Below are positions 1 through 64,000 of a stretch of 64,000 nt of DNA, piece by piece. Below the pieces are notes generated by a model. It ran no database searches. It was given only the letters and a program-made list of their open reading frames with translations, and was not told the DNA's origin. Where the stretch lies: contig NZ_CP036528.1 in the NCBI RefSeq assembly GCF_004331915.1, forward strand, positions 2,710,273-2,774,272, read 5' to 3'. The stretch comes from Ureibacillus thermophilus. GTDB lineage: Bacteria > Bacillota > Bacilli > Bacillales_A > Planococcaceae. The translations under genes were made by a program, and so were the position numbers. How positions within the stretch are numbered: position 1 is the stretch's first letter; each line of letters starts with the position of its first letter.

Positions 1-431
1 CGTTGTTGCTGACCTCCAGATAATTGTTGTGGATAATTATATGCTTTTTCACGAAGCCCTACTTTTTGAAGCAATTCAAAAGCTAAGTTTTCTGCATCTG
101 TTTTGTTCATTTTTCGGATGAGCTTCGGAGCCATCGTAATATTTTCCAACACCGTCATATGCGGGAATAAGTTGAACTGTTGGAACACCATTCCCACTTC
201 TGTACGAATTTTGTTAATATCCGTGTTTGGATCATTGATTTTAACCCCATCAATATAAATTGCACCATCCGTTGCTTCTTCTAACAAGTTGATGCAGCGC
301 AAAAAGGTACTTTTTCCGGAACCGGAAGGACCAATAACACAAACAACTTCCTTTTCTCGGATTTCATAATCGATGCCTTTTAATACGTCCAGGCTGCCGA
401 AACTTTTATGAAGATTTTCAATTTTAATCAT
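1..431 (-). CDS. Polar amino acid ABC transporter ATP-binding protein (partial)
   Basis: This is the N-terminal part of an ABC ATPase of the GlnQ/ArtM family, which powers import of a polar amino acid; the C-terminus lies beyond the window edge. The Walker A motif GPSGSGKST is complete near residue 37, followed by the Q-loop (FQQFNLFPH) and the signature LSGGQQ at the very edge. The ATG at 431 overlaps the TGA of the upstream permease by four bases (ATGA), so the two are translationally coupled. Together with the permease and the binding lipoprotein it forms a complete importer transcribed leftward. The substrate (glutamine, arginine, cystine or similar) cannot be told from the ATPase. Confidence 0.95.
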   Translation of the reverse strand, partial: MIKIENLHKSFGSLDVLKGIDYEIREKEVVCVIGPSGSGKSTFLRCINLLEEATDGAIYIDGVKINDPNTDINKIRTEVGMVFQQFNLFPHMTVLENITMAPKLIRKMNKTDAENLAFELLQKVGLREKAYNYPQQLSGGQQQ

Positions 432-1141
432 GCAGCAACCCGCCCTTCATCTTTTTTATCTTTGCGCGGATTGTATTCGACACTGAATCGTTTTTCAATG
501 AATGAAACGATTTTCGATACGATAAATGTCAAAATTAAATAAAGGGCTGCCGCAGCAAGATATGGTTCCCAGAAACGGAAATAAGTTCCGGAGACAACTT
601 TTGCCGCATATAAAATATCGTTGGCAGCAATCACCGTTACTAAGGAAGAATCTTTTAAGAGAGTAATAAATTCATTCCCAAGAGGGGGAATCATACGGCG
701 GAAGGCTTGAGGCAGAATCACTTTCCGCATGGCTTGGAAATGATTTAAACCGAGGGACCTTGCCGCTTCCATTTGACCTTTATCAATAGATTGAATCCCC
801 GCACGGATAATTTCAGCTACATAGGCAGCGCAGTTTAAAATTAGCGCAGCAATACCTGAGACCATAAATCCGAGGGAATGACCAAAAATCGATGGAATTA
901 CTGCTAAGTGAATAATAAATATTTGAACTAAAAGCGGAGTTCCACGGAATAAATCGATATACAATTTACATGGCCAATAAAGCCATTTTCTTTTTGAATT
1001 TTTCCCAAGTCCAAGAAAAACTCCGAAGATGAATCCGCCTAAAAACCCACATATTGTCAAAATTAATGTTACCCAAATACCCCGTATGAAATATTCACGG
1101 TAGTTCCAGATTATATCCCAGCGAAAATCCAGGATTTCCAT
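428..1141 (-). CDS. Polar amino acid ABC transporter permease
   Basis: This is the membrane permease of the importer, of the HisM/GlnP type. The EAA loop that docks the ATPase is clear (EAARSLGLNHFQAMRKVILP), and about five hydrophobic segments can be traced. I place the start at the ATG at 1141, which follows an AGGGGGTG ribosome site; a GTG three codons upstream falls inside that site. It lies 20 bases after the binding-protein gene and overlaps the ATPase gene by 4 bases. Only one permease gene is present, so the channel is probably a homodimer. Confidence 0.94.
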   Translation of the reverse strand: MEILDFRWDIIWNYREYFIRGIWVTLILTICGFLGGFIFGVFLGLGKNSKRKWLYWPCKLYIDLFRGTPLLVQIFIIHLAVIPSIFGHSLGFMVSGIAALILNCAAYVAEIIRAGIQSIDKGQMEAARSLGLNHFQAMRKVILPQAFRRMIPPLGNEFITLLKDSSLVTVIAANDILYAAKVVSGTYFRFWEPYLAAAALYLILTFIVSKIVSFIEKRFSVEYNPRKDKKDEGRVAA

Positions 1142-1161
1142 CTGAAACACCCCCTAAACTG

Positions 1162-1971
1162 TTATTCAAGTTCTTGTCCTGTAATTTCTGCTAACTTACC
1201 GTTTTCTTTAATTTTTTGTAAGCCTTCATTTAGTAAATCAAGCAATTCTTTGTTTCCTTTTTTCACCATAAAACCATAATATTCTTTTTCAAATGCATCG
1301 TCTTCAATGACTTTTAATTTTGCATTTGGATTATTTTTTAAATATTCATAAACTACCGCGTTATCACCAATTGCTGCTTGAGCTGTTCCATTAATCACTT
1401 CTTGGATTGCTAATGGAAGGTTTTCATACGCTAAAATATTTGGGTTCGTTTCTCCTAAAAGTTTTTTCGCTGCTTGGTGTCCTGTAGAGTTGATTTGTAC
1501 AGAAACTTTTTTACCTTCTAAATCTTTTGCCGATTCAATCGGTGAATCTTCCGTAACCACAATCACTTGTGTTGCTTCGAAATATGGTTCAGTAAAGTCG
1601 AATGTTTCTTTACGTTCATCTGTAATTGTTATACCGGAAGCACCCATATCAAGTTCGCCGTTTTGAACTTGTTGGAATACTGCTTCCCAACCAACATGGC
1701 GCATTTCATATTCCATGCCGAGTTCTGTAAAAATGGCATCTACAATATCTTTGTCGATTCCTACAATATTTCCGTTATCGTCCATATATTCAAAAGGAGC
1801 AAATGTCGCTTCTGTACCCACCAAGATTTTTTTGTCTTTCAAACTAGTTTCTCCGCTTTCACTTTTTGAATCCTTTGAAGATGATGAATTTTCGCTTGAT
1901 CCGCATGCTGCTAGCACCACTGCAAATGCCATCAGCAACATAAATAAAAATACACGATTTCTTTTACCCAT
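1162..1971 (-). CDS. Amino acid ABC transporter substrate-binding lipoprotein
   Basis: This is an extracellular solute-binding protein of family 3. A lipoprotein signal peptide ends in VVLAAC, with Cys23 as the lipidation site, followed by a Ser-rich linker. The mature part has the family hallmarks GTEATFAPFEYMDDNG, VGIDKDIVDAI and the hinge motif GASGITITDERKETFDFTEPY. The start ATG at 1971 follows GAAGGAGG. It is the first gene of the three-gene importer operon and would capture a polar amino acid at the outer face of the membrane. The exact ligand is not determined. Confidence 0.95.
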   Translation of the reverse strand: MGKRNRVFLFMLLMAFAVVLAACGSSENSSSSKDSKSESGETSLKDKKILVGTEATFAPFEYMDDNGNIVGIDKDIVDAIFTELGMEYEMRHVGWEAVFQQVQNGELDMGASGITITDERKETFDFTEPYFEATQVIVVTEDSPIESAKDLEGKKVSVQINSTGHQAAKKLLGETNPNILAYENLPLAIQEVINGTAQAAIGDNAVVYEYLKNNPNAKLKVIEDDAFEKEYYGFMVKKGNKELLDLLNEGLQKIKENGKLAEITGQELE

Positions 1972-2047
1972 TTCAATATCCTCCTTCGGTCAATTTCTAG
2001 CTTTATCAGCAACAACGAATATTTAATGATGTGTACTGATATGTTTA

Positions 2048-2076
2048 ATTATATAAATCGTTTTATATTTATACAA
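2048..2076 (-). promoter_or_regulatory. Predicted SigA promoter of the amino acid ABC operon
   Basis: On the minus strand a TTGTAT -35 box and a perfect TATAAT -10 box are separated by 17 bases, about 75 bases upstream of the binding-protein start. I saw no riboswitch in the leader. Confidence 0.55.
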
Positions 2077-2147
2077 CAAATAATTAATAGGAATAAAAAA
2101 TAATATATTTTCAGTATGAATATTCCGAAAAATGAAAGGGCTTACAT

Positions 2148-2199
2148 TTTGAAAAAAATTCTCCAACTCAAGCTTATACGCTTGGAGATGGAGAATCAA
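2148..2199 (-). terminator. Rho-independent terminator upstream of the ABC operon
   Basis: On the minus strand ATTCTCC pairs with GGAGAAT and CAAGC pairs with GCTTG inside it, and the hairpin is followed by seven T. It lies upstream of the ABC promoter, so it probably ends read-through from the tRNA gene. Confidence 0.6.
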
Positions 2200-2239
2200 T
2201 GATTTATTATATTTAATCTGAAATTTTGCCTTAGGAATA

Positions 2240-2279
2240 AATAAGGGGTAAAATGAATCACGTCATTTTATCCCCTATC
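2240..2279 (-). terminator. Probable terminator of the tRNA-Arg gene
   Basis: A 13-base inverted repeat (AGGGGATAAAATGA against TCATTTTACCCCT) with a 6-base loop is followed on the minus strand by TATTTATT. It lies about 75 bases past the 3' end of the tRNA. The stretch from 1972 to 2354 otherwise holds only the promoter and the upstream terminator. Confidence 0.55.
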
Positions 2280-2354
2280 TATCCATCCACTTGTATTCTT
2301 TAAGCTGCTAACTAATAATTTTACTTACTTAATATATTCTATTAAACAGTAAAA

Positions 2355-2429
2355 TGGCGCCCTCGGAGGGAATCGAACCCCCATTGCAAGAACCGGAATC
2401 TTGAGTGTTATCCATTACACCACGAGGGC
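2355..2429 (-). tRNA. tRNA-Arg(CCG)
   Basis: The 75-base gene folds as a full cloverleaf. The acceptor GCCCTCG pairs with CGAGGGC, the D stem is GTGT/ACAC, the anticodon stem is CAAGA/TCTTG with loop TTCCGGT, the T arm has the loop TTCGATT, and the discriminator G is followed by an encoded CCA. The anticodon CCG reads the arginine codon CGG. Confidence 0.95.
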
Positions 2430-2525
2430 GAGTGAATAAAGTTTCCATTTTTTGCATATTTTATTGTATTTTTCATATAATATAGAATATGCATAGAACT
2501 TTTTTTGAATACTTACGACTTTAAT

Positions 2526-2554
2526 ATTATACACAGGACTTCAAAATAATTCAA
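2526..2554 (-). promoter_or_regulatory. Predicted promoter of tRNA-Arg
   Basis: TTGAAT and TATAAT are separated by 17 bases on the minus strand, about 95 bases upstream of the tRNA 5' end. Confidence 0.45.
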
Positions 2555-2630
2555 CCTTTAAAACAAAAAGAAATTTTTCTGCAAACTAAACGTATAGATT
2601 TTGTAAATTCAATAAATGCGGGACTTTATA

Positions 2631-2661
2631 TTTGACCATTATTGACTATAATGTGTATGAT
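2631..2661 (+). promoter_or_regulatory. clpP promoter with overlapping CtsR-like operator
   Basis: On the complementary strand AGTCAAT-AAT-GGTCAAA at 2631-2647 matches the CtsR heptad direct repeat (RGTCAAA, 3-base spacer, RGTCAAA) with one mismatch. The site covers the -35 box TTGACC (2632-2637), which is 18 bases from the -10 box TATGAT (2656-2661). CtsR is the class III heat-shock repressor of clp genes in Firmicutes; repression of this gene by CtsR is inferred from the site. Confidence 0.75.
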
Positions 2662-2738
2662 AAACATACAAGCTGAAACAAATTTTGTTTCGGTACGTAG
2701 ATTATTTAGAATAATTATTTGCTTAAGGAGGACATACG

Positions 2739-3329
2739 ATGATCTTAGTTCCTACAGTCATTGAACAAACAAACCGTGGTGAGCGTGCTTACGACATTTA
2801 TTCTCGCCTTTTAAAAGACCGTATTATTTTACTTGGCAGCCCAATTGATGATAATGTTGCAAACTCAATTGTCGCACAATTATTATTTTTAGAAGCAGAA
2901 GATCCTGATAAAGATATTTCTTTATACATCAACTCACCTGGTGGTTCCATTACAGCAGGGATGGCCATCTATGATACAATGCAATACATTAAACCAGATG
3001 TGCAAACAATATGCATCGGAATGGCAGCATCAATGGGTGCTTTCCTCCTTTCAGCTGGTGCAAAAGGAAAACGTTATGCATTGCCAAACGCAGAAGTGAT
3101 GATTCACCAGCCATTAGGCGGCGCTCAAGGTCAAGCGACTGAAATCGAAATTGCAGCAAAACGCATTTTATTCTTGCGCGATAAATTAAACAAATTGTTG
3201 GCTGATCATACGGGCCAACCAATCGAAAAAATCGCACAAGATACTGACCGCGATAACTTCATGACTGCTGAGCAAGCAAAAGAATATGGTTTAATCGACC
3301 ATATTATTTCATCCAGCGAACAAAAATAA
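2739..3329 (+). CDS. clpP: ATP-dependent Clp protease proteolytic subunit
   Basis: ClpP is the serine peptidase that forms the degradation chamber for ClpC, ClpX and ClpE in the cytoplasm. The catalytic triad falls at the canonical residues: Ser98 in GMAASMGAF, His123 in [10 protein letters not shown] and Asp172. The length of 196 residues is normal. The ATG at 2739 follows AAGGAGGACATACG. A CtsR-like operator lies over its promoter, and a strong terminator follows, so it is monocistronic. Confidence 0.98.
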
Positions 3330-3336
3330 TGTGAGA

Positions 3337-3370
3337 AACCGGGCTGTCGAAGTAGACAGCCCGGTTTTTT
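3337..3370 (+). terminator. clpP terminator
   Basis: AACCGGGCTGTC pairs perfectly with GACAGCCCGGTT across a 6-base loop and is followed by a T run. Confidence 0.9.
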
Positions 3371-3411
3371 GTGCGTCAAACAAAGCTGCCTGCAGGAAAA
3401 GTTATGCATAA

Positions 3412-3456
3412 AATAAAAAAACTCACAATTCTCGAATAGCTTCGAAAAATTGCGAG
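3412..3456 (-). terminator. Terminator of the yvcI-rapZ-yvcK-whiA-crh operon
   Basis: On the minus strand CTCGCAATTTTTCGAA pairs with TTCGAGAATTGTGAG and is followed by seven T, just past the crh stop codon. Confidence 0.85.
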
Positions 3457-3477
3457 CGTTTTCAAAAATTAAATAAA

Positions 3478-3735
3478 TTATGCTTCATTTGTGATGAATG
3501 AAGATAACCCTTCAATTGCCTCGTTTTCATCATTGCCCTCTGCAATCAGCTTTACCGTTGTACCTCTTGCAATGGCTAAGCTCATGATGCCCATAATAGA
3601 TTTTGCATTGACTTTTTTCTCGTCTTTTTGCAAAAAGATATCAGATTTATAACGATTTGCCTCTTGGACAAACAGAGCTGCCTGGCGAGCTTGCAAACCG
3701 TTTTTTAATTTAACTTCCACTGTGGTTTCAACCAT
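3478..3735 (-). CDS. crh: Catabolite repression HPr-like protein Crh
   Basis: Crh is an HPr paralogue that acts as a co-repressor with CcpA when phosphorylated on Ser46 by HprK. From the ATG at 3735 the protein has 85 residues, the family length. Gln15 replaces the catalytic His of HPr (KNGLQARQAAL), which is diagnostic of Crh, and Ser46 is kept in NAKSIMG. A GTG four codons upstream is less likely because the ribosome site nearly touches it. It is the last gene of the yvcI-to-crh group, and hprK for its kinase lies at 18.9-19.9 kb. Confidence 0.95.
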   Translation of the reverse strand: MVETTVEVKLKNGLQARQAALFVQEANRYKSDIFLQKDEKKVNAKSIMGIMSLAIARGTTVKLIAEGNDENEAIEGLSSFITNEA

Positions 3736-3826
3736 ATCACTTTCCACACCCTTTCTACACCGTTCATCACATTTTTATATTTATCTTATCGAAATTATAT
3801 GAAAAGAACAATGCGGTTCTTAGAAA

Positions 3827-4774
3827 TTATTTTATCACTTTTTCACCGCGCCGTAACTTTTCCGCAATTTCATCAATTTTTCTCAAGCGGTGATTAATGC
3901 CGGATTTGCTGACTGTGCCTGTTGAAATCATTTCCCCAAGCTCTTTTAATGTAACGTCCTGATGTTCGATGCGCAGTCTCGCAACTTCTCTTAATTTTTC
4001 CGGCAATTGATCGATGCCGATTGTTTCATCGATAAATTTAATATTTTCCACTTGTCTTAGAGCGGCACCAATGGTTTTATTCAAATTGGCCGTTTCGCAG
4101 TTGACGATGCGGTTGACGCTATTTCGCATATCTCTAAGAATACGCACATCTTCAAACTTTAGCATTGCTTGAAAGGCGCCTGCAAGTCCAAGAAATTCCG
4201 AAATTTTCTCTGCTTCTTTCAAATAAGTGATATACCCTTTTTTGCGATCGATGGTTTTGGCATTCAATTGAAATTCATTCATTAAATTGGCTAATGCTTC
4301 ACTGTGCTCTTTATACATGGAGTGAATTTCCAAATGATAAGAAGATGTTTCAGGATTGTTGACCGAACCGCCTGCTAAAAAAGCGCCTCTTAAATAAGCT
4401 CTTTTTTGCATATTCGTTTTTAGCAGCGAGGAGGAGATGGAATGATTTAACTGAAAATCCCCCTGAAGGATGTCAAGATCTTCCAAGATTTCTCGGGCAC
4501 CTTCTCGAATGCGGCAAATATAGACATTATTCTTTTTGAGCCTCATTTTTTTACGAACTAAAAGCTCCACATTATACGGATATAGCTTTTTGAGCATCGT
4601 ATAAATTCTTCTGGCAATAGCGGCATTCTCCGTTTGGACATCTAAACTTAACTGTTTATTTGAAAAGGATAGAGTCCCATTCATTCGAATAATGGCAGAA
4701 AGTTCTGCTTTCAAACATTGATCGTTTGCCTCAATTTGAGTTAATTCTTTCTTTGTTTCCGATGCAAATGACAT
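3827..4774 (-). CDS. whiA: WhiA-family DNA-binding protein
   Basis: WhiA joins a LAGLIDADG homing-endonuclease-like fold to a C-terminal helix-turn-helix. In Bacillus it influences cell division and chromosome segregation. The N-terminus [13 protein letters not shown] is typical, and the HTH region [21 protein letters not shown] sits near the C-terminus. The ATG at 4774 follows an AGAGGGGGG ribosome site; a TTG six codons upstream overlaps that site. It lies 23 bases after yvcK. Confidence 0.96.
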
Positions 4775-4797
4775 ACAAGCCCCCCCTCTCAAATTTT

Positions 4798-5751
4798 TTA
4801 TGATGTTAATGTATATTCAAGCAGCCATTCGGCAATGGCTTTTCCTTCATGCCGTACAGCACCATTTTTGATAGTTGCTATATTCTTTTTTATAATTTCT
4901 AATCCTAGTTTTTTTAATTCTTCTTCATTTACTCTGACCGGTTCAGCATTTTGTTCTCTATAGTTTTCTTTAATGGGGGATGGCAAATCGTTGCTGTTGA
5001 CTAAAATGGCATCTAAAAATGGCGTGCCGACATGCTCATAAATGGCTTTTACATGATCTACCGCCTGATACTGATTGGTTTCCCCTTGCTGCGTCATCAA
5101 ATTGCAAACGTAAATTTTTTTTGCTTTTGATTGGATGATTGTTTCGCCAATTTCCTTTACCAATAAATTTGGGATGATGCTTGTATATAAACTGCCTGGT
5201 CCAATGAGAATCACATCTGCATAGTTGATTGCGTTTATTGCTTCCGGAAGGGGCTTTACATCATCTGGAACTAAAAAAACGCGCTTTATAGGCTTGTTAG
5301 ACAAAGGAATTTTGGATTCCCCTTTAACAATCTCCCCATCCAACAATTCAGCATGTAAATTGACTTTAGCATTTGCAGATGGAATGACCTTTCCATGAAC
5401 TTTTAACACTCGGCTCATTTCGATAATGGCACTAAAAAAATCCCCGGTAATGTCGGTTAGTGCAGTCAGCATTAAATTTCCCAACGAGTGGCCGCCTAAT
5501 TCTTGAGAATTTGCAAAACGATATTGAAATAATTGTTCCAGCAGCGGCTCCGTATCAGATAAAGCGGCAATGACATTTCGAATATCTCCAGGAGGCGGGA
5601 TGTCGTAATCATCCCTTAATCTCCCGGAAGACCCCCCATCATCGGTTACAGTGACAATCGCCGTAATATGAAAGGGATAAAGCTTTAACCCTCGCAGTAT
5701 GGTCGATAAACCGGTCCCTCCTCCAATAACTACAATATTGAGTTGTTTCAT
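4798..5751 (-). CDS. yvcK: YvcK/CofD-like gluconeogenesis factor
   Basis: This is a YvcK protein of the CofD-like superfamily (317 residues). In Bacillus it binds UDP-sugars and is needed for growth on gluconeogenic carbon and for cell shape. The N-terminal Rossmann motif [16 protein letters not shown] and the conserved [23 protein letters not shown] block are intact. It sits between rapZ and whiA, as in most Firmicutes. Confidence 0.96.
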
Positions 5752-5769
5752 CCAAACAATCCTCTCTCT

Positions 5770-6651
5770 TTATGAACGGATATCCCGGTGCGTGACCTCC
5801 GTATGATATTTTTTTCTAAAATATTTTCCAAAATATTCAGTTAATGTAACCGAACGATGTTGACCGCCTGTGCAGCCAAAGGCAATCACTAATTGCGGTT
5901 TTCCCTCTTTAATGTATTGCGGAATAATAAAGTCAAATAAATCTTCTAATTTTTTGATTAAAGTTTTGGTTTCATCCATGTTATAAACATAATCGTAAAC
6001 TTCTTGGTCCAATCCCGTTTTATTTCTTAATTCTTCAACATAATATGGATTATTTAAGAATCTTACATCAAAAACTAAGTCTGCATCAATAGGTATCCCG
6101 TTTTTATACCCAAAAGACACCACATTAATCGAGAATTTAGGACTTGAGGAAAGGGAAAATTCTTCTGTAATGCGTTCCCTGAGTTCACGGGGCTTCATTT
6201 TGGAAGTATTGTAAATATAATGGGCTCTTCCCTTCAATTCTGACAGCATTTCTCTTTCTTTTCTAATGCCGTCAAGAGGAAGTCCGCTGGGTGCTAACGG
6301 ATGCTGCCGTCTTGTTTCTTTATATCTTCTCACCAACGTCTCATTATCGGCATCTAAGAATAAGATCCGCGTTTTGACGCTTTTTTCTTTCTCCAAAGTG
6401 TCAAGAGCATCAATGAGGGAATTGAAAAATTCTCCGCCGCGCATATCCATAACAGCAGCGATTTTGGAAATTCTTTTTTTCGATTGTTTCATTAATGCTA
6501 AAAAAGTGGTTAATAATTTAGGAGGCAAATTATCTATACAATAATAGCCCATATCTTCAAAACTTTGAATGGCTACAGTTTTTCCTGCACCAGACATGCC
6601 AGTAATGATGACTAGCTCATGTTCATATTCTCTTTCATCTTTTTCATCCAT
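5770..6651 (-). CDS. rapZ: RapZ-family nucleotide-binding protein (YvcJ)
   Basis: This P-loop protein of the RapZ/YvcJ family binds and hydrolyses GTP or ATP; in B. subtilis YvcJ affects competence. The P-loop GMSGAGKT lies near the N-terminus, and the C-terminal domain has the signature [12 protein letters not shown] place the start at the ATG at 6651, nine bases after AAGGAG; an ATG three codons earlier touches that site. It overlaps the yvcI stop by 8 bases, which suggests coupled translation. The whole yvcI-rapZ-yvcK-whiA-crh order matches B. subtilis, where yvcN follows; yvcN is absent here. Confidence 0.95.
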
Positions 6652-7135
6652 TTGATTCATCTCCTTCGATTAATTCCATCGAAGTTTGGTATTTGGCCTC
6701 TATCAATTCATAATCCTTTGTATATATGCATGTTCCGTATTGAATGCCTTTATTTAATGCAGCAAACAACAGGATTTTCCGGTCTCCTTCCGCCATTGGA
6801 AGGTGGTGAAGATCTTGGATTGGACGCCATTCTAAAATACCTTCTCTATTTTCCTTATCTGGTGTTCCTTCCACACCTGTTGCTACAAAAGTGAATAGCA
6901 TCCATTCTTCAATAACTTGGTCGCCGTCTTTAACAACAATTGTATAAACCCCTTTTAAATGGGCATTTTTAGGAGTAACATTCGTCTCCTCTTGGAATTC
7001 TCTTACTGCAGATTCAACGATGGATTCACCGCTCTCCATTTTTCCGCCGGGAGCGACGTACCATCCTCTTCTCGGTTTTTTCAGAAGAAGCACTTGTCCA
7101 TCTTGTATTGCTAATAAGTTGGCTATTCTTTGCAT
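6644..7135 (-). CDS. yvcI: Nudix hydrolase YvcI
   Basis: This is a Nudix hydrolase of the 8-oxo-dGTPase/MutT-like group. The full Nudix box is visible as [20 protein letters not shown] followed by ETNV, with the metal-binding REFQEE glutamates. Its substrate is unproven. The ATG at 7135 lies six bases after GAGGTG; a GTG at 7144 is part of that site. It heads the operon that runs to crh. Confidence 0.92.
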
Positions 7136-7267
7136 AATCGACACCTCAAATCTTTGTTACTCCTGCTCATTATTATACCTTGACTCGTCATTTCGTTACA
7201 AAATAATCCTTTTACAAACAATCTATAATTTCAATTTTATGATTAGAAGCACTTTTGTATAATTATT

Positions 7268-7302
7268 GAAAAAAAAAGTTGTTTCCAAAATGGAAACAAC
7301 TA
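7268..7302 (-). terminator. trxB terminator
   Basis: On the minus strand GTTGTTTCCA pairs perfectly with TGGAAACAAC and is followed by nine T. It lies about 85 bases past the trxB stop, which is rather far. Confidence 0.8.
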
Positions 7303-7387
7303 AAAACAAACTAAAGGGGGGTTAAATTCTAATATTATTATACCCCAATTCAATAGTAAAAAAAGTTACAATAAAGTTAATTTCTCG

Positions 7388-8359
<972 letters not shown>

Positions 8360-8400
8360 TTAAATGTAGTCAAACAAGTTAGAAACTTCAAATAGTTTGC

Positions 8401-9939
8401 CTATTCTTCACCAAAAGGCAAAAAATCCAGCAATTGTTCTACATATTTTGTTAGCGTACTGACAGAAATTCCGTGTTTTTCTGCAAATTGTTTTTTCGTA
8501 ACCCGCTTGGAACTGACCGTTGAATAGTACATATATTCCATTGCAGCGGTCAATGCTTTTACATTTTTAAATTCGTAGCCGTTCAGAAAAGCTCTCTCGC
8601 TGAGTACGAACCACATTTGAAACAGATGCTGCCTTTCAAGGGTCAACGCTTCGATACTGTTGAAAAGTTCCTCAGCCACAGCAATCAGGTGAATAAAATT
8701 TTTCTCTACTTTATTATTTAAATCAAATTGATGATTTAATGCATACGCTAAACAAAGTTTTTCCAATCCATTGTATTTCGACAAATCAATCAATTTCGGA
8801 TGAGCTATAATTTCTTGCTTAAATGCCGATTTGCTGAGCAAGAAAAAGCCGAACATTCGATGGGCTGAATAATTGCTGCTGATTTTCTGAATAATATAGT
8901 CCCGATTTTGGTCAAGGGTTGGCAATTCGTTTGATTCTTTTCTTTTAATATGTTTCCATGGTTCCATCCCCTCTTTGGATGGGTCTAGTTGAACCAACAT
9001 TTTCCACGCTTTATCTGCTTCTTTTCTATGGTTTGAGAAATACGCAGCTTGACTCAACCAAAAATAGAAGCCGGAATCTGCCGGCGACATTCGCTTTGTC
9101 ATGCTATGTAACCATTTATAAGCCAAATCGTATTCGCCAATCAGCGCCAATGTTGCACCAAGTTTGTAACGATTGTCAAAGTCAAATGGATGTATTTTTT
9201 TCAACAAATCAACTAAATACGCTAAGGTAGATTCATCTTTTTCATAATAAGCAATGATTGTGAGATTACATAGCGCATGCAAATTTCCGACATTTTCCCG
9301 AAGCACGTGATGCAAGATGGCTTTAGATTGTTCCAAGTCCCCTACATAAAAGTAAGCTAGAGATAAATTGTTATAAGCAGGCCAGAGTTCTGGATATTGA
9401 TCAATCAGATATTCCAACACTTCAATGGCTTCATCAAATTGTTTATCTTCCATTAATCGACGAGCTTTTTCCTGCATGATGAATTGTTCATAGGAATCAT
9501 CATCATCATCAAAGTCGTCAATAGTATTTTGCTCAAAATGGACATAATCAATGATTTCTCTTGCTTCCCATGCATAATAGCCATCCGGATCAAGCTCTAA
9601 ATATTTTTCAGCATATTTTTTCGCATCGTTCATCAAGCCTAAAAAGCCGGATACTTCCGCTAAATAATATACATGCTCCGGTTCATCTGGTTCCATGCAA
9701 TAAGCAGTGTGAATCAACTCATAGGCCTTTTCAAAATTTTGCAAATTCATTTCCAAAAGGCCGTAATGCATTAATACATGAGCATCATCAGGACTCAATT
9801 CCGCTGCTCTTTTCATATATTTGTACGCTCGATCCATTTGGTCTTTTTCCAATGCTTTAATCGCTTTGTTAAAATAATATTCTCCATCTGGAATGAACGA
9901 AACAATGTTGTTTTTTTCTTTCTGATGTTTCTTTTCCAA
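8401..9939 (-). CDS. TPR-repeat protein (YvcD-like)
   Basis: This is a cytoplasmic protein of 512 residues built from tetratricopeptide repeats. Clear repeat units include AYKYMKRAAELSPDDAHVLM, AKKYAEKYLELDPDGYYAW and AIEVLEYLIDQYPELWPAY. An acidic Asp stretch (DDFDDDDDSYEQ) lies near residue 145, and the C-terminus (KKQFAEKHGISVSTLTKYVE) looks like a helix-turn-helix. I place the start at the TTG at 9939, five bases after GGAGGT, because sequence upstream of it overlaps the operon-end hairpin. It matches the position of yvcD between trxB and hisI in B. subtilis. The function is unknown; a scaffold or regulator role is a guess. Confidence 0.85.
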   Translation of the reverse strand: MEKKHQKEKNNIVSFIPDGEYYFNKAIKALEKDQMDRAYKYMKRAAELSPDDAHVLMHYGLLEMNLQNFEKAYELIHTAYCMEPDEPEHVYYLAEVSGFLGLMNDAKKYAEKYLELDPDGYYAWEAREIIDYVHFEQNTIDDFDDDDDSYEQFIMQEKARRLMEDKQFDEAIEVLEYLIDQYPELWPAYNNLSLAYFYVGDLEQSKAILHHVLRENVGNLHALCNLTIIAYYEKDESTLAYLVDLLKKIHPFDFDNRYKLGATLALIGEYDLAYKWLHSMTKRMSPADSGFYFWLSQAAYFSNHRKEADKAWKMLVQLDPSKEGMEPWKHIKRKESNELPTLDQNRDYIIQKISSNYSAHRMFGFFLLSKSAFKQEIIAHPKLIDLSKYNGLEKLCLAYALNHQFDLNNKVEKNFIHLIAVAEELFNSIEALTLERQHLFQMWFVLSERAFLNGYEFKNVKALTAAMEYMYYSTVSSKRVTKKQFAEKHGISVSTLTKYVEQLLDFLPFGEE

Positions 9940-9963
9940 AATGAACCTCCAAGACAATAAATA

Positions 9964-9986
9964 AGGAACGTTTTGAAAACGTTCCT
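9964..9986 (-). terminator. Palindrome at the end of the his operon
   Basis: GGAACGTTTT and AAAACGTTCC form a near-perfect 10-bp stem with a single-base loop as written. On the minus strand it is followed by TTATTTATT. It lies between hisI and the TPR gene and may be a weak terminator of the his operon, although the T run is interrupted. Confidence 0.45.
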
Positions 9987-10035
9987 CTCTATTATAACAT
10001 ACTTCCAACATTCTTCATTGGAAATGCTTATGAAA

Positions 10036-10683
10036 TTATTTTGTATGTTTTGTGCTGGCCCGTTTTTGCTGATGTCTTTCTACAAGCACTTCCAATACGT
10101 CATAAATGCTGATTTTCTGTTCTTGCAAAAGTACAAGCAAGTGATAGATTAAATCAGCCGCTTCCCATTTTACTTCTTCCGGATTGCGGTTTTTTGCGCC
10201 GATGACCACTTCTGTAGCTTCTTCACCGACTTTTTTGCAGATTTTATCGATTCCTTCTGTGAATAAATAAGTCGTATACGCACCTTCAGGCATTTCTTCC
10301 TCGCGTTTTTTAATGATTTCTACTAATTCTGGAATAATGCCTACACTTCCTACTTTTCCATTTTCCACAACGGTTTCAGTAAAGCAGGAAGTTGTTCCAT
10401 TATGGCAAGCAGGGCCGGCTGGATCTACTTCCACCACTAAGGCATCTTGGTCGCAATCGGTTGTAATGGAAATGACCTTTTGTGTATTGCCGCTCGTTTC
10501 CCCTTTATGCCAAAGTTCATTGCGGGAACGGGAATAAAACCAAGTTTCTCCTGTTTCGATGGTTTTTTGCAATGATTCTTTATTCATGTAAGCAACCGTC
10601 AACACTTGCTTTGAGCGGGCATCTTGCACAACGGCAGGAATTAAACCCTTTTCATCAAATTTCAAACTTTCAATATCTATCAT
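10036..10683 (-). CDS. hisI: Bifunctional phosphoribosyl-AMP cyclohydrolase / phosphoribosyl-ATP pyrophosphatase
   Basis: This fusion (HisIE) performs the second and third steps of histidine synthesis. The N-terminal cyclohydrolase has [10 protein letters not shown] and the metal-binding block [19 protein letters not shown]. The C-terminal pyrophosphatase, from about residue 115, has [17 protein letters not shown]. The ATG at 10683 overlaps the hisF stop (ATGA) and is preceded by AAGGAG. It is the last gene of the his operon. Confidence 0.96.
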
Positions 10684-11438
10684 CTGACACAAACTCCTTT
10701 TTCTCGTAAGTATGCCTTCACTTCAAGCACGCTTGTTTCTTTATAGTGGAAAATGGATGCTGCAAGGGCTGCATCCGCATCCACATCTTGCAACACTTCC
10801 CGGAAATGTTCCTTGTTTCCTGCTCCGCCGCTTGCGATGACCGGCACTGTAACCGCATCTCTTACAGCTTTGGTCAACGCCAAATCAAAGCCAGATTTTT
10901 CTCCATCTTGATTCATGCTGGTAAGCAAAATTTCTCCTGCTCCAAGCTCCACGGCTTTTTTGGCCCATTCTATAGCCGTCCAATTCGTTTTATTTCGGCC
11001 GCCATGTGTATAAACCATCCAAGTGCCATCTTCATCACTGTATCGGGCATCAATGGCAACTACAATGCATTGGGAACCGAAGAAATCCGCTCCTTCTTTA
11101 ATTAATTCCGGTCTTTCGATGGCAGAAGTGTTGACGGATACTTTATCTGCTCCAGCCCGCAAAATCCGCTTCATATCGTCCAATGTGCGGATGCCGCCAC
11201 CTACAGTAAAAGGAATGGAGATTTCAGAGGCAGTTTTTCTCACCACATCTATCATTGTCTGTCTTCCTTCGTAGGATGCCGAAATATCCAAAAAGACTAG
11301 TTCATCAGCTCTTTGCTCATCGTAATATTTGGCAAGTTCCACCGGGTCTCCGGCATCCCGAAGGCCTACAAATTGGATGCCCTTTACGACTCTGCCTTCT
11401 TTTACATCTAAACAAGGTATGATTCGTTTTGTTAACAT
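10680..11438 (-). CDS. hisF: Imidazole glycerol phosphate synthase cyclase subunit
   Basis: HisF is the (beta/alpha)8 cyclase that takes ammonia from HisH to make imidazole glycerol phosphate and AICAR. The N-terminus [20 protein letters not shown] carries the catalytic Asp11, and the phosphate-binding motif VIASGGAGN and the FTVGGGIR loop are present. It starts directly after the hisH stop codon with no gap, in the place where hisA normally sits. The sequence is clearly HisF and not HisA. Confidence 0.97.
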
Positions 11439-12071
11439 TTATTTCACCCCTTGCAGCCACTTTTTCAATAAATACACGCCAAATTCCCCTGACTTTTCAG
11501 GATGGAACTGCATGCCGCAAACATTGCATTGCTGCACGATTCCAGGAACTTGCACGCCAAAATAATCAGCTGTTGCCACTACTTGGGAAGAAGCCGTATC
11601 TGCATAATAAGAATGGACAAAATATACAAATTTATCTTCCGGCAACTCTTCCCCTTTCAACCATTCTGGTATGGAATGAAAGGCTAATGAATTCCACCCC
11701 ATATGAGGAACACGGTATTTTTCGCCCTTCTCTGAAATGCCGGAGAATCGGACTACGTTCCCTTCAAAAAAACCAAATCCTTTTGTCGGCGCCACTTCTT
11801 CACTTTCTTCAAACAATAGCTGCATCCCTAAACAAATGCCAAGGAGGGGCTTATTATTTTCGACCTCGCTGCGGATAAACTCATCCAATCCGGTTTCCTG
11901 CAATCGTTTCATAGCATCCGGAAAAGCGCCAACCCCAGGCAAAATGAGCGCATCTGCTTCACCCAATTCTTCCGGTTTGGAAGAGACGATCACTTCAACA
12001 TGCAACTTTTTTAACGCTTGCGTCACGCTGAATAAATTTCCCATTCCATAATCAATGACTCCAATTTTCAT
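11439..12071 (-). CDS. hisH: Imidazole glycerol phosphate synthase glutaminase subunit
   Basis: HisH is the class I glutaminase that supplies ammonia to HisF. The nucleophile Cys lies in [13 protein letters not shown], and the His-Glu pair lies in [12 protein letters not shown]. Its ATG at 12071 overlaps the hisB stop (ATGA), and its stop directly abuts the hisF ATG. Confidence 0.97.
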
Positions 12072-12670
12072 GCAAGCAGTCCTTTCGTTGAAGGTACTCC
12101 TTTAACCCGAGGATCGATTTGTACGGCATCATCAATCGCGCGGGCAAGGGCTTTAAAAATAGCTTCGATGATATGATGCGTATTGTGGCCATAAGGAACT
12201 ATCACATGCACATTCATCCGCGCTTCTAAAGCAAACTTCCATAAAAATTCATGCACTAGCTCAGTATCAAATGTTCCTACTTTTGGCTTCAGTTCAGGTG
12301 TCACGCGATATTCTAAATGAGGGCGGTTAGAGCAATCCACCACCACTTGCGCTAAAGCATCATCCATTGGCACAAAGGCGTTTCCATAGCGTCGGATGCC
12401 CCGTTTATCCCCAAGAGCTTCTTTCACTGCTTGTCCTAAAACAATGCCGAGGTCTTCCGTTGTATGGTGGTCATCAATATGGGTATCTCCATTTGCCACA
12501 ATCTTGCCATCAAACAACCCATGCTTCATAAATAAATCCAGCATATGGTCCATAAAAGGAACACCTGTGTTAACTTCTGCCTTACCTTCTCCATCCAAAT
12601 AAAATTCCACTTTGATTTGGGTTTCTTTTGTTGTCCGTTCAATTTGGGCAAAGCGTTTTTTCTCCGTCAT
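12068..12670 (-). CDS. hisB: Imidazoleglycerol-phosphate dehydratase
   Basis: HisB dehydrates imidazole glycerol phosphate to imidazole acetol phosphate. The two manganese-binding repeats are visible as [15 protein letters not shown] and [16 protein letters not shown]. The protein has 200 residues from the ATG at 12670, which follows AAGGAG; this start lies 2 bases past the hisD stop. It is the monofunctional form without the histidinol-phosphatase domain. Confidence 0.96.
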
Positions 12671-12672
12671 CC

Positions 12673-13950
12673 TTATTCTCCTTTCTTCCAACCCCGCGAT
12701 TCAACGGCTCTAGCATGGGCTTCCAAACCTTCCATACGGGCAAGCCGTGCAATTTTCGGTGCGTTTTCTTCCCAAGTTTTTTCTGAGTAGTAAATGATGT
12801 TTGTCTTTTTAATAAAATCATCAACATTTAATCCGCTGGCAAAACGCGCAGTGCTGTTTGTAGGGAGTACATGGTTCGGTCCTGCAAAGTAATCTCCTAC
12901 TGGTTCTGAACTGTATCGGCCAAGGAAGATTGCTCCTGCATGGCGGATACTAGCGCTCACTTCTTCCGCATTTTCCGTTACAATTTCCAAGTGTTCTGGC
13001 GCAAGAGTATTGACTGCTTCCACTGCCTGTTCCATTGATTCAGCAATATAAATATGGCCGAAATTTTCAATAGAGGCTCTTGCAATCTGTTCGCGAGGAA
13101 GCTTTCTCAACTGCTCTTCCACTTGTGCACTAACGGCAGTCGCCAATTTTTCACTAGTTGTAATTAAAATGGCGCAAGCCCGCATGTCATGTTCCGCCTG
13201 GCTTAGCAAATCCGATGCGATTTCATCCGGATAAGCTGAGTCATCCGCAATAATGCAAATTTCGCTAGGCCCAGCAATCATATCAATGGCAACTTGTCCA
13301 AACACTTCTCGTTTAGCAAGGGCTACAAAGATGTTTCCTGGACCTGTTATTTTATCCACAGGGGCGATGGATTCCGTTCCGTAAGCAAGCGCTGCAATGG
13401 CTTGGGCGCCGCCTATTTTATAAATTTCATTCACCCCTAAAATGTTCGCACACACTAACACAGCAGGAGGAAGTTTTCCATCTTTTCCGCAAGGGGATGT
13501 AATGACGATGCGTTTTACTCCCGCCACTTGCGCAGGAATCACGTTCATTAATACAGAGGAAGGATAAGCAGCAGAACCTCCTGGCACGTATAAACCTACT
13601 GAATCCAATGGAATGATTCGCTGTGCAAGATAGGAACCGTCCCCTAAAGCCAATGTATATCCTTCCCGTTTTTGGGCTTCATGATATTTTCGAATATTGT
13701 TTGCCGCTTCTTCCAAGTCCTTTTTCAATTGCGGATCGAAATGTTGAAGGGCTTCCTGAATTTCCTCTTCGCTTACACGAAAATCAGAAAGCACAACCTT
13801 ATCCCACATTTCCGTATATTTTCGAATGGCCTCATCTCCATGTTCGCGAACATCTCTAATGACTTGTCTTACCGTTTTTAGCTGCTCCTCATTCCCGCTC
13901 TCTAACTCTCTTTTTAATGAAATATTTTTGGATAGTTTCGAAATCTTCAT
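12673..13950 (-). CDS. hisD: Histidinol dehydrogenase
   Basis: HisD oxidises L-histidinol to histidine with NAD+, a zinc enzyme. The family signature [15 protein letters not shown] is present, together with [17 protein letters not shown] and the zinc-site region [16 protein letters not shown]. The length of 425 residues is normal. It lies between hisG (15-base gap) and hisB. Confidence 0.97.
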
Positions 13951-13965
13951 TTGGCAACCTTCCCT

Positions 13966-14592
13966 TTACTTCACAATTTTCTTTAATCGGGATACGATTT
14001 CTTGAATGCGTTCATTTTTCATTCGATAACTCACTGGGTTTGCAATTAATCGGGAAGATACATCGGCAATATGTTCATATTCTACCAACCCATTTTCCCT
14101 TAACGTTCTTCCCGTTGAAACGATGTCCACAATGCGGTCTGCAAGCCCAATCATCGGCGCAAGTTCTATGGAACCATTTAATTCAATAATCTCTACTTGC
14201 TCACCAATGCCTTTATAATAATTCATCGCAATATTCGGATATTTTGTGGCAATCCGCGGCGCAATTTCATCCATTTCCGTATTTGGAAGTCCAGCAGAAG
14301 CAATATGGCATTTGCTGATTTTTAAATCCAACAGTTCATGGACATTGCGCTGCTGTTCCATTAATACATCTTTTCCAGCAATGCCTATATCGGCAACTCC
14401 ATGCTCCACATACACCGGAACGTCCATCGGTTTGGCTAAAATAAAGCGGATGTTTTCTTCCGGAATTTCAATCATTAATTTTCTGGACATTTCTACTTCT
14501 TCAGGCAATTTAAACCCAGATTCAATCAACATTTGATAGGCTTCTTCAAAAATTCGCCCTTTCGGCATAGCAATTGTTAATTCAGTACTCAT
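13966..14592 (-). CDS. hisG: ATP phosphoribosyltransferase catalytic subunit, short form
   Basis: HisG catalyses the first committed step of histidine synthesis. At 208 residues this is the short form without the C-terminal regulatory domain, which needs HisZ. The motifs [25 protein letters not shown] and the phosphate loop [14 protein letters not shown] are intact. Its start overlaps the hisZ stop (ATGA) and follows CCAGGAGG. Confidence 0.97.
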
Positions 14593-15752
14593 TGTGTTTC
14601 CTCCTGGCTTAAATCAACAACCCGACTAAACTGTTTCGTAAATGCTTCCCGATTGATTAATCCTTTTTTTGATTGGACCGTTACCCGCGCCCCTTGTTCT
14701 CTCAATGCAGTTGCAAGGTCCAATGCTTTAATGAAATCTTCATCATCAAACAAGATGCAAATTGTTTCTTCTTCAATTTCTTCTTTCGGCAATACTTCAA
14801 GAAGCCGGTCAATGCGAATGCTAAATCCGGTTGCTCCTGCATCGCTTCCAAACAAATGCAAAAGCCCATCGTAGCGTCCGCCATTTCCTAGTGGGAAACC
14901 GCTGCCTGATGCAAAAATTTCAAACAGCATGCCCGTGTAATAGCTCATATGGCTTGAAAGGGTGAAATCGAACGACACATACTGCGTGAGATTATACGCA
15001 TCAAGCAATTTTGAAAGCTGCTTCATATATTCAATCCCATCGTTTTTCCGTACATATTTTTCCATATCTTCAATGGAAGTTAAATTTGTTGCTTCATTAA
15101 TAAATTCTAAAAGTGCGTTGGCTTTTGTAATCGGCAAGTCAAATTCATGCACCGCTTCTTCAAAGCCAACATAATTGCGTTCCACAAGCAAATTTCGCAA
15201 CGTTTCCCGCTGATCTTTGTTGTCAGTATAATCATTTAAAATATCATGCAATACTCCTGCATGCCCGATGGTTAATTTAAACGACTCAATGCCAAACTCT
15301 TTTATTAATTGAATGGCTGTAATGAGCACTTCTGCATCAGCAAAAATCGTTTTATCTCCAATAATTTCAACGCCCATTTGACCGAACTCAGCCGGTCTTC
15401 CTCCTTCCATTTGCTGTGCGCGAAACACATTCGCGAAATAGGCGAGCCGAAGAGGAATTTTTTCCTTCAATAATTTCGAAGTGGCGACCCGTGTAATTGG
15501 CGTTGTCATATCCGGGCGAAGGACAAGGGTGTTTCCTTGGCTGTCGACTAATTTAAATAAAAATGAATCAGATATAGCTGATGCCTTGCCTACCGTATCG
15601 TAATATTCCAATGTCGGCGTTTCGATAAAATCAAATCCCCTTGAACGAAAGACTTTTCGGCCGATTTGCCTTGCCCTCTCCATTTTTTCATATATCCGAG
15701 GGAATGTATCTCTCATTCCAAGGGGTTTTTCAAATTTTTTAATCGATGACAT
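14589..15752 (-). CDS. hisZ: ATP phosphoribosyltransferase regulatory subunit
   Basis: HisZ resembles a histidyl-tRNA synthetase catalytic core but acts as the regulatory subunit of short HisG. It keeps the class II motifs ([15 protein letters not shown], and [10 protein letters not shown]) and lacks the C-terminal anticodon-binding domain, being 387 residues long. The ATG at 15752 follows AGGAAGTG; a GTG three codons earlier is part of that site. It is the first gene of the his operon. Confidence 0.95.
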
Positions 15753-15774
15753 AGACCACACTTCCTATTTCACT

Positions 15775-15810
15775 TTAGTATATTAGAGTATTAGAGAGTT
15801 AGAGAGTTAG
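15775..15810 (-). repeat. 8-bp periodic repeat in the his operon leader
   Basis: On the minus strand CTAA recurs every 8 bases five times in the leader (CTAACTCT, CTAACTCT, CTAATACT, CTAATATA, CTAA). The array lies between the predicted transcription start and the hisZ ribosome binding site. Confidence 0.85.
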
Positions 15811-15821
15811 TATATGAAAGC

Positions 15822-15850
15822 ATTGTATCGAACTATTGAAAAATAGTCAA
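15822..15850 (-). promoter_or_regulatory. his operon promoter
   Basis: On the minus strand TTGACT and TACAAT are separated by exactly 17 bases, about 70 bases upstream of hisZ. I saw no T-box or attenuator between this promoter and hisZ. Confidence 0.8.
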
Positions 15851-15920
15851 TTCATAAATGGCTGAATTAGGAAAATTTTCTCTTCTCTTGTGGTGAATTC
15901 CCAATTCTCTAGAAAACTTT

Positions 15921-15962
15921 ACAAAGAAAGGCTGTGTAGAAAGCTCTCCTTTCTAAACAGCC
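15921..15962 (-). terminator. Terminator of the hprK-lgt-yvoD-ppaX-yvoF operon
   Basis: On the minus strand GGCTGTTTAGAAAG pairs with CTTTCTACACAGCC and is followed by TTTCTTTG. The stem includes the stop codon of the acyltransferase gene. Confidence 0.75.
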
Positions 15963-16480
15963 CCATTTCTCTTCTTTTTGCGTTCTGCCATTTCTTCCGC
16001 GGTATAGATGATGCGCATTGGGTTTCCCCCAACCATTGCTCCAGCCGGAACATCTTTATTCACTAAAGTGGCTGCGGAAACAATGGCTCCATCGCCGATT
16101 TCTACACCAGGCAAAATGGTGGAATTTGCTCCTATCATGACTTCATTTCCAATTTTCACATCACCTAAACGATACTCATCAATCAAATATTCATGAGCCA
16201 AAATGGTTGTGTTATAGCCGATAATCGTATTATCGCCGATGGAAATGCGCTCAGGAAACATCGTATCCGGCATAACCATTAATGCGAGAGAAGTCTTCTT
16301 CCCTATTTTCATTTTTAAAAAGGTGCGGTAAATCCAATTTTTTAGTCCCATAAATGGTGTAATTCTGCCGATTTGAATAAAAATAAAGCATTTCACAACT
16401 TTCCAAAAGGAAACGGTTTTATAAATATGCCATAAAGAGTTGGCGCCTCCTTGAACTTGGTATCTTTCAGTTCTCCGCAT
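15953..16480 (-). CDS. yvoF: Hexapeptide-repeat acyltransferase (YvoF-like)
   Basis: This is a left-handed beta-helix acyltransferase of the NodL/maltose-acetyltransferase type, 175 residues. Hexapeptide units are visible from residue 80 on (ISIGDNTIIGYNTTILAHE, VKIGNEVMIGANSTILPGVEIGDGAIVSAATLV), and the end GGNPMRI is typical. The acceptor is unknown. It starts one base after the ppaX stop and ends the hprK operon, the same place as yvoF in B. subtilis. Confidence 0.88.
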   Translation of the reverse strand: MRRTERYQVQGGANSLWHIYKTVSFWKVVKCFIFIQIGRITPFMGLKNWIYRTFLKMKIGKKTSLALMVMPDTMFPERISIGDNTIIGYNTTILAHEYLIDEYRLGDVKIGNEVMIGANSTILPGVEIGDGAIVSAATLVNKDVPAGAMVGGNPMRIIYTAEEMAERKKKRNGAV

Positions 16481-16481
16481 A

Positions 16482-17117
16482 TTACAACCCCTTCACGATT
16501 GTCAATAAATCGGATATATGATGCAGCATATAATCCGGCTGGAATTGCCTCAAATAGTCTTCTCCTTTTATGGACCAAGCAACGCCGGCTGTTTTGACGC
16601 CTGCATTTTTTCCCGCCAATATATCGTGGTAATTATCACCAATCATTAAAGCGTCTTCTTTCCGCATTTTTAGACGTTCCAGCGCCAACAACACTGGTTC
16701 CGGATCCGGTTTCACTTTTCTCACATCTTCCAATCCAATCCAAAAGTCAAAATACTGTTCCGCCTTCATAAATTTAAGCCCTCGCTCAATGGTTTCCCGT
16801 TTTTTCGTGGAAACGATGGCCAATTTATGTCCTTGGCGCTTCAACTGTTCTAAAGTTTCATTGACACCATCAAATTCTTTCACATACTGATCGTGATAAG
16901 CATGGTTCCATTGGCGATATTTCGCGATTAATTCATCAACTTCATTTGGTGCTATCTGTTCGAATGTCTCTTTTAATGACGGACCAATGAATTTGATGCA
17001 ATCTTGTGGCGAATATTGCCCGGGAAATCTGTCGTTTAATACATGCATAAATGTGCGGATGATTAATTCATTAGTGTTTAATAACGTTCCATCGAAATCA
17101 AATAATAATGCCTTCAT
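16482..17117 (-). CDS. ppaX: Pyrophosphatase PpaX
   Basis: PpaX is a HAD-superfamily pyrophosphatase that hydrolyses the pyrophosphate released when HprK dephosphorylates Ser-P-HPr and Ser-P-Crh. HAD motif I is FDFDGTLLNT, motif II is AIVSTKK, and motifs III/IV are KPDPEPVLLALERL and MIGDNYHDILAG. The length of 211 residues fits. It overlaps the yvoD stop by 4 bases and shares the operon with hprK. Confidence 0.93.
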   Translation of the reverse strand: MKALLFDFDGTLLNTNELIIRTFMHVLNDRFPGQYSPQDCIKFIGPSLKETFEQIAPNEVDELIAKYRQWNHAYHDQYVKEFDGVNETLEQLKRQGHKLAIVSTKKRETIERGLKFMKAEQYFDFWIGLEDVRKVKPDPEPVLLALERLKMRKEDALMIGDNYHDILAGKNAGVKTAGVAWSIKGEDYLRQFQPDYMLHHISDLLTIVKGL

Positions 17118-18058
17118 TCTGTTCGTACCACTTCCCTATTTAACGCCTTCACTTCTGCTTTATTCCAAATAAATGCAACAATTATCGTTAAGACAAATGC
17201 CGTCACTAAACGGATTAATAATAAATATAAAATTGGAACTCCGAGTGGTGCAAAGATGAGCGTATCTTCAACGACTGCGTGGCATGCAACTAAAAAGATG
17301 AAGCATAATGTAGCATCTTTTTTGCTCACGCCATCTTCTTTAACAGATTGAATCATCACTCCTGCTCCATAAGCGAGCCCAATGACTAAGCCAGCCACTA
17401 AAGTCATTGCAGCATTTGGTTTGACGCCGATTACTTTCGTTACAGGAGATAAAACATTCGACAATTTATCTAAATAATGATAGTCGCGCAAATATTGCAC
17501 GATAATCATTAACGGAATCACAATAATTAATAATTGTAAAATCCCATAGCCTGCTTTTTCGAGTCCAAGCAACAATATTTCGCCCCAACCGTTTGGATCA
17601 GGTGTTTGTGTAGGAACTAAACCGTATTTGGCAATTTCATCGCCGCCGTTCCAAAGAAAACGAATAACAAGGGCTGAAACAATTGCAAGTCCGAATCTTA
17701 CCGCAAGTACCACCCAAAGTTTAACTCCCACTTTTAAAGCGACTCCCGTTTCAACAAACATATTGTGGGCAAAGGATAGCATCACAGCTAGTATAAATAC
17801 TTCTTTCACAGTAAGTTCTAAGGACAAAATCCCTGCAATGGCTGCATATAAATTCAAAAAATTCCCAAGTACAAGGGGGATTGCAGCTTCCCCGCTTAAT
17901 CCAAGTATCCCCATTAATGGTTCAATTAAATCGATGAGCCAAGGTAAGATTGGTGTAAATTGTAATATTGTGACAATAAATGTAATTGGAAAAATGACTT
18001 TACTTAAAGACCAAGCAGTTTTTCCACCTGCAATTAACCCCTTTTTTAACGTAGACAT
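17114..18058 (-). CDS. yvoD: Nucleoside-recognition (Gate) domain membrane protein YvoD
   Basis: This is an integral membrane protein of 314 residues with about eight hydrophobic segments and two Gate/nucleoside-recognition domains (N-terminal VIFPITFIVTILQFTPILPW; C-terminal GVKPNAAMTLVAGLVIGLAYG). The transported or sensed compound is unknown. It lies between lgt and ppaX, as yvoD does in B. subtilis. Confidence 0.88.
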   Translation of the reverse strand: MSTLKKGLIAGGKTAWSLSKVIFPITFIVTILQFTPILPWLIDLIEPLMGILGLSGEAAIPLVLGNFLNLYAAIAGILSLELTVKEVFILAVMLSFAHNMFVETGVALKVGVKLWVVLAVRFGLAIVSALVIRFLWNGGDEIAKYGLVPTQTPDPNGWGEILLLGLEKAGYGILQLLIIVIPLMIIVQYLRDYHYLDKLSNVLSPVTKVIGVKPNAAMTLVAGLVIGLAYGAGVMIQSVKEDGVSKKDATLCFIFLVACHAVVEDTLIFAPLGVPILYLLLIRLVTAFVLTIIVAFIWNKAEVKALNREVVRTE

Positions 18059-18079
18059 TTCTCATTTTCCTTTCTCTTT

Positions 18080-18898
18080 CTATTCATCATAATAACGAAT
18101 AACAGGACGAACTTTCCATCGGCGATAGAAAATTGAAACGAAACCGATGATAATGAGCGTCACTGACATCACTTGAGCAGAGCGCAAATCTCCAATTAAA
18201 TATAGGCTGTCAGTTCTCATGGATTCAATAAAGAATCGGCCTATTGAATACCAAATTAGGTATGAAAAGAATATTTCCCCTCGATGCAAATTGGCTTTTC
18301 TAAATAAAAGCAAAATAATTAGCCCTACTAAATTCCATGTCGATTCATATAAAAATGTTGGATGAACATATGTGCCTAAATCATGAATGTACATTTGTTC
18401 AATGAGCCAATCCGGCAAAAATAAGCTTTCCAGAAAATCTCGGGATACGGGACCTCCAAAGGCTTCTTGGTTCATAAAGTTGCCCCAGCGCCCGATGATT
18501 TGGCCGATCAAGATGCTAGGAGCGGCAATGTCCGCTACTTTTAAAAAGCTTACTTTTTTTACACGGCAGAAAACATATGCGGTTGTAATGGCCCCAATCA
18601 ACGCACCATGAATAGCAATGCCGCCATTCCATATTTCTATGATTTTCCCTGGATTAGCTCCGTAATAGTCCCATTTCATCATAACATAATATAGCCGTGC
18701 GCTGATAATGGCAATCGGCACTGCCCACAATAATAAATCACCAAAAAAATCTTCAGGCAACCCTCGTTTTTTTCCTTCCGCATTGGCTACTAAATAACCG
18801 ATGATAATGCCTGTGACGATGATAATGCCGTACCATCGGACAGTCAGTGGACCAATACTGAAGGCAACAGGATCAATTGTTAACAAAATCGTATTCAT
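18080..18898 (-). CDS. lgt: Prolipoprotein diacylglyceryl transferase
   Basis: Lgt transfers diacylglycerol from phosphatidylglycerol to the lipobox cysteine of prolipoproteins in the membrane. The signature [15 protein letters not shown] and the catalytic His region [11 protein letters not shown] are intact, and there are about seven membrane segments. I take the ATG at 18898 (272 residues), five bases after GAGAGGAG. The window encodes several lipoproteins that need it, including PrsA and cytochrome c551. hprK lies 27 bases upstream. Confidence 0.96.
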
Positions 18899-18925
18899 AG
18901 GAACTCCTCTCAATATCATCTTTTA

Positions 18926-19867
18926 TCATTCATATTCATCCAAGTCATCGTGCATGGCAATAACCTCGTCCAATCTTCTTGAAAACTCAAGAGCAGGATT
19001 AATGCCGATTTTCTTCAAACGATAGTTCATTGCTGCTACTTCAATAATAACGGAAACATTTCGTCCAGGGCGCACTGGAATTGTTAATTTTGTAATTTCC
19101 GTATCAATAATTTTCATTTTTTCTTCATCCAACCCTAAACGGTCGTATGTCTTATTTGGATCCCAAGTTTCCAGCTCTACAATTAATGTAATGCGCTTAT
19201 AAGGACGAACCGCACTTGCCCCAAAGAGCGTCATAATATTAATGATGCCAATTCCTCGAATTTCCAATAAATGCTCAAGTAATGGCGGCGGACTTCCAAT
19301 AAGCAAATTCTCCGCTTCCTGACGAATTTCTACACAATCATCCGCAACGAGCCGATGTCCTTTCTTAATTAATTCCAAAGCGGTCTCACTTTTTCCTACA
19401 CCGCTTTTGCCAATAATTAAAACCCCAATTCCGTAAACATCGACTAATACGCCATGAATCGCCGTTGATGGTGCAAGTTTACTTTCCAAATAGTTTGTCA
19501 GCCTGCTGGAAAATCTTGTTGTTTTCATGGACGTAACAAGAACAGGTACATTATTTTGATTGGAAGCTTCAATCAATTCCTGCGGCACTTCCATATTTCT
19601 TGAGATAATAATCGCCGGTGTATCCTGTGAACATAATTTTATCATTCGTTCTTTTTTTAAATCCGGAGGGAGCATTTCAAAAAAGGATAATTCGGTTCTG
19701 CCAATGAGCTGTACCCGGTCAGCAGGATAATGGGTAAAATAGCCTGCCATTTCTAAACCTGGTCTTGAAATATCGCTTGTTGTGATATGACGACCGATGC
19801 CTTCATGACCGCTGACAAGCTTTAGTTCAAATTTTTCCATTACATCTTTTGTTGTAACTTGTGCCAT
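18926..19867 (-). CDS. hprK: HPr kinase/phosphorylase
   Basis: HprK phosphorylates Ser46 of HPr and Crh with ATP or pyrophosphate and also reverses the reaction, which sets CcpA-dependent carbon catabolite control. The Walker A motif GKSGVGKS lies at residues 153-160, followed by GHRLVADD, and the HprK signature [20 protein letters not shown] is complete. The length of 313 residues is normal. It leads the operon hprK-lgt-yvoD-ppaX-yvoF. Confidence 0.97.
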
Positions 19868-19929
19868 TCACTCTCCCACCTTTTTTCTCATATGGTTTTA
19901 TTTTAGCATTATAGTATACTTCGCCAAAA

Positions 19930-19960
19930 GAAAAAAGGAGACGTGCTTATACGTCTCCTA
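19930..19960 (-). terminator. Cytochrome c551 terminator
   Basis: On the minus strand AGGAGACG pairs with CGTCTCCT across an 8-base loop and is followed by six T. Confidence 0.85.
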
Positions 19961-19993
19961 AAATTTCCTAATGTAAACGCTTTTATTTCTTCA

Positions 19994-20359
19994 TTATTTT
20001 TGTTGTGCTAACCATGCAGCAGCAGCTTTTGCATCATCGCCAGTAAGCAAACCTGGAGGCATTGCATTTCGACCGTTTACAATAACATCTAAAATTTCTT
20101 CTTCAGAAAGTCTTGACCCAACGTCAGATAGCGCAGGAGTATTGCCCATTCCCTCTAAGTTGCCGCCATGGCAAGAAGTACAGTTTTTCTTTACAAGTTC
20201 TTCACCTTTCGCAGTATCTGCACCACTATCAGTTGTTGTTTCTTCAGTAGTTGTTGTAGTGCTGTCGTTTGAACCTTCGTCGCTAGTATCGTCGCCACCG
20301 CCGCAAGCGCCAAGAACAAGGGCAGTTCCAAAAAGTAATGCTAACCAAGCTTTTTTCAT
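19994..20359 (-). CDS. cccB: Membrane-anchored cytochrome c551 lipoprotein (CccB-like)
   Basis: This is a small c-type cytochrome tethered to the outer face of the membrane by lipid. The lipobox LVLGAC puts the lipidated cysteine at residue 19, a Thr/Ser/Asp-rich linker follows, and the haem motif CTSCHGG is at residues 60-64. The likely distal ligand Met is in NAMPPGLL. I chose the ATG at 20359 (121 residues) because GGAGGGG lies eight bases upstream. It would carry electrons in the respiratory chain; maturation depends on Lgt. I saw nothing convincing in the 296 bases upstream. Confidence 0.93.
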   Translation of the reverse strand: MKKAWLALLFGTALVLGACGGGDDTSDEGSNDSTTTTTEETTTDSGADTAKGEELVKKNCTSCHGGNLEGMGNTPALSDVGSRLSEEEILDVIVNGRNAMPPGLLTGDDAKAAAAWLAQQK

Positions 20360-20655
20360 TTTTTGAACCCCTCCAAAAAAATTAATAAAAATTGTATAAT
20401 ACAAATTCATTATAACAAAATTGATGGATAAAAAAACATTTGGCCCTTTATCCAATGCTTAGAAAAACCGTTAAAAGTCAAGCGTTTCAACGATTTCAAC
20501 AATTGTTTCAGATTTGTGAATTCTTTGTGAAATTCTGTCACAATCCGAATAAGTTTTTTTAATATAATTCTGCATTGATTACGAAGGTTCAGTAATGAAT
20601 ATTATGGATAACTCTTTTCATCCTATTCATGCGGTGATTGTGACTATGTATTTAT

Positions 20656-21302
20656 TCAAAATGATTTTTTTGAATCATCTAATGCTGGTTTGTAAATCTC
20701 GACTAAATCCTTTGTTTCGAATCCTAATCTCTTTGCAATGCTTGTGGCTAAATGAATATCCAATTTTGAAAGGGCGATACTCAACTGCAAATAATCCGTC
20801 ATTTCCGTATTCTTGCCGCAAATCGTGGAAGTTCTGCGACCATTTCATTAATTGTTTTTTGCAAAATGGCATCAATTAACGAAAACATTCCGGCTAAATA
20901 ATATTCAGCATAATTTTCCTTTTTCTTTTTTCTGGAAAGAAGTTCACATATTTTTCCTCTTATTAGGGAAGCTCTCGTTAATTCAATTTCAACATCTGTC
21001 GGCTCTTCCAAACGCCCTTCATGCAAAGCTAATAAATATAAGTATTTGCGCAGTTCCATTATTCCCAATTCCATGATGGCCTGCTCAATGGAGTGCACTT
21101 TTATTTTTTTTCCTTGAAAGATTGTTTATTAACCTAAGCAATTTATAGATTAAAGCAACATTTTGTTCAATGGTTTCGGCGATGTTTTTTCTTTTGTATT
21201 CATTGGAACATCTGATGATTTAATAATTTGCGGTTCTTCGAAAAATTTATAAGCAACCACTTCTTCCTTTCGATTAAAAATTGGTTGCCGCCCGACAAAC
21301 AC
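20656..21302 (-). pseudogene. Remnant of an EAL-HDOD (YuxH-like) signalling gene
   Basis: The pieces of an EAL-HDOD protein can be read in order on the minus strand but in different frames. They are the typical N-terminus VFVGRQPIFNRKEEVVAYKF (from 21302), then IAETIEQNVALIYKLLRLIN, then HSIEQAIMELGIMELRKYLY (to about 20800), and a C-terminal stretch beginning DYLQLSIALSKLDIHLATSI (ending at 20656). Most of the EAL domain is missing between the first and second pieces. At least three frameshifts and one large deletion make it non-functional. The intact family has about 400 residues. It probably served in c-di-GMP-type signalling or a relative of it. Confidence 0.85.
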
Positions 21303-21394
21303 TTTTGAAAAAATTTGTACCTATTACTATAATATCTAATCCAATTCATAGAAAAACCTCATAAATATGAAGAATATTTGTCATATTAAAAAAA

Positions 21395-21697
21395 GAGGTT
21401 TGGACAAATCTAAAAAAACATCACTTTCTCCAAAGAGAAAATGATGTTTTTTTGATATGTATTAAAAATTGATTTCCGTTCCGGGGACGCTTTCCGCGGG
21501 CCCGGAACGAGCCCCCTCTGAGTCATTCCTTCGCTCCTCGTGGTATCGAGAGGGCTCGTCGCAGGAAAGCTTTGCTTTGCGACTAAGCGTGCGCGACAGG
21601 AACTCGCCCCGTCACTCCAATCAATTTCTAGTTATATCAATTTTTTATCAAAACTCTCTCAGCTGCCCCTATCATTTTTGGTTTATGTCCAAGCCTC
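21395..21697 (-). repeat. 300-bp interspersed repeat with terminal inverted repeats, copy B
   Basis: This is an inverted, diverged copy of the element at 35798-36124. Read on the minus strand it begins GAGGCTTGGACATAAAC and ends in the complement of GAGGTTTGGACAAATC, so its ends are inverted repeats. A GC-rich centre and a strong ACATCA.../...TGATGT hairpin near the far end are shared by both copies. It encodes nothing credible. It sits between luxS and the EAL-HDOD remnant. Confidence 0.85.
21405..21452 (-). terminator. Terminator hairpin inside repeat copy B, downstream of luxS
   Basis: AAAACATCACTTTCTC pairs with GAGAAAATGATGTTTT and is followed by T on either strand. It would stop luxS transcription about 260 bases past the stop codon. 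Confidence 0.6.
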
Positions 21698-21710
21698 TGT
21701 ACAAATTAAT

Positions 21711-22178
21711 TTATTCTTCTTTAAACACGATGGACCATTCATTGCGTTTTTCTAGCATTTCTTTTGCCAATTGTTTTGCCCCTTCTAAGCTGTGATTTGC
21801 CGCCCAGCCGCACTGCACTTCATTACATGCAGGAACTTCCGTCGCATTCAATACATCACGAAGGGTTTTTTCTAAAATATCCAATACTTCCTCATAATCT
21901 TCGTGGTTAATCATGGTGAGGTAAAATCCAGTTTGGCATCCCATTGGACTTAAATCCACCACATGGTCTGTGTAGTTGCGGATATGTTCAGCCATTAAAT
22001 GCTCAAGGGAATGCAAAGCTGGCATTTCCATATGTTCTTTATTCGGCTGTTTAAAGCGGATATCGTATTTGCGCACCACATCGCCATTTTGTCCTTCTTT
22101 CACGCCGGCTAAACGAACATAAGGCGCGCTCACCTTTGTATGGTCTAAATTAAAACTTTCCACATTCATTTTTTTCAT
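21711..22178 (-). CDS. luxS: S-ribosylhomocysteine lyase
   Basis: LuxS cleaves S-ribosylhomocysteine to homocysteine and the AI-2 precursor DPD. The metal ligands His56 and His60 lie in [14 protein letters not shown], the third ligand Cys123 in [10 protein letters not shown], and the catalytic Cys81 in [10 protein letters not shown]. The length of 155 residues is normal. The ATG follows AGAGGGAAG. It stands alone with its own promoter, and its stop codon lies 14 bases from a mobile-looking repeat. Confidence 0.97.
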
Positions 22179-22216
22179 CGAGCTTCCCTCTTTTCCAATC
22201 TTTTATACTACAAATC

Positions 22217-22245
22217 ATTGTACTGCTTTCCTTTTATTCTGTCAC
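22217..22245 (-). promoter_or_regulatory. luxS promoter
   Basis: On the minus strand GTGACA and TACAAT are separated by 17 bases, about 40 bases upstream of the luxS ATG. Confidence 0.65.
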
Positions 22246-22298
22246 TTTTTCCTGGAACAAGGATTGAAACTGAATTTTCTAGCTGCATTTTCTAAATC

Positions 22299-24230
22299 TT
22301 AATTTTTTACGTGGGCAATAAACCGCCATCGAATTAAATAAAAATAAATGATCTGAATTAAAATCAAGAAAGAAAATGCAAATACAATTTCCTTTACAAT
22401 TGAAATATTAGCAATATCTTTCAGCAAATTTTGCAAAGCCAAAAAGGCAAATAAACTATGAACCATCGCCACCCCCCACGGCAAGAAAAACTGAGGGAAT
22501 AATTGATTTGTCACAAGCCCCTTTATTTCGCTGTCAGCAATCCCCATCCGTTTCAATACATCAAATTTCCTTTTTTCTGCATCCAAGTTTGTATGAATTT
22601 TAAAGTAAATAAAGCTGCCGGCCGCCAGCAAAAATACTGCCGCTACTAAAAGCCCTACCAACGTAAATAGAGAATACATTGACAATACATAGGAATAATT
22701 CAACCCAGCGTTTTCAAAATAAAAAGGCAATTCATACTGATTTTTTTCGTATTCTTTTTGCACCTGCTGATAAATCGGCACTCCTACATCCTGCGCCTCA
22801 AGCCATTGAGGAATATCAAAAGCAAATAAATGATACGCCGGCTCCACTTCAGGATAGCCGCTATACGGATTTTTTAATTGTACAAAATCTTCATCGCTAA
22901 TAATGATGGCGTTCGGGCTGACAATGGAACTTGGGAAAATCAATTTTGGATACACTTCATCAATCGTAATGGGCACATTATTTTCTTTTAATACCGTATG
23001 CACAGTTCTTTTTGAAAGCTTTTTAATTGATTCTTCTGAGTAAGGAATAAACATCCCTTCACCGCTGTCCAACTGCACCATCGGATAGCCATAAGAAAAC
23101 AGCAAACTGTTTATATCCGATTCCCGAAACACTTCCACTTCGTAATTCGTATAAGAAGAGGTTTGTTTTTTTACTTCGAAGCGGGTGAAATGATAGGAAA
23201 GCCCTTTCTCTTCCAATTCATTGACAATGGATGAAATATGCTCTTTCTCATAGGGATTATCAATATGCCCTTTATAAATCAACCCCAATGGATTTAATTT
23301 GTCATATTGAGATGTATAGGATGACAAGGCTGCAAGCAAGCCGATGCATAAAAAAGCAGCTGCCGAAACCATCGTAACAACAAAATACATTTTTCCGTTA
23401 TTTTTCAAAATAAACGTTTGCTCGGCAATGGACAGCATACTTGATTTTTTCCAATAAAAATTTTTTCTGCTTTTTATTGCCTCCACAATCCATTGGACTG
23501 TATCTGTAAAGAAAAGATATGTGCCAATGGTAATGAGAAGGGGCAATAATACAACAAATAGATAAAAGTTCACCCGGTTCGTAAGCAACGACAAAAGATA
23601 GGCCACCACTAATAAAATGATGGACAAAACCGCTCTCTTTTTTGAAAAGCGGCCGTTCATATGAGGATATTGATACCATCTTAATAAATCAATAATTTTT
23701 CTTTCAGGAGAAAAGTTGACGCTGATGATCGAAATGATCACAAAGGCGCTGAAATAGACAGCAATCGTCAAAATAAAAGGTTCCCATTGAAAATACAACG
23801 GCAGCTCTTCCAACATTAAAATTTCCCTGACAATCATAAAGAAAAATTTCGTAAAGGCGTATCCAAAAAGAATGCCACAAGCAATTGAAAGACTTCCGAT
23901 GATAATGGTCTCCAAAAAGATGAGCTTGCTGAGCTGCCGCTTCTCCATCCCTAAATGAAGCAGAATCGCAAATTCCTTCGCCCTCGATTCTAAAAAAGCT
24001 TTCATGGAATAAAAAATAAAAAACCATGAAAACAGCACTAAAATCATTTCAGCAAAGACCATCCCGCCAATCGGCACTTTTCCTAAATACCCGTTTTCGA
24101 TTTCCGGATGAAACATCAACATTGAATAGATGAAAAATACGAACACGGAAAAAAAGCTGGCCATAAAGAAAGCCGCGTAAATCCGGAAATTCCGAAACAC
24201 ATTACGGTAAGCGAATTGATGAAAGGTCAC
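22299..24230 (-). CDS. BceB-type FtsX-like ABC permease
   Basis: This 643-residue permease has the BceB layout: about ten membrane segments, two FtsX regions (residues 60-180 and 530-620) and a large extracellular domain between the seventh and eighth segments (roughly residues 310-510). Such permeases remove peptide antibiotics from their lipid targets and also act as sensors for the partner kinase. The GTG at 24230 follows GGGGGAAG and overlaps the ATPase gene by 29 bases. The target drug (bacitracin, nisin or other) cannot be read from sequence. Confidence 0.92.
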   Translation of the reverse strand: MTFHQFAYRNVFRNFRIYAAFFMASFFSVFVFFIYSMLMFHPEIENGYLGKVPIGGMVFAEMILVLFSWFFIFYSMKAFLESRAKEFAILLHLGMEKRQLSKLIFLETIIIGSLSIACGILFGYAFTKFFFMIVREILMLEELPLYFQWEPFILTIAVYFSAFVIISIISVNFSPERKIIDLLRWYQYPHMNGRFSKKRAVLSIILLVVAYLLSLLTNRVNFYLFVVLLPLLITIGTYLFFTDTVQWIVEAIKSRKNFYWKKSSMLSIAEQTFILKNNGKMYFVVTMVSAAAFLCIGLLAALSSYTSQYDKLNPLGLIYKGHIDNPYEKEHISSIVNELEEKGLSYHFTRFEVKKQTSSYTNYEVEVFRESDINSLLFSYGYPMVQLDSGEGMFIPYSEESIKKLSKRTVHTVLKENNVPITIDEVYPKLIFPSSIVSPNAIIISDEDFVQLKNPYSGYPEVEPAYHLFAFDIPQWLEAQDVGVPIYQQVQKEYEKNQYELPFYFENAGLNYSYVLSMYSLFTLVGLLVAAVFLLAAGSFIYFKIHTNLDAEKRKFDVLKRMGIADSEIKGLVTNQLFPQFFLPWGVAMVHSLFAFLALQNLLKDIANISIVKEIVFAFSFLILIQIIYFYLIRWRFIAHVKN

Positions 24231-24975
24231 CGACTCTTCCCCCCAACAAGCTCAACACGTTTAATATTCGTTGGAAAAAGGTTTGCCTGCGGTCATCCCG
24301 ATAAATTTCATTAAAATATTCGCCATCTTTGATAAAAAGCACCCGGTCGCAGAAGCTGGCTGCAATTGGGTCATGGGTCACCATAATAATTGTTGCGTTT
24401 CTTTCTTTGTTTATTTTGCTTAACAATTCAAGCACTTCCCTTGAATTATGAGAGTCCAGATTTCCTGTCGGTTCATCGGCTAAAATGATGGCAGGCTCAT
24501 GGATAAGGGCGCGGGCGATGGCCACCCTTTGCGCTTGACCGCCGGATAATTCATCTGGCCTTTTATTTAAAACGCTTGATAAGCCTAACTTTTCCGTCAG
24601 TTCAATTACCCGCTCTTTCATTAATGAAACAGGCTGGTTGTCCAGGGTCAGCGGCAATACTATATTTTCTTCCACCGTCAACATCGGAAGCAAATTAAAA
24701 TCCTGAAAGATGAAGCCTAATTCTCTCCTCCTGAAATAGGCGAGTTCTGTTTTATTAAATAAATGTGGCTTTGTTCCGTTAAAAATAATCTCCCCAGATG
24801 TTGGTTTATCGATGGTGGAAATGATGTTAAGCAGGGTAGTTTTCCCGCTTCCGCTAGGACCCATAACCGCCAAAAATTCTCCCTTTTCCACTTCAAAACT
24901 TAATTGGTTCAATGCCCGGTGCGTCACTTTTCCTTCATATACTTTTGTTACATCGATGACTTGCAATATTGGCAT
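24202..24975 (-). CDS. BceA-type ABC transporter ATP-binding protein
   Basis: This ATPase of the MacB/BceA family has Walker A GPSGSGKTTLL, the Q-loop FIFQDFNLLP, the signature LSGGQAQRVAIARAL and Walker B IILADEPTGNLDS. It has 257 residues. It energises the FtsX-like permease encoded directly downstream, with which it overlaps. It follows the sensor kinase by 20 bases, so the four genes form one operon. Confidence 0.95.
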   Translation of the reverse strand: MPILQVIDVTKVYEGKVTHRALNQLSFEVEKGEFLAVMGPSGSGKTTLLNIISTIDKPTSGEIIFNGTKPHLFNKTELAYFRRRELGFIFQDFNLLPMLTVEENIVLPLTLDNQPVSLMKERVIELTEKLGLSSVLNKRPDELSGGQAQRVAIARALIHEPAIILADEPTGNLDSHNSREVLELLSKINKERNATIIMVTHDPIAASFCDRVLFIKDGEYFNEIYRDDRRQTFFQRILNVLSLLGGRVGDLSSIRLP

Positions 24976-24995
24976 ATAATTCCCTCAATTCATAC

Positions 24996-25970
24996 TTAGA
25001 ATACAACTTTTACCGTTGTTCCTTTTCCAACTTCCGATTCAATCACTAATTCATGGCCCAACTTCTCGCAAATTTCTTTCGCCAAGAATAAACCCATACC
25101 GGTAGACTCTCCTGTTCTTCGGCCATTTTCCCCTGTAAAGAACGGCTTTGTCACGCGGGATAAATCGGATTTGGGAATGCCGATTCCTTCATCTTGCACA
25201 AATAAAACCGTTTTTCCTTCATCTTTTTCTACAAAAATTTTCACTTTTTTATTTGGCTTGAAGGTATATTTCACGGCATTTGTTATAAATTGACCAAGCA
25301 TAAATTTCAACCATTTTGAATCGGTTGTCACAGTTATAGTCTGGTCGATATTAATCACCGGAAAGACATGATTTGTAATAAATAAACGTTTATTGTCATT
25401 GATTGTTGCCGTGACAATTTCTTTTAAATTCACCTCATCTATCTGCATATCCTCTTCAAACTTTTCAAGTCGTGCGCTCATTAATACCATTTCAATGCCC
25501 CGTTTTAACCGGTCCACTTCTTCTTGAATGCTCGACCGATCCAATTCCTCTTCCTGCAGCAGCAGTTCTATAACAGAAATAGGCGTTTTCATTTGGTGAA
25601 TCCATTGATTTAGAAACTTTTCCTGCCGATTTTGTTTCACATAAAGGTTTTGCACTTCATTTTGATAGTGCCGGTACAATTCCTGCAAATAAGCCTCCAT
25701 TTGAAGATGCTCCGGTGTTTTTGCATTTTTTTGAAGGGCATCGTCCATCGAGTTTGGCAAATTGGAAATTCTATTAAGAAAATTTTTCCGGAATACATAT
25801 CGAATAGCTAGAAAAGAAAAAATAAGCACCATACTGATTACGATGGAATAGATGGCTGTATCCACGTTTCGAAACCCATCCAGCCAGTACAAAGACAAAA
25901 TAAAAAGAACGACGAACAGCTCGAATATGATAAAGGATATGTTCTCCTTCAAAAATAGTTTTAATCCCAT
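24996..25970 (-). CDS. BceS-type intramembrane-sensing histidine kinase
   Basis: This 324-residue kinase has two N-terminal membrane segments joined by a very short loop and no extracellular sensor domain, the hallmark of BceS-like kinases that rely on the permease for sensing. The phospho-acceptor His is in FLNQWIHQMKTPISV, and the ATP-binding boxes are FITNAVKYTF, VQDEGIGIP and GMGLFLAKEI. I place the start at the ATG at 25970, which follows GGAGG and lies one base past the regulator stop codon. Confidence 0.94.
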   Translation of the reverse strand: MGLKLFLKENISFIIFELFVVLFILSLYWLDGFRNVDTAIYSIVISMVLIFSFLAIRYVFRKNFLNRISNLPNSMDDALQKNAKTPEHLQMEAYLQELYRHYQNEVQNLYVKQNRQEKFLNQWIHQMKTPISVIELLLQEEELDRSSIQEEVDRLKRGIEMVLMSARLEKFEEDMQIDEVNLKEIVTATINDNKRLFITNHVFPVINIDQTITVTTDSKWLKFMLGQFITNAVKYTFKPNKKVKIFVEKDEGKTVLFVQDEGIGIPKSDLSRVTKPFFTGENGRRTGESTGMGLFLAKEICEKLGHELVIESEVGKGTTVKVVF

Positions 25971-25971
25971 A

Positions 25972-26676
25972 CTATTTTTCCTCCGAATGTAAAACAAATC
26001 GATAACCGGCGCCGCGGACCGTTTCGATCACTGATTGAACACCGTACTCCGCAAGTTTTTTCCGAACGCGGGTCATGTTTACATTCAATGTGTTTTCATC
26101 CACAAAGGCTTGGTCATCCCATAGCTCTTCAAGCAATTTTTCCCGGGATACCACTTTCGGCGACTCCCGCATGAGCAAGTTTAAAATGGCGCATTCCTTT
26201 TTTTGCAGAGGGATTTCCACGTTTCGCACATGCATTTCCATTCGCTCCAAATAGAGAGTCAATTGCCCCAGCTGGACTGTTCTTTCTTCCTGTCTTGTTG
26301 AATATTCTCCATAGGATCTTCTTAAATGACTCTTAATTTTGGCGAGCACAATTTCATAATTGAATGGTTTTGTAATAAAATCATCGCCGCCATTTTCCAA
26401 CGCAAATACTTGGTCCATCTCGCCGGAACGGGCAGAAATAAAAATAATCGGACACTTTGTATATTGCCTCAATTGTCTGCACCAATAATATCCATCATAA
26501 GAAGGCAAGTTTATATCAAGCAAGATTAAATGCGGTGAAAAAGCCAAGCATTCCTCAATAATTTCATCAAAATTTTTTACGATTTCCACTTCATATTGAT
26601 ATTTTTTCAATGTTTCAGCAAGCAGAGAAGCGATTTTATAGTCATCCTCAATGATATAAATTCGCGTACTTTCCAA
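25972..26676 (-). CDS. BceR-type OmpR-family response regulator
   Basis: This is a response regulator of 234 residues with an N-terminal receiver (acidic pair IIEDD, phospho-acceptor Asp in LILLDINLPSYDG, Lys in ITKPF) and a C-terminal winged helix (ending VRGAGYRFVLH). It starts with TTG at 26676 after GGGGGGAAG. It heads the regulator-kinase-ATPase-permease order of Bce modules. It probably activates the transporter genes; I did not find a convincing operator. Confidence 0.93.
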   Translation of the reverse strand: MESTRIYIIEDDYKIASLLAETLKKYQYEVEIVKNFDEIIEECLAFSPHLILLDINLPSYDGYYWCRQLRQYTKCPIIFISARSGEMDQVFALENGGDDFITKPFNYEIVLAKIKSHLRRSYGEYSTRQEERTVQLGQLTLYLERMEMHVRNVEIPLQKKECAILNLLMRESPKVVSREKLLEELWDDQAFVDENTLNVNMTRVRKKLAEYGVQSVIETVRGAGYRFVLHSEEK

Positions 26677-26910
26677 ATTTCTTCCCCCCTATCGGTACAT
26701 CTAACTTTATTTTATCAAAAATAGAACAGCGGTCATATATACGCCCCTTTCAACTTTCTTATTAGCCAAATTTTTCATGGCTCTTCACAAAAGTGTCACA
26801 GTTACTTTTTAAAATAGGCAAATTCCTTATTGACGAATCAAAACTGTTATAATACAATTACAAATACAAAGAGGTATTATAAAACAGTTAATCTGCAAGG
26901 AGGTCCCCAC

Positions 26911-27036
26911 ATGTTAGAAAATATCGTTGAGTTCTTCAAAAATTTGCCAGATAAAATTTGCGTTAAATGCGGTGAAAAAATAGAAGAACAAAGTGAATGC
27001 TACACAAACACTTGCGAAAAATGCAGCTCACACTAA
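26911..27036 (+). CDS. yhfH: YhfH-family small zinc-ribbon-like protein
   Basis: This is a 41-residue protein with cysteines arranged CVKC, then CYTNTCEKC, which would make a small zinc site. The start ATG follows a perfect AAGGAGGT. It resembles the YhfH family known from Bacillus genomes, whose function is unknown. It stands alone between divergent and convergent neighbours, with a terminator about 80 bases downstream. Confidence 0.75.
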   Translation: MLENIVEFFKNLPDKICVKCGEKIEEQSECYTNTCEKCSSH

Positions 27037-27114
27037 GAGCATCGCAACCGCTTACAACCTATGAAATGAACTTACTATTAAATCGCTTAACTTACCGTTC
27101 ATCAAATCGTTTAC

Positions 27115-27155
27115 AAAAAAAATCCTCAAAGTCCGAAACTTTGAGGATTTTTTTG
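27115..27155. terminator. Bidirectional terminator
   Basis: AAATCCTCAAAGT pairs with ACTTTGAGGATTT with A runs before and T runs after. It serves the YhfH gene on the plus strand and the YtkA-like lipoprotein operon on the minus strand. Confidence 0.85.
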
Positions 27156-27167
27156 TACTACTCTGCA

Positions 27168-27239
27168 TCAATGGCTCCCATGAGAATCTTCAGTGGAATC
27201 ATGATGATCTTGAAGTTCATGCTGCATTTGTGCTGTGTC
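27168..27239 (-). other. In-frame His-rich tail beyond the lipoprotein stop codon
   Basis: These 23 codons plus a TGA continue the frame of the lipoprotein after its TAA. They encode MQHELQDHHDSTEDSHGSH at their end, with six His. The composition is typical of metal-binding tails and unlike non-coding sequence. It is either a recent nonsense mutation, a read-through extension or a sequencing error. Confidence 0.7.
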
Positions 27240-27695
27240 TTATTTCGATGTATCTTCTTCCGGAATCACTTTGCTCATATCCGGACTACCTGCAATAATT
27301 TGTTTTTTCGGCATTACATGCAAACCCCTTGCTGTTGTATGGGCATACATATAATACACCCCATCATGATTAAATGTAAATTCTGCTTTATATACGCCAT
27401 CTCCCGCATGTTCCGCTTTAATCATGGAACCTTGTTCGCGCAAACCGGATTCCCAAACTTCAAATTCTACAGAATCCGCATCTTCCACATCTTCATTGTT
27501 TTGTGTCACATGGGCAGCGAGTTCCACCGGCTCCCCTACTTTCACTTCATCCGGCGTCAATATCTCAACATTCACTTCCAAAGCAGAAACATCAACAGGT
27601 TCATCATTTGTATCCACTTTTGGTTCTTTATCGTCAGAATTGCATCCAACTAATAGCATAGGTACAGCCAGTATAGCAATCATCCATTTTTTCAT
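27240..27695 (-). CDS. YtkA-like domain lipoprotein, probably truncated
   Basis: This is an exported lipoprotein with Cys18 after the lipobox LLVGC, followed by an acidic linker and a YtkA-like immunoglobulin-type domain (EVNVEILTPDEVKVGEPVEL to the HDGVYYMYAHTTARG end). The gene directly follows a sensor kinase gene, 1 base past its stop. In the same frame after the TAA stop, a further 23 codons rich in His, Asp and Gln run to a TGA at 27168, just ahead of the terminator. The full ancestral protein was therefore probably 175 residues with a metal-binding tail. Its ligand is unknown. Confidence 0.85.
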   Translation of the reverse strand: MKKWMIAILAVPMLLVGCNSDDKEPKVDTNDEPVDVSALEVNVEILTPDEVKVGEPVELAAHVTQNNEDVEDADSVEFEVWESGLREQGSMIKAEHAGDGVYKAEFTFNHDGVYYMYAHTTARGLHVMPKKQIIAGSPDMSKVIPEEDTSK

Positions 27696-27696
27696 G

Positions 27697-29082
27697 TCAA
27701 TCTTCCTCCATTATTGGTAATGAAATTGTTACAAGTGTTCCCTCACCTAAAGCACTTTTGATGGAAAGGGTCCCATCATGCTGTTTCACTAACTGTTTCA
27801 CAATAGAAAGTCCCAAACCAGCTCCACCGTCAGCTCGGCTTCTTGCTTTATTAACCCGATAAAATCGTTCGGTCACACGAGGGAGGTCTTCTTCAGGTAT
27901 GCCAATTCCTTCATCTTGAATCTCCACGATAGCGCGGTGGTCTGATTCATAACAAAGAATGGTTACTTGCGAGTTATCATTGGAGTAGCGAATCGCATTT
28001 TCAATCACATTAATGAAAATTTGTTTAAGCTTCTCTTCATCTCCTTGAACGATGATATTTTCATCCAACTTTTGCATCATGCGAATATTTTTTTCTTTTG
28101 CTTGTCCCTCAAGGAGCTTCACGGATTCTCGAATGGTTTCTGAAAGGACAATCGGCAACATTTCAATTTCTTCTTGCTCTTTTCGGACAAGCTGCAGCAA
28201 TTCATTCGTCATCCGTTCCATGCGAATCGCTTCACGAAGAATCAGCTCCAATGCTTCTTCCCGCTCTTTTCCTTCAAGAAGTTGATTTTGAATAGCTTCG
28301 CTGTAGCCTTTAATGTAGCTAATCGGCGTGCGCAGTTCATGGGAAACGGTTGCTAAAAACGCTTTTTGTTTTTCATCTTCCTGCTGAATTGCCTCTGCCA
28401 TATGGTTAAAGGCTTCTGAGAGCATGCCAATCTCATCTTTGGAAGCCACCTTTACCCTTGTGCTGTAATCCCCTTCCGTCATTTTTTCAACTGCCGTTTG
28501 CAGCTCGTTTAAAGGACGCATGAGCCGCTTTAAACTTTGATGAACCAAAATGGCGATGAGAAGAGCAAAAATCATCCCTCCACCTATAAATATAGCCACT
28601 TCTGTTTTAGCTAATTCAGTAATTTTTGCTAAAGGATAATAAATATAGATAATTCCTTCCAATCGGTTTTGATCCAATAGCGGCAAAATCACCGATACAA
28701 CTTCCCGATTAAACCGCTCTTCATAGCCGATTTTTGTAACAGTTTCTCCTTTCAATAAAATCCGCCGTTCATTTGGACCAATCAAAGTATTGTAATCAAT
28801 TTCAAAAGGGACGCAAGCACTCAATTCCCGCGGGTTGCGGACGGCAAATACATCATAATTGGCATGTCGATTAAACTCCTCCACCTTTTCTACAAAGGTA
28901 TCTGTTACTTTTCCCCCTGTATACATGGATTGGAGGTTTTCGCCAATCTCAACCATTTCGCTTTTCGTATCTTCTACATAAAATTTTTCATAGAGAAAAT
29001 CGGCGAAAATATACATAAAGGCAATGGTCAACACTAAGTATGCAATAATTAAAATCCAAATCTTGGTTGAAAGCTTTCTCAT
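27697..29082 (-). CDS. HAMP-domain sensor histidine kinase
   Basis: This is a membrane sensor kinase of 461 residues. One membrane segment at the N-terminus and another near residues 165-185 enclose an extracellular domain of about 135 residues with a single Cys (SACVPFEID). A HAMP linker (MRPLNELQTAVEKMTEGDYSTRV) follows, then the H-box ATVSHELRTPISYIKGYSE, the N-box VIENAIRYSN and the G boxes DEGIGIPEEDLPRV and GAGLGLSIVKQL. It overlaps its regulator gene by 4 bases. The signal is unknown; its partners suggest a cell-envelope cue. Confidence 0.95.
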   Translation of the reverse strand: MRKLSTKIWILIIAYLVLTIAFMYIFADFLYEKFYVEDTKSEMVEIGENLQSMYTGGKVTDTFVEKVEEFNRHANYDVFAVRNPRELSACVPFEIDYNTLIGPNERRILLKGETVTKIGYEERFNREVVSVILPLLDQNRLEGIIYIYYPLAKITELAKTEVAIFIGGGMIFALLIAILVHQSLKRLMRPLNELQTAVEKMTEGDYSTRVKVASKDEIGMLSEAFNHMAEAIQQEDEKQKAFLATVSHELRTPISYIKGYSEAIQNQLLEGKEREEALELILREAIRMERMTNELLQLVRKEQEEIEMLPIVLSETIRESVKLLEGQAKEKNIRMMQKLDENIIVQGDEEKLKQIFINVIENAIRYSNDNSQVTILCYESDHRAIVEIQDEGIGIPEEDLPRVTERFYRVNKARSRADGGAGLGLSIVKQLVKQHDGTLSIKSALGEGTLVTISLPIMEED

Positions 29083-29756
29083 ACTTGATCAAAGCGATAA
29101 CCAATCCCCCATACGGTTTGGATATAGTCGCTTGCCTCCTTTGAAATTTTCCTCAATTTTAGCCGCAATGTTTTGATATGAGTATCCACCGTTCTTGTGC
29201 CGCCATCGTAATCCATTTCCCAAATCTTTTCCAATAATTGTTCTCGGGAAAAAACGGTGTTCGGATTTTTCATAAAAAGCTGAAGCAAATCAAATTCCTT
29301 TAATGTTAAAGTAACTTTTTGATTGTTGACATAAACTTTGCGGGAAGCTTCATCCAGCTTAATAACTCCCCGTTCGAGAAACTGCTGCTTGTTCATTCCA
29401 GTTCTTCTTAAAACCGCTTGAATTCTTGCAATCAGTTCGCTGGCTGTGAAAGGTTTGACGATGTAATCATCCCCGCCAATTGTCAACCCTTTCACTTTGT
29501 CCTCATTGGCGTCTCTTGCGGTCAAAAAAATAATGGGTATGGATGAGATTTTTCGAATGTTTTCGCATACGCGGAATCCATCTTCTTTCGGCATCATTAC
29601 ATCCAGAAGGACAAGATCCGCTTCTTTGCGTTCAATAATGGGATAGGCTTCTTCGCCGCTTTCCACAGCAATCGTTTGAAAAAATGATTTTGAAAGCATG
29701 ACTTCAATCAAATTTCGCATGTCTTGTTCATCATCGATAATCAACACGGTTGGCAT
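29079..29756 (-). CDS. OmpR-family response regulator
   Basis: This is a receiver plus winged-helix regulator of 225 residues. The acidic pocket is LIIDDEQD, the phospho-acceptor Asp is in LVLLDVMMPKEDGF, and the conserved Lys is in IVKPFTASEL. The DNA-binding end is SDYIQTVWGIGYRFD. The starts TTG 29762, ATG 29759 and ATG 29756 are all possible; the last lies best from the GGGAGG site. It is co-transcribed with the kinase and two lipoprotein genes. Confidence 0.94.
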   Translation of the reverse strand: MPTVLIIDDEQDMRNLIEVMLSKSFFQTIAVESGEEAYPIIERKEADLVLLDVMMPKEDGFRVCENIRKISSIPIIFLTARDANEDKVKGLTIGGDDYIVKPFTASELIARIQAVLRRTGMNKQQFLERGVIKLDEASRKVYVNNQKVTLTLKEFDLLQLFMKNPNTVFSREQLLEKIWEMDYDGGTRTVDTHIKTLRLKLRKISKEASDYIQTVWGIGYRFDQV

Positions 29757-29758
29757 CA

Positions 29759-30712
29759 TCAAACCTCCCTTACGAGCAACTGGAACGGCCCAGACCCGGT
29801 CGATATGGATTGCTCAATTTCTCCATCTTTTATGAAATATACTCGATTGTCATCATATCCGGCTACAATAATCATATCTTTAAAGGCAGCAACAGAAAAT
29901 GGATTGGCTCCTACTTCTTTGCTCCATAACACATTCCCGTTCACATCGCAGGCATACAATTCATTGGAGCCATGGTTGGTGATAAAAATGGCCTCTTCAT
30001 TTCTTGCAAATCCGACAGGCATATGGGAAACCTGAATTTCTTGCAGCAACTCTCCCGTCTTTAAATCCAGCACTTTTACTTTTTGATTAGGACGGCTTCC
30101 TTCACCATGCCCTCCAATCCAAATAGTTCCTGTCTCCTCTACAATTTGCATTCCGCTCGAAGATTTATCAATCGACCATTCATCGAGAAGTTTCATCGTT
30201 TTTATATCCACAACGGACAGGGCAGGGGCTTTGTAATTGATGATATATAATTTGCCTTGATAACTATCCATGGACATTGGATAATCCTGCAGGCGAATTT
30301 CTCCTTGTTTTTCTCCATGTTCATCATAACTTGTCACTGTATTTTTCTTGCTATTGGCAATAAACAGCATTTTTTCCTTTTGATCGTAGTAAGCATTTGT
30401 TGTTCCTGTACCCGTTTTAATGGATTGGATTAATTTCCCGCTGGACAACTCGTAAATGTCTACTTCATCTAATTGGTGTCCATAAAGCACGATGCGGTCA
30501 AAAGGAATCAATGCTGCCCCCGTATACGCTTTTTCAAATTTCCATGTGGTAATCCGTTCTCCCTTTGAATCTAAAAAATCGATTGAGGGTTCCAATATAT
30601 TGACAGAAGCAACAAAGGACTGATGGGGATTGATGGATGAAAAACGTTCATCAATGCATCCTTGCATTATCCAAATCAAGCATAAAAATAATAGGACTGT
30701 CCAGTTTTTCAA
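29759..30712 (-). CDS. YncE-like beta-propeller lipoprotein
   Basis: This is a surface lipoprotein of 317 residues with a short signal peptide ending WIMQGC and a repeated beta-propeller of YncE/NHL type. Blades can be seen as ELSSGKLIQSIKTGTGTTNA, VDIKTMKLLDEWSIDKSSSG and LDLKTGELLQEIQVSHMPVG. The TTG at 30712 lies after GAGAGGTG. It leads a four-gene operon with the regulator, the kinase and the YtkA-like lipoprotein, so it may report on or bind the same signal. The ligand is unknown. Confidence 0.8.
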   Translation of the reverse strand: MKNWTVLLFLCLIWIMQGCIDERFSSINPHQSFVASVNILEPSIDFLDSKGERITTWKFEKAYTGAALIPFDRIVLYGHQLDEVDIYELSSGKLIQSIKTGTGTTNAYYDQKEKMLFIANSKKNTVTSYDEHGEKQGEIRLQDYPMSMDSYQGKLYIINYKAPALSVVDIKTMKLLDEWSIDKSSSGMQIVEETGTIWIGGHGEGSRPNQKVKVLDLKTGELLQEIQVSHMPVGFARNEEAIFITNHGSNELYACDVNGNVLWSKEVGANPFSVAAFKDMIIVAGYDDNRVYFIKDGEIEQSISTGSGPFQLLVREV

Positions 30713-30936
30713 ACAATCACCTCTCATCCTATAAGTGTAGTGAAAAAGTGTGAAGTTTTGATGAAATAAATTTGACAATCTTTTCAAATTTTATACTTTG
30801 ATTGGAGGTAGTTTTTTCTTGCATAAATAGGGAGGTGAGGTGTCTTCTTATGCGGATGAACTTTTCTAGTTTTTGCCGATTAAATCTATAAGAAAAAAAG
30901 AGCCTCTCGCCACTAGGAGGGAGCCCATTACTGCGT

Positions 30937-31416
30937 TTACTTTATTTTCTCTTTTATAAATCTCAGCCCTTCTTCCCTTGTGCCATTTGGCTTAAATTCT
31001 AATTTTTCCAGAATTCTCATAGATGCGGCGTTATCTGCAGCCGTTTCCGCCTCAATAAATAATACATCCTGCTGCGCGAATGCCCACTCTATTAGACCTT
31101 TGCCATCTTCCGTTGCATAGCCGTTTCCCTCATAGGGTGAATCGATGTTGTAGCCAATCTTTACGGAACGGTTGATTGGCGTGCCTTTGAATCCAATACT
31201 GCCAATCTGCTCTTTTGAACTTCCAAGCACAACTTTCCATGGCGAATACCATACACGATTTACAACATCATTCATACAGCTATCCAACATTTCGCTATAA
31301 GCATTTTTTAATTCTAAATCGCTTGCGTTCATGATTAGCGTCCTGATTTCATCATCTGTCATTGACTCCAGCATAAGCCGGTTAATCTTTACAATCACTT
31401 CTTTATTCATTGTCAT
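30937..31416 (-). CDS. GNAT-family N-acetyltransferase
   Basis: This acetyl-CoA-dependent transferase resembles the RimJ/RimL type. The acetyl-CoA loop region GYNIDSPYEGNGYATEDGKGLIEWAF and the end ASMRILEKLEFKPNGT are typical. The substrate is unknown. The start is uncertain: ATG at 31416 or 31410, both with weak ribosome sites. It lies alone downstream of the hem operon. Confidence 0.82.
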   Translation of the reverse strand: MTMNKEVIVKINRLMLESMTDDEIRTLIMNASDLELKNAYSEMLDSCMNDVVNRVWYSPWKVVLGSSKEQIGSIGFKGTPINRSVKIGYNIDSPYEGNGYATEDGKGLIEWAFAQQDVLFIEAETAADNAASMRILEKLEFKPNGTREEGLRFIKEKIK

Positions 31417-31483
31417 ACAGCCTAAAAACATTTATCCCTATTTTTTCGAATGAAACATCCTACTGTAATACCATTTTTCAACA

Positions 31484-31542
31484 AAAATGAAAGGCTTCCA
31501 TCCATCGGTCTAATTGCCGATTTTCTGGAAACCTTTCATTTA
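31484..31542 (-). terminator. hemEHY operon terminator
   Basis: On the minus strand AATGAAAGGTTTCCA pairs with TGGAAGCCTTTCATT across a long loop and is followed by TTTTG. The stem begins at the hemY stop codon. Confidence 0.7.
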
Positions 31543-32961
31543 AACGAATTGCGCTTGAAACATCTTATCCACTATTTCTTCTGCCGCTTGTCTGCCTTGC
31601 AGCACACAATCTGGAACACTGATTCCTTCATATGAACTTCCCGCTAATTTCACATTAGGAAATTCTTTCTTGAGAATCCCCCTCATTTTTTCCAACCGTT
31701 TCTCATGCCCCACCGTATATTGCGGCATTGATTGCTTCCATCGCGAAACTACAGTAAACGCTGGTTTTTGGGTAATTCCAAGGGATTTCTCTAAATCACG
31801 AAGCACCGTTTTTTCAATATCCGCATCAGACAATTCTACGATGGCTTCGTCTCCCACACGGCCAATATACGTCCGGAGCAAATCATATCCTTCAGGCGCT
31901 ACATTATCCCACTTATGATTGCTCCATGTGCAAGTCGTAATGGAAATATCGCTGTTTCTTGCAAAATAAAAACTAATTGCATCCTTGTATTTCTCGCTAT
32001 CGATCCCTTCAAAGGCCATTGTAACCGTTGCAATCGTCGCATAGCTCATATCTGGAATCTCATAGAACATTCCGTAATGATGAAACATATTTTTCGCTTC
32101 ATTCAAAGAAGTTGTGACAATCACTCCATGGCATTTGAGCGGCGCGATATTATTAAAATAAATTTGCAGCGTGCCGTCTTGCAGCTTATCAATTGATTCT
32201 ACTTTCACGCCTTTTAAAATCGTTTTTGACGGCAGCTGTTCTTCCAATTTTTCCACTAACGTTTCTAAACCGTTTTTGAATGTTTGGTAGCCTTTCATCT
32301 GGCTGCTTAAAAAGGAAAAGTTCGTTTTTTTCATGCCATAAATTAAACTGCGATATTGTTTTTCAAGTTCATAAATCTCCGGAAACATGGATTGAATGCT
32401 CAGCCGATCAATATCACCTGCAAAAGTTCCTGCAAGCAGCGGCTCTACTAAGTTTTCAACTACTTCTTTTCCAAATCGGCGTCGGAAAAAGTCCCCAATT
32501 GGTTCATCCTTATTTTCCCTCATTTTAGGCAATACTAAATCTCCTGCAGCGCGAAACTTTCCACTTAATGAAACAATCCCAGAAGTTAATAATGAGGGGA
32601 CAATGGGTGACCCACCAAATAAAATACCATTGGGAATGGGATACAGATGTCCACCAACAGCCACATATGTTTGACCTTTTTTATTGGTTACAACTTCATT
32701 TTCCATTCCCAAATGTTTCGCCAATTCCATCATGCCATTTTCATGATCAACAAAAGATTCAGGACCCCGTTCAATAATAAATCCATCTTTTCTTAAAGTT
32801 TGGATTTTGCCACCTAATCTTAATGACGATTCAATTAACATCACATCTAAAGGCAAGTGACGTTCCCGCGCATACTTATCCAAATAAAACGCTGCAGTTA
32901 ACCCAGTAATACCACCGCCAATGACAGCTATTTTTTTTCGATTCGTCACCCTCATCATCAC
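31540..32961 (-). CDS. hemY: Coproporphyrinogen III / protoporphyrinogen oxidase
   Basis: HemY (CgoX) is an FAD enzyme that oxidises coproporphyrinogen III to coproporphyrin III in the Gram-positive haem pathway. The dinucleotide-binding motif VIGGGITGLTAAFYLDKYAR is at the N-terminus, with RLGGKIQTLR next, and the C-terminal FAD block LAGSSYEGISVPDCVLQGRQ is present. The length of 473 residues is normal. The exact start among two adjacent ATG codons (32961, 32958) is open. It follows hemH by 6 bases. Confidence 0.95.
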   Translation of the reverse strand: MMMRVTNRKKIAVIGGGITGLTAAFYLDKYARERHLPLDVMLIESSLRLGGKIQTLRKDGFIIERGPESFVDHENGMMELAKHLGMENEVVTNKKGQTYVAVGGHLYPIPNGILFGGSPIVPSLLTSGIVSLSGKFRAAGDLVLPKMRENKDEPIGDFFRRRFGKEVVENLVEPLLAGTFAGDIDRLSIQSMFPEIYELEKQYRSLIYGMKKTNFSFLSSQMKGYQTFKNGLETLVEKLEEQLPSKTILKGVKVESIDKLQDGTLQIYFNNIAPLKCHGVIVTTSLNEAKNMFHHYGMFYEIPDMSYATIATVTMAFEGIDSEKYKDAISFYFARNSDISITTCTWSNHKWDNVAPEGYDLLRTYIGRVGDEAIVELSDADIEKTVLRDLEKSLGITQKPAFTVVSRWKQSMPQYTVGHEKRLEKMRGILKKEFPNVKLAGSSYEGISVPDCVLQGRQAAEEIVDKMFQAQFV

Positions 32962-32967
32962 TTTCTA

Positions 32968-33900
32968 TTATTTCTCTAGCATTTTAAAAATAGCATCAAT
33001 CATCGCATCGATAAATAACGGATGCGTATTTGGCATTGGTGGGCGATAGTAATTTGCTCCCAATTCATCGCACACATTTTTGCATTCAATATCGTTGTCG
33101 TATAGCACTTCTAAATGCTCTGTTACAAATCCAACTGGTGCATATACGAATGAACGATATCCTTTTTTCTCATAAAGCTCTCTTGTTAAATCTTGTACAT
33201 CCGGACCAAGCCATGGTTCAGGTGTTTGTCCTGCTGATTGCCATCCCACTTCCACATTTGGAAGCCCTGTTTTTTCTTGAATTAAACGGGCTGTTTCAAA
33301 AAGCTGTTGTTCATATGGGTCGCCTACTTGTTTAATTTTTTCAGGCAAGGAATGGTTGGAAACAATGACACAAGCTTTTTCCTTTTCTTCCTCGGACATT
33401 TTTTCGAACTCTTTCAGAATGGCTTGAGCCCAATATTCAATAAATTTTGGCTCATCATACCATGCTTCCACAGAATTAATTTTCAAAGTGCCGCCTAATT
33501 TATCCGCCGTTTCTTTCGCTCTGCCATTATATGATTGAATGGAAAATGTGGAAAAGTGAGGAGCCAATACAATCGAAACTGCTTCCTGAATTCCATCTTT
33601 CACCATTTGCTCAACAGCATCTTCAATAAACGGCTCGATATGTTTTAAACCGATGTATAATTTATATTCCACTTCATCTTGGACTTCATTTAAACGATTG
33701 ACAAGCGCCTCTGCTTGTTTTTTTGTCATTTCTGCAAGAGGAGAAATACCGCCAATCGCTTTATAACGGGCTTTCAAATCATCTATATGTTCTTGGGAAG
33801 GTCTTCTCCCATGACGAATATGTGTATAATATCTTTCAATATCTTCTTCTTTATATGGCGTGCCATATGCCATCACTAATAAACCATGTACTGGTTTCAA
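32968..33900 (-). CDS. hemH: Coproporphyrin III ferrochelatase
   Basis: HemH (CpfC) inserts ferrous iron into coproporphyrin III. The N-terminus [20 protein letters not shown] and the catalytic region [20 protein letters not shown] (with the His) are typical, as is the Glu in [18 protein letters not shown] take the TTG at 33900 (310 residues), which lies six bases after GAGGTG; a GTG at 33909 lacks a ribosome site of its own. It is the middle gene of hemEHY. Confidence 0.95.
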
Positions 33901-33924
33901 TGTTTTCACCTCATAAACAAATTT

Positions 33925-34983
33925 TTATTCATTTGCTAGTTTAGCAATCCGTTCTCTGCTGTAATCATGGATTAAATTTGTCAATCGTTTTAATACTTCA
34001 GGATTTACCTCAGGGAATACGCCATGTCCTAAGTTAAAGATGTGTCCTCCCGGCAATTCGATACCTTGGTCGATAATATCTTTCGCTCTTCGTTCAATGA
34101 CAGACCAATCCGCTAAAAGAATGGAAGGATCTAAATTTCCTTGGACAGGTTTTTCTACCCCTAATTCACGGGCTTTGCGTATCGGCATCCGCCAATCAAG
34201 TCCCACAACATCAATTGGCAAATCATTCCACTCATGAAGTAAATGGCTTGCTCCAACACCAAATAAAATTAATGGAACATTTTGATTGCGCAACTCTGCA
34301 AAAATGCGAGTCATGACTGGTTTAATAAATACGCGGTAGTCATCAACGTTCAATGCTCCCACCCAAGAGTCAAACACTTGAATGGCGCTTGCACCGGCCT
34401 CCACTTGGGCTGAAATATCCGCAATAATCATATCCGCAAGCTTATCCATCAATTTAAACCATGCTTTTGGATCAGAAACCATAAATGATTTTGTTTTACT
34501 GTAATTTCTGGAAGGGCCTCCTTCAATCATGTAGCTGGCTAAAGTAAAAGGAGCGCCAGTAAATCCAATGAGCGGCACATCCAACTGCTCTTCTGTTAAA
34601 AGTCTGATGGTTTCAAACACATATGGCGTATGTTCCTTCGGATAAAACTCGCCCAACTTTTCCACATCTTCTACGCTTCGAATAGGATTGGAAATGACAG
34701 GACCAACGCCCGGCTTGATTTTGACATCAACTCCGATGCTTGGCAAAGGCGTCACAATATCTTTATAAAGAATCGCTGCATCGACATTATATTGTTCGAC
34801 AGGCAGTCTTGTAACATATGCACAAAGCTCCGGTTGTTTTGTAATTTCTTCCAGTGAATATTTTTCTTTTATTTTTCGATACTCTGGTTGCGAACGTCCT
34901 GCTTGGCGCATATACCATACCGGTGTATATTCCGTTCGTTCTCCCCTTGCTGCTCGAATTAATGTGTCGTTGATTTGCCTCAT
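33925..34983 (-). CDS. hemE: Uroporphyrinogen decarboxylase
   Basis: HemE decarboxylates uroporphyrinogen III to coproporphyrinogen III. The signature [16 protein letters not shown] is near the N-terminus, and the second signature [20 protein letters not shown] and the C-terminal [14 protein letters not shown] are intact. The length of 352 residues is normal. It heads the hemEHY operon, with AGGGGAAGG upstream. The 300-bp gap upstream to hmoB holds only divergent promoter regions that I could not resolve. Confidence 0.97.
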
Positions 34984-35284
34984 TTTTATAACCTTCCCCT
35001 CAAAAGATAATCGTTTGACTAAAAGTTCAATGAAATCGATTGCAATTTTTCACTTTTCAAGAAATTTCATCGCTGAAAATTACTACAATTCATTATAATA
35101 ACTATAATCTTGGAATTCATCCACTACTTCATTGATACCCATCAATATATACTGTTCCTTTACCATTGTATAGCTTTCTCTGACAAATGTCATAAAAATG
35201 TTCTTTTAATAGCTCATTTTTCTTAATGAATTTTTGACAAAATTAAGTCACATGATGAAACAAAGTAATTAAGGAGGAATCAAA

Positions 35285-35812
35285 ATGAACTTTTACATGA
35301 CGACCGGAACTCCACTATTTATGGAACAATTGCATAAGAAACATGGAAATGAAAAGATGTATATTCTCTATGGAACGACAGAAACCCTTTTGCTTCATGA
35401 GACTGAAAGAAAAACGGTTTTCCAAACGCCGAGAATATATGAAGTGGTTGATGGAGCAAATGAACTGCAGCAATCAGGTTTTTTCACTCTATACCATATT
35501 CCTGTTTCGGATGAAGGGAGACCGATTTTTGAAAAAAATATAAAAGAACGTTCCGGAAGATTAAAAGAGCAAACGGGGCTGGTTGCCTATCGACTTCTTC
35601 GTCCTAAAAAATCTGAAACCTACGTGATTCTCCTTCAATGGACCGACAAACGCTCTTATGATATTTGGAAAAAATACGATCCAATTGCCCAAGAACTAGA
35701 AAACTTTAAGATCGGTGTCAAAAAAGACAATATCTTCAATGCGGCCATATATATCACAACCTACTCTGGCGCAAAACAAAAAGCGGAAGAACAAGAAGAG
35801 GCTGGGACATAA
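35285..35812 (+). CDS. hmoB: HmoB-type haem-degrading monooxygenase
   Basis: This 175-residue protein resembles B. subtilis HmoB (YhgC): an N-terminal part of unknown fold and a C-terminal antibiotic-biosynthesis-monooxygenase (ABM) domain (SDEGRPIFEKNIKERSGRLK, then LLRPKKSETYVILLQWTDKR). HmoB opens the haem ring to release iron. It lies divergent from hemEHY, as in B. subtilis. The ATG follows AAGGAGG. Its last codons (GAG GCT GGG ACA TAA) are the first bases of the repeat at 35798, so the C-terminal EAGT and the stop are supplied by that element. Confidence 0.85.
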   Translation: MNFYMTTGTPLFMEQLHKKHGNEKMYILYGTTETLLLHETERKTVFQTPRIYEVVDGANELQQSGFFTLYHIPVSDEGRPIFEKNIKERSGRLKEQTGLVAYRLLRPKKSETYVILLQWTDKRSYDIWKKYDPIAQELENFKIGVKKDNIFNAAIYITTYSGAKQKAEEQEEAGT

Positions 35813-36124
35813 ACAAAAAATGAAAGGGGCAGTTGAAAGATTTTTGATAAAAAATTGATAGAACGAAAAATTGATTGAAACGGGGCAAGTTTCTGTCGCG
35901 CACGCTTAGTCGCAAAGCGGAGCAAGCTCAAGGAAGTAAATTCAAAGCTTTCCTGCGACTAGCCCTCTTAAGACCACGCGAAGCGAAGGAATGACTCAGA
36001 GGAGAGTCTAGCGGGGCGTGCGGAAAGCGTCCCCGGAAAGGAAATCAATTTTAATAACATATCAAAAAAAACATCATTTTCGCTTTGGAGAAAATGATGT
36101 TTTTTTTAGATTTGTCCCAACCTC
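35798..36124 (+). repeat. 300-bp interspersed repeat with terminal inverted repeats, copy A
   Basis: This element begins GAGGCTGGGACATAAAC and ends AGATTTGTCCCAACCTC, so its ends are inverted repeats (GAGGYTGGGACA). It is an inverted copy of 21395-21697, with a GC-rich centre (GGAAAGCGTCCCCGG) and a strong hairpin AACATCATTTTC/GAAAATGATGTT near its right end. The same end sequence borders the IS1182-like element at 60.6-63.9 kb. It encodes nothing credible. Confidence 0.85.
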
Positions 36125-36157
36125 TTTTCCTTCCAGAAGAAGCAGTGTCCCAATACA

Positions 36158-36198
36158 AAATAAAAAAAGCAGCTTAAGCTCATACTCAAGCCGCTTCT
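36158..36198 (-). terminator. ecsAB terminator
   Basis: On the minus strand AGCGGCTTGAG pairs with GCTTAAGCTGCT and is followed by seven T and more A/T. Confidence 0.75.
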
Positions 36199-36204
36199 AA
36201 AACT

Positions 36205-37404
36205 CTAAACTTGCACTGACGGATCCTTTGACATGCAGAATGTCAATTCATTTACAACAATCACAATCAACGCCGAAACGAAGAACAATGGATGTCCAAT
36301 GGCGCAAAGCATTACAATCATAGCTTGCATAACCATAAAGATGCGGAGCAATTTTTGAACGGCTTTCTTCCGTTGATTGTCCTTAATAGGATAGAGCATG
36401 TCCATGCGAAAGTCGCTCGAAGATAACAACGCATATTTCAATTGAATCGTGGTCGCAAAACTTAAAGCCCCTGCCACAATCCATAAAACAACAGGAATAT
36501 CAATCAATAGAGCCACGATTGCAGAAATAAGCGTTAAACGCACCCATAAATAAAAATGGTCATTCGTTCTGACAAAGGTACGGAATATTAAATAACTTTG
36601 TGTATTTTCCTTTTTATATGGAACAAACTTGTAAACGGCATCCAGCCAAGTTCTCCGCTTTACTGCCCCGCGGATATGAGGAACATCGGTAAAATAATTG
36701 GCAAACCGATAAAAGGCCATCATTCGATTTTGTTCCAATTTGACAAAATGCTCATAAGGAATCGGTTGCACCTTTGCTTTTTTTGATAACGAAGCATTAT
36801 ACACTAAAAGCAGCACGAAATAAATAATTGCCCACCAAAAGGAATCAGACAATGCGGACTGCACCGCCAAAATGGATACCGCCATCCGTGCAATGCGATC
36901 ATAAACCACATAATAGCCGCGATAAGCAAAACGGTAATGGAATTCTGCTTGAACGTTCATATATTTTAAAAGAATCACGAACAATAGGCCGAGCCATATT
37001 TGCCACGTTGATAAATCTGTCACTGCATTTATTAAAGGAATCAAAACAATATAGCAAATCACCGGCAAAATCACTTGGGACCAAAATGTCCAATTCAGCG
37101 CTTTTCGAAAATAAAGATGCATCTCTTTTTCCAGCGGCAGCAAATACACTTGATCCGGTTCCCGAAGCAATGTGACAGTCCGAGAAAAACAGACAACAAT
37201 TCCTACAATGACTGCAGCGAGCCAATCAGCAGGAAAATCCGGAGACACAACATGCAGCCATTCGCTATATTGATACGCCAACGCCCCAATGGCAAACACT
37301 AATACAATCGCCAAATGCCCAGTAAAGACAAACCGCATATATTTTTGAACTTCTAAAAGATAATGTTCAAACCGTTTGGACCAAACATCTGTCAAGTTAT
37401 TCAT
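36205..37404 (-). CDS. ecsB: ABC transporter permease EcsB
   Basis: EcsB is a polytopic membrane protein of 399 residues with about six to nine hydrophobic segments. Together with EcsA it is needed for protein secretion, regulated membrane proteolysis and competence in Bacillus. The N-terminus NLTDVWSKRFEHYLLEVQKY is typical of the family. It overlaps ecsA by 8 bases. No ecsC follows, unlike in B. subtilis. Confidence 0.9.
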   Translation of the reverse strand: MNNLTDVWSKRFEHYLLEVQKYMRFVFTGHLAIVLVFAIGALAYQYSEWLHVVSPDFPADWLAAVIVGIVVCFSRTVTLLREPDQVYLLPLEKEMHLYFRKALNWTFWSQVILPVICYIVLIPLINAVTDLSTWQIWLGLLFVILLKYMNVQAEFHYRFAYRGYYVVYDRIARMAVSILAVQSALSDSFWWAIIYFVLLLVYNASLSKKAKVQPIPYEHFVKLEQNRMMAFYRFANYFTDVPHIRGAVKRRTWLDAVYKFVPYKKENTQSYLIFRTFVRTNDHFYLWVRLTLISAIVALLIDIPVVLWIVAGALSFATTIQLKYALLSSSDFRMDMLYPIKDNQRKKAVQKLLRIFMVMQAMIVMLCAIGHPLFFVSALIVIVVNELTFCMSKDPSVQV

Positions 37405-38131
37405 GCCGATCTTCCTTCGTCATGGCGATATACAAATCGTCCAGTGTGGCATTTGGCATGCCGAACGCTTCCCGCAAATCATTCATCGTTCCCTGTGCAC
37501 GAACGCGACCTTCGTGAAGAAAAATAATGCGGTCGCAATACTTTTCGGCAGTTGATAAAACATGGGTGGACATTAATACAGAAGCCCCTTCTCTTTTACG
37601 CTCCGAAATCTGCTCAAGCAAAGATTGAATGGCCAATGGATCTAGCCCTACAAACGGTTCATCAATAATATATAAAGAAGGCTTGACCAAAAAGGCGCAC
37701 ATAATCATCACCTTTTGTTTCATCCCTTTTGAGAAATGGGATGGGAACCAATTAAGCCGCTTCTCCATTCGAAACTCTTCCAATAATTTTTCAGAGCGTT
37801 CTTTCAACGTCTTCTCATCAATGCCATAAGCCATGGCTGTCAATTCCAAATGTTCTTTTAACGTCAATTCCTCATATAATACCGGCGTTTCGGGAATATA
37901 AGAGAAAGAGGAACGGTATTTTTCAATATCTTCTTGCAAGGTCATCCCATTTAATCGAATTTCCCCTTTTTGTGGAATCAGTGTGCCGATAATGTGTTTA
38001 ATGGTTGTACTTTTTCCTGCACCATTTAATCCTATTAACCCCACCAATTCCCCTTGTCCAATGGAAAAATTTAAATCCTTAATGACCGGTTTTCTTGTAT
38101 AGCCGCCTGTTACATCCTTTAGTTCCAACAT
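37397..38131 (-). CDS. ecsA: ABC transporter ATP-binding protein EcsA
   Basis: EcsA is the ATPase of the Ecs exporter. Walker A is GLNGAGKSTT, the signature is FSKGMKQKVMIMCAFL, and Walker B is LYIIDEPFVGLDP. I place the start at the ATG at 38131 (244 residues), which follows AGGAGTG. It lies divergent from hit, the arrangement known from B. subtilis. Confidence 0.95.
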   Translation of the reverse strand: MLELKDVTGGYTRKPVIKDLNFSIGQGELVGLIGLNGAGKSTTIKHIIGTLIPQKGEIRLNGMTLQEDIEKYRSSFSYIPETPVLYEELTLKEHLELTAMAYGIDEKTLKERSEKLLEEFRMEKRLNWFPSHFSKGMKQKVMIMCAFLVKPSLYIIDEPFVGLDPLAIQSLLEQISERKREGASVLMSTHVLSTAEKYCDRIIFLHEGRVRAQGTMNDLREAFGMPNATLDDLYIAMTKEDRHE

Positions 38132-38225
38132 ATTTCTAACACTCCTATTCTTCCTACAGTGTATCAAAAATGGAGGGAGTTATGTTAAAATGAAAATAAC
38201 ATTTTGAAAGAAAGGATTGGGTGAA

Positions 38226-38651
38226 ATGAGCGACTGCATTTTCTGCAAAATTATTGAAGGGTCCATTCCGTCCAATAAAGTATATGAAGATGAACACGTA
38301 CTAGCGTTTATGGATGTAGCTCCACTAACAAAAGGACATACATTGCTCATTCCAAAACAACACGTAAAAGATCTTTTTGAAATGCCTGAAGATGTAGCAA
38401 GAAATTTATATGCAGCTGCACCAAAAATTGCAAATGCCATTAAAAAAGCATTCAACCCAGTTGGAATGAATACGGTGAATAATAATGGCGCCTTTGCTGG
38501 ACAAACTGTGTTCCATTATCATTTGCATTTCATTCCCCGCTATGATGAAAGCGACGGATTAAAAGTAAGATGGGAAGCAAAAAAAGACGAGTTTACGCCT
38601 GAACAATTAAAAACGATTGCAGAAGAAATCAAAGCAAATTTAAATGAATAA
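38226..38651 (+). CDS. hit: HIT-family protein
   Basis: This is a histidine-triad nucleotide-binding protein of 141 residues that hydrolyses AMP-linked substrates. The triad HYHLHF lies in GQTVFHYHLHFIPRY, and the N-terminal CIFCKIIEG with two zinc-type cysteines is typical. I take the ATG at 38226, which is preceded by AAAGGATTGGG. It faces ecsA across a short divergent promoter region. Confidence 0.93.
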   Translation: MSDCIFCKIIEGSIPSNKVYEDEHVLAFMDVAPLTKGHTLLIPKQHVKDLFEMPEDVARNLYAAAPKIANAIKKAFNPVGMNTVNNNGAFAGQTVFHYHLHFIPRYDESDGLKVRWEAKKDEFTPEQLKTIAEEIKANLNE

Positions 38652-38657
38652 GATTCG

Positions 38658-38690
38658 GACTGGCTCCATTTTTGAGCCGGTCTTTTTATT
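38658..38690 (+). terminator. hit terminator
   Basis: GACTGGCTC pairs with GAGCCGGTC across a 7-base loop and is followed by five T. Confidence 0.85.
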
Positions 38691-38709
38691 TATACTCTAT
38701 TAAAAATAC

Positions 38710-38738
38710 TTGAAAATTATTTCTTATAAGATTACAAT
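38710..38738 (+). promoter_or_regulatory. trpP promoter
   Basis: TTGAAA and TACAAT are separated by exactly 17 bases. The predicted leader before the ATG at 38814 is about 70 bases. Confidence 0.75.
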
Positions 38739-38765
38739 TATCGTACTATAAATTTCGCTGACAGC

Positions 38766-38807
38766 TAGTGACTGTTAGGAAGTTGAGCATAGTTTAGCAG
38801 AGGAGAG
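38766..38807 (+). promoter_or_regulatory. Predicted TRAP binding site over the trpP ribosome site
   Basis: Five GAG/TAG triplets start at 38785, 38790, 38795, 38800 and 38805, spaced exactly 5 bases apart (two-base spacers), with further TAG triplets at 38766 and 38776. The last repeats cover the Shine-Dalgarno GAGGAGAG. This is the geometry bound by the tryptophan-activated TRAP protein, which blocks trpP translation in B. subtilis. Whether this organism has TRAP is not shown by the window. Confidence 0.8.
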
Positions 38808-38813
38808 AAGTGT

Positions 38814-39350
38814 ATGAAAACGAAAAATTTAGTATTAATGGCCCTTTTAATTGGTATTGGAACAGCGCTTTATTTGGTGATGCCGCCTATTCCAATCGGT
38901 GGCGGAATTAAGCCAGATATGATGCTGACAATGATGTTTGTTGGGATTATTTTATTCCCGAATGTTCGAGACGCCTTTATTCTTTCTGTTGTTACAGGTG
39001 TACTTTCTGGATTATTCTCATCTATTCCAGGTTCGCTCATTCCAAATATCATCGATAAATTTGTAACAGGTTTTGTCTTTTTACTAATTCTTTATGTAGT
39101 CAATAAATTCGCAAAAAACATTGTTGTTTACGCTATTTTAATCGGTCTTGGTACATTGTTGTCCGGAACCGTATTCTTGTCCATGCTGCTTCTATTAGTT
39201 GGTGACATGCCAGCAGCTTTTGGAATTATGTTTGCAACAGGAGTAATTCCTGCAACAATTGCCAATATTGTTGCATTCTGCATCATTTACCCAATCCTTA
39301 CAAGTTTGTTAAAACGTTCGAAATTTGAAACTTCCATTACACAAGCATAA
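38814..39350 (+). CDS. trpP: Tryptophan transporter TrpP
   Basis: TrpP is a 178-residue membrane protein with about five hydrophobic segments. It has the features PPIPIGGGIKPDMMLTMMF near the N-terminus and GVIPATIANIVAF near the C-terminus. Its position between hit and yhaH/scoC is that of trpP (yhaG) in B. subtilis. The TRAP-type leader supports a role in tryptophan uptake controlled by tryptophan itself. Confidence 0.88.
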   Translation: MKTKNLVLMALLIGIGTALYLVMPPIPIGGGIKPDMMLTMMFVGIILFPNVRDAFILSVVTGVLSGLFSSIPGSLIPNIIDKFVTGFVFLLILYVVNKFAKNIVVYAILIGLGTLLSGTVFLSMLLLLVGDMPAAFGIMFATGVIPATIANIVAFCIIYPILTSLLKRSKFETSITQA

Positions 39351-39358
39351 AAAAATTC

Positions 39359-39398
39359 GCTATCTAAGTATTCGTTTTACTTAGATAGCTTTTTTATT
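39359..39398 (+). terminator. trpP terminator
   Basis: GCTATCTAAGTA pairs perfectly with TACTTAGATAGC across a 7-base loop and is followed by six T. Confidence 0.9.
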
Positions 39399-39496
39399 TC
39401 CTGTTAATTTGGTTTAATAAAAGATATGGGGGTTAATTAATAAACAAACCATTTTCTTTACATACTATTGAGCACATAATAAAGGAGAGATTGGCG

Positions 39497-39877
39497 ATGC
39501 GTGTTAAACCATTTTTCTTAGGAATTTCGACAGGTGTGATTGCAGGCCTTGCTGCAGCATTTTTTACGACTCCACAGTCCGGACAACAATTGAGAAAAAA
39601 TGTAAAAACAACAGTCAACAATATGAAATCCACCATCGAAGAAATTAGCTTTCAAATTAACGACTTGAAAAACGCCTTTTCTAAATTATCCAACGAAGCA
39701 AAAATTACTATACCAAAAATATTATTTGATCTAAAAACGTCTATTTCCCAATATAAAGAAGAAATCAAACCAGATTCGGAAAAGCTAATAGAAGAATTAG
39801 AAAAATTACAGAAAAGTATTAACGAAATCGAGAATAATCTTTCACAATTAAAGAAAGATCAAACAAATAAAAATTAG
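39497..39877 (+). CDS. yhaH: YtxH-domain protein YhaH
   Basis: This is a small protein of 126 residues with one N-terminal membrane segment (FFLGISTGVIAGLAAAFFTT) and a long coiled-coil tail, the YtxH layout. It follows an AAAGGAGAG site at eight bases; a TTG two codons upstream overlaps it. It lies between trpP and scoC, as yhaH does in B. subtilis. Its role is unknown. Confidence 0.82.
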   Translation: MRVKPFFLGISTGVIAGLAAAFFTTPQSGQQLRKNVKTTVNNMKSTIEEISFQINDLKNAFSKLSNEAKITIPKILFDLKTSISQYKEEIKPDSEKLIEELEKLQKSINEIENNLSQLKKDQTNKN

Positions 39878-40044
39878 TTCTTTTTTATCATAAAAATCCG
39901 TTGATCATCTCGTTCATTTTCTAATTTTATTTTAAAAATAATATTTATTTATCGCTTTTTGATTTATGTATATTTTTTAACTTTAAACTTTTTTCTTTTA
40001 TTGCTATAATATTTTAAAAACTTATAAAAAGAAGGTGAATCGAA

Positions 40045-40620
40045 TTGGCTGCGGAATCCTACTCATTGAAAGAAGCCATGATTTATAGTCAGCGGATTGC
40101 TCAACTGTCTAAAGCCCTATGGAAAGCAGTAGAAAAAGACTGGCAACAATGGATTAAACCGTTCAATTTAAACATCAACGAACACCACATTTTATGGATT
40201 GCTTACCATTTACAAGGCGCTTCTATTTCAGATGTTGCCAGATTTGGGGTCATGCACGTTTCAACTGCCTTCAACTTCTCAAAAAAATTGGAAGAACGTG
40301 GGCTTCTTAAATTTTCAAAGCGTGACGACGATAAGCGCAACACTTACGTTGAATTGACTCCTGAAGGCGCTGAATTAGTCATCCGCATGTACGACCATTA
40401 CTTGGATACGGAGCATTCTATCCTAGAAGGTTCTTTAGCATTAAAAGAACTGTATGGAAGATTTCCAGAATTTTTAGACGTTACGGCAATTATACGCAAT
40501 ATTTACGGGGAAGATTTTATCGAAATTTTTGAACGATCTTTTAAAAATTTTAAAGATTCCATCGAAGAAATAGATAAAAATCAAGTAGCAATTAAAAATA
40601 ATGAAATTGTTATGAAATAA
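40045..40620 (+). CDS. scoC: HTH-type transcriptional regulator Hpr (ScoC)
   Basis: ScoC is a MarR-family repressor of extracellular protease, sporulation and peptide-transport genes in the transition state. The N-terminal domain [20 protein letters not shown] and the winged-helix core [20 protein letters not shown] are typical. The protein has 191 residues from the TTG at 40045, after AAGGTG. It lies between yhaH and the prsA region, as hpr does in B. subtilis. Confidence 0.93.
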
Positions 40621-40641
40621 GTAAGCAATTGGGGATTTGGG

Positions 40642-40672
40642 GAGTGTATCTGTACACTCTTTTTTCTTTTTT
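40642..40672 (+). terminator. scoC terminator
   Basis: GAGTGTA pairs with TACACTC across a 4-base loop and is followed by a long T-rich stretch. Confidence 0.85.
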
Positions 40673-40745
40673 TCGCATAAAATATTTCTCTCATCCATCG
40701 ATTTGTTTTACAATTTTCTTGAAATGACATAGAGAGGTAGTCATT

Positions 40746-41297
40746 ATGCATTGTTGGAAAGTAATAAATATTAAACGGGAATATCGTCTGCCGCGACTGA
40801 TTTTATATATGGTGATAATTTTCATTTTAGTTTTTTCCTTTTCCTTTATTCTTGTTGGGTTTAAGCGTCCATTAAGCTATGATGTACAATATTTTCCTTT
40901 ATTTGTTTTGGTCTTTTTTTTGTTTTATCCGCTGCATAAACTGATTCATTACTATTCGCTTTTTTCTTATCAAAAATCCGCTAAACTAAAATGGAGATTT
41001 GAATTTCATTTATTTCCGATCGTTAATATTCGAATAAAAAAAATGATACCGAAAAATCGATATATGTTTATTTTGATTGCGCCTTTTATTTTTTTGAATG
41101 CTTTATTAATACTCTTAGCGTTTCTTTTTCCTTATTATTCCCATTATGCTTGCATTTTGCTTGGATATCATTGTTCCATTTGCTTAATAGACATATTATA
41201 TTTTAAACACCTGATCAAAGCGCCAAAAAATGCAGTCATTGAAGAAACTCCAAAAGGGTATGAAATTCTAGTTCCTCCCACTTTTCCAAACGCGTGA
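40746..41297 (+). CDS. DUF3267-like membrane protein
   Basis: This 183-residue protein has four hydrophobic segments (about residues 20-42, 52-70, 110-130 and 137-155). The motif PLHKLIHYYSLF has His residues spaced like a degenerate zincin site, which suggests the DUF3267 family of putative membrane peptidases. The canonical HExxH is not present, so activity is doubtful. The start ATG follows AGAGAGGTAG. It lies between scoC and prsA. Confidence 0.65.
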   Translation: MHCWKVINIKREYRLPRLILYMVIIFILVFSFSFILVGFKRPLSYDVQYFPLFVLVFFLFYPLHKLIHYYSLFSYQKSAKLKWRFEFHLFPIVNIRIKKMIPKNRYMFILIAPFIFLNALLILLAFLFPYYSHYACILLGYHCSICLIDILYFKHLIKAPKNAVIEETPKGYEILVPPTFPNA

Positions 41298-41388
41298 ACC
41301 GCCAATTTCTAAAGAATAGGGAACTTACTTGTAGAATAACAACATTTTTTGATATCCTTAAATGAAGTGATAGAAGGGAGGAACCACT

Positions 41389-41580
41389 TTGCTACTGTTC
41401 ACTGTAATATTATTTTCTGTCTTTTATTTATTTCAAATTAATCGGATGACCTATGCATTATGTATACAAAAAGAAATTCCCGAAGAAAAACAAACGAAAA
41501 TTTTCAGAGCGATTAATATTTTAATTACGATTTTACTCATTTCTTTTTACATTGAGGTGTACACTGCCATCAATTTATGA
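41389..41580 (+). CDS. Small two-segment membrane protein
   Basis: This 63-residue protein has two hydrophobic segments separated by a charged loop (CIQKEIPEEKQTKIFR). It begins with TTG after GAAGGGAGG. I do not recognise the family with certainty. Its place next to the DUF3267-like and prsA genes suggests an envelope role. Confidence 0.65.
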   Translation: MLLFTVILFSVFYLFQINRMTYALCIQKEIPEEKQTKIFRAINILITILLISFYIEVYTAINL

Positions 41581-41597
41581 TGGCTTTATGCACATAA

Positions 41598-41628
41598 ATA
41601 AAGAGCTAAAGGATTTCCTTTAGCTCAA
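41598..41628 (-). terminator. Terminator of the YjcZ-family gene
   Basis: GAGCTAAAGG pairs perfectly with CCTTTAGCTC; on the minus strand it is followed by TTTATTTATG. It may also help stop the plus-strand gene ending at 41580. Confidence 0.7.
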
Positions 41629-41636
41629 AATTTACA

Positions 41637-41738
41637 TTAGTGCAAGTATGCTGCACCTACAATGATTAATAAAATGAACAACACAACAAGAAGCGCGAAC
41701 CAGCTACCACCGTATCCACCACCATAACTTTGGCCCAT
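41637..41738 (-). CDS. YjcZ-family small sporulation-type protein
   Basis: This 33-residue protein begins MGQSYGGGYGGSWFALLVVL and ends in a single hydrophobic segment and AAYLH. A Gly/Tyr-rich head joined to one membrane helix is typical of the YjcZ/YhzE family seen in spore-forming Bacillales. AGGAGGTG lies seven bases before the ATG. Its function is unknown. Confidence 0.85.
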   Translation of the reverse strand: MGQSYGGGYGGSWFALLVVLFILLIIVGAAYLH

Positions 41739-41886
41739 ACCGACACCTCCTTTCCTTTCTACTGCCTATAGTATGCAGGGGGAAATGAGGTACCTAGGCA
41801 AACATAATTAGTGGAACCATTTCGTTTCTGGTTCGTTTATGTTATAGTACAAATGGAATTTATAGACAGGGAGAGAAAGAAAGTTT

Positions 41887-42777
41887 ATGAAAAAAACAGT
41901 TTTAGCCATTGCATTAGCAACATCCGTTTTCGCCTTATCCGCTTGCAATTCCGGTGACGAAGTGGTAGTTTCCACAAAATACGGCGATATTACGAAAGAT
42001 CAGTTCTATGACGAAATTAAAGATTTGGCAGGAAGTGTGCTATTAGAACAAGTCGTCCTAGAACAAGTTTTAGAAAATAAATATGAAGTATCTGATAAGG
42101 AAGTAGAAGAACGATTAAATCAATATAAAGACCAATTTGGCGATTCCTTTAACGATATTTTAAAACAACAAGGGTTGACAGAAGAACAATTTAAATCCAA
42201 TATCCGCTTTACATTATTGCAAGAAAAAGCAAAAAACGATATTAAAATTTCAGATGAAGAAATCAAAAAATATTACGAACAAGGAAAATATGAATTGCAC
42301 GCCCGCCATATTTTAGTGGATGATGAAAAAACTGCAAATGAAGTTCTTAAAAAACTGAAAAATGGTGAAGACTTCGCGAAATTAGCAAAAGAATACTCAA
42401 AAGACACAGGTAATGCAGAAAACGGCGGCGACTTAGGCTGGTTTACTGTCGGCAATATGGTGCCAGAATTCAATGATGCGGCCTATGCATTAAAAGCGAA
42501 TGAAATCAGCGAACCTGTGAAAACAGAATTCGGCTATCATATCATCCAACTTTTGGACAAACGTGAAGTGGAAAACTATGGTACATTAGAAGAGAAAAAA
42601 GATGAAATCCGCCAAACATTAATTGAAATGAAAGGCGGCATTAATGCGAAAATAGAAGAATTACTAAAAGAAGCGGATATTAATATTAAAGATGAAGATT
42701 TGAAAAATGCATTTTCTCAAATTTTAGGAACTGACACAGACGATGATGATAAAGAAGCTGAAAGCAAAGAGAAATAA
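41887..42777 (+). CDS. prsA: Foldase lipoprotein PrsA
   Basis: PrsA is an extracytoplasmic peptidyl-prolyl isomerase lipoprotein that folds secreted proteins. The lipobox ALSAC puts lipidation at Cys20. The parvulin (PpiC) domain spans about residues 135-225, with [31 protein letters not shown] and GYHIIQLL. The length of 296 residues is normal and the C-terminal tail is acidic. It stands alone with its own terminator. Confidence 0.96.
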
Positions 42778-42794
42778 TTAAATTTAGTGAAACG

Positions 42795-42824
42795 GTGTTG
42801 GCGAATAAGGCCAGCACTTTTTTT
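42795..42824 (+). terminator. prsA terminator
   Basis: GTGTTGGC pairs with GCCAGCAC across a short loop and is followed by seven T. Confidence 0.9.
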
Positions 42825-42898
42825 ATAAATAAGTTTGCGCTTAATGCTAAGTAAACTATCAAAGTAATTAGACTTCTTCAAAATTCTCCATTCCGGGC

Positions 42899-42939
42899 AA
42901 AAAAAGAGCGAAAGGGTAAACATTTCCCCCATTCGCTCG
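42899..42939 (-). terminator. yhaM terminator
   Basis: On the minus strand GAGCGAATGGGG pairs imperfectly with CCCTTTCGCTC and is followed by seven T. Confidence 0.8.
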
Positions 42940-42945
42940 CAGAAA

Positions 42946-43890
42946 TTATGATTCTTCAAATTTCGGTTTGTAGAAAGAACGATTATCCAACGCAAAAATA
43001 CGCTCCGTAAATTCCCCTGGCTTCGTTTTGCTTAGAGCCCGTGTCAACATATTCATTTTGGCGTCAATATTGTCAATATAATGCAGTATTTCTGCCTCTT
43101 GGATCATTGGTTTTTTCGGGCTGCCCCATTCTTCCTTGCCGTGATGGGATAAAACGATGTGTTGAAGCACCATCACTTCTTCTCCTTCAATGCCTAATTC
43201 CTTTGCAGCCTGCCCGATTTCATCCACCATGATTGTAATATGGCCCAATAAATTTCCTTCAACCGTATACATTGTTGAAACAGGGCCGGATAGTTCCTTT
43301 ACTTTCCCTAAATCATGCAAGATAATGCCCGCATAAATTAAATCCTTATTCAAGGTTGGATATAATTCACAAAGGGCCTTTCCTAATCGCAGCATGGAAA
43401 CCACATGATCCAACAGCCCTGAAACATAATCGTGGTGGTTTTTCGTAGCAGCAGGATATACGGACATTTCCATTTGATATTTTTTCATCAAATAGCGTGT
43501 AATTCTGGAGATTTTTGGATTTTTTATTTCAAAGAAATATTGAGTTAATTCTTCAAACAATTCTTCCTTTGGCGTAGCAGCGGAAGGCATTAAATCTTTT
43601 ATTTGAACGCCATCTTCCGGTCTTGCCGGCCGAATTTGTTTAATGCGAAGTTGGTTTTTGCCTCGATACTCATGGATTTCCCCGCCAATTTTGACAATGG
43701 TTTGAGGCTGGTATATTCTTTCATGTTCTTCATTTGTATCCCAAAGTTTCGCTTCAATATCGCCGCTTTTATCTTGTAAAATCAGCGTCATGAAAGGTTT
43801 CCCAACGGTTGTGATCCCTTTCGTCGCTTGTTTAATCAATAAAAATTGATTCACCTCATCTCCAGGTTGAAGTTGAGTAATTCCTGGCAT
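42946..43890 (-). CDS. yhaM: 3'-5' exoribonuclease YhaM
   Basis: YhaM is a 3'-5' exonuclease of RNA and single-stranded DNA with an OB-fold and an HD domain. The OB part ([20 protein letters not shown]) is followed by the HD motif ([14 protein letters not shown]) and the second His region ([19 protein letters not shown]). The ATG at 43890 gives 314 residues, the size of the B. subtilis enzyme, and follows AAGGGG. It is convergent with prsA. Confidence 0.95.
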
Positions 43891-44048
43891 TGCGTATCCC
43901 CTTCTTTCGTTCAAAACAATCGTTTCTCTCTTATTGTACCATTTGTTTGGAATGGATTCGATGATTGAATCGATATTCTTTATCTACTAACGTACTTTAC
44001 TTTTGTTATATAATAAAATGGAATATTCAAAAAAGGATGGGGATGAGG

Positions 44049-44255
44049 ATGGCAAATTTTTATTTCACAGCTTTCGAAAAAAATGGGGAAATTTTATTCA
44101 ATGAAGTTTGGGAATTTGAAAACGAACAAGAGGCAAAAATTGAAGGCCAAAAACGCATTGTGGAAAAAGGGGTGCAAGATAAACCACATCGCCTTGTGAA
44201 TTCTTCAGGAAAATTGATTTTATTCCATTCGTCAAAGTTAGAGGTTGACTCATGA
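44049..44255 (+). CDS. YhzD-family small protein
   Basis: This 68-residue protein starts MANFYFTAFEKNGEILF and ends SSGKLILFHSSKLEVDS, a pattern seen in the YhzD family of Bacillus. Its function is unknown. ATG codons at 44043 and 44049 are both possible. It is convergent with the enoyl-CoA hydratase gene and shares its terminator. Confidence 0.75.
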   Translation: MANFYFTAFEKNGEILFNEVWEFENEQEAKIEGQKRIVEKGVQDKPHRLVNSSGKLILFHSSKLEVDS

Positions 44256-44280
44256 TTTGAGTCAACCTCTCATTTTTATT
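44239..44280. terminator. Bidirectional terminator
   Basis: AGAGGTTGACTC pairs perfectly with GAGTCAACCTCT across a 7-base loop, with a T-rich run after it on the plus strand. It overlaps the stop codon of the YhzD-like gene. Confidence 0.85.
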
Positions 44281-45058
44281 GGCCGACAAATTGAGGCGCA
44301 CGTTTTTCTACAAAAGCTTTAATACCTTCCAAATGGTCTTTCGTTTGCCTCATTTTAGTTTGAGCCACTAATTCTTGATTCAATATGTTTTTCAGTTCTT
44401 CTATGCGTTCGGAATGATAAATTTTCTTTGTTTCAAGCATCGCTAATATTGGGCTGGACAGGAGTTTCTTCACAAATTCCTGAACGTATTGATCTGCCTT
44501 GCCATCTTTCACCACAACGTCTATTAGTCCAAGTTTTTGCGCTTCTTCTCCATTCATAATTTTGCCTTCCCAAATAATTTGCTTTGCCTTTGGTATGCCG
44601 ACCCGTTCTTTCATGAAGAAATGTCCACCACCATCTGGAATCAATCCGATGCCGATAAAATTCATTGCCAGTTTGCTGTTTTCTTCCGCAATGATAAAAT
44701 CGGATGCAATGGCAAGGCTAAATCCGAGTCCTGCTGCAGCGCCATGAACTTGCGCAATTGTAATCATCGGCAATTGATAGTAAGCAGTTGCCATGCGTGA
44801 AATAATATCCATAATTTCATGGAAATCTTCAATTTTATCCTTTTGCAGCATCATTTTAATATCGCCGCCGGAAGAAAATGCCCGTCCATCCCCTTTAATG
44901 ACTAATACTTGAACATTCTTTTCTTCCTGCAGCTGTTCAAAACAGTCAGCTAGTTCTCGAAGCATCACTTCATTCATCGCATTGAGCGATTCCGGACGTT
45001 TGAACGTTAGCACCCCTTGGCGATCATTTATCGTTAATTCAATTGTTTCGTAAGCCAA
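44276..45058 (-). CDS. yhaR: Enoyl-CoA hydratase/isomerase family protein (YhaR-like)
   Basis: This crotonase-fold protein has the oxyanion-hole motifs SLNAMNEVML and GDGRAFSSGGDIKMML, and the VHGAAAGLGFSLAIASDFII block. A catalytic-type Asp/Glu pair cannot be assigned, so the exact substrate is unknown. I take the TTG at 45058 (260 residues), which follows GGGGTGGAG; a GTG at 45067 overlaps that site. It sits near yhaM, as in B. subtilis. Confidence 0.87.
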   Translation of the reverse strand: MAYETIELTINDRQGVLTFKRPESLNAMNEVMLRELADCFEQLQEEKNVQVLVIKGDGRAFSSGGDIKMMLQKDKIEDFHEIMDIISRMATAYYQLPMITIAQVHGAAAGLGFSLAIASDFIIAEENSKLAMNFIGIGLIPDGGGHFFMKERVGIPKAKQIIWEGKIMNGEEAQKLGLIDVVVKDGKADQYVQEFVKKLLSSPILAMLETKKIYHSERIEELKNILNQELVAQTKMRQTKDHLEGIKAFVEKRAPQFVGQ

Positions 45059-45275
45059 TTTCTCCACCCCTTTATTTTTCTGTACCCTATTAACTTCGAC
45101 CCGTATAAAAAAATTCCTCTTCCTTATTGAAAATCCATTAAAATTGAAGTAGATTAATACAAATATTTCATTAAAAACACGAATATTATTTTGTATTATC
45201 TGTATTAACGTTCGTCAATTATCGCTCAATTAAAGCGTTTTCATTTCATTTATTTAATTTTATTGCGGATATGAG

Positions 45276-45305
45276 TTGACAAACATGAACAATTCAGTTT
45301 ATTAT
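45276..45305 (+). promoter_or_regulatory. serA promoter
   Basis: A perfect TTGACA box lies 18 bases from TATTAT, just upstream of the T-box leader. Confidence 0.75.
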
Positions 45306-45324
45306 GTAGTCACATTGAAATAAT

Positions 45325-45596
45325 AGTCAAAATATTATGACGGAGACATGCTCTTGCGTTCAGAATCTAAAGAGAGCTGATGGTTGGTGCAAATCAGCGT
45401 TTCTGGCGTCAGTAGTTCCACTCCTGAATAGAAAGGCCGAAATTGCAGTAAGCCATTTCCGGGTAATGCACGTTACGCATCACTTGAGGCTGTCGGAATT
45501 TTTTATAAACTTTCGGCAGTGAAAAAGGGTGGTACCGCGTAAAGTTGATAAGCAGCTTTTCGCCCCTTACATTGTAGGGGGTGGAAGGCTTTTTTT
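45325..45596 (+). promoter_or_regulatory. T-box riboswitch upstream of serA
   Basis: The leader has the conserved T-box parts: the AG-rich bulge region AGAGAGCTGATGGTTGGTGC in Stem I, the T-box sequence GGGTGGTACCGCG at 45527-45539, and an intrinsic terminator at 45554-45596 (GCTTTTCGCCCC against GGGGGTGGAAGGC, then seven T). Uncharged tRNA bound here would favour the antiterminator. The specifier is probably TCC (45417-45419), a serine codon, which fits serA downstream; this position is my reading and less certain than the rest. Confidence 0.93.
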
Positions 45597-45720
45597 AATA
45601 CTTCGAAATGAAAGGAGTATTTTTTATCGAAAATCTTTAAGAATTTTTCGATGTTTCGACGTTGTATTGACACCTATCATTCGAGAATAATTAATTAAAA
45701 AGCAAAAAGGAGTTTTTCAG

Positions 45721-47340
45721 ATGGTAACAAAAGAAACTACAGCTACAGATGTAATTAAAGTATTTATTGCAGATCCATTAAGCGAAGATGGTATTTTCCC
45801 ATTGCGTGAAGAAAAAGACTTAAACTTGGAAATTATCATTGACACTGGCAACTCTCAAGAAGAATTGATCAAAAAAATTAAAGATGTAGATGCTTTAATT
45901 GTGCGCAGTGCGACAAAAGTGACACGCGAAGTTATTGAAGCGGCTGAAAATTTAAAATTAATTGGCCGCGCTGGTGTTGGAGTAGACAACATCGACCTAC
46001 AAGCTGCTACTGAACGAGGAATTATCGTCGTTAACGCACCAGACGGAAACACAAACTCTGCTGCTGAACATACAATTGCCATGATGACTTCTCTTGCTCG
46101 CCATATTCCTCAAGCTTATCTATCTTTGAAAAACGGCAAATGGGACCGCAAATCTTACGTTGGGGTTGAATTGAAAAACAAAACATTGGGCATTATCGGT
46201 TTAGGCCGCATCGGTACAGAGGTGGCATTCAGAGCAAAAGGTCAACGCATGAACGTCATGGCTTATGACCCATTCTTAACGGAAGAACGTGCAAAAGAAT
46301 TGGGTGTAACAAAAGCAACAGTTGACGAAATTTGCAAAGAAGCAGATTTTATTACAGTGCATACGCCTTTATTGCCTGAGACAAAAAATATGATCAACAA
46401 AGAAAAATTCGCTTTAATGAAACAAGGCGTTCGCATTATTAACTGCGCTCGCGGCGGAATCATCAACGAAGACGATTTATACGATGCGATTGTAGAAGGT
46501 AAAGTAGCAGGTGCTGCTCTTGACGTATTCATTGAAGAACCTGCAACTGACCATAAATTACTTACATTGCCGCAAGTGATTGCAACACCTCACTTGGGAG
46601 CTTCAACTGTGGAAGCGCAAGAATCTGTAGCAGTGGATGTTTCGAAAGACATTATTAAATACTTTAAAACAGGTACTGTCACAAACCCTGTCAATATGCC
46701 TTCTATTCCAAAAGAATTACTTGCAGAAGTTGAGCCATTCTTTGAATTAGCTGAAAAACTTGGTTCTTTCTTATCTCAAGTAACAACTGAGCCATTGAAA
46801 GAAATTAACCTATACTATGCTGGAGAAATCGCCAATTTCGATGTGCGTCCACTGACAGCAAATGCGTTAAAAGGCTACTTAAAGAAAACACATGGCGAAA
46901 ACGTGAACGATGTCAATGCACGCTATTTAACTGAACGAAACGGCGTTAAAGTGAATGAAAACAAAACAACAACTGCTAAAGGATTTACAAACTTGATTAC
47001 AGTTGAAGTCAAAACTTCAAATGAAACACATTCTGTGGCTGGTACATTATTAAACGGCCTTGGCGCTCGTATCGTAAAAGTGGAAAACTTTGTAGTGGAT
47101 GTTGTTCCAGAAGGCCACTTATTATACATTCGAAACATTGACAAACCAGGTGCAATCGGCCGCGTAGCTACAAAACTTGCTGAAAAAGATATCAACATCG
47201 CCACAATGCAGGTAGGCCGCGAACGTGTAGGCGGTTCTGCTGTCATGATTCTATCTATCGACAACGAAGTAACTCAAGAAGACTTAGTGTACGTATCTCA
47301 ATTAGAAAACATCGATGAAGTAAAAGCTATTACGCTATAA
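45721..47340 (+). CDS. serA: D-3-phosphoglycerate dehydrogenase
   Basis: SerA oxidises 3-phosphoglycerate at the head of serine synthesis. The NAD-binding motif LGIIGLGRIGTEVAFRAKG, the catalytic Arg in INCARGGIINEDDL, and the active-site His in ATPHLGASTVEAQ are present. An allosteric intervening domain and a C-terminal ACT domain (LYIRNIDKPGAIGRVATKLA) follow. At 539 residues it is slightly long, with about 12 extra residues at the N-terminus. It is controlled by the upstream T-box. Confidence 0.97.
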   Translation: MVTKETTATDVIKVFIADPLSEDGIFPLREEKDLNLEIIIDTGNSQEELIKKIKDVDALIVRSATKVTREVIEAAENLKLIGRAGVGVDNIDLQAATERGIIVVNAPDGNTNSAAEHTIAMMTSLARHIPQAYLSLKNGKWDRKSYVGVELKNKTLGIIGLGRIGTEVAFRAKGQRMNVMAYDPFLTEERAKELGVTKATVDEICKEADFITVHTPLLPETKNMINKEKFALMKQGVRIINCARGGIINEDDLYDAIVEGKVAGAALDVFIEEPATDHKLLTLPQVIATPHLGASTVEAQESVAVDVSKDIIKYFKTGTVTNPVNMPSIPKELLAEVEPFFELAEKLGSFLSQVTTEPLKEINLYYAGEIANFDVRPLTANALKGYLKKTHGENVNDVNARYLTERNGVKVNENKTTTAKGFTNLITVEVKTSNETHSVAGTLLNGLGARIVKVENFVVDVVPEGHLLYIRNIDKPGAIGRVATKLAEKDINIATMQVGRERVGGSAVMILSIDNEVTQEDLVYVSQLENIDEVKAITL

Positions 47341-47353
47341 TGCAGCAAAAAGC

Positions 47354-47388
47354 AGGTAAAGGGATTCTCCTTTGCCTCTTTTTTTATA
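47354..47388 (+). terminator. serA terminator
   Basis: AGGTAAAGG pairs with TCCTTTGCCT and is followed by a seven-T run. Confidence 0.85.
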
Positions 47389-47404
47389 TAATTTTCTATC
47401 CCAT

Positions 47405-47512
47405 GACGATTATTGCTTCGATTTATAAGCGATTTTTTTATTTCCTCAATTCTGGCGATTATCCGTTGCTTTTTGGCGATTATTTTCATCCTTCTGGCGA
47501 TTAATATTCCTT
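47405..47512. repeat. 21-bp degenerate repeat array 1 (GGCGATTA units)
   Basis: Between serA and the YteA-like gene the motif GGCGATTA recurs at 47454, 47475 and 47495, that is every 20-21 bases, with weaker copies upstream (GACGATTAT at 47406). No gene is seen here. Confidence 0.7.
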
Positions 47513-47559
47513 CCCTTTAATTTTGATTTTTCTGTTCATACTATGTTCGAAAGGATGTG

Positions 47560-48246
47560 ATGACGATTTTAACCGAAAAACAAATTGCCAAATTGAAAAA
47601 GCAGCTGATTGAAGAAAAACAAGCCTTACAGAAAAGTTTATCAAAGGATGAAGAAGCCTTTGATAATGGCAGCTTGCGGGATTCTGTCGAGGAATTATCA
47701 ACGGTCGACAACCACCCTGCCGACTTGGCGACTGAACTGTACGAACGGGAAAAAGACCTTTCCTTGAAAGTTCACCAAGAAGATGAATTGTCGAAAATTA
47801 ACGCCGCTTTGGAAAAAATCGAAAAAGGTACATATGGATTGTGTGAAGTTTGCAAAGAACCGATTCCATATGATCGTTTAGCGGCCATTCCATATACATC
47901 CTTCTGTATTGAGCATGCCGAAGCGAAAGAAGCGCCAGCAGATCGCCCTGCAGAAGAAGATTTGATGAGACCGCCAGTGGATAATTCTTTTGCTGAACGG
48001 GAGATTGATGGAGCAATCCAAGATTATGAAGATACATTCCAGGTCGTTGCAAAATACGGGACTTCGGAAACACCATCGGATTTCGAAGGGGATATTGAGG
48101 ATGTGAACGAACTTTACGATGACCCTGAGGAATATGCAAATAATGATGAACCTCAATCCTTCCATGTATCGTTGAAGGATGAAATTCCTTTCCCTATGAC
48201 GAAACGGGAAATTGAGGAAGCGAGTAAATATGATTATTTGGAATAA
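47560..48246 (+). CDS. YteA-family TraR/DksA-type zinc-finger protein
   Basis: This 228-residue protein has a coiled-coil N-terminus (LTEKQIAKLKKQLIEEKQAL) and a DksA/TraR-type zinc finger with Cys95, Cys98, Cys116 and His119 (GLCEVCKEPIPYDRLA). A long acidic tail follows. The family is typical of Bacillus sporulation-associated YteA proteins and may bind RNA polymerase or stay free; the function is unproven. The ATG at 47560 follows AAAGG. Confidence 0.85.
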   Translation: MTILTEKQIAKLKKQLIEEKQALQKSLSKDEEAFDNGSLRDSVEELSTVDNHPADLATELYEREKDLSLKVHQEDELSKINAALEKIEKGTYGLCEVCKEPIPYDRLAAIPYTSFCIEHAEAKEAPADRPAEEDLMRPPVDNSFAEREIDGAIQDYEDTFQVVAKYGTSETPSDFEGDIEDVNELYDDPEEYANNDEPQSFHVSLKDEIPFPMTKREIEEASKYDYLE

Positions 48247-48321
48247 ATAAAATAATTGATGCTTTTCTAAAAAGTACAAGCCAGGGCGCTACTCGGACAA
48301 AAAAACACCCGCAATAATCAA

Positions 48322-48358
48322 GGCCGTCCGGAAAGTCGAAAACTTTCTAAACGGCCCA
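48322..48358 (-). terminator. Probable terminator of the HAD phosphatase gene
   Basis: On the minus strand GGCCGTTTAGAAAGT pairs with ACTTTCCGGACGGCC. The T run is short (TTGATTATT). Confidence 0.55.
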
Positions 48359-48367
48359 TTATTTTCA

Positions 48368-49159
48368 TTATGAAATTTTTTCTAGCAGCTGCAAAAATTC
48401 CGTTAAAGAAGTTACTTCATAAGTAGGCACGATATCCGGATTTTTTGGTTTATTTTCTCGATTAATCCAAACATTTCGCATGCCTACCCGTGATGAACCT
48501 AAAATATCCGTATTCAAATTATCGCCAACCATAATGCCTTCATCAGCCGTGATGCCGGCTTTTTTCATCATATATTCAAAAAGAGAAGGATCCGGTTTTC
48601 CTTTTCCAAAATCTCCTGAAATAATCACATGGTCAAAATATGGACGAATTTCCGGCGTCATCTCTAATTTCAAATTTTGCAAGCTTGGCGCACCATTTGT
48701 CAGAAGCACTAATTGGTACCTACCTTTCAATGCATCAAGCACTTTATACGTATCTTCATAAACAAATGGATATTTTTTCCGTTCTTCCACGAAACGTTCG
48801 CCCAGTTCGGCACCTAAAGCTTCATCATCAATGCCCAATGTTTTTAATCCCTTTGTCCACGCATCTTTTCGATATGTAGGCACGATTTTTTTCATTTTTT
48901 GAAAGGATTCTGTTGGGTCATCAAAAGTTCCCCATAAACCTTCAAACGGGTTGATGCCGATTAATACGGTGTAATCATAAGTTTCATAAGATTCATACAA
49001 TTTTCGTGCTTCTTGTCGAACTGCTTCCTCCAATTGTACAGGATCGAGTTCATATTTTGTTGCTGCATACTCGCAAGTTTTTTCAAAAGCGGTTTTTATG
49101 CTTTTTTTATCCCAAAGCAACGTGTCATCTAAATCAAATACGATTGTAGTAATTGCCAT
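48368..49159 (-). CDS. HAD-superfamily hydrolase (YjjG/YsaA-like)
   Basis: This 263-residue HAD phosphatase has motif [11 protein letters not shown], motif [11 protein letters not shown] and motifs [19 protein letters not shown] and [13 protein letters not shown]. The cap domain is all-helical. It resembles nucleotide or sugar phosphatases of the YjjG type, but the substrate is not known. The ATG at 49159 follows GGGGAAG. Confidence 0.87.
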
Positions 49160-49271
49160 TTCCAACTTCCCCTATTAGTTTTTTGTCACATTTTCTATTC
49201 TAACAATCAAATGAAACTTTATAAAGACTCATTCGTATGAATTGTAAATATAATTGAAAGGAGTTCCACCT

Positions 49272-49883
49272 ATGCTAAAAAAATTTGCATCCGATGCCCT
49301 TGGTTTATCTGATATAGGAAAAGTGATCGAGCCACAGGATTATGATAAAACCGATTCGGATGATTATGTACTGCATGAAATCGGAGAAAAAATTTATTTT
49401 CTCATCAAAACAAGAGCCGATGAATATTGCTTTACAAATTTGGCGTTAATTCATGTGGACGGCGATTTGGCTGTCAGCAAAAAACGCACGTTAAAAAGAT
49501 ACGAATACAAATGGAACCCAATCAGCAACGTTTCTTTGGAAACAGCAGGAACGATCGATTTGGATGTGGAGATCAAATTTACAATCGGGAATACACCATT
49601 CAGCATCGATATCAATAAAAACGAATTGGACAAAGTGAAAGATTTGTACAAAGCGCTCGTTGAAATGGAACGCATCATGAAATCCAATGAAAAGTATATG
49701 AAATTTGCCCAAGACAGCTTGGAATATGCGCAAAAAAGCATTTCAAACGGCATGTCGCAAACTTCACCGGCTGAATCCTTCAAAGCCATTGCCCAATTTA
49801 CAAATGAATGGTTAAAGGATATGAACAATCAATACGCTTATGACGACTATGGCAGCGTGTTTGAATTGTTCATCAATAATTGA
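49272..49883 (+). CDS. PH-domain protein (YvbH-like)
   Basis: This 203-residue cytoplasmic protein has an N-terminal bacterial pleckstrin-homology-type domain (ALIHVDGDLAVSKKRTLKRY, then YEYKWNPISNVSLETAG) and a helical C-terminal half. It resembles YvbH of B. subtilis, of unknown function. The ATG at 49272 follows GAAAGGAGT; an ATG six codons upstream has no site. Confidence 0.75.
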   Translation: MLKKFASDALGLSDIGKVIEPQDYDKTDSDDYVLHEIGEKIYFLIKTRADEYCFTNLALIHVDGDLAVSKKRTLKRYEYKWNPISNVSLETAGTIDLDVEIKFTIGNTPFSIDINKNELDKVKDLYKALVEMERIMKSNEKYMKFAQDSLEYAQKSISNGMSQTSPAESFKAIAQFTNEWLKDMNNQYAYDDYGSVFELFINN

Positions 49884-49889
49884 TTCATG

Positions 49890-49941
49890 GAAAACGGCAA
49901 TAATGCCCTCGAGTTCTTTTCGTGGGCGTTATTAATAAATA
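49890..49941 (+). terminator. Hairpin between the PH-domain and RDD genes
   Basis: AATAATGCCC pairs with GGGCGTTATT across a loop of about 16 bases. It has no strong T run, so termination is only possible. Confidence 0.4.
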
Positions 49942-49953
49942 ATGAGGGGTGAC

Positions 49954-50349
49954 ATGATGAAAGAATTGACAAAAAAACGGTTAAAAGCTTGCGCCATCGA
50001 TTTAGCGATATCTACCGCTCTTACCTTTGGCATTGAATATTTGTTGCGAAAAAAGGTGAAAAGCGAATTTGTACATAATGTGGTGACACCGACTGCCGTA
50101 TTTTGGGGATTGGAATACGCCCAATTCAAAAATAGCGGCCAGACGATCGGCTATAAAATGATGGGGTTGAAGCTTGAAAGAGAAGACGGTTCAAAACCGA
50201 CATGCAAACAAATTCTAAAACGCAGCGCTTATCGCGATACCCTTGGTCTTTTTTCCTACTTGAACAACCGGGAAGCTTATGAAGGGGAAGACGGCTCGAG
50301 ACTTGCCCAAGACCGTTTTGCCGGAACAGTTGTAAAGGAAATAGAGTGA
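49954..50349 (+). CDS. RDD-family membrane protein
   Basis: This 131-residue protein has an N-terminal hydrophobic segment, the RDD-type Arg and the loop GQTIGYKMMGLKLEREDG. The C-terminus (LAQDRFAGTVVKEIE) is like that of RDD domains, a family of uncertain function linked to ion exchange. The ATG at 49954 lies after GAGGGGTG. It lies 70 bases past the PH-domain gene. Confidence 0.75.
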   Translation: MMKELTKKRLKACAIDLAISTALTFGIEYLLRKKVKSEFVHNVVTPTAVFWGLEYAQFKNSGQTIGYKMMGLKLEREDGSKPTCKQILKRSAYRDTLGLFSYLNNREAYEGEDGSRLAQDRFAGTVVKEIE

Positions 50350-50391
50350 TTTCCTCATCAAGATTCTTTTTCCCGCACTAACAAAGAAAAA

Positions 50392-50422
50392 GGGCTGGCT
50401 AATTTCTGCCAGCCATTTTATT
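50392..50422 (+). terminator. Terminator of the RDD gene
   Basis: GGCTGGC pairs with GCCAGCC across an 8-base loop and is followed by ATTTTATTA. Confidence 0.75.
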
Positions 50423-50451
50423 ATCGTGAAAAGCGAATACTTTGAAGATTG

Positions 50452-50640
50452 ATATTCACCAAAATGTTGACTATTATCGCCGGATTCGGAATTTGTATCA
50501 CCAAAATTGTGAACATATTCGCCAATCGTGAAATTTCATCCCTTGATTATAGCGATAATCGCCAGTAGTAGGCAGTTAATCGCCAATTCCTATTGCATTA
50601 TCGCCAAAAGGCTTAACTTAATCGCCAAACTGTTATTTTT
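50452..50640. repeat. 21-bp degenerate repeat array 2 (TAATCGCCA units)
   Basis: About nine units of 21 bases run from 50452 to the hemZ stop region. They include TTATCGCCG, GTATCACCA, TATTCGCCA, TAATCGCCA, TAATCGCCA, TTATCGCCA and TAATCGCCA, each followed by 12 variable bases. The core is the complement of array 1. It fills the space between convergent RDD and hemZ genes. Confidence 0.85.
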
Positions 50641-52147
50641 TCAATTCCACCCCATACAACTGATCCAACATCTCAATTTTTTTCTCGATAGCCCCTTCAA
50701 AAGAAGCAATATATTGGAAAGGTTCTTTTGGATTGTAGTATTGGGTAATTGCTCCGGTTTCCGGATTAACGAATTTGGAAGCGGCGCCGCATCCGATTCC
50801 TATGATCGTCTGCACTTCTTCCATTATCACGATATTGTAGATGCTTTCGTCACCAGGCTTTGAATACCCCACATTTTCCAAATTCCCTAAAATATTTTTT
50901 TGGCGGTACAAATAATACGGATGGTAGCCATTCTCGCGAGTCCACTCCTGAGCCATCTCCATCATCCGTGACACTGTTGCCCGATCAGCCACCTTATACT
51001 TTTCCTTATTTCTTGTCATTTCCGATGCCCGTTTGAAAGACAGTGTATGCACCGTCAATGATTCCGGCATTATTTTTTCCGTCTCATCCAACGAATGCTG
51101 GAATTCTTCAATTCCTTCATTCGGCAACCCGATAATTAAATCCATATTGATATTGTTCATGCCTGAATTCCGGGCCAGCCAAAACTTATCAATGGTCTCC
51201 TGCACAGAATGATGGCGGCCAATTGCTTTCAATGTTTCATCCGTATAACTTTGCGGATTCACAGAAATGCGGTCAATTCCCCATTTTTTCAGCACTTCGA
51301 GTTTCTCCAACGTAATCGTATCTGGACGGCCGGCTTCCACCGTTATTTCCCGGATGTTTTCCGGATTCGGGAAGGATTCATACATCGTTTGATAAAGGGC
51401 ATCCATCTCCTCTGCTTCAATGGATGTCGGTGTACCTCCCCCCCAATAAACCGAAGTCACTTTCATATTATTTTCCTTCAGCCATTTTCCAATTTCCCTC
51501 ATCTCAATATGCAATGCATCAAGGAAAGTTGCCACCCTACCCGTTTTTCGGTTCGGCGCGATGGCATAAGCAGGGAACGTGCAGTAAGCGCATTTTGTTG
51601 GGCAGAAAGGAACTCCGATATAGATGGACACTTCATTCCCAATTTCATCTAAATCAGGAATGGTGGCAAGTTGCCTCTCTACAATTGATTCCAATAAAGA
51701 AATTTTCTCATCGGATACGCGGAAATCTTTTTTCAAAACTGCACGTATTTCATCGCGGGATAGCCCCTCTTTTCTGAATTTATGATAAAGCTTTGTGGGA
51801 CGGATGCCGGTTAAAATGCCCCATTGCTGCTTGATGCCTGTATATTGTTCCAATACGTCCAACAGTACATGGGACAATGCCCGCTTCATGCGTATATTTT
51901 GCTCCCGTTCCGTTCCATCAGTGTCGTATTCTTTTGAATAAGTGCAGACATAAGTTTTTCCGTCCACTTCTAATTGGCATGCAGTGGAATAGACGTTGTT
52001 TTCTATTTTATATTGAAAATGAACAGATAAATCAGGATTATCTATCGATTCACATAGTTTACTATCTTCAAAAAATAAATTGGCGATATGGGTTAAAACC
52101 TGAATCCAATCTTCTTTGAAACGTTCGTGAACTAAAATTTTTTTCAT
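50633..52147 (-). CDS. hemZ: Oxygen-independent coproporphyrinogen oxidase-like protein HemZ
   Basis: HemZ is a radical SAM enzyme of the coproporphyrinogen dehydrogenase group, 504 residues. The iron-sulfur motif CPTKCAYC gives Cys182, Cys186 and Cys189. The core also has YWGGGTPTSIEAEEM, ITVEAGRPDTITLEKL and NMDLIIGLPNEG. In B. subtilis hemZ has a role in anaerobic haem synthesis. The N-terminal 110 residues are specific to HemZ. Its 3' end runs into a 21-bp repeat array. Confidence 0.94.
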   Translation of the reverse strand: MKKILVHERFKEDWIQVLTHIANLFFEDSKLCESIDNPDLSVHFQYKIENNVYSTACQLEVDGKTYVCTYSKEYDTDGTEREQNIRMKRALSHVLLDVLEQYTGIKQQWGILTGIRPTKLYHKFRKEGLSRDEIRAVLKKDFRVSDEKISLLESIVERQLATIPDLDEIGNEVSIYIGVPFCPTKCAYCTFPAYAIAPNRKTGRVATFLDALHIEMREIGKWLKENNMKVTSVYWGGGTPTSIEAEEMDALYQTMYESFPNPENIREITVEAGRPDTITLEKLEVLKKWGIDRISVNPQSYTDETLKAIGRHHSVQETIDKFWLARNSGMNNINMDLIIGLPNEGIEEFQHSLDETEKIMPESLTVHTLSFKRASEMTRNKEKYKVADRATVSRMMEMAQEWTRENGYHPYYLYRQKNILGNLENVGYSKPGDESIYNIVIMEEVQTIIGIGCGAASKFVNPETGAITQYYNPKEPFQYIASFEGAIEKKIEMLDQLYGVELKK

Positions 52148-52214
52148 TCATACCTCTTCCTTTGATCTGTCTTTCAACTGAACTTTATTTTAACAAGCAT
52201 ACACGGATTAATCC

Positions 52215-52248
52215 AATAAAAAAAGACCACACCTTTTCGTGCGGTCAA
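52215..52248 (-). terminator. yheB-yheA terminator
   Basis: On the minus strand GACCGCAC pairs with GTGTGGTC across a 6-base loop and is followed by seven T. Confidence 0.85.
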
Positions 52249-52260
52249 ATGGACATGCTC

Positions 52261-52605
52261 TTAGAGTCCTTCATAAATAGATTGAATCGGTCTAATCAAT
52301 GAACGATTCAAATCGTCAATCAAGCGGCTTAATGCCATTTCTGCATCAAACAACGCTTTAATTTTCAGATTTTGTTCTGCTAGTTGAAGAACTTTTTGGA
52401 AGTAGAAGTATTCCTCTTCCTGCAATTCTTCCCCTTGCATCTGCATTTGCTGCAATTTCAATTGTGCATTGCGGAATTGTGTGAAAATCGTTCTTGCTTC
52501 ATCATCATTGCGAACGACTTCAACCGCTCCTTTTAACTGTTGAAATTCTTCCGTTTGGCTAATGGAAGCTTCTACCTGTTGGATGGTTTCCATAAAATTG
52601 CTCAT
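52261..52605 (-). CDS. yheA: YheA/YlbF-family protein
   Basis: This 114-residue helical protein is of the YlbF/YmcA/YheA family (DUF964). It has the family pattern SISQTEEFQQLKGAVEVVRN and FRNAQLKLQQMQMQGEEL. Relatives form the RicAFT complex with RNase Y, but YheA itself is uncharacterised. I take the ATG at 52605, after AGGAATG. It is paired with yheB, as in B. subtilis. Confidence 0.88.
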   Translation of the reverse strand: MSNFMETIQQVEASISQTEEFQQLKGAVEVVRNDDEARTIFTQFRNAQLKLQQMQMQGEELQEEEYFYFQKVLQLAEQNLKIKALFDAEMALSRLIDDLNRSLIRPIQSIYEGL

Positions 52606-52624
52606 TTTATCATTCCTATTCATA

Positions 52625-53767
52625 TTAGTTTAACAATTGTACAATCAAGCCTTGTACGATACCAATCAATCCACCTAAAAACCCGCCTAAAAAAGTAATC
52701 ATCATTAATTCTCGGCTGGCAATACCCACGACTATCTCTTCCAACTTTTCAATTGGGAAAGAATTCACTTGCTCGCGAACGACTTCTTTTATATCTAAAC
52801 GTCTCAGTACATCTTCCAGATGAATTTCAGCAATTTCCAAAGCTTTATCCACAACTTTAGGCATTATCTCATACTTTACCCAATCGTGTCCATTTGGAAA
52901 GTAGTAGTGGATTGTTTTATTTAACCGATCTTCAATGGCTAATTCCTTTTTCGCGTAGGATTGGATATTCATTAGTATTGGTTCTAATTGTATATCATTT
53001 AAGTATGTCATGATAGGGCGTTTTTTAATTTTTTCCCATTCCTCATTTAGAATATTCACGATTGAATTTTTTGTTTCTGATGAACGGAGAATGCGGACAA
53101 GCTCATGTTGAATTTTGGCAACAATAGATGAAGAATCGCTTAAAAACATTTGAAAAATGCCGCCGAGCGTTCCTTTGGAAGCAAGAAAATCATCCAACAG
53201 ATTTTTAATGGTGATTTCTCCTTTGGAAGATAAAATATAATCTTCCCCTTTAAGAAGCAAAGTGTCCACTAATTGAGGAACTTTTTGATCGACTGACTTC
53301 ATAATCTCTTCCGGTACGACTTCTTCAATTGGTTTCGTGGTCAGCTCTTGTTTAAAATGAAGAAATTGCTTTTCAATAAAATCATCCACTCGTCCTTCGA
53401 CTTTTTCAGGTACATTTTTGAATCCGGCAAGCCCCAGCCATTCTTTCAATGTTCGGTTATTTAAAAAAATGATTTCTTCGACTTTTGTTTGTGCAAACTG
53501 CAAAATGACAAAACGAATTTCGGGTGAGAATAATTTATTTTTGATGACATCCGGCGTAAGTAGGTAATCATTGACGGTAACTCCAATTTGTCTTGCCAAT
53601 TCCCCACGCCGTTTTGGAATTAATCCCGGCGTAAAAGGAAGACGCCATTTTCCAATATACTTTGCTTGATACGGTCTAAAAATCATTTTAATGGCGAGGA
53701 AGTTTGTTGCACTGCCGATGATTGCTCCGATAATTGCCATAAAGAGTATTACGAATGCTGTCTTCAT
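52625..53767 (-). CDS. yheB: DUF445-family membrane protein YheB
   Basis: This 380-residue protein has one N-terminal and one C-terminal membrane segment with a long helical part between, the DUF445 layout. The N-terminal pattern IGAIIGSATNFLAIKMIFRP and C-terminal FLGGFLGGLIGIVQGL are typical. Its function is unknown; relatives are spore-associated or linked to the envelope. It starts after AAGAGGATTTAC. Confidence 0.87.
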   Translation of the reverse strand: MKTAFVILFMAIIGAIIGSATNFLAIKMIFRPYQAKYIGKWRLPFTPGLIPKRRGELARQIGVTVNDYLLTPDVIKNKLFSPEIRFVILQFAQTKVEEIIFLNNRTLKEWLGLAGFKNVPEKVEGRVDDFIEKQFLHFKQELTTKPIEEVVPEEIMKSVDQKVPQLVDTLLLKGEDYILSSKGEITIKNLLDDFLASKGTLGGIFQMFLSDSSSIVAKIQHELVRILRSSETKNSIVNILNEEWEKIKKRPIMTYLNDIQLEPILMNIQSYAKKELAIEDRLNKTIHYYFPNGHDWVKYEIMPKVVDKALEIAEIHLEDVLRRLDIKEVVREQVNSFPIEKLEEIVVGIASRELMMITFLGGFLGGLIGIVQGLIVQLLN

Positions 53768-54018
53768 GTAAATCCTCTTTTCTAAAAACTATGATTTTCC
53801 ATTATATCAAAAGGTTCTTTAGGAAAAAAATAATTGTACCTCTTTCAGTACGATTTTACTTTATAAATTGTTTCATTTCGCGGGATTTAAATTTTTAAAG
53901 AAAATTGCATACTATATAATGTAGAATGACTCACAATCTTCTGAAAATTTCAGAGACGATAATTTGTATTTTTACAAAAAATGCGTTATTATTATCTCAT
54001 TGAAATAAATTTTTTTAT

Positions 54019-54065
54019 AGGAGGTGTACTCCTCTATTCACCCCTCATTCGGGCGTGGTATGAGG
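54019..54065 (+). promoter_or_regulatory. Structured leader at the CNNM-type gene
   Basis: AGGAG pairs with CTCCT (54019-54034), and CCTCAT (54043-54048) pairs with ATGAGG (54060-54065), which contains the presumed Shine-Dalgarno GAGG. The GAGGTG at 54021 can alternatively pair with the CACCCCTC at about 54040. The first and second structures may therefore be exclusive. The rest of the gap from 53768 holds a TATAAT box near 53930 but no clear -35. Confidence 0.45.
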
Positions 54066-54072
54066 AAAGTAT

Positions 54073-55422
54073 TTGGACGGAGACATAGTAGGGCTGACCA
54101 TTAAGTTAGCAATTTTTGTCTTATTAATTTTACTTTCAGGATTTTTCGTTGCGAGCGAGTTCGCAATAGTGAAAGTACGTGCAACGCGTATTGATCAACT
54201 TGTAGAAGAAGGAAACAAAAAAGCAATTAAGGCTAAAAAGGTAATTGATAACCTTGACGAGTATTTATCTGCTTGTCAATTAGGTATTACCATTACTTCA
54301 TTAGGTTTAGGTTGGTTAGGGGAACCTACCGTACAAATTTTATTGAGTCCAATATTTAATTGGATTGGCATAACAGGACCTATATCTGAAGTTCTTTCAT
54401 TTATTATTGCATTCAGTATAGTAACGTATATCCATGTTGTGGCAGGTGAATTAGCGCCTAAAACGTTAGCGATTACAAAAGCTGAATGGGTAACACTGAA
54501 TCTTTCAGGAGCGCTGTATACATTTTATAAGGTAATGTATCCTTTCATTCACCTTTTAAATACGTCTGCTCGCGGCTTGGCAAGAATTTTCGGTGTAAAA
54601 TCATTTAACGAAACCGATACAGCCCATACGGAGGAAGAGCTTCGTATGATCATGGCAGACAGCTTTAAAAGCGGTGAAATTAAATATTCAGAATTCGAAT
54701 ACGTAAACAGTATCTTTGAATTTTCTGATCGCACGGCGAAAGAAATTATGGTGCCGCGAACAGAAATTTCAGCGATTGATAAAGACGTAAAGTTAAAAGA
54801 TGTATTTGAAGTAATGGGTGTCGAACAATATACCCGTTATCCGGTCATTGATGGAGATAAAGACCATGTGCTTGGACTAGTTAACTTAAAACATCTATTA
54901 ACGGCGTATATACAAGATCCTAAAAATGCAGATAAACCGATTACAGAATATATGCAGCCGATCATTCGAGTAATTGAAACTGTTCCGATTAGCGACTTAT
55001 TATTGAAAATGCAGCATGACCGTATTCACATGGCGATTTTAATGGACGAATATGGGGGAACTTCCGGTTTAGTAACCATTGAAGACATCATCGAAGAAAT
55101 CGTCGGCGATATTCAAGACGAATTCGACGAAGATGAAATCCCTGAAGTTCAAGAAATCAGTGATGGTCATTATATTATAGATGCAAAAATGTTAATTGAA
55201 GATGTCAATGAATTGTTAAATATTCATATTAATGACGAAGATATCGATACAATCGGTGGTTGGTTCTGGACTCAACGCTACGATGCTGTTGAAGGTGACA
55301 GCTTTGTATATGAGGGATACGAATTCAAAATTAAAAAATTGGATGGTCATCACATTTTATACATTGAAGTCATCAAATTGCCAGAAGAACAAGAAACAAA
55401 TTTATACTCAATTGCCGAATAA
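54073..55422 (+). CDS. CNNM/CorC-family transporter-like protein (HlyC/CorC)
   Basis: This 449-residue protein has the layout DUF21 (four membrane segments, residues 1-190), two CBS domains (about 210-340: IMVPRTEISAIDKD and YTRYPVIDGDKD, then MDEYGGTSGLVTIEDI) and a CorC_HlyC end. Relatives such as YugS, YhdP and MpfA take part in magnesium or manganese efflux. The TTG at 54073 lies after GAGGAAAG. Its leader has RNA structure that may hide the ribosome site. Confidence 0.9.
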   Translation: MDGDIVGLTIKLAIFVLLILLSGFFVASEFAIVKVRATRIDQLVEEGNKKAIKAKKVIDNLDEYLSACQLGITITSLGLGWLGEPTVQILLSPIFNWIGITGPISEVLSFIIAFSIVTYIHVVAGELAPKTLAITKAEWVTLNLSGALYTFYKVMYPFIHLLNTSARGLARIFGVKSFNETDTAHTEEELRMIMADSFKSGEIKYSEFEYVNSIFEFSDRTAKEIMVPRTEISAIDKDVKLKDVFEVMGVEQYTRYPVIDGDKDHVLGLVNLKHLLTAYIQDPKNADKPITEYMQPIIRVIETVPISDLLLKMQHDRIHMAILMDEYGGTSGLVTIEDIIEEIVGDIQDEFDEDEIPEVQEISDGHYIIDAKMLIEDVNELLNIHINDEDIDTIGGWFWTQRYDAVEGDSFVYEGYEFKIKKLDGHHILYIEVIKLPEEQETNLYSIAE

Positions 55423-55436
55423 CATACTTTAAATAC

Positions 55437-55474
55437 CGAAACGACTTTCTTCTAGTTGGAAGAAAGTCGTTTCG
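55437..55474 (+). terminator. Hairpin after the CNNM-type gene
   Basis: CGAAACGACTTTCTTC pairs perfectly with GAAGAAAGTCGTTTCG. The following T run is broken (TCGTGTTTT), so it may be a terminator or a processing site. Confidence 0.6.
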
Positions 55475-55507
55475 TCGTGTTTTGGACTTTTGTAGGGAGG
55501 AAAAATT

Positions 55508-56380
55508 GTGGAACTATATACAAATTTACGAGCAGGGGAAAAAGGTGCCTGGCTCTCCATTGGAACATACATTTTTCTTAGCGCGGCAAAACTTATAATT
55601 GGATATATTGGAAATTCAGAAGCCCTAAGAGCGGATGGACTGAATAATTCAACGGATATCATTGCATCGATTGCCGTTTTAATTGGCCTGAAAATTTCCC
55701 AGCGCCCCCCGGATAAAAATCATCAATACGGTCATTTGCGTGCAGAAACGGTTGCATCCTTAATCGCATCTTTCATTATGATGGCAGTTGGTTTAGAAGT
55801 AATCTTTAATTCTATCATGAACATTTTTAACCCTGTTCGTGAAACACCATCCACTTTAACCATCTATGTTGCCCTAGGTTGCGCTTCTGTCATGTATGTA
55901 GTCTACCGTTACAATTTAGCGCTTGCCAAAAAAATTAAGAGTTCTGCACTTAAAGCTGCCGCCTTTGATAATCGTTCTGATGCCTTGGTGAGTGTTGGAA
56001 CAGCCATCGGGATTTTCGCAGCAATCATCGGTTTTTCAATCCTTGATACGATTACCGCCCTCATCATTGGAATTATAATTATAAAAACCGCTGTTGAAAT
56101 CTTTTGGGAATCTGTGCAAACTTTGACCGATGCCTTTGATACAGAAGATATTGAAACATTGTCTACCTTGATAAAAAATGTGGATGGAGTTATTAGTTTA
56201 GTGGATATCAAAGGAAGAACGCACGGAAATGCAACATTCATCGAAGTAACTGTTACGGTAAATCCTTACTTGAATGTATGGGAAAGCCACCACATTACAG
56301 AAAAAATTGAAGAAACAGTTAAAAAATTTGATATTAATTGTACAGTTCTTGTACATATTGAACCTCATGAGAAAAAATAG
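55508..56380 (+). CDS. Cation diffusion facilitator
   Basis: This is a CDF-family metal exporter of 290 residues with six membrane segments and a cytoplasmic C-terminal domain. The first metal-site motif ADGLNNSTDIIAS and the second, FDNRSDALVSVG, have the expected Asp/His-type residues. The metal (Zn, Mn or Fe) cannot be assigned. The GTG start follows GGGAGG. It lies after the CorC-type gene, so the pair may serve divalent-metal export. Confidence 0.9.
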   Translation: MELYTNLRAGEKGAWLSIGTYIFLSAAKLIIGYIGNSEALRADGLNNSTDIIASIAVLIGLKISQRPPDKNHQYGHLRAETVASLIASFIMMAVGLEVIFNSIMNIFNPVRETPSTLTIYVALGCASVMYVVYRYNLALAKKIKSSALKAAAFDNRSDALVSVGTAIGIFAAIIGFSILDTITALIIGIIIIKTAVEIFWESVQTLTDAFDTEDIETLSTLIKNVDGVISLVDIKGRTHGNATFIEVTVTVNPYLNVWESHHITEKIEETVKKFDINCTVLVHIEPHEKK

Positions 56381-56390
56381 AAGATGCAGT

Positions 56391-56435
56391 AGGTTGTTTA
56401 AAGCCGATACTTGCGGTTTTTAAACAACCTTTTTA
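56391..56435 (+). terminator. CDF gene terminator
   Basis: AGGTTGTTTAAA pairs perfectly with TTTAAACAACCT, with CCG/CGG inside the loop, and is followed by five T. Confidence 0.9.
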
Positions 56436-56469
56436 TATCCTTTTGTATAAATATAAACTTTTTTGGGGG

Positions 56470-56738
56470 AGGTTACTCCTTCATTTAGTATGGATACAAC
56501 CAAGTTTGGAGCGTTTGCTTCCTCATTTCGTGCGTTTATTACTCCATTTCGTGCGGATACTGCCTCGTTTCGTGCGGTTGCTCCTCTCTTTTGTGCGGAT
56601 GCATCCTCATTTCGTGCGTTTATTACTCCATTTCGTTCGTGCGTTTACCTCCCCATTTGGTGCGGATACTGCTCCCTTTCGTGCGTTTACCTCCCCATTT
56701 CGTGCGGATACTGCCCCCTTTCGTGCGTTTACCCCCAT
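56470..56738. repeat. 21-bp degenerate repeat array 3 (CATTTCGTGCG units)
   Basis: At least ten near-identical units of 21 bases follow each other; examples begin CATTTCGTGCGTTTATTACT, CATTTCGTGCGGATACTGCC and CCTTTCGTGCGTTTACCTCC. One unit is 25 bases because of a 4-base duplication (TCGTTCGTGCG). Two weaker copies lie at the left. The array fills the gap between the CDF gene and the convergent response regulator. Confidence 0.9.
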
Positions 56739-56744
56739 TGTTTA

Positions 56745-56792
56745 CAAAAAAAGAACAAAACTAGAAACCAAATCGTTCCTAATTTTGCTCTT
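56745..56792 (-). terminator. Terminator of the yhcYZ-like operon
   Basis: On the minus strand AGAGCAAAATTAGGAA pairs with TTCTAGTTTTGTTCT and is followed by seven T. Confidence 0.85.
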
Positions 56793-56803
56793 TTTTCACT
56801 AAA

Positions 56804-57451
56804 CTACTTCCCGCTTCCTTCAGTCAATCCATGTTTAACGGCATACAAGGCGGCTTGCGTCCGATCTTGCACTTCAAGCTTTGTGAAAATATTGGAAATA
56901 TGGGTTTTTACCGTCTTTTCGGTCACATAAAGGGATGCGGCAATTTCCCGATTGCTTTTTCCTTTTGTCAATTCTGCCAGCACCTCTTTCTCCCTGGGCG
57001 TTAACGGGTTTTTAATATGGGGCAAATTTTCTTCCTCTTTCAACGTTTCTTCGAGCTTTGTCGTCGCCGCCGGATGCATAATGCTTTCACCGCGCATTAC
57101 TTGCCGAATGGAATTCACTAAATCGTCCGGTTCGATATCTTTCAATTGATAGCCAGCCGCCCCTGCTTCAATGGCTGGAAGGACATGGTCTTTATCGGAG
57201 AAGCTTGTCAGCATTAATACTTGCACTTTGGGCCACTGCGCTTTGATTTTTTTCGTTGCCTCAATTCCATCCATCTCCGGCATCACTAAATCCATTAAAA
57301 CAATATCCGGTAATAGTTGTTCCACTAATTGAACGGCTTCCATCCCGTTTTTTGCTTCCCCAACAACTTCAATATCCTTTTGGGTTTTTAAGAAAAACTG
57401 CAATCCCCTGCGAACGACATGATGATCATCCGCAATTAATACTCGAATCAT
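56804..57451 (-). CDS. NarL-family response regulator (YhcZ/AirR-like)
   Basis: This 215-residue regulator has a receiver (LIADDHHVVRRGLQFFLKTQ, phospho-acceptor Asp in IVLMDLVMPEMDG) and a LuxR-type HTH (LTPREKEVLAELTKGKSNRE). It follows its kinase by 12 bases. The pair resembles YhcYZ of Bacillus and AirSR of Staphylococcus. Confidence 0.92.
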   Translation of the reverse strand: MIRVLIADDHHVVRRGLQFFLKTQKDIEVVGEAKNGMEAVQLVEQLLPDIVLMDLVMPEMDGIEATKKIKAQWPKVQVLMLTSFSDKDHVLPAIEAGAAGYQLKDIEPDDLVNSIRQVMRGESIMHPAATTKLEETLKEEENLPHIKNPLTPREKEVLAELTKGKSNREIAASLYVTEKTVKTHISNIFTKLEVQDRTQAALYAVKHGLTEGSGK

Positions 57452-57463
57452 CTACTTCCCTCC

Positions 57464-58579
57464 TTAATAAGGCAACCGAACAAATAATTCTGTACCTTTT
57501 CCAATTTCTGAAACCCATTCCGCCGTACCGCCGAGCGCTGTTGCCCGATCGCGGATAGATTGAAGACCCATTGAAGGAAGTTTTGCATCTTGATCGATTT
57601 TAAATCCTCTTCCTTCGTCTTTAATCACAAGTAAAATATCTGTTTTCGTCACCGTAAGATAAATGGTTGCTTCCTGTACGCCTGAATGCTTCCGAATGTT
57701 GTTCAAAGCTTCTTGGGCAATGCGGAATAACGTCTCCTCCACCCTTGAAGGAAATTGAATAACACCTGAAACATTAATGATGAGCTTCAGCTTTAACATT
57801 TCTGCATAGGCTTTGATCGCATCAATCAAACCGCTTTCCAATCCTTGAGGTCTCAGTTGCCAAATGAGCGCGCGCATTTCCGTTAATGCCGATTGGGTTA
57901 AATTTTGAATCTCTTTAAAGGTTTCCTTAATTTCTTCATCTTCTGTCATTTCCACTCCTGCCCGGGCTGTCAATGTGACGGAAAATAATAGTTGATTGAC
58001 AGAATCATGCAAATCACGAGCCAAACGATTCCGCTCCCGGACTAAAGCCATTTCCTGCTCTTGTTTCGTCAAGTAAATGCGTTTGATGGCAGAGCCAATT
58101 TGAAAAGCCACTGATTCTAAAAGTTCCAACTCTTCTTCCGTAAATTCAACGGTGTGGGGAGTTGCAACATTTAATATGCCAAACCGCTCATTTCCCGATT
58201 GCAATGGCACTGTTGCATGATGGGTAATTCCCCCGGTATCCCCCACCTGTCCTTCAATTGCATTCTCAATTCGTTGGCATTCAATAATGTTTGATGCTTT
58301 TTTCAACTGATCGCGCCTGAATCGGGAAACGCACCAACAACCACCCTTTTTTAAATATTGGCAGTCGTTGTAGCACAAACCATCCGGTAAATTTTCATGA
58401 ACGACGAGGTCAATTTTCCCTTTTTCATTAATAAAGAAAATCCATCCAGTGCTGAAATTCGTTCCCTTTAAAAGTTTTCTGAGCGCACCCTTTAACATGG
58501 GAATTAATTCTGTTTCTTCATTCAACAATTCTGCAATTTCTTTTAATAATGTTATGTTGGAATGATCATTCACTGCCAT
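57464..58579 (-). CDS. GAF-domain sensor kinase with a cysteine cluster (YhcY/AirS-like)
   Basis: This cytoplasmic kinase of 371 residues has an N-terminal GAF domain and a HisKA_3/HATPase core of the NarX type (RNRLARDLHDSVNQLLFSVT for the His, then GRGFKIDQDAKLPSMGLQSI). Cysteines at 69, 73, 81, 83 and 101 lie in GLCYNDCQYLKKGGCWC and after it, like the iron-sulfur GAF domain of AirS. It probably senses oxygen or redox state. It starts with ATG after CGAGGTG. Confidence 0.92.
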   Translation of the reverse strand: MAVNDHSNITLLKEIAELLNEETELIPMLKGALRKLLKGTNFSTGWIFFINEKGKIDLVVHENLPDGLCYNDCQYLKKGGCWCVSRFRRDQLKKASNIIECQRIENAIEGQVGDTGGITHHATVPLQSGNERFGILNVATPHTVEFTEEELELLESVAFQIGSAIKRIYLTKQEQEMALVRERNRLARDLHDSVNQLLFSVTLTARAGVEMTEDEEIKETFKEIQNLTQSALTEMRALIWQLRPQGLESGLIDAIKAYAEMLKLKLIINVSGVIQFPSRVEETLFRIAQEALNNIRKHSGVQEATIYLTVTKTDILLVIKDEGRGFKIDQDAKLPSMGLQSIRDRATALGGTAEWVSEIGKGTELFVRLPY

Positions 58580-58764
58580 AGTACACCTCGAAAAATGCTT
58601 TGTAATGTAATCATATCACTCCCCTTGCACTCTCGCATTTGTTGAATCCTCAGACTTTTGAATGATATGTCATTTTCTTGAATTCGAAATAATTTGATTT
58701 ACTCCGAAGTCAAAACAATTTATAATCTAAACTGCATGGAGAATAAACTAGTAGGAGAGTTGCA

Positions 58765-59190
58765 ATGAATAAAAAGTTAGAGAATAGTTTGCTATTTATA
58801 TGGTTAGTATCATTAGTAGCAACGCTAGGTTCTTTATATTTTTCAGAAGTTCGAGGCTATGAACCTTGTGAGCTCTGCTGGTATCAAAGGATTTTGATGT
58901 ATCCGATTGTACTTATCACTCTTGTGGCATATATTCAAAAAAACGCACGGATTGCAGCGACTACTGCTGTGTTTTCTTGCATTGGCGGAACCATTTCTCT
59001 CTATCATTACGGAATTCAAAAATTAGATTTTTTATCACAAACTGCACCTGCCTGTGGACGAGTTCCATGTACAGGGGAATACATTAACTGGCTCGGGTTT
59101 ATTACAATTCCATTTTTGGCATTAACCGCCTTTGTATTAATTGCGATTACAAGCTTTTATATGTTGAAAACGTTGAAGGAGGACAAATAA
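58765..59190 (+). CDS. bdbC: Disulfide bond formation protein B (BdbC-like)
   Basis: This 141-residue DsbB-type membrane protein has four hydrophobic segments and two Cys pairs, CELCWYQR near residue 35 and CGRVPC near residue 97. It passes electrons from an extracytoplasmic thiol oxidase to quinone. The ATG follows AGGAGAG. It is coupled to the thioredoxin-like gene, which starts directly after its stop. Confidence 0.93.
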   Translation: MNKKLENSLLFIWLVSLVATLGSLYFSEVRGYEPCELCWYQRILMYPIVLITLVAYIQKNARIAATTAVFSCIGGTISLYHYGIQKLDFLSQTAPACGRVPCTGEYINWLGFITIPFLALTAFVLIAITSFYMLKTLKEDK

Positions 59191-59661
59191 TTGAAGAAAC
59201 TTGGAATTATTGCAGCCGTCGTGGTGATTTTATTCGGCGTCATCATCGTGCTAACAAATTTATCCAATAAAAGCAAATTGGAAAACAATCCATACGGCAC
59301 AGACAATTTAAGACAATCTACAATCGATTTGTTAGATGATGAAAATTATCAAAATATCATTTTGCCGGATGCATTGAGAGAAAAAATTAAATCAGGAGAA
59401 CCGGTTGTTGCTTACTTGTTCAGTCCGGAATGTCCGCACTGCAAAGAAATGACGCCAAGACTTATGCCAATTGCAGAAGAAATGGGAGTTCATATCGACC
59501 AATTAAATATCTTGGAATATGAAGAAGGCTGGGATGAGTATAATGTGGAAGCAACGCCGACATTGATCTATTTTAAAGATGGGAAAGAAGTAGATCGTAT
59601 AGTTGGCGCCCACCCAGATGAAAACATTCGACAATTCTTTGAAGAAGTGGTATTAAAATAG
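59191..59661 (+). CDS. Membrane-anchored thioredoxin-like protein
   Basis: This 156-residue protein has an N-terminal membrane anchor (GIIAAVVVILFGVIIVL) and a thioredoxin fold outside the membrane with active site CPHC in LFSPECPHCKEMTPR and the cis-Pro loop in VEATPTLIYF. The TTG start lies after AAGGAGG and directly follows the BdbC-like stop. The pair probably forms an extracytoplasmic disulfide oxidase. The short form differs from classic BdbD. Confidence 0.88.
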   Translation: MKKLGIIAAVVVILFGVIIVLTNLSNKSKLENNPYGTDNLRQSTIDLLDDENYQNIILPDALREKIKSGEPVVAYLFSPECPHCKEMTPRLMPIAEEMGVHIDQLNILEYEEGWDEYNVEATPTLIYFKDGKEVDRIVGAHPDENIRQFFEEVVLK

Positions 59662-59670
59662 AGAAGTTGA

Positions 59671-59702
59671 AAATCGTGTTCTTGAGGAACACGATTTTTT
59701 TT
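59671..59702 (+). terminator. Terminator after the bdbC pair
   Basis: AAATCGTGTTC pairs with GAACACGATTT and is followed by eight T. The ribosome site of the next gene lies immediately after it. Confidence 0.85.
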
Positions 59703-59715
59703 GGAGGAAAAGAAC

Positions 59716-60555
59716 ATGCAGTTTTCATATAAAATTCCGCAAGATGGACTAACGGTAGAAGCTTTGCTGCGAGAAAAATGGCGATTAGGCAAAAAACTGG
59801 TGCATGAGCTGAGGATGGCAAAGGCTGTGAAAAATGCAGATGGAGATTCGGTGAAATGGAATGAACCTTTATCTAAAGGAGCACACCTCTGTTTTTCTTT
59901 GGAGATGCCAAAATCTGATTATGCGCCTGCAAAACAATGCAACGTGGACATTCGTTACGAAGATCAACATATTTTAATTGTTTCCAAACCTAAAGGAATG
60001 AGCACCCATCCAAATGACGATTATGATAAAGATACTTGCATGAATCATGTGATGGCCTATATGAAGAAAAAGGGGTTGGTGTATGCAGAACATGTTCATC
60101 GGCTTGACCAAGGAACAGAAGGGCTTCTCATTGTAGCAAAGCATCCGATTGCCAAATCCGTTTTTGACCGCATGATTGAAGAAAAGTCCATTGTTCGAAC
60201 TTATGAAGCAGAAGTGCAGGGGATTATAAAAGAAAACAAAGGTACAATCAATGCCCCGATAGGAAGAGACCGGCATCATCCAACACGGCGCATCGTTTCC
60301 AAATCTGGCCAGCATGCAGTGACCCATTTTCAAGTAGTGAAAAGAAAAGAACATTCAACCATTGTTCATCTGAACTTGGAAACGGGTCGTACCCACCAAA
60401 TCCGCGTACACATGGCACATATCGGCCACCCGATTGTGGGGGATGTTTTGTATCATGGACGCAAATCCAAGACGGGGGATTACAAGCTTCACGCCATTCA
60501 ATTAGAATTTGAGCATCCCTTTTTAAACCAAAAAGTCATTGTAAAAGATGAATAA
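59716..60555 (+). CDS. RluA-family pseudouridine synthase
   Basis: This 279-residue RNA pseudouridine synthase has the catalytic motif VHRLDQGTEGLLIVAKH (Asp) and the C-terminal block LNLETGRTHQIRVHMAHIGH. No clear S4 domain is seen at the N-terminus; the first 70 residues are variable. The target uridine is unknown (RluA/RluD type). The ATG at 59716 follows TTGGAGG. It ends 30 bases before the IS1182-like element. Confidence 0.92.
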   Translation: MQFSYKIPQDGLTVEALLREKWRLGKKLVHELRMAKAVKNADGDSVKWNEPLSKGAHLCFSLEMPKSDYAPAKQCNVDIRYEDQHILIVSKPKGMSTHPNDDYDKDTCMNHVMAYMKKKGLVYAEHVHRLDQGTEGLLIVAKHPIAKSVFDRMIEEKSIVRTYEAEVQGIIKENKGTINAPIGRDRHHPTRRIVSKSGQHAVTHFQVVKRKEHSTIVHLNLETGRTHQIRVHMAHIGHPIVGDVLYHGRKSKTGDYKLHAIQLEFEHPFLNQKVIVKDE

Positions 60556-60620
60556 TAGGATTCTACTTCAACCACACTAAAAGAAAGAGAGGTTGGGACA
60601 AAACCCCCTCTAAAATGGAA

Positions 60621-60659
60621 ACAGCCCATGAAATTTTGGAATAAAATTTCATGGGCTGT
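60621..60659 (+). terminator. Protective hairpin at the IS left end
   Basis: ACAGCCCATGAAATTTT pairs perfectly with AAAATTTCATGGGCTGT across a 5-base loop. Hairpins here often shield a transposase gene from outside transcription; that role is inferred. Confidence 0.6.
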
Positions 60660-60745
60660 TCTTCATTTTTTCAATAAAAATAAGGACATCTTCTGTTAAA
60701 ATTTAAGTATCCAACCCCAAAAATTTTAACGAAAGAAGTGTCCTT

Positions 60746-61762
60746 ATGTTTAAATATTATAACATGAATCAATTAATTTTGCCTCTAGATTTAGAAATAA
60801 AATTACAAGAAAATGATATTGCCTTCCACATTCACCATTTAGTTGAAAGTATTCCAGATGAAGCCTTCCAGCCGTTACTTGGACATCTTGGGGGAACGGA
60901 ACAGTTATTCCAAAACAGATCAAGATGCAACGTTCATGCGAATGAAAGACGACTATATGAAAAACGGTCAATTGAAGGCTGGATACAACGTATAAATCGC
61001 AACAGAAGGTCAATACGCACTGGCTTATGGCATTTTTCCAAATCCTACCGATACACGTACATTGATTCCGTTCTTGAATGAGATTGAGAAGCATTATTTT
61101 CCATTGCCAAAAATATTGTCGCAGATGCTGGTTATGGTAGTGAACAGAACTATGAGGACATCCTTTCGAATCGAAAATGTGAGGCACTTATTCCATATAC
61201 CATGTATGAGAAAGAACAAAAGAAGAAATATAAACAAAACCCATTTCATCCAGACAATTGGATGTACGACGAAGAAAGTGATACCTACACGTGTCCGAAT
61301 CAGCAGCGGGTAACCTTCCGATATCGTTCTGTACGTACCGATAAGACCGGTTTCAAACGAGAATTGAAAATCTATGAATGTGAAAACTGTTCGGGATGTC
61401 CATTCCGTTCTTCATGTACAAAAGCAAAGGAAGGCAACCACCGAAAAGTCATGGTGAATGAAAAATGGGAACGACAAAAAGAATATGTAAGAGCGAAGCT
61501 TTCAGAAGAAAAAGCAGGTTCTATTTTCCGTCAACCTAAAATGGACGTAGAACCAGTTTTTGGATTCTTGAAGGCTAATTTGCGTTTCACTCGATTTTCC
61601 GTCCGAGGCAAATCGAAGGTGGAAAATGAAATGGGGATTGCCTTAATGGCCGTGAATTTACGGAAATACACGGCCAACAAAGATCAACTGACCAAAAATA
61701 ATGGAGAGAAATGGAAAAAGGAGAATTTGAGTTGGCTCAAATTCTCCTTTTTCCTATCTTGA
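60746..61762 (+). pseudogene. Degenerate IS1182-family transposase
   Basis: The N-terminal part (MFKYYNMNQLILPLDLEIKL to about 60890) is followed, after a large internal deletion, by the C-terminal half read in shifted frames. Read in its proper frame this half gives [20 protein letters not shown], then a TAA where a Gln codon probably stood (after GYNV), then DTRTLIPFLNEIEKHYFPLP. A second frameshift leads into VADAGYGSEQNYEDILSNRK and an open stretch from 61202 to 61762 ending VNLRKYTANKDQLTKNNGEK. The zinc-like cysteines CENCSGCPFRSSC lie in that stretch. At least one deletion, one nonsense codon and one frameshift leave it inactive. Confidence 0.85.
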
Positions 61763-61772
61763 AGCTAGTTTT
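61562..61772 (+). repeat. Direct repeat, left copy (IS 3' end)
   Basis: These 211 bases match 63654-63864 with two mismatches that I saw and no indels, an offset of exactly 2092 bases. The right-hand inverted repeat GTCCCAGCCTCTC is missing after the left copy, where cargo sequence begins. Confidence 0.9.
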
Positions 61773-62178
61773 TTTTGTTGAAAAATTTAATTGTGTAAAC
61801 TATGAAATACAAAATAATGTATGGAACAATAATGTACAAAGTAATTACCAACATATCATCTTTATATTCAGCAATTTCTTCTAATAGAGTTAAAGGTCTA
61901 CCATCGTATACAATATCTTTAAAAGAAAATATGAAATGATCAACAGTCAAATCAGCGAGCATGATTATAATCAAATATGCAATGTAGATGAGTGTATTGA
62001 TAACGAATTTGAATCTTCTTTTTGAATTTATTGATTCTATCAAAATAACAAAAAATACAAAGGAAATAGCCAGCATTATGATTTCATTAAATTCAACATA
62101 CCCTGAATTATCAATCAATAATGCAAAGACTATAATAAAATTTATAACTGCCAGTATAATCAAATTTTTCTTTTTCAT
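61765..62178 (-). CDS. Cargo gene: small polytopic membrane protein
   Basis: This 137-residue protein has four hydrophobic segments and no recognised motif. The start ATG follows GAGGGG and AAAGG. Its stop codon TAG (61765-61767) is part of the IS end GAAGCTAG, so the original 3' end may have been lost at the junction. It is convergent with the transposase remnant and carries no known function. It looks more AT-rich than its neighbours. Confidence 0.6.
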   Translation of the reverse strand: MKKKNLIILAVINFIIVFALLIDNSGYVEFNEIIMLAISFVFFVILIESINSKRRFKFVINTLIYIAYLIIIMLADLTVDHFIFSFKDIVYDGRPLTLLEEIAEYKDDMLVITLYIIVPYIILYFIVYTIKFFNKKN

Positions 62179-62306
62179 CCTTTTTTCCCCTCTCCCAATA
62201 TAGTAGTTTCAATTTTAACAAAAAAAATAATTTTTAAAAAATAAAATTAGATTTTTTCAAACAATTTAAAATTTTTTACAAAATTAAGAATTTTTGGATA
62301 TTATTC

Positions 62307-62345
62307 TTTACATATAACCTAATCATTGGTATATATCGATATATA
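62307..62345 (+). promoter_or_regulatory. Promoter with palindromic -10 region
   Basis: TTTACA and TATATA are separated by 17 bases. The -10 is the left half of the perfect 16-base palindrome TATATATCGATATATA (62330-62345), which could be a repressor site. It drives the secreted-protein gene. Confidence 0.5.
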
Positions 62346-62378
62346 TGGAATTGTTTCAAAGGAATAGGGGGTATTTTG

Positions 62379-63578
62379 GTGAAGAAAAAAACATTTTTTA
62401 CTGTAGCAGTGACTGTCATCATGTTATTCAGTTTAGCTACAAATCATGCTTTTGCATGGAGTTACAGTAATTATAATTACGGATCTTATGTTCCAAAGTC
62501 GGGAACTGGTACAGCAACTACGTATTACGACTCAAGAAATTTCTTACAAACGAGAATTGATTTCAAGTTTGATAGTTATAATGTCAGCTCCATAATCAGT
62601 TACAACAAAGGCAATGGCACTGGCGGAAGCTGTCCAGGATATAATGCATATGTGACTTTGGATCAAACTGCTATTCCTGATGGTTCATCCTTAAAAATTT
62701 CCGCATGGGAGGTGCTTACTAATCTGCCAAATCCCAAAGTGGACATTGAAGATAATAATCTCTGGGGAGCTGATGATGAATCAGAAGTGGTTGCACTAGG
62801 GACTGTCGTTGCTGATAAAGCTTATTATATGACAACTAAATGGCTTGATAATCGTGGAGGTAAATCAACAGATAGCGGCAGAATTCAAGCTCAATTTGCC
62901 ATGAGCAAAAAAGGTATTTTGGACTATAACAACTGCACTCAATCTTCAACAGTACAGCACACATTCACTTATGGTGATAACCAAGGTAAAGTTGCTTCTA
63001 TTCAACCTCAAATAACAAAAAGTCTAAAAGCAGTAGCTAGTACAACTGTGCCGGTATCTAATACAACAAGTACTACAAATTCTCAATCTGACTCTCAAGT
63101 CATTACTGAATATAAAGCTATTGAACCAACAGAAGATGGGATTACAAAATATAAATCAAAACAAAAAGAGATAACTAAGAAATTAAAATCTAATAAAAAA
63201 ATTAATGACATTGCAGTCACAGTTACTTTTGCTGAACCATTAAGTTTTGATGAAGTTAAAACAATTACTGAAAAATACAATGTTAATATTGAAGAATTGG
63301 AAGCAAGATCAATAGACAGTAATGGCGACAGAATCACTCATGCTATTAAAGGATTGAACAAGTCATTATCTCAAGATGGAAGTAATTTCATAGGATATAC
63401 TAGTTTACAGGGATATGTTTCATCAGAAAATATTTTTGGTTTAGAATCAGAGGAAAAAATTTTCTTAGTTGATGCCAGTGGAGACAATAATGTAACAGAA
63501 TTAGAGAAAGACAATTTCGCAGTTCCTCTTACATGGTATTTAGAAGATTTGAATCCTGAAAAACATTTAAAGAAATAA
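62379..63578 (+). CDS. Cargo gene: secreted protein of unknown function
   Basis: The protein has 399 residues from the GTG at 62379, which follows AGGGGG. A signal peptide (TVAVTVIMLFSLATNHAFA) ends near residue 25. The mature N-terminal part (about 26-200) is rich in Tyr, Ser, Gly and Asn with two Cys (SCPGYN and NNCTQS) that may form a disulfide. A Thr/Ser-rich linker (ASTTVPVSNTTSTTNSQSDS) joins it to an alpha/beta C-terminal domain with IAVTVTFAEPLSFDEVKTIT. I recognise no family. It lies inside the IS-bounded region. Confidence 0.75.
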   Translation: MKKKTFFTVAVTVIMLFSLATNHAFAWSYSNYNYGSYVPKSGTGTATTYYDSRNFLQTRIDFKFDSYNVSSIISYNKGNGTGGSCPGYNAYVTLDQTAIPDGSSLKISAWEVLTNLPNPKVDIEDNNLWGADDESEVVALGTVVADKAYYMTTKWLDNRGGKSTDSGRIQAQFAMSKKGILDYNNCTQSSTVQHTFTYGDNQGKVASIQPQITKSLKAVASTTVPVSNTTSTTNSQSDSQVITEYKAIEPTEDGITKYKSKQKEITKKLKSNKKINDIAVTVTFAEPLSFDEVKTITEKYNVNIEELEARSIDSNGDRITHAIKGLNKSLSQDGSNFIGYTSLQGYVSSENIFGLESEEKIFLVDASGDNNVTELEKDNFAVPLTWYLEDLNPEKHLKK

Positions 63579-63653
63579 AACCTTTAATTTAAAATAAGAT
63601 TGGTTTCGACAGTTTCATTCTGTTATTTTATTTATTAAATGTGCAAAAGGACC

Positions 63654-63864
63654 GGATTCTTGAAGGCTAATTTGCGTTTCACTCGATTTTCCGTCCGAGG
63701 AAAATCGAAGGTGGAAAATGAAATGGGGATTGCCTTAATGGCCGTGAATTTACGGAAATACACGGCCAACAAAAATCAACTGACCAAAAATAATGGAGAG
63801 AAATGGAAAAAGGAGAATTTGAGTTGGCTCAAATTCTCCTTTTTCCTATCTTGAAGCTAGTTTT
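63654..63864 (+). repeat. Direct repeat, right copy (IS 3' end)
   Basis: This is a second copy of the transposase C-terminal codons and the end hairpin (GGAGAATTTGAG/CTCAAATTCTCC). It is joined at its left to unrelated sequence and at its right to the intact inverted repeat at 63860-63880. It has no start and is a fragment. Confidence 0.9.
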
Positions 63865-63880
63865 GTCCCAGCCTCTCTTT

Positions 63881-64000
63881 TTAGAAATCAAAATGGAAAT
63901 TGTCCGGATTTTGGCCGAAGCGTTCATTTTTATTCAAAGCTTTGATTGCCAGCATATCTTCATTGGACAGCTCAAAATCAAAAATATTCATATTTTCTGC
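63881..64000 (-). CDS. Aldo/keto reductase, C-terminal end (partial)
   Basis: The last 39 codons of a gene read leftward are AENMNIFDFELSNEDMLAIK, then ALNKNERFGQNPDNFHFDF and a TAA. This is the usual end of YtbE/YvgN-type aldo/keto reductases, NADPH-dependent carbonyl reductases. The rest is beyond the window. The stop codon directly abuts the IS right end. Confidence 0.85.
   Translation of the reverse strand, partial: AENMNIFDFELSNEDMLAIKALNKNERFGQNPDNFHFDF

Follow-up and report, generated by a model that had tools for sequence, protein, structure and literature searches.

One may ask what a direct repeat of 21-bp period, filling the interval between two genes that point toward each other, does in a bacterial genome. 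The locus in question, array 3, lies in a stretch of 64,000 nucleotides of Ureibacillus thermophilus (contig NZ_CP036528.1, positions 2,710,273 to 2,774,272, forward strand), which is referred to below as the window and which holds two further arrays of the same period. A preliminary description, made from the letters of this DNA, considered three such arrays unlikely by chance and suggested that they may be structural or transcription-end elements. The analysis presented here leads to a tentative answer: the arrays may be rows of helically phased sites for a DNA-binding protein, and a satellite that survives past gene ends is the close rival of this reading.

Array 3 and Its Surroundings

Array 3 is a direct repeat, in which TTTCGTGCG returns every 21 bp and is continued by GATAC and TTTA in alternation; the consensus of its unit, termed class A, reads C-A-W-T-T-C-G-T-G-C-G-K-W-T-R-C-Y-N-C-C-T. 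When units are counted by register there are 12 of them, in agreement with the earlier estimate of at least ten, units 1 and 2 being degenerate and unit 8 measuring 25 bp, not 21 bp. The tandem repeat finder reported a period of 21 at 56511-56732 (10.4 copies) and a period of 42 at 56636-56733 (96% match), and the two alternating unit types described previously are both present, as GTGCG-TTTA and GTGCG-GATAC. The gap is indeed convergent, with a cation efflux gene on one side and a response regulator gene on the other (Table 1). Arrays 1 and 2 are built on a different core, ATAATCGCCA (class B), and all three arrays have the 21-bp step in common, as had been noted.

Terminator-like hairpins flank array 3 on both sides (Table 1). 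The whole array did not fold better than shuffled sequences on either strand (z 0.04 and +2.35), and it was rejected as an intrinsic terminator, since no hairpin with a T run was found within it. A search of Rfam over window positions 46000-58000, with E up to 1, returned three sub-threshold matches, none of them on array 3; a sub-threshold match to the ylbH leader (E 0.5, 50327-50424) lies directly before array 2. The one open frame of array 3 that was compared with Pfam (window 56443-56802) gave no match. Origin of array 3 from a mobile element was likewise rejected, as neither phage nor plasmid collections contain a match to it; in viral contigs 26 stretches carry one repeat pair each, which is taken as chance. 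Elsewhere in the window, the gap 45067-45721 contains GGTGGTACCGCG, presumably a T-box leader signature, and precedes a gene (45721-47340) which, judging from its own sequence, we take to encode phosphoglycerate dehydrogenase.

Table 1. Location of the features discussed in the text; positions refer to the window unless a locus label is given.
Feature	Position	Strand	Evidence
Array 3, 12 units of 21-bp class A repeat	56482-56738	+	Sequence read directly, tandem repeat finder, register count
Cation efflux transporter gene, left convergent neighbour	55508-56380	+	Pfam PF01545 (E 3.2e-46), PF16916
Intrinsic terminator of cation efflux gene, between gene and array	56391-56435	+	Fold z -4.38, -18.0 kcal/mol; terminator scan agrees
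Terminator-like hairpin, T run on each strand, between array and response regulator gene	56747-56796	.	Fold z -5.71; -21.4 kcal/mol on minus strand (terminator scan)
Response regulator gene, LuxR-type DNA-binding domain, right convergent neighbour	56804-57451	-	Pfam PF00072, PF00196
Array 2, 7 class B cores (ATAATCGCCA), spacings 21, 42, 40, 21, 21, 21, convergent gap	50447-50633	+	Class B core search
Array 1, 4 class B cores, spacings 21, 21, 49, tandem gap	47398-47509	-	Class B core search
52-bp arrays, genomes G247 and G255	L183:7243, L177:10223, L192:14042, L204:16615, L205:12136		

The 21-bp Step Across the Genome

Of the genome, a single contig of 3,017,325 bases, 49% was sampled as 60 evenly spaced stretches (the systematic sample), 17 stretches chosen by repeat pattern matches, and the window. 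Local autocorrelation at lags 8-60 was computed on the systematic sample, with N runs (about bases 1-8000 of the contig) left out. This genome-wide scan, named beforehand as the test on which the proposal would stand or fall, revealed a large excess only at lags 21 and 42, with 65 and 64 scan windows respectively; none of the other lags has more than 6. Locally shuffled sample yielded zero scan windows above the periodicity threshold, and the pattern TTYCGTGCG-12N-TTYCGTGCG, with up to 2 mismatches, has 263+239 matches in the genome vs. 0+0 for the reversed pattern, which excludes chance as the source of the regularity. In a scan that included masked N runs, lag 67 gave 121 scan windows vs. 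94-104 at adjacent lags, perhaps because of a CRISPR array.

With an iterative 21-bp profile, 33 class A arrays were identified in the sampled 49%, composed of 615 units (3 to 64 per array), and 559 of their 582 neighbour spacings are exactly 21 bp; the others are 11 (1), 20 (8), 22 (1), 25 (1, in array 3), 41 (2), 42 (9), and 60 bp (1). Class B, with the core ATAATCGCC(A), comprises 13 arrays and 81 units, arrays 1 and 2 included, and 50 of its 68 spacings are 21 bp. Twelve of the remaining 18 measure 40-41 bp, because several arrays consist of modules of 3-4 cores at 21 bp followed by a 40-41 bp step; at the place skipped by steps of 38-42 bp no half-decayed core was seen (3 to 5 of 9 letters in 16/16 cases). 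Spacings that break the phase do occur (25, 34, 38, 39, 49, and 60 bp). Equal period with different cores, first remarked in the window, is thus a property of the genome, and the 46 arrays together occupy 15.2 kb of the sample.

The training set of the unit profiles consisted of cores that had a neighbour at 20-22 bp, and two such spacings were demanded of every class B array; core identity and spacing are therefore somewhat inflated, and only the lag scan is free of this bias. Outside arrays, which were masked in the systematic sample, single cores are found about as often as expected (GTGCGGAT 22 vs. 25.2; TTTCGTGCG 8 vs. 6.6). DNA uptake sequences of the Haemophilus type have a core that is over-represented in dispersed single copies, and this identity was rejected for the arrays on the same counts.

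Anatomy of the Repeat Unit

The class A consensus, CAWTTCGTGCGKWTRCYNCCT, is most strongly conserved at TT.GTGCG and at the T of position 14. Class B units are conserved over ATAATCGCCA and near-free elsewhere, the letters of ATAATCGCC being mostly kept in 83-96% of units. Accordingly, class B cores are 90% identical within arrays and 86% between arrays, and the spacers only 41 and 35%, where composition alone gives 30%. The gradient is less steep in class A, in which cores are 83% identical within arrays and 77% between them, and spacers 58 and 46% (composition alone, 32%). When changes private to one unit were counted in those 20 class A arrays that have 10 or more units (551 in all), 35 fell in the core (0.0091 per site-unit) vs. 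72 in the spacer (0.0163; p = 0.0045), a depletion of only about twofold. The largest share of the G+C variation along the unit belongs to the 10.5-bp harmonic in both classes (class A, p = 0.027; class B, p = 0.016).

The alternation of unit types is not peculiar to array 3. Throughout the 33 class A arrays, identity is 81% for units separated by two steps vs. 67% for neighbours: class A grows largely by 42-bp dimers.

Position Relative to Genes and Terminators

Gene context was established with a home-made caller (1396 genes, coding fraction 0.81), so that the context counts carry its error; 42 of the 46 arrays could be placed, the other 4 lying at ends of sampled pieces. The relation to convergent gene pairs that had been suggested for checking was found: convergent gaps hold 18 arrays, tandem gaps 20 and divergent gaps 4, and the convergent share (18/42) exceeds the 17% of non-array intergenic bases that belong to such gaps (p = 9e-5; reference taken from those systematic-sample gaps that measure 60 bp or more). 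Two arrays classed as convergent overlap called genes by more than 30 bp (583,465 and 1,745,146), and without them the count is 16/40 (p = 5.5e-4). The excess is weak if only the systematic sample is considered, with arrays in 7/104 convergent vs. 14/538 other gaps (p = 0.039). The deficit in divergent gaps is non-significant (p = 0.06). The statement that the arrays all lie in 3' regions was right as to tendency, since their median distance is 101 bp from a 3' end (n = 59) and 231 bp from a 5' end (n = 29), but too strong as a rule, given the tandem and divergent gaps among the 42.

What stands between gene and array is, as a rule, a terminator. The intrinsic terminator scan detected one at 45 of the 56 gene 3' ends that face arrays. 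At facing ends within 350 bp the count is 36/45 vs. 159/340 for length-matched segments at array-free ends (p = 1.7e-5; 29/369 control ends had no room for the length drawn), and the array begins a median of 30 bp after the T run (n = 36). Inside the arrays, terminator-like sites on either strand are found in 10/46, array 3 not among them, vs. 94/184 random array-free segments of the same length. In tandem gaps 10 arrays are sense and 10 antisense, which is as expected for a function of DNA and not of RNA. When origin and terminus are guessed from GC skew, 17/33 class A arrays follow the leading-strand direction, so no bias is seen, and 11/13 class B arrays do so (p = 0.02). A reading based on replication direction is at best weak.

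Turnover in Related Genomes

In named contigs, class B core pairs 21 bp apart occur in 21 stretches, among them Ureibacillus terrenus and U. thermosphaericus; the other 19, single pairs in unrelated taxa, are taken as chance. The flanks of one array match a U. thermosphaericus contig (494 bp at 99% identity, 1143 bp at 89%). Class A pairs of the form TTNGTGCG-13N-TTNGTGCG, with at most one mismatch, number 628 in this genome, 490 in the genus genome G251 and 0 to 21 in 23 other genomes of the genus. The strict class A pattern occurs in 5 of 261 genomes of the family, and a class A pattern had no match in the named genome collection, in which this genome itself is possibly not included. Class B pairs are present in 12 of 25 genus genomes, only five of which have more than three (48, 32, 19, 19, and 11), and in 5 of 398 genomes of the phylum sample, this genome included. 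In G654, from another family of the class, three TCGCCA pairs with 21-bp spacing were seen (C3:30890, C16:64575, C33:302058), which may point to class B-like arrays outside the family as well.

The fate of array 3 itself can be followed, because its neighbour, the response regulator, has a match with E up to 1e-60 in all 25 genus genomes, its own included. Among 22 loci with both genes, the gap between efflux and regulator genes shows local periodicity above 0.60 in four, each with 21 bp: this genome (0.76, with 42-, 46-, and 25-bp echoes), G251 (0.62), G247 (0.64), and G241 (0.83); none of the other 18 exceeds this value. The cores in that gap differ by species, namely GTGCGGATAC, a decayed form of GTGCGGATAC, CCCGACAC and CTAGACAC. 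About 3 units are left in the decayed G251 counterpart, and the gap is free of arrays in G253 and G254. In syntenic gaps of G251, no counterpart was found of array 1 (such cores being absent) or of the array at 1,001,517, and the array at 1,352,804 has a counterpart with changed spacers. Since arrays are lost, decayed or absent in orthologous gaps, no single one is essential.

The 64-unit array, whose right flank is 89% identical to G251 over 1.3 kb and whose left flank has no match, corresponds there to an array of about 2 kb with the cores TTTAGTGCGAATA and TTGGTGCGGAT, which ends in a run with the core CTTGCTCGGAT and keeps the 21-bp step. In 75-bp windows, array 2 shares 93-97% identity with its orthologue in G251, vs. 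64% just before it and 79-99% in the flanking genes; this may not be a property of the array, because the identity runs into the neighbouring gene (0.99).

Comparison of core profiles related class A to CTTGCTCGGAT (p 0.01-0.02) and CTAGACACTT to GTGGC..GATT (0 of 400 shuffles), and gave p 0.003 and 0.075 in two comparisons of CTTGCTCGGAT with GTGGC..GATT, so that some core families may be distant kin. No relation was detected between A and B (p = 0.165), A and CTAGACACTT (0.427), or B and CTAGACACTT (0.282).

In 20 systematic and two repeat-chosen stretches of G251, convergent gaps account for 3 of 6 intergenic arrays (p = 0.047), or 2 of 4 without the chosen stretches (p = 0.11). Four periodic stretches that overlap called genes were left out of this count; three are class A-like repeats, on which the gene call may be an array frame. 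By eye, such arrays are resembled by four of 8 lag-21 scan windows in G247 and by none of 3 in G255. In samples of about 400 kb each, these two genomes contain instead arrays of 52-bp units (27 and 47 lag-52 scan windows), each unit holding, by eye, an imperfect palindrome (e.g., GTCTCGT..ACGAGAC) that varies from array to array. Mixed 20- and 21-bp steps with 41- and 103-bp super-periods were observed at G256:C16:349475-350015, G236:C23:298405-298904, and G238:C2:684620-685060, with the cores TTTTGTGCAC and TTCGTGCG..TACGTGCG; in G256 the repeats form 41-bp dimers.

Possible Functions of the Arrays

The reading that we prefer, tentatively and at slightly less than even odds, is that the arrays are phased sites for a sequence-specific DNA-binding protein, placed in untranscribed DNA, where they would act as a structural boundary and would have grown by tandem duplication. 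Each array would be a run of candidate sites; as 21 bp correspond to two helical turns, the sites would face one side of the DNA, which could allow bridging or cooperative filling. The resulting protein-DNA patch would lie just past an intrinsic terminator, in DNA that is probably not transcribed, with an excess between convergent genes, and might hold the chromosome, take up supercoils or block leftover read-through. Duplication of 21- and 42-bp units would add and remove copies, so that copy number and spacers would change fast while core and spacing stay, and the preferred core would vary with the species.

This phased-site reading is supported by class B, in which core and step are kept while the spacers are near random, and by the presence of the same step in two core classes that have no detectable relation. 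It draws further support from the depletion of private changes in the core, the 10.5-bp harmonic, the terminators before the arrays, the convergent excess, the even split of orientations in tandem gaps, and the identity of array 2 with its G251 orthologue. Against it stand the selection of units by their spacing, the orthologous gaps in which an array is missing or decayed, the 42-bp homogenization of class A, as in an ordinary satellite, the modest size of the core depletion, the ordinary frequency of cores outside arrays, the phase-breaking spacings, the lack of such arrays by eye in G255, and the weakness of the convergent excess in the systematic sample.

The close rival, somewhat less probable in our view yet a serious possibility, is a neutral or selfish satellite that arises by local duplication, is homogenized by slippage and unequal exchange, spreads rarely, and survives in harmless untranscribed DNA past terminators; its 21-bp period would have been inherited from common ancestors and 42-bp dimers would be its usual growth unit. 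It explains growth, turnover and place equally well. The resemblance of units two steps apart, the range of copy number within one genome and the 2-kb array in G251, the gain, loss and decay between species, and the confinement of the strict class A pattern to a few genomes of the family are all as a satellite would have it; a refuge would also lie beyond terminators and away from 5' ends, and the possible kinship of CTTGCTCGGAT with GTGGC..GATT, significant in one of the two comparisons, points the same way. What it does not explain is the class B pattern, because drift should not keep core and step amid near-random spacers. Further arguments against it are that private changes are scarcer in the class A core than in the spacer, that three profiles without detectable relation have a common period, and that no comparable lag was seen in the sample of this genome.

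An extension of the phased-site reading, which we consider unlikely, is that helically phased nucleoprotein arrays mark or seal gene ends throughout the genus, the step and the place after terminators being kept while a fast-evolving DNA-binding protein and its core change together. With the same reservation, such arrays might be a bacterial analogue of satellite DNA together with the proteins that bind it, and the 52-bp palindromic arrays might be a second solution to the same task; 52 bp equal five turns at 10.4 bp.

It is improbable that the arrays work as mechanical elements without a dedicated protein, their phased A+T and G+C segments easing DNA wrapping, to the benefit of gyrase or general nucleoid proteins at places where positive supercoils accumulate from convergent transcription. 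Such a role would agree with the 10.5-bp harmonic of classes A and B, with the convergent excess and with the non-significant divergent deficit, but the cores, with most letters of ATAATCGCC so well kept, are stricter than bendability requires, and 20 of the 42 placed arrays lie in tandem gaps.

A transcription-end or RNA-level element, be it a Rho-dependent terminator, a 3'-end stabilizer or a small RNA, is very improbable. Proximity to gene 3' ends, a consensus strand of class A that is pyrimidine-rich and the leading-strand direction of class B speak for it; intrinsic terminators that already lie before the arrays, the folding of array 3 within the range of shuffles, the lack of an Rfam match on it, the balanced orientation in tandem gaps, and the scarcity of terminator-like sites inside arrays speak against it. 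The two alternatives offered in the preliminary description have parted: a DNA-structural role is the best surviving reading, and array 3 as a transcription-end element does not stand, for it is flanked by terminators, as arrays generally are preceded by them. That 21 bp encode seven codons of a peptide repeat is the least credible proposal: long open frames do run through the arrays, a Markov gene model placed 22 calls (21 distinct) largely in them, and the third codon positions of the plus frame HFVRILP are least informative, yet private changes in the 20 class A arrays are even over codon phases (48:49:46, sums of per-position counts), 20 of the 21 distinct calls lie on the strand opposite the array, where the HFVRILP frame is absent, steps of 20, 25, 40, and 41 bp break the frame, and the array frame tested is without a Pfam match.

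Either the arrays are a DNA-organizing element not described before, or they are a satellite of unusual regularity. The general expectation is that bacteria rid their genomes of repeats that do no work; in the sampled half of this 3-Mb genome, direct-repeat arrays take up at least 15 kb. Relatives share the step of these arrays more than their sequence, and the position of the arrays is linked to terminators. Should they be bound by protein, they would form a new class of elements that structure or insulate the chromosome; otherwise they would be a clean example, from nature, of how satellites arise and turn over in bacteria.

Comparison with Known Repeat Systems

No description of 21-bp intergenic arrays in Ureibacillus or its relatives was found in the part of the literature that is under open licence. 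Iterons of plasmid origins are direct repeats close to 20 bp in length, with a phasing that lets proteins bind along one side of the DNA. The arrays resemble them in constant spacing near a multiple of 10.5 bp and in a conserved core, spacing and identity being somewhat inflated by the way units were selected, and differ in that they occupy dozens of chromosomal loci, array 3 having no plasmid match. REP elements and BIMEs are also extragenic and present in many copies, and roles in supercoiling have been hypothesized for them; REPs are palindromic and alternate in orientation within BIMEs, whereas array 3 is a direct repeat without excess folding.

CRISPR arrays share the plan of a short repeat and a spacer of constant length, but their period is 58-81 bp in the range of one survey (PMC6344855), compared with a 10-bp core and an 11-bp spacer here, and class A spacers resemble each other. 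The same survey, made with SPADE, reports fixed-period tandem repeats in intergenic DNA, heptamers included (PMC6344855). The main text stresses 7-bp periods, and neither "21 bp" nor "21-bp" occurs in it; in the arrays the 7-bp harmonic has a minor share of power in class A (0.01) and 0.26 in class B.

In anatomy and dynamics the closest known kind are the STAR elements of Staphylococcus. These are direct repeats of intergenic DNA, in which a short core is conserved and the spacers, distinct for each locus, are conserved less; they expand and contract in copy number within a locus, are unevenly abundant among sister species, and have an unknown function (PMC3532100). The arrays, too, are intergenic and vary in copy number between loci, two of the 46 overlapping a called gene by more than 30 bp. 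Both features that define STAR by sequence are absent from the arrays: STAR has one GC-rich core of 14 bp, T(G/A/T)TGTTG(G/T)GGCCC(C/A), with at least 40 bp between cores (PMC3532100), whereas the class A and B consensus sequences differ from it, and the prevailing step in class A is 21 bp. What sets the arrays apart from STAR is that several core families coexist in one genus, that single arrays reach 64 units, or about 2 kb in a relative, and that their place is just beyond terminators.

What the first reader, a model, noticed from the sequence alone, without database searches (positions are those of the whole stretch)
62379..63578. Unfamiliar secreted protein carried between IS ends
The protein has a clean signal peptide, a Tyr/Ser/Gly-rich N-terminal part with just two Cys, a Ser/Thr linker and an alpha/beta C-terminal domain that I cannot assign. 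Its promoter overlaps a perfect 16-base palindrome, so it is probably regulated. Mobile secreted proteins of unknown fold are candidates for adhesins, toxins or surface factors. The disulfide-making genes at 58.8-59.7 kb lie close by, but a link is speculative.
Basis: partly seen in the sequence, partly recalled or inferred. Interest (0 to 1): 0.6.

Follow-up and report, generated by a model that had tools for sequence, protein, structure and literature searches.

The report
Transposon-carried secreted two-module protein
A jumping DNA element has recently carried the gene for an undescribed secreted two-part protein between heat-loving Ureibacillus species; what the protein does is unknown, but its two parts always go together and a second type of transposon carries a distant relative.

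Summary
The gene at 62379-63578 is real and encodes a 399-aa protein with a signal peptide. No Pfam, NCBIfam, PHROGs, PADLOC or PDB profile matches it significantly. It is the passenger of a 3,291-bp IS1182-family unit (60587-63877) with matching terminal inverted repeats. Most of this cassette, including the whole gene, also occurs at other loci in U. terrenus and U. thermosphaericus: cassette 98.9-99.5% identical, gene 99.8-100%, against about 80% for sampled homologous chromosome. Relatives are scattered over Bacilli. The N module (about 26-215) and C module (about 245-399) occur fused or as two adjacent secreted or lipoprotein genes; in a 398-genome sample all 10 genomes with N also have C. 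A distant relative sits inside a complete Tn3-family transposon, another on a Paenibacillus plasmid. The N module is strongly constrained (dN/dS 0.05-0.08) and holds an EF-hand-like acidic loop. The C module evolves faster and distantly resembles the C-terminal domain of ECF anti-sigma regulators (below Pfam's cut-off). Most likely it acts outside the membrane as a Ca2+-dependent binding module plus partner domain; the ligand is unknown. The regulated-promoter and disulfide-gene links are not supported.

The parts
60587..60604 (+). Left terminal inverted repeat of the IS1182-family unit, GAGAGGTTGGGACAAAAC
   Evidence: 17 of 18 bases match the right end; the homology with U. terrenus begins here
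60746..61081 (+). 5' fragment of the IS1182-family transposase gene; about 620 bp of the middle present in U. terrenus are missing here
61202..61762 (+). 3' part of the IS1182-family transposase gene
   Evidence: NF033551 E 1.5e-40, PF13751 E 5.6e-27
61562..61772 (+). Inner copy of the IS right end, without its terminal repeat
   Evidence: 211-nt direct repeat with 63654-63864, 99%
61765..62178 (-). 137-aa hydrophobic (membrane) protein, second passenger gene, divergent; 141 aa in U. terrenus and U. thermosphaericus
   Evidence: no family match
62330..62345 (.). Perfect 16-nt palindrome TATATATCGATATATA
   Evidence: function unproven
62379..63578 (+). Secreted two-module protein, 399 aa
62379..62456 (+). 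Signal peptide, residues 1-26, cleavage after AFA (by eye)
   Evidence: signal-like starts also in relatives
62457..63023 (+). N module, about residues 27-215
   Evidence: Found as a separate secreted protein in several Bacilli; dN/dS 0.05-0.08 in relatives
62751..62786 (+). EF-hand-like acidic loop, residues 125-136 (DNNLWGADDESE)
   Evidence: Most conserved stretch of the N module; metal binding is an inference
63024..63113 (+). Ser/Thr-rich linker, about residues 216-245
   Evidence: Poorly conserved
63114..63575 (+). C module, about residues 246-399
   Evidence: Separate secreted protein or lipoprotein in several Bacilli; distant resemblance to Sigma_reg_C
63654..63864 (+). Outer copy of the IS right end (transposase 3' end)
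63860..63877 (-). Right terminal inverted repeat, GAGAGGCTGGGACAAAAC read on the - strand
   Evidence: the homology with U. thermosphaericus ends here

Best explanation
The finding is the passenger gene of a transporter-IS unit of the IS1182 family. An IS copy gained about 1.9 kb of passenger DNA followed by a second copy of its right end. The inner right end lost its terminal repeat, so the outer repeat defines a unit that moves together with the passenger; the window's own transposase gene is now broken. The passenger protein is exported and belongs to an undescribed two-module family of Bacilli. Shown: secretion signal (by sequence), module boundaries, strict pairing of the modules, recent transfer between species. 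Inferred: the modules form one complex outside the cytoplasmic membrane, in which the conserved N module binds Ca2+ through its EF-hand-like loop and a ligand at or near the cell surface. The faster-evolving C module is its partner (folding, tethering or relay domain), as suggested by a lipoprotein C module and by the resemblance to the extracytoplasmic domain of ECF anti-sigma regulators. The ligand and the benefit to the host are unknown. Confidence: about 0.9 for architecture and mobility, about 0.35 for the binding-module-plus-partner function; the score given is for the whole.
For: Terminal repeats and direct right-end copies. The unit lies between a pseudouridine synthase gene and an aldo/keto reductase gene here and at other loci in two species at 98.9-99.5% identity, gene 99.8-100%, protein 100%, against about 80% chromosomal identity: window vs G254 over 15.5 kb, G253 vs G254 over 25 kb. 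N and C co-occur in 10 of 10 N-positive genomes of 398 sampled, fused or adjacent. N under strong constraint. C resembles Sigma_reg_C: hhalign score 37.5, best of 200 shuffled decoys 21.7. A complete Tn3-family transposon with target duplication GTTAT encloses a relative.
Against: No reliable fold: single-sequence AlphaFold2 gave mean pLDDT 36.5 and 47.5. No profile or PDB match names a function. Ca2+ binding rests on a motif, and relatives differ at loop positions 1 and 3. The Sigma_reg_C similarity is below Pfam's cut-off and confident over about 41 columns only. Members are few and patchy. Divergence between the window's genome and U. terrenus was not measured directly (no overlap in the sampled stretches).
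Confidence: 0.5

Rival explanations
1. A surface adhesin or matrix/envelope component: the Tyr/Ser/Gly-rich N module sticks to cells, polymers or surfaces, and the C module only helps folding or attachment. The transposon spreads it because it helps colonisation of compost-like habitats.
For: Secreted; strong constraint on the N module; in G905 the N module is the C-terminal end of a larger exported protein, as binding modules often are; two Cys conserved only in the WSYSNYN subgroup.
Against: No sortase signal, S-layer-homology or other anchor match; no repeats in the protein; no adhesin family match.
Confidence: 0.25
2. A secreted toxin or bacteriocin (N) with its own immunity or pro-domain (C), spread as a competition trait.
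For: Mobile, patchy, two-gene organisation in many genomes; a small membrane protein is often next door.
Against: The conserved half is N, not a diversifying one; permanent fusion of toxin and immunity in the window and several others makes little sense unless the protein is cleaved; no toxin or defence model matches; no conserved catalytic set is evident in the N alignment.
Confidence: 0.12
3. An ordinary chromosomal gene trapped by chance between IS copies; its presence in three species is vertical descent, not transfer.
For: Relatives elsewhere are not all within transposons; the window's transposase is broken.
Against: Different neighbours in all three species, homology stopping at the terminal repeats, and about 99-100% identity against about 80% chromosomal background; only 4 of 25 genomes of the genus have any member.
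Confidence: 0.05

Closest known systems
Transporter IS (IS copy with passenger genes unrelated to transposition; PMC3129680), IS1182 family
   Same: IS ends enclose unrelated genes; IS1182-family transposase; unit found at different loci in different species
   Different: Passenger is a secreted protein of no known family; the right end is duplicated and the transposase gene broken
Tn3-family transposon with passenger genes (other examples in PMC7157771 and PMC6304161, abstracts only)
   Same: The G245 relative lies between long inverted ends (about 190 bp) with a Tn3 transposase, a resolvase and a 5-bp target duplication GTTAT
   Different: That carries a relative of 26-29% identity, not the window's gene; the window's element is an IS1182 unit
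Sigma_reg_C (PF13791), C-terminal domain of ECF sigma-factor regulators
   Same: The opening strand-helix-strand stretch aligns with the C module; similarity above all 200 shuffled decoys
   Different: The window protein does not match the model (best relative 22.1 bits, cut-off 25); no sigma-binding part; attached to or paired with the N module
EF-hand-like or dockerin-like Ca2+ loops (general knowledge)
   Same: D-x-N/D-x-x-G-x-x-x-E-x-E spacing in the N module
   Different: No EF-hand family match for the protein; no helix-loop-helix shown; one loop per module

Membership tests
Transporter IS, IS1182 family | IS1182-family transposase in the unit | tested here: met
   NF033551 E 1.5e-40 on the 3' part; below the whole-protein cut-off because the gene is broken
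Transporter IS, IS1182 family | Matching terminal inverted repeats enclosing transposase and passenger | tested here: met
   60587-60604 and 63860-63877, 17 of 18 bases
Transporter IS, IS1182 family | Unit at different sites, homology ending at the repeats | tested here: met
   Left end shared with L006, right end with L007, flanks differ
Transporter IS, IS1182 family | Target-site duplication | tested here: inconclusive
   No clear duplication; A/T-rich, palindrome-like flanks
Transporter IS, IS1182 family | Movement of the whole unit by a transposase | not testable with these tools
   Inferred from distribution only
Sigma_reg_C (PF13791) | Score above the curated cut-off | tested here: not met
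   No match of the window protein; best relative L030 22.1 of 25 bits
Sigma_reg_C (PF13791) | Profile similarity over the domain | tested here: inconclusive
   Probability 66-78%, score 37.5 vs 21.7 for the best of 200 decoys, confident over about 41 columns
Sigma_reg_C (PF13791) | ECF sigma-factor gene beside it | tested here: not met
   None recognised by eye in the neighbourhoods listed; no systematic domain scan of all neighbours
Secreted protein | N-terminal signal peptide with cleavage site | tested here: met
   VKKKTFFTVAVTVIMLFSLATNHAFA read by eye; no predictor was run
Known toxin or defence protein | Match to a PADLOC, PHROGs, Pfam or NCBIfam model | tested here: not met
EF-hand-like Ca2+-binding protein | Metal bound in the loop | not testable with these tools
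   Motif only

The most novel reading that the evidence does not exclude
The N and C modules are the two halves of an undescribed extracytoplasmic binding or sensing complex of Bacilli, related on the C side to anti-sigma sensor domains, and spread as a self-sufficient trait by at least two unrelated kinds of transposon.
Probability: 0.2. Interest if true: 0.65.

Novelty: new variant of a known kind. Interest (0 to 1): 0.42.

Why it matters
The mode of travel (an IS with passenger genes) is known, but the passenger is not a resistance, toxin-antitoxin or metabolic gene. It belongs to an uncharacterised secreted family whose members have been picked up by an IS1182 unit, a Tn3 transposon and a plasmid, and whose two modules are always inherited together. 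That makes a concrete claim testable in harmless thermophiles: that the N and C modules form one complex, and that it gives its host a selectable benefit outside the cell.

Tried and rejected
Family searches of the window protein in Pfam, NCBIfam, PHROGs and PADLOC gave nothing above noise. PDB sequence searches with the protein and with the N and C profiles gave only weak, chance-like hits, such as a spider phospholipase D at E 0.55; rejected. Viral-contig, phage and plasmid searches found no close relative, so a phage origin is not supported; one 23% plasmid relative appeared. AlphaFold2 on the mature protein and on the C module alone, without an alignment because relatives from the genome search are not among the permitted inputs, gave models too poor to compare, so no fold search was run. 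The serine-protease hit G809 shares only the acidic loop with the N profile and was set aside as chance. A general small-membrane-protein partner was considered: a hydrophobic ORF lies next to many copies, but only two of the ones compared (L098, L017) are clearly related to each other.

Full report
What is there. The reading frame 62379-63578 (GTG start, 399 aa) is real. The protein begins with a signal peptide (read by eye), followed by a Tyr/Ser/Gly-rich N module with two Cys, a Ser/Thr-rich linker, and a C module of mixed alpha/beta pattern. Scans against Pfam, NCBIfam, PHROGs, PADLOC and the PDB gave no significant match.

The mobile unit. The gene lies in a 3,291-bp unit, 60587-63877. 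Its ends are matching inverted repeats (GAGAGGTTGGGACAAAAC and GAGAGGCTGGGACAAAAC). Inside are two fragments of an IS1182-family transposase (NF033551 E 1.5e-40) and two direct copies of the IS right end, 61562-61772 and 63654-63864, 99% identical. Between these copies lie the two passenger genes: a small hydrophobic protein on the minus strand (61765-62178) and the secreted protein. The inner right end lacks its terminal repeat, so the outer one bounds the unit; this matches what has been called a transporter IS (PMC3129680). The unit sits between a pseudouridine synthase gene and an aldo/keto reductase gene.

Recent transfer. U. terrenus and U. thermosphaericus carry a protein identical in sequence. 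Window 60877-63677 is 99.5% identical to U. terrenus and 61590-63880 is 98.9% identical to U. thermosphaericus, with unrelated flanks. The gene has no difference from U. terrenus. From U. thermosphaericus it has three: two silent ones, and one in the stop codon that lengthens the reading frame there. Sampled homologous chromosome is about 80% identical (window vs U. thermosphaericus over 15.5 kb; U. terrenus vs U. thermosphaericus over 25 kb). Recent horizontal transfer is therefore strongly supported. In the genus only 4 of 25 genomes have any member.

The family. A two-row profile found relatives in scattered Bacilli. They show that the protein is made of two modules. These are fused in Ureibacillus, in G245, in several Paenibacillaceae-like genomes and in G441; they are separate adjacent genes, mostly each with its own signal-like start, in G598, G473, G337, G378 and G905. 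In G905 the N module is the C-terminal end of a larger exported protein and the C module is a lipoprotein. In G378 an IS has landed between the two genes. In G495 the N module is broken at contig ends. In the sample of 398 genomes the same 10 have N and C; one more (G486) has only a C remnant. Fusion plus constant adjacency is the classical sign of two parts that work together; that they touch physically is an inference.

Other vehicles. The G245 relative lies inside a Tn3-family transposon with inverted ends of about 190 bp (3211-3396 and 9411-9595 of L112), transposase, resolvase and a 5-bp target duplication GTTAT. A 23% relative lies on a 249-kb Paenibacillus plasmid, annotated as a hypothetical protein. 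So members of this family have been mobilised independently by different elements.

What it may do. The N module is the constrained part (dN/dS 0.05-0.08 in two pairs of relatives, against 0.17-0.83 for C). Its best-conserved stretch, DNNLWGADDESE at residues 125-136, has D, G and E at the positions of an EF-hand loop; Ca2+ binding is inferred, not shown. The C module resembles Sigma_reg_C, the C-terminal domain of ECF sigma-factor regulators: hhalign score 37.5, probability 66-78%, against at most 21.7 for 200 column-shuffled decoys; the N module does not. It falls below Pfam's cut-off, so it is not filed as a member. I judge an extracytoplasmic binding module with a partner domain the most likely role (about 0.35 for that function alone), ahead of adhesin (0.25) and toxin-immunity (0.12).

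What was not supported. The palindrome is real but weakly surprising in an AT-rich gap (2.4% of shuffles) and not shared by relatives; the promoter scan is at chance level. The disulfide genes at 58.8-59.7 kb belong to the insertion site, since the cassette sits elsewhere in the other species.

Limits. No fold was obtained; the structure tool could not be given the relatives' alignment, and single-sequence models were poor. Secretion is read from sequence only. Neighbouring genes of the relatives were recognised mostly by eye.

Noticed in passing
G000:C1:408769-408930, 706988-707165 and 1714955-1715422: Short MITE-like elements made of the left and right ends of the same IS1182 family side by side, besides many solo ends: about 60 matching places in this genome.
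   Followed up: no
L106:5908-7211 and L113:6747-7436: G598 and G495 each carry a second, diverged C-module gene, in G598 with an N-like exported ORF directly upstream; one of these C modules gave the best single Sigma_reg_C match.
   Followed up: partly
L103:5464-6303 and L009:1037-1399: In the two Paenibacillaceae-like genomes closest to the window protein, a PadR-like regulator (by eye) and a weak HAAS-domain membrane protein lie directly downstream; a possible envelope-stress link.
   Followed up: no
L098:7559-7897 and L017:466-846: Small membrane proteins beside the family in two different genomes are related to each other (E 4e-11); a possible third component.
   Followed up: partly
L110:8835-9910: In G378 a transposase-bearing insertion has landed between the N and C genes.
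   Followed up: no
window:60886-60877 junction vs L006:3875-4495: About 620 bp of the transposase gene are missing in the window relative to U. terrenus, with about 10 bp of shared sequence at the junction.
   Followed up: no
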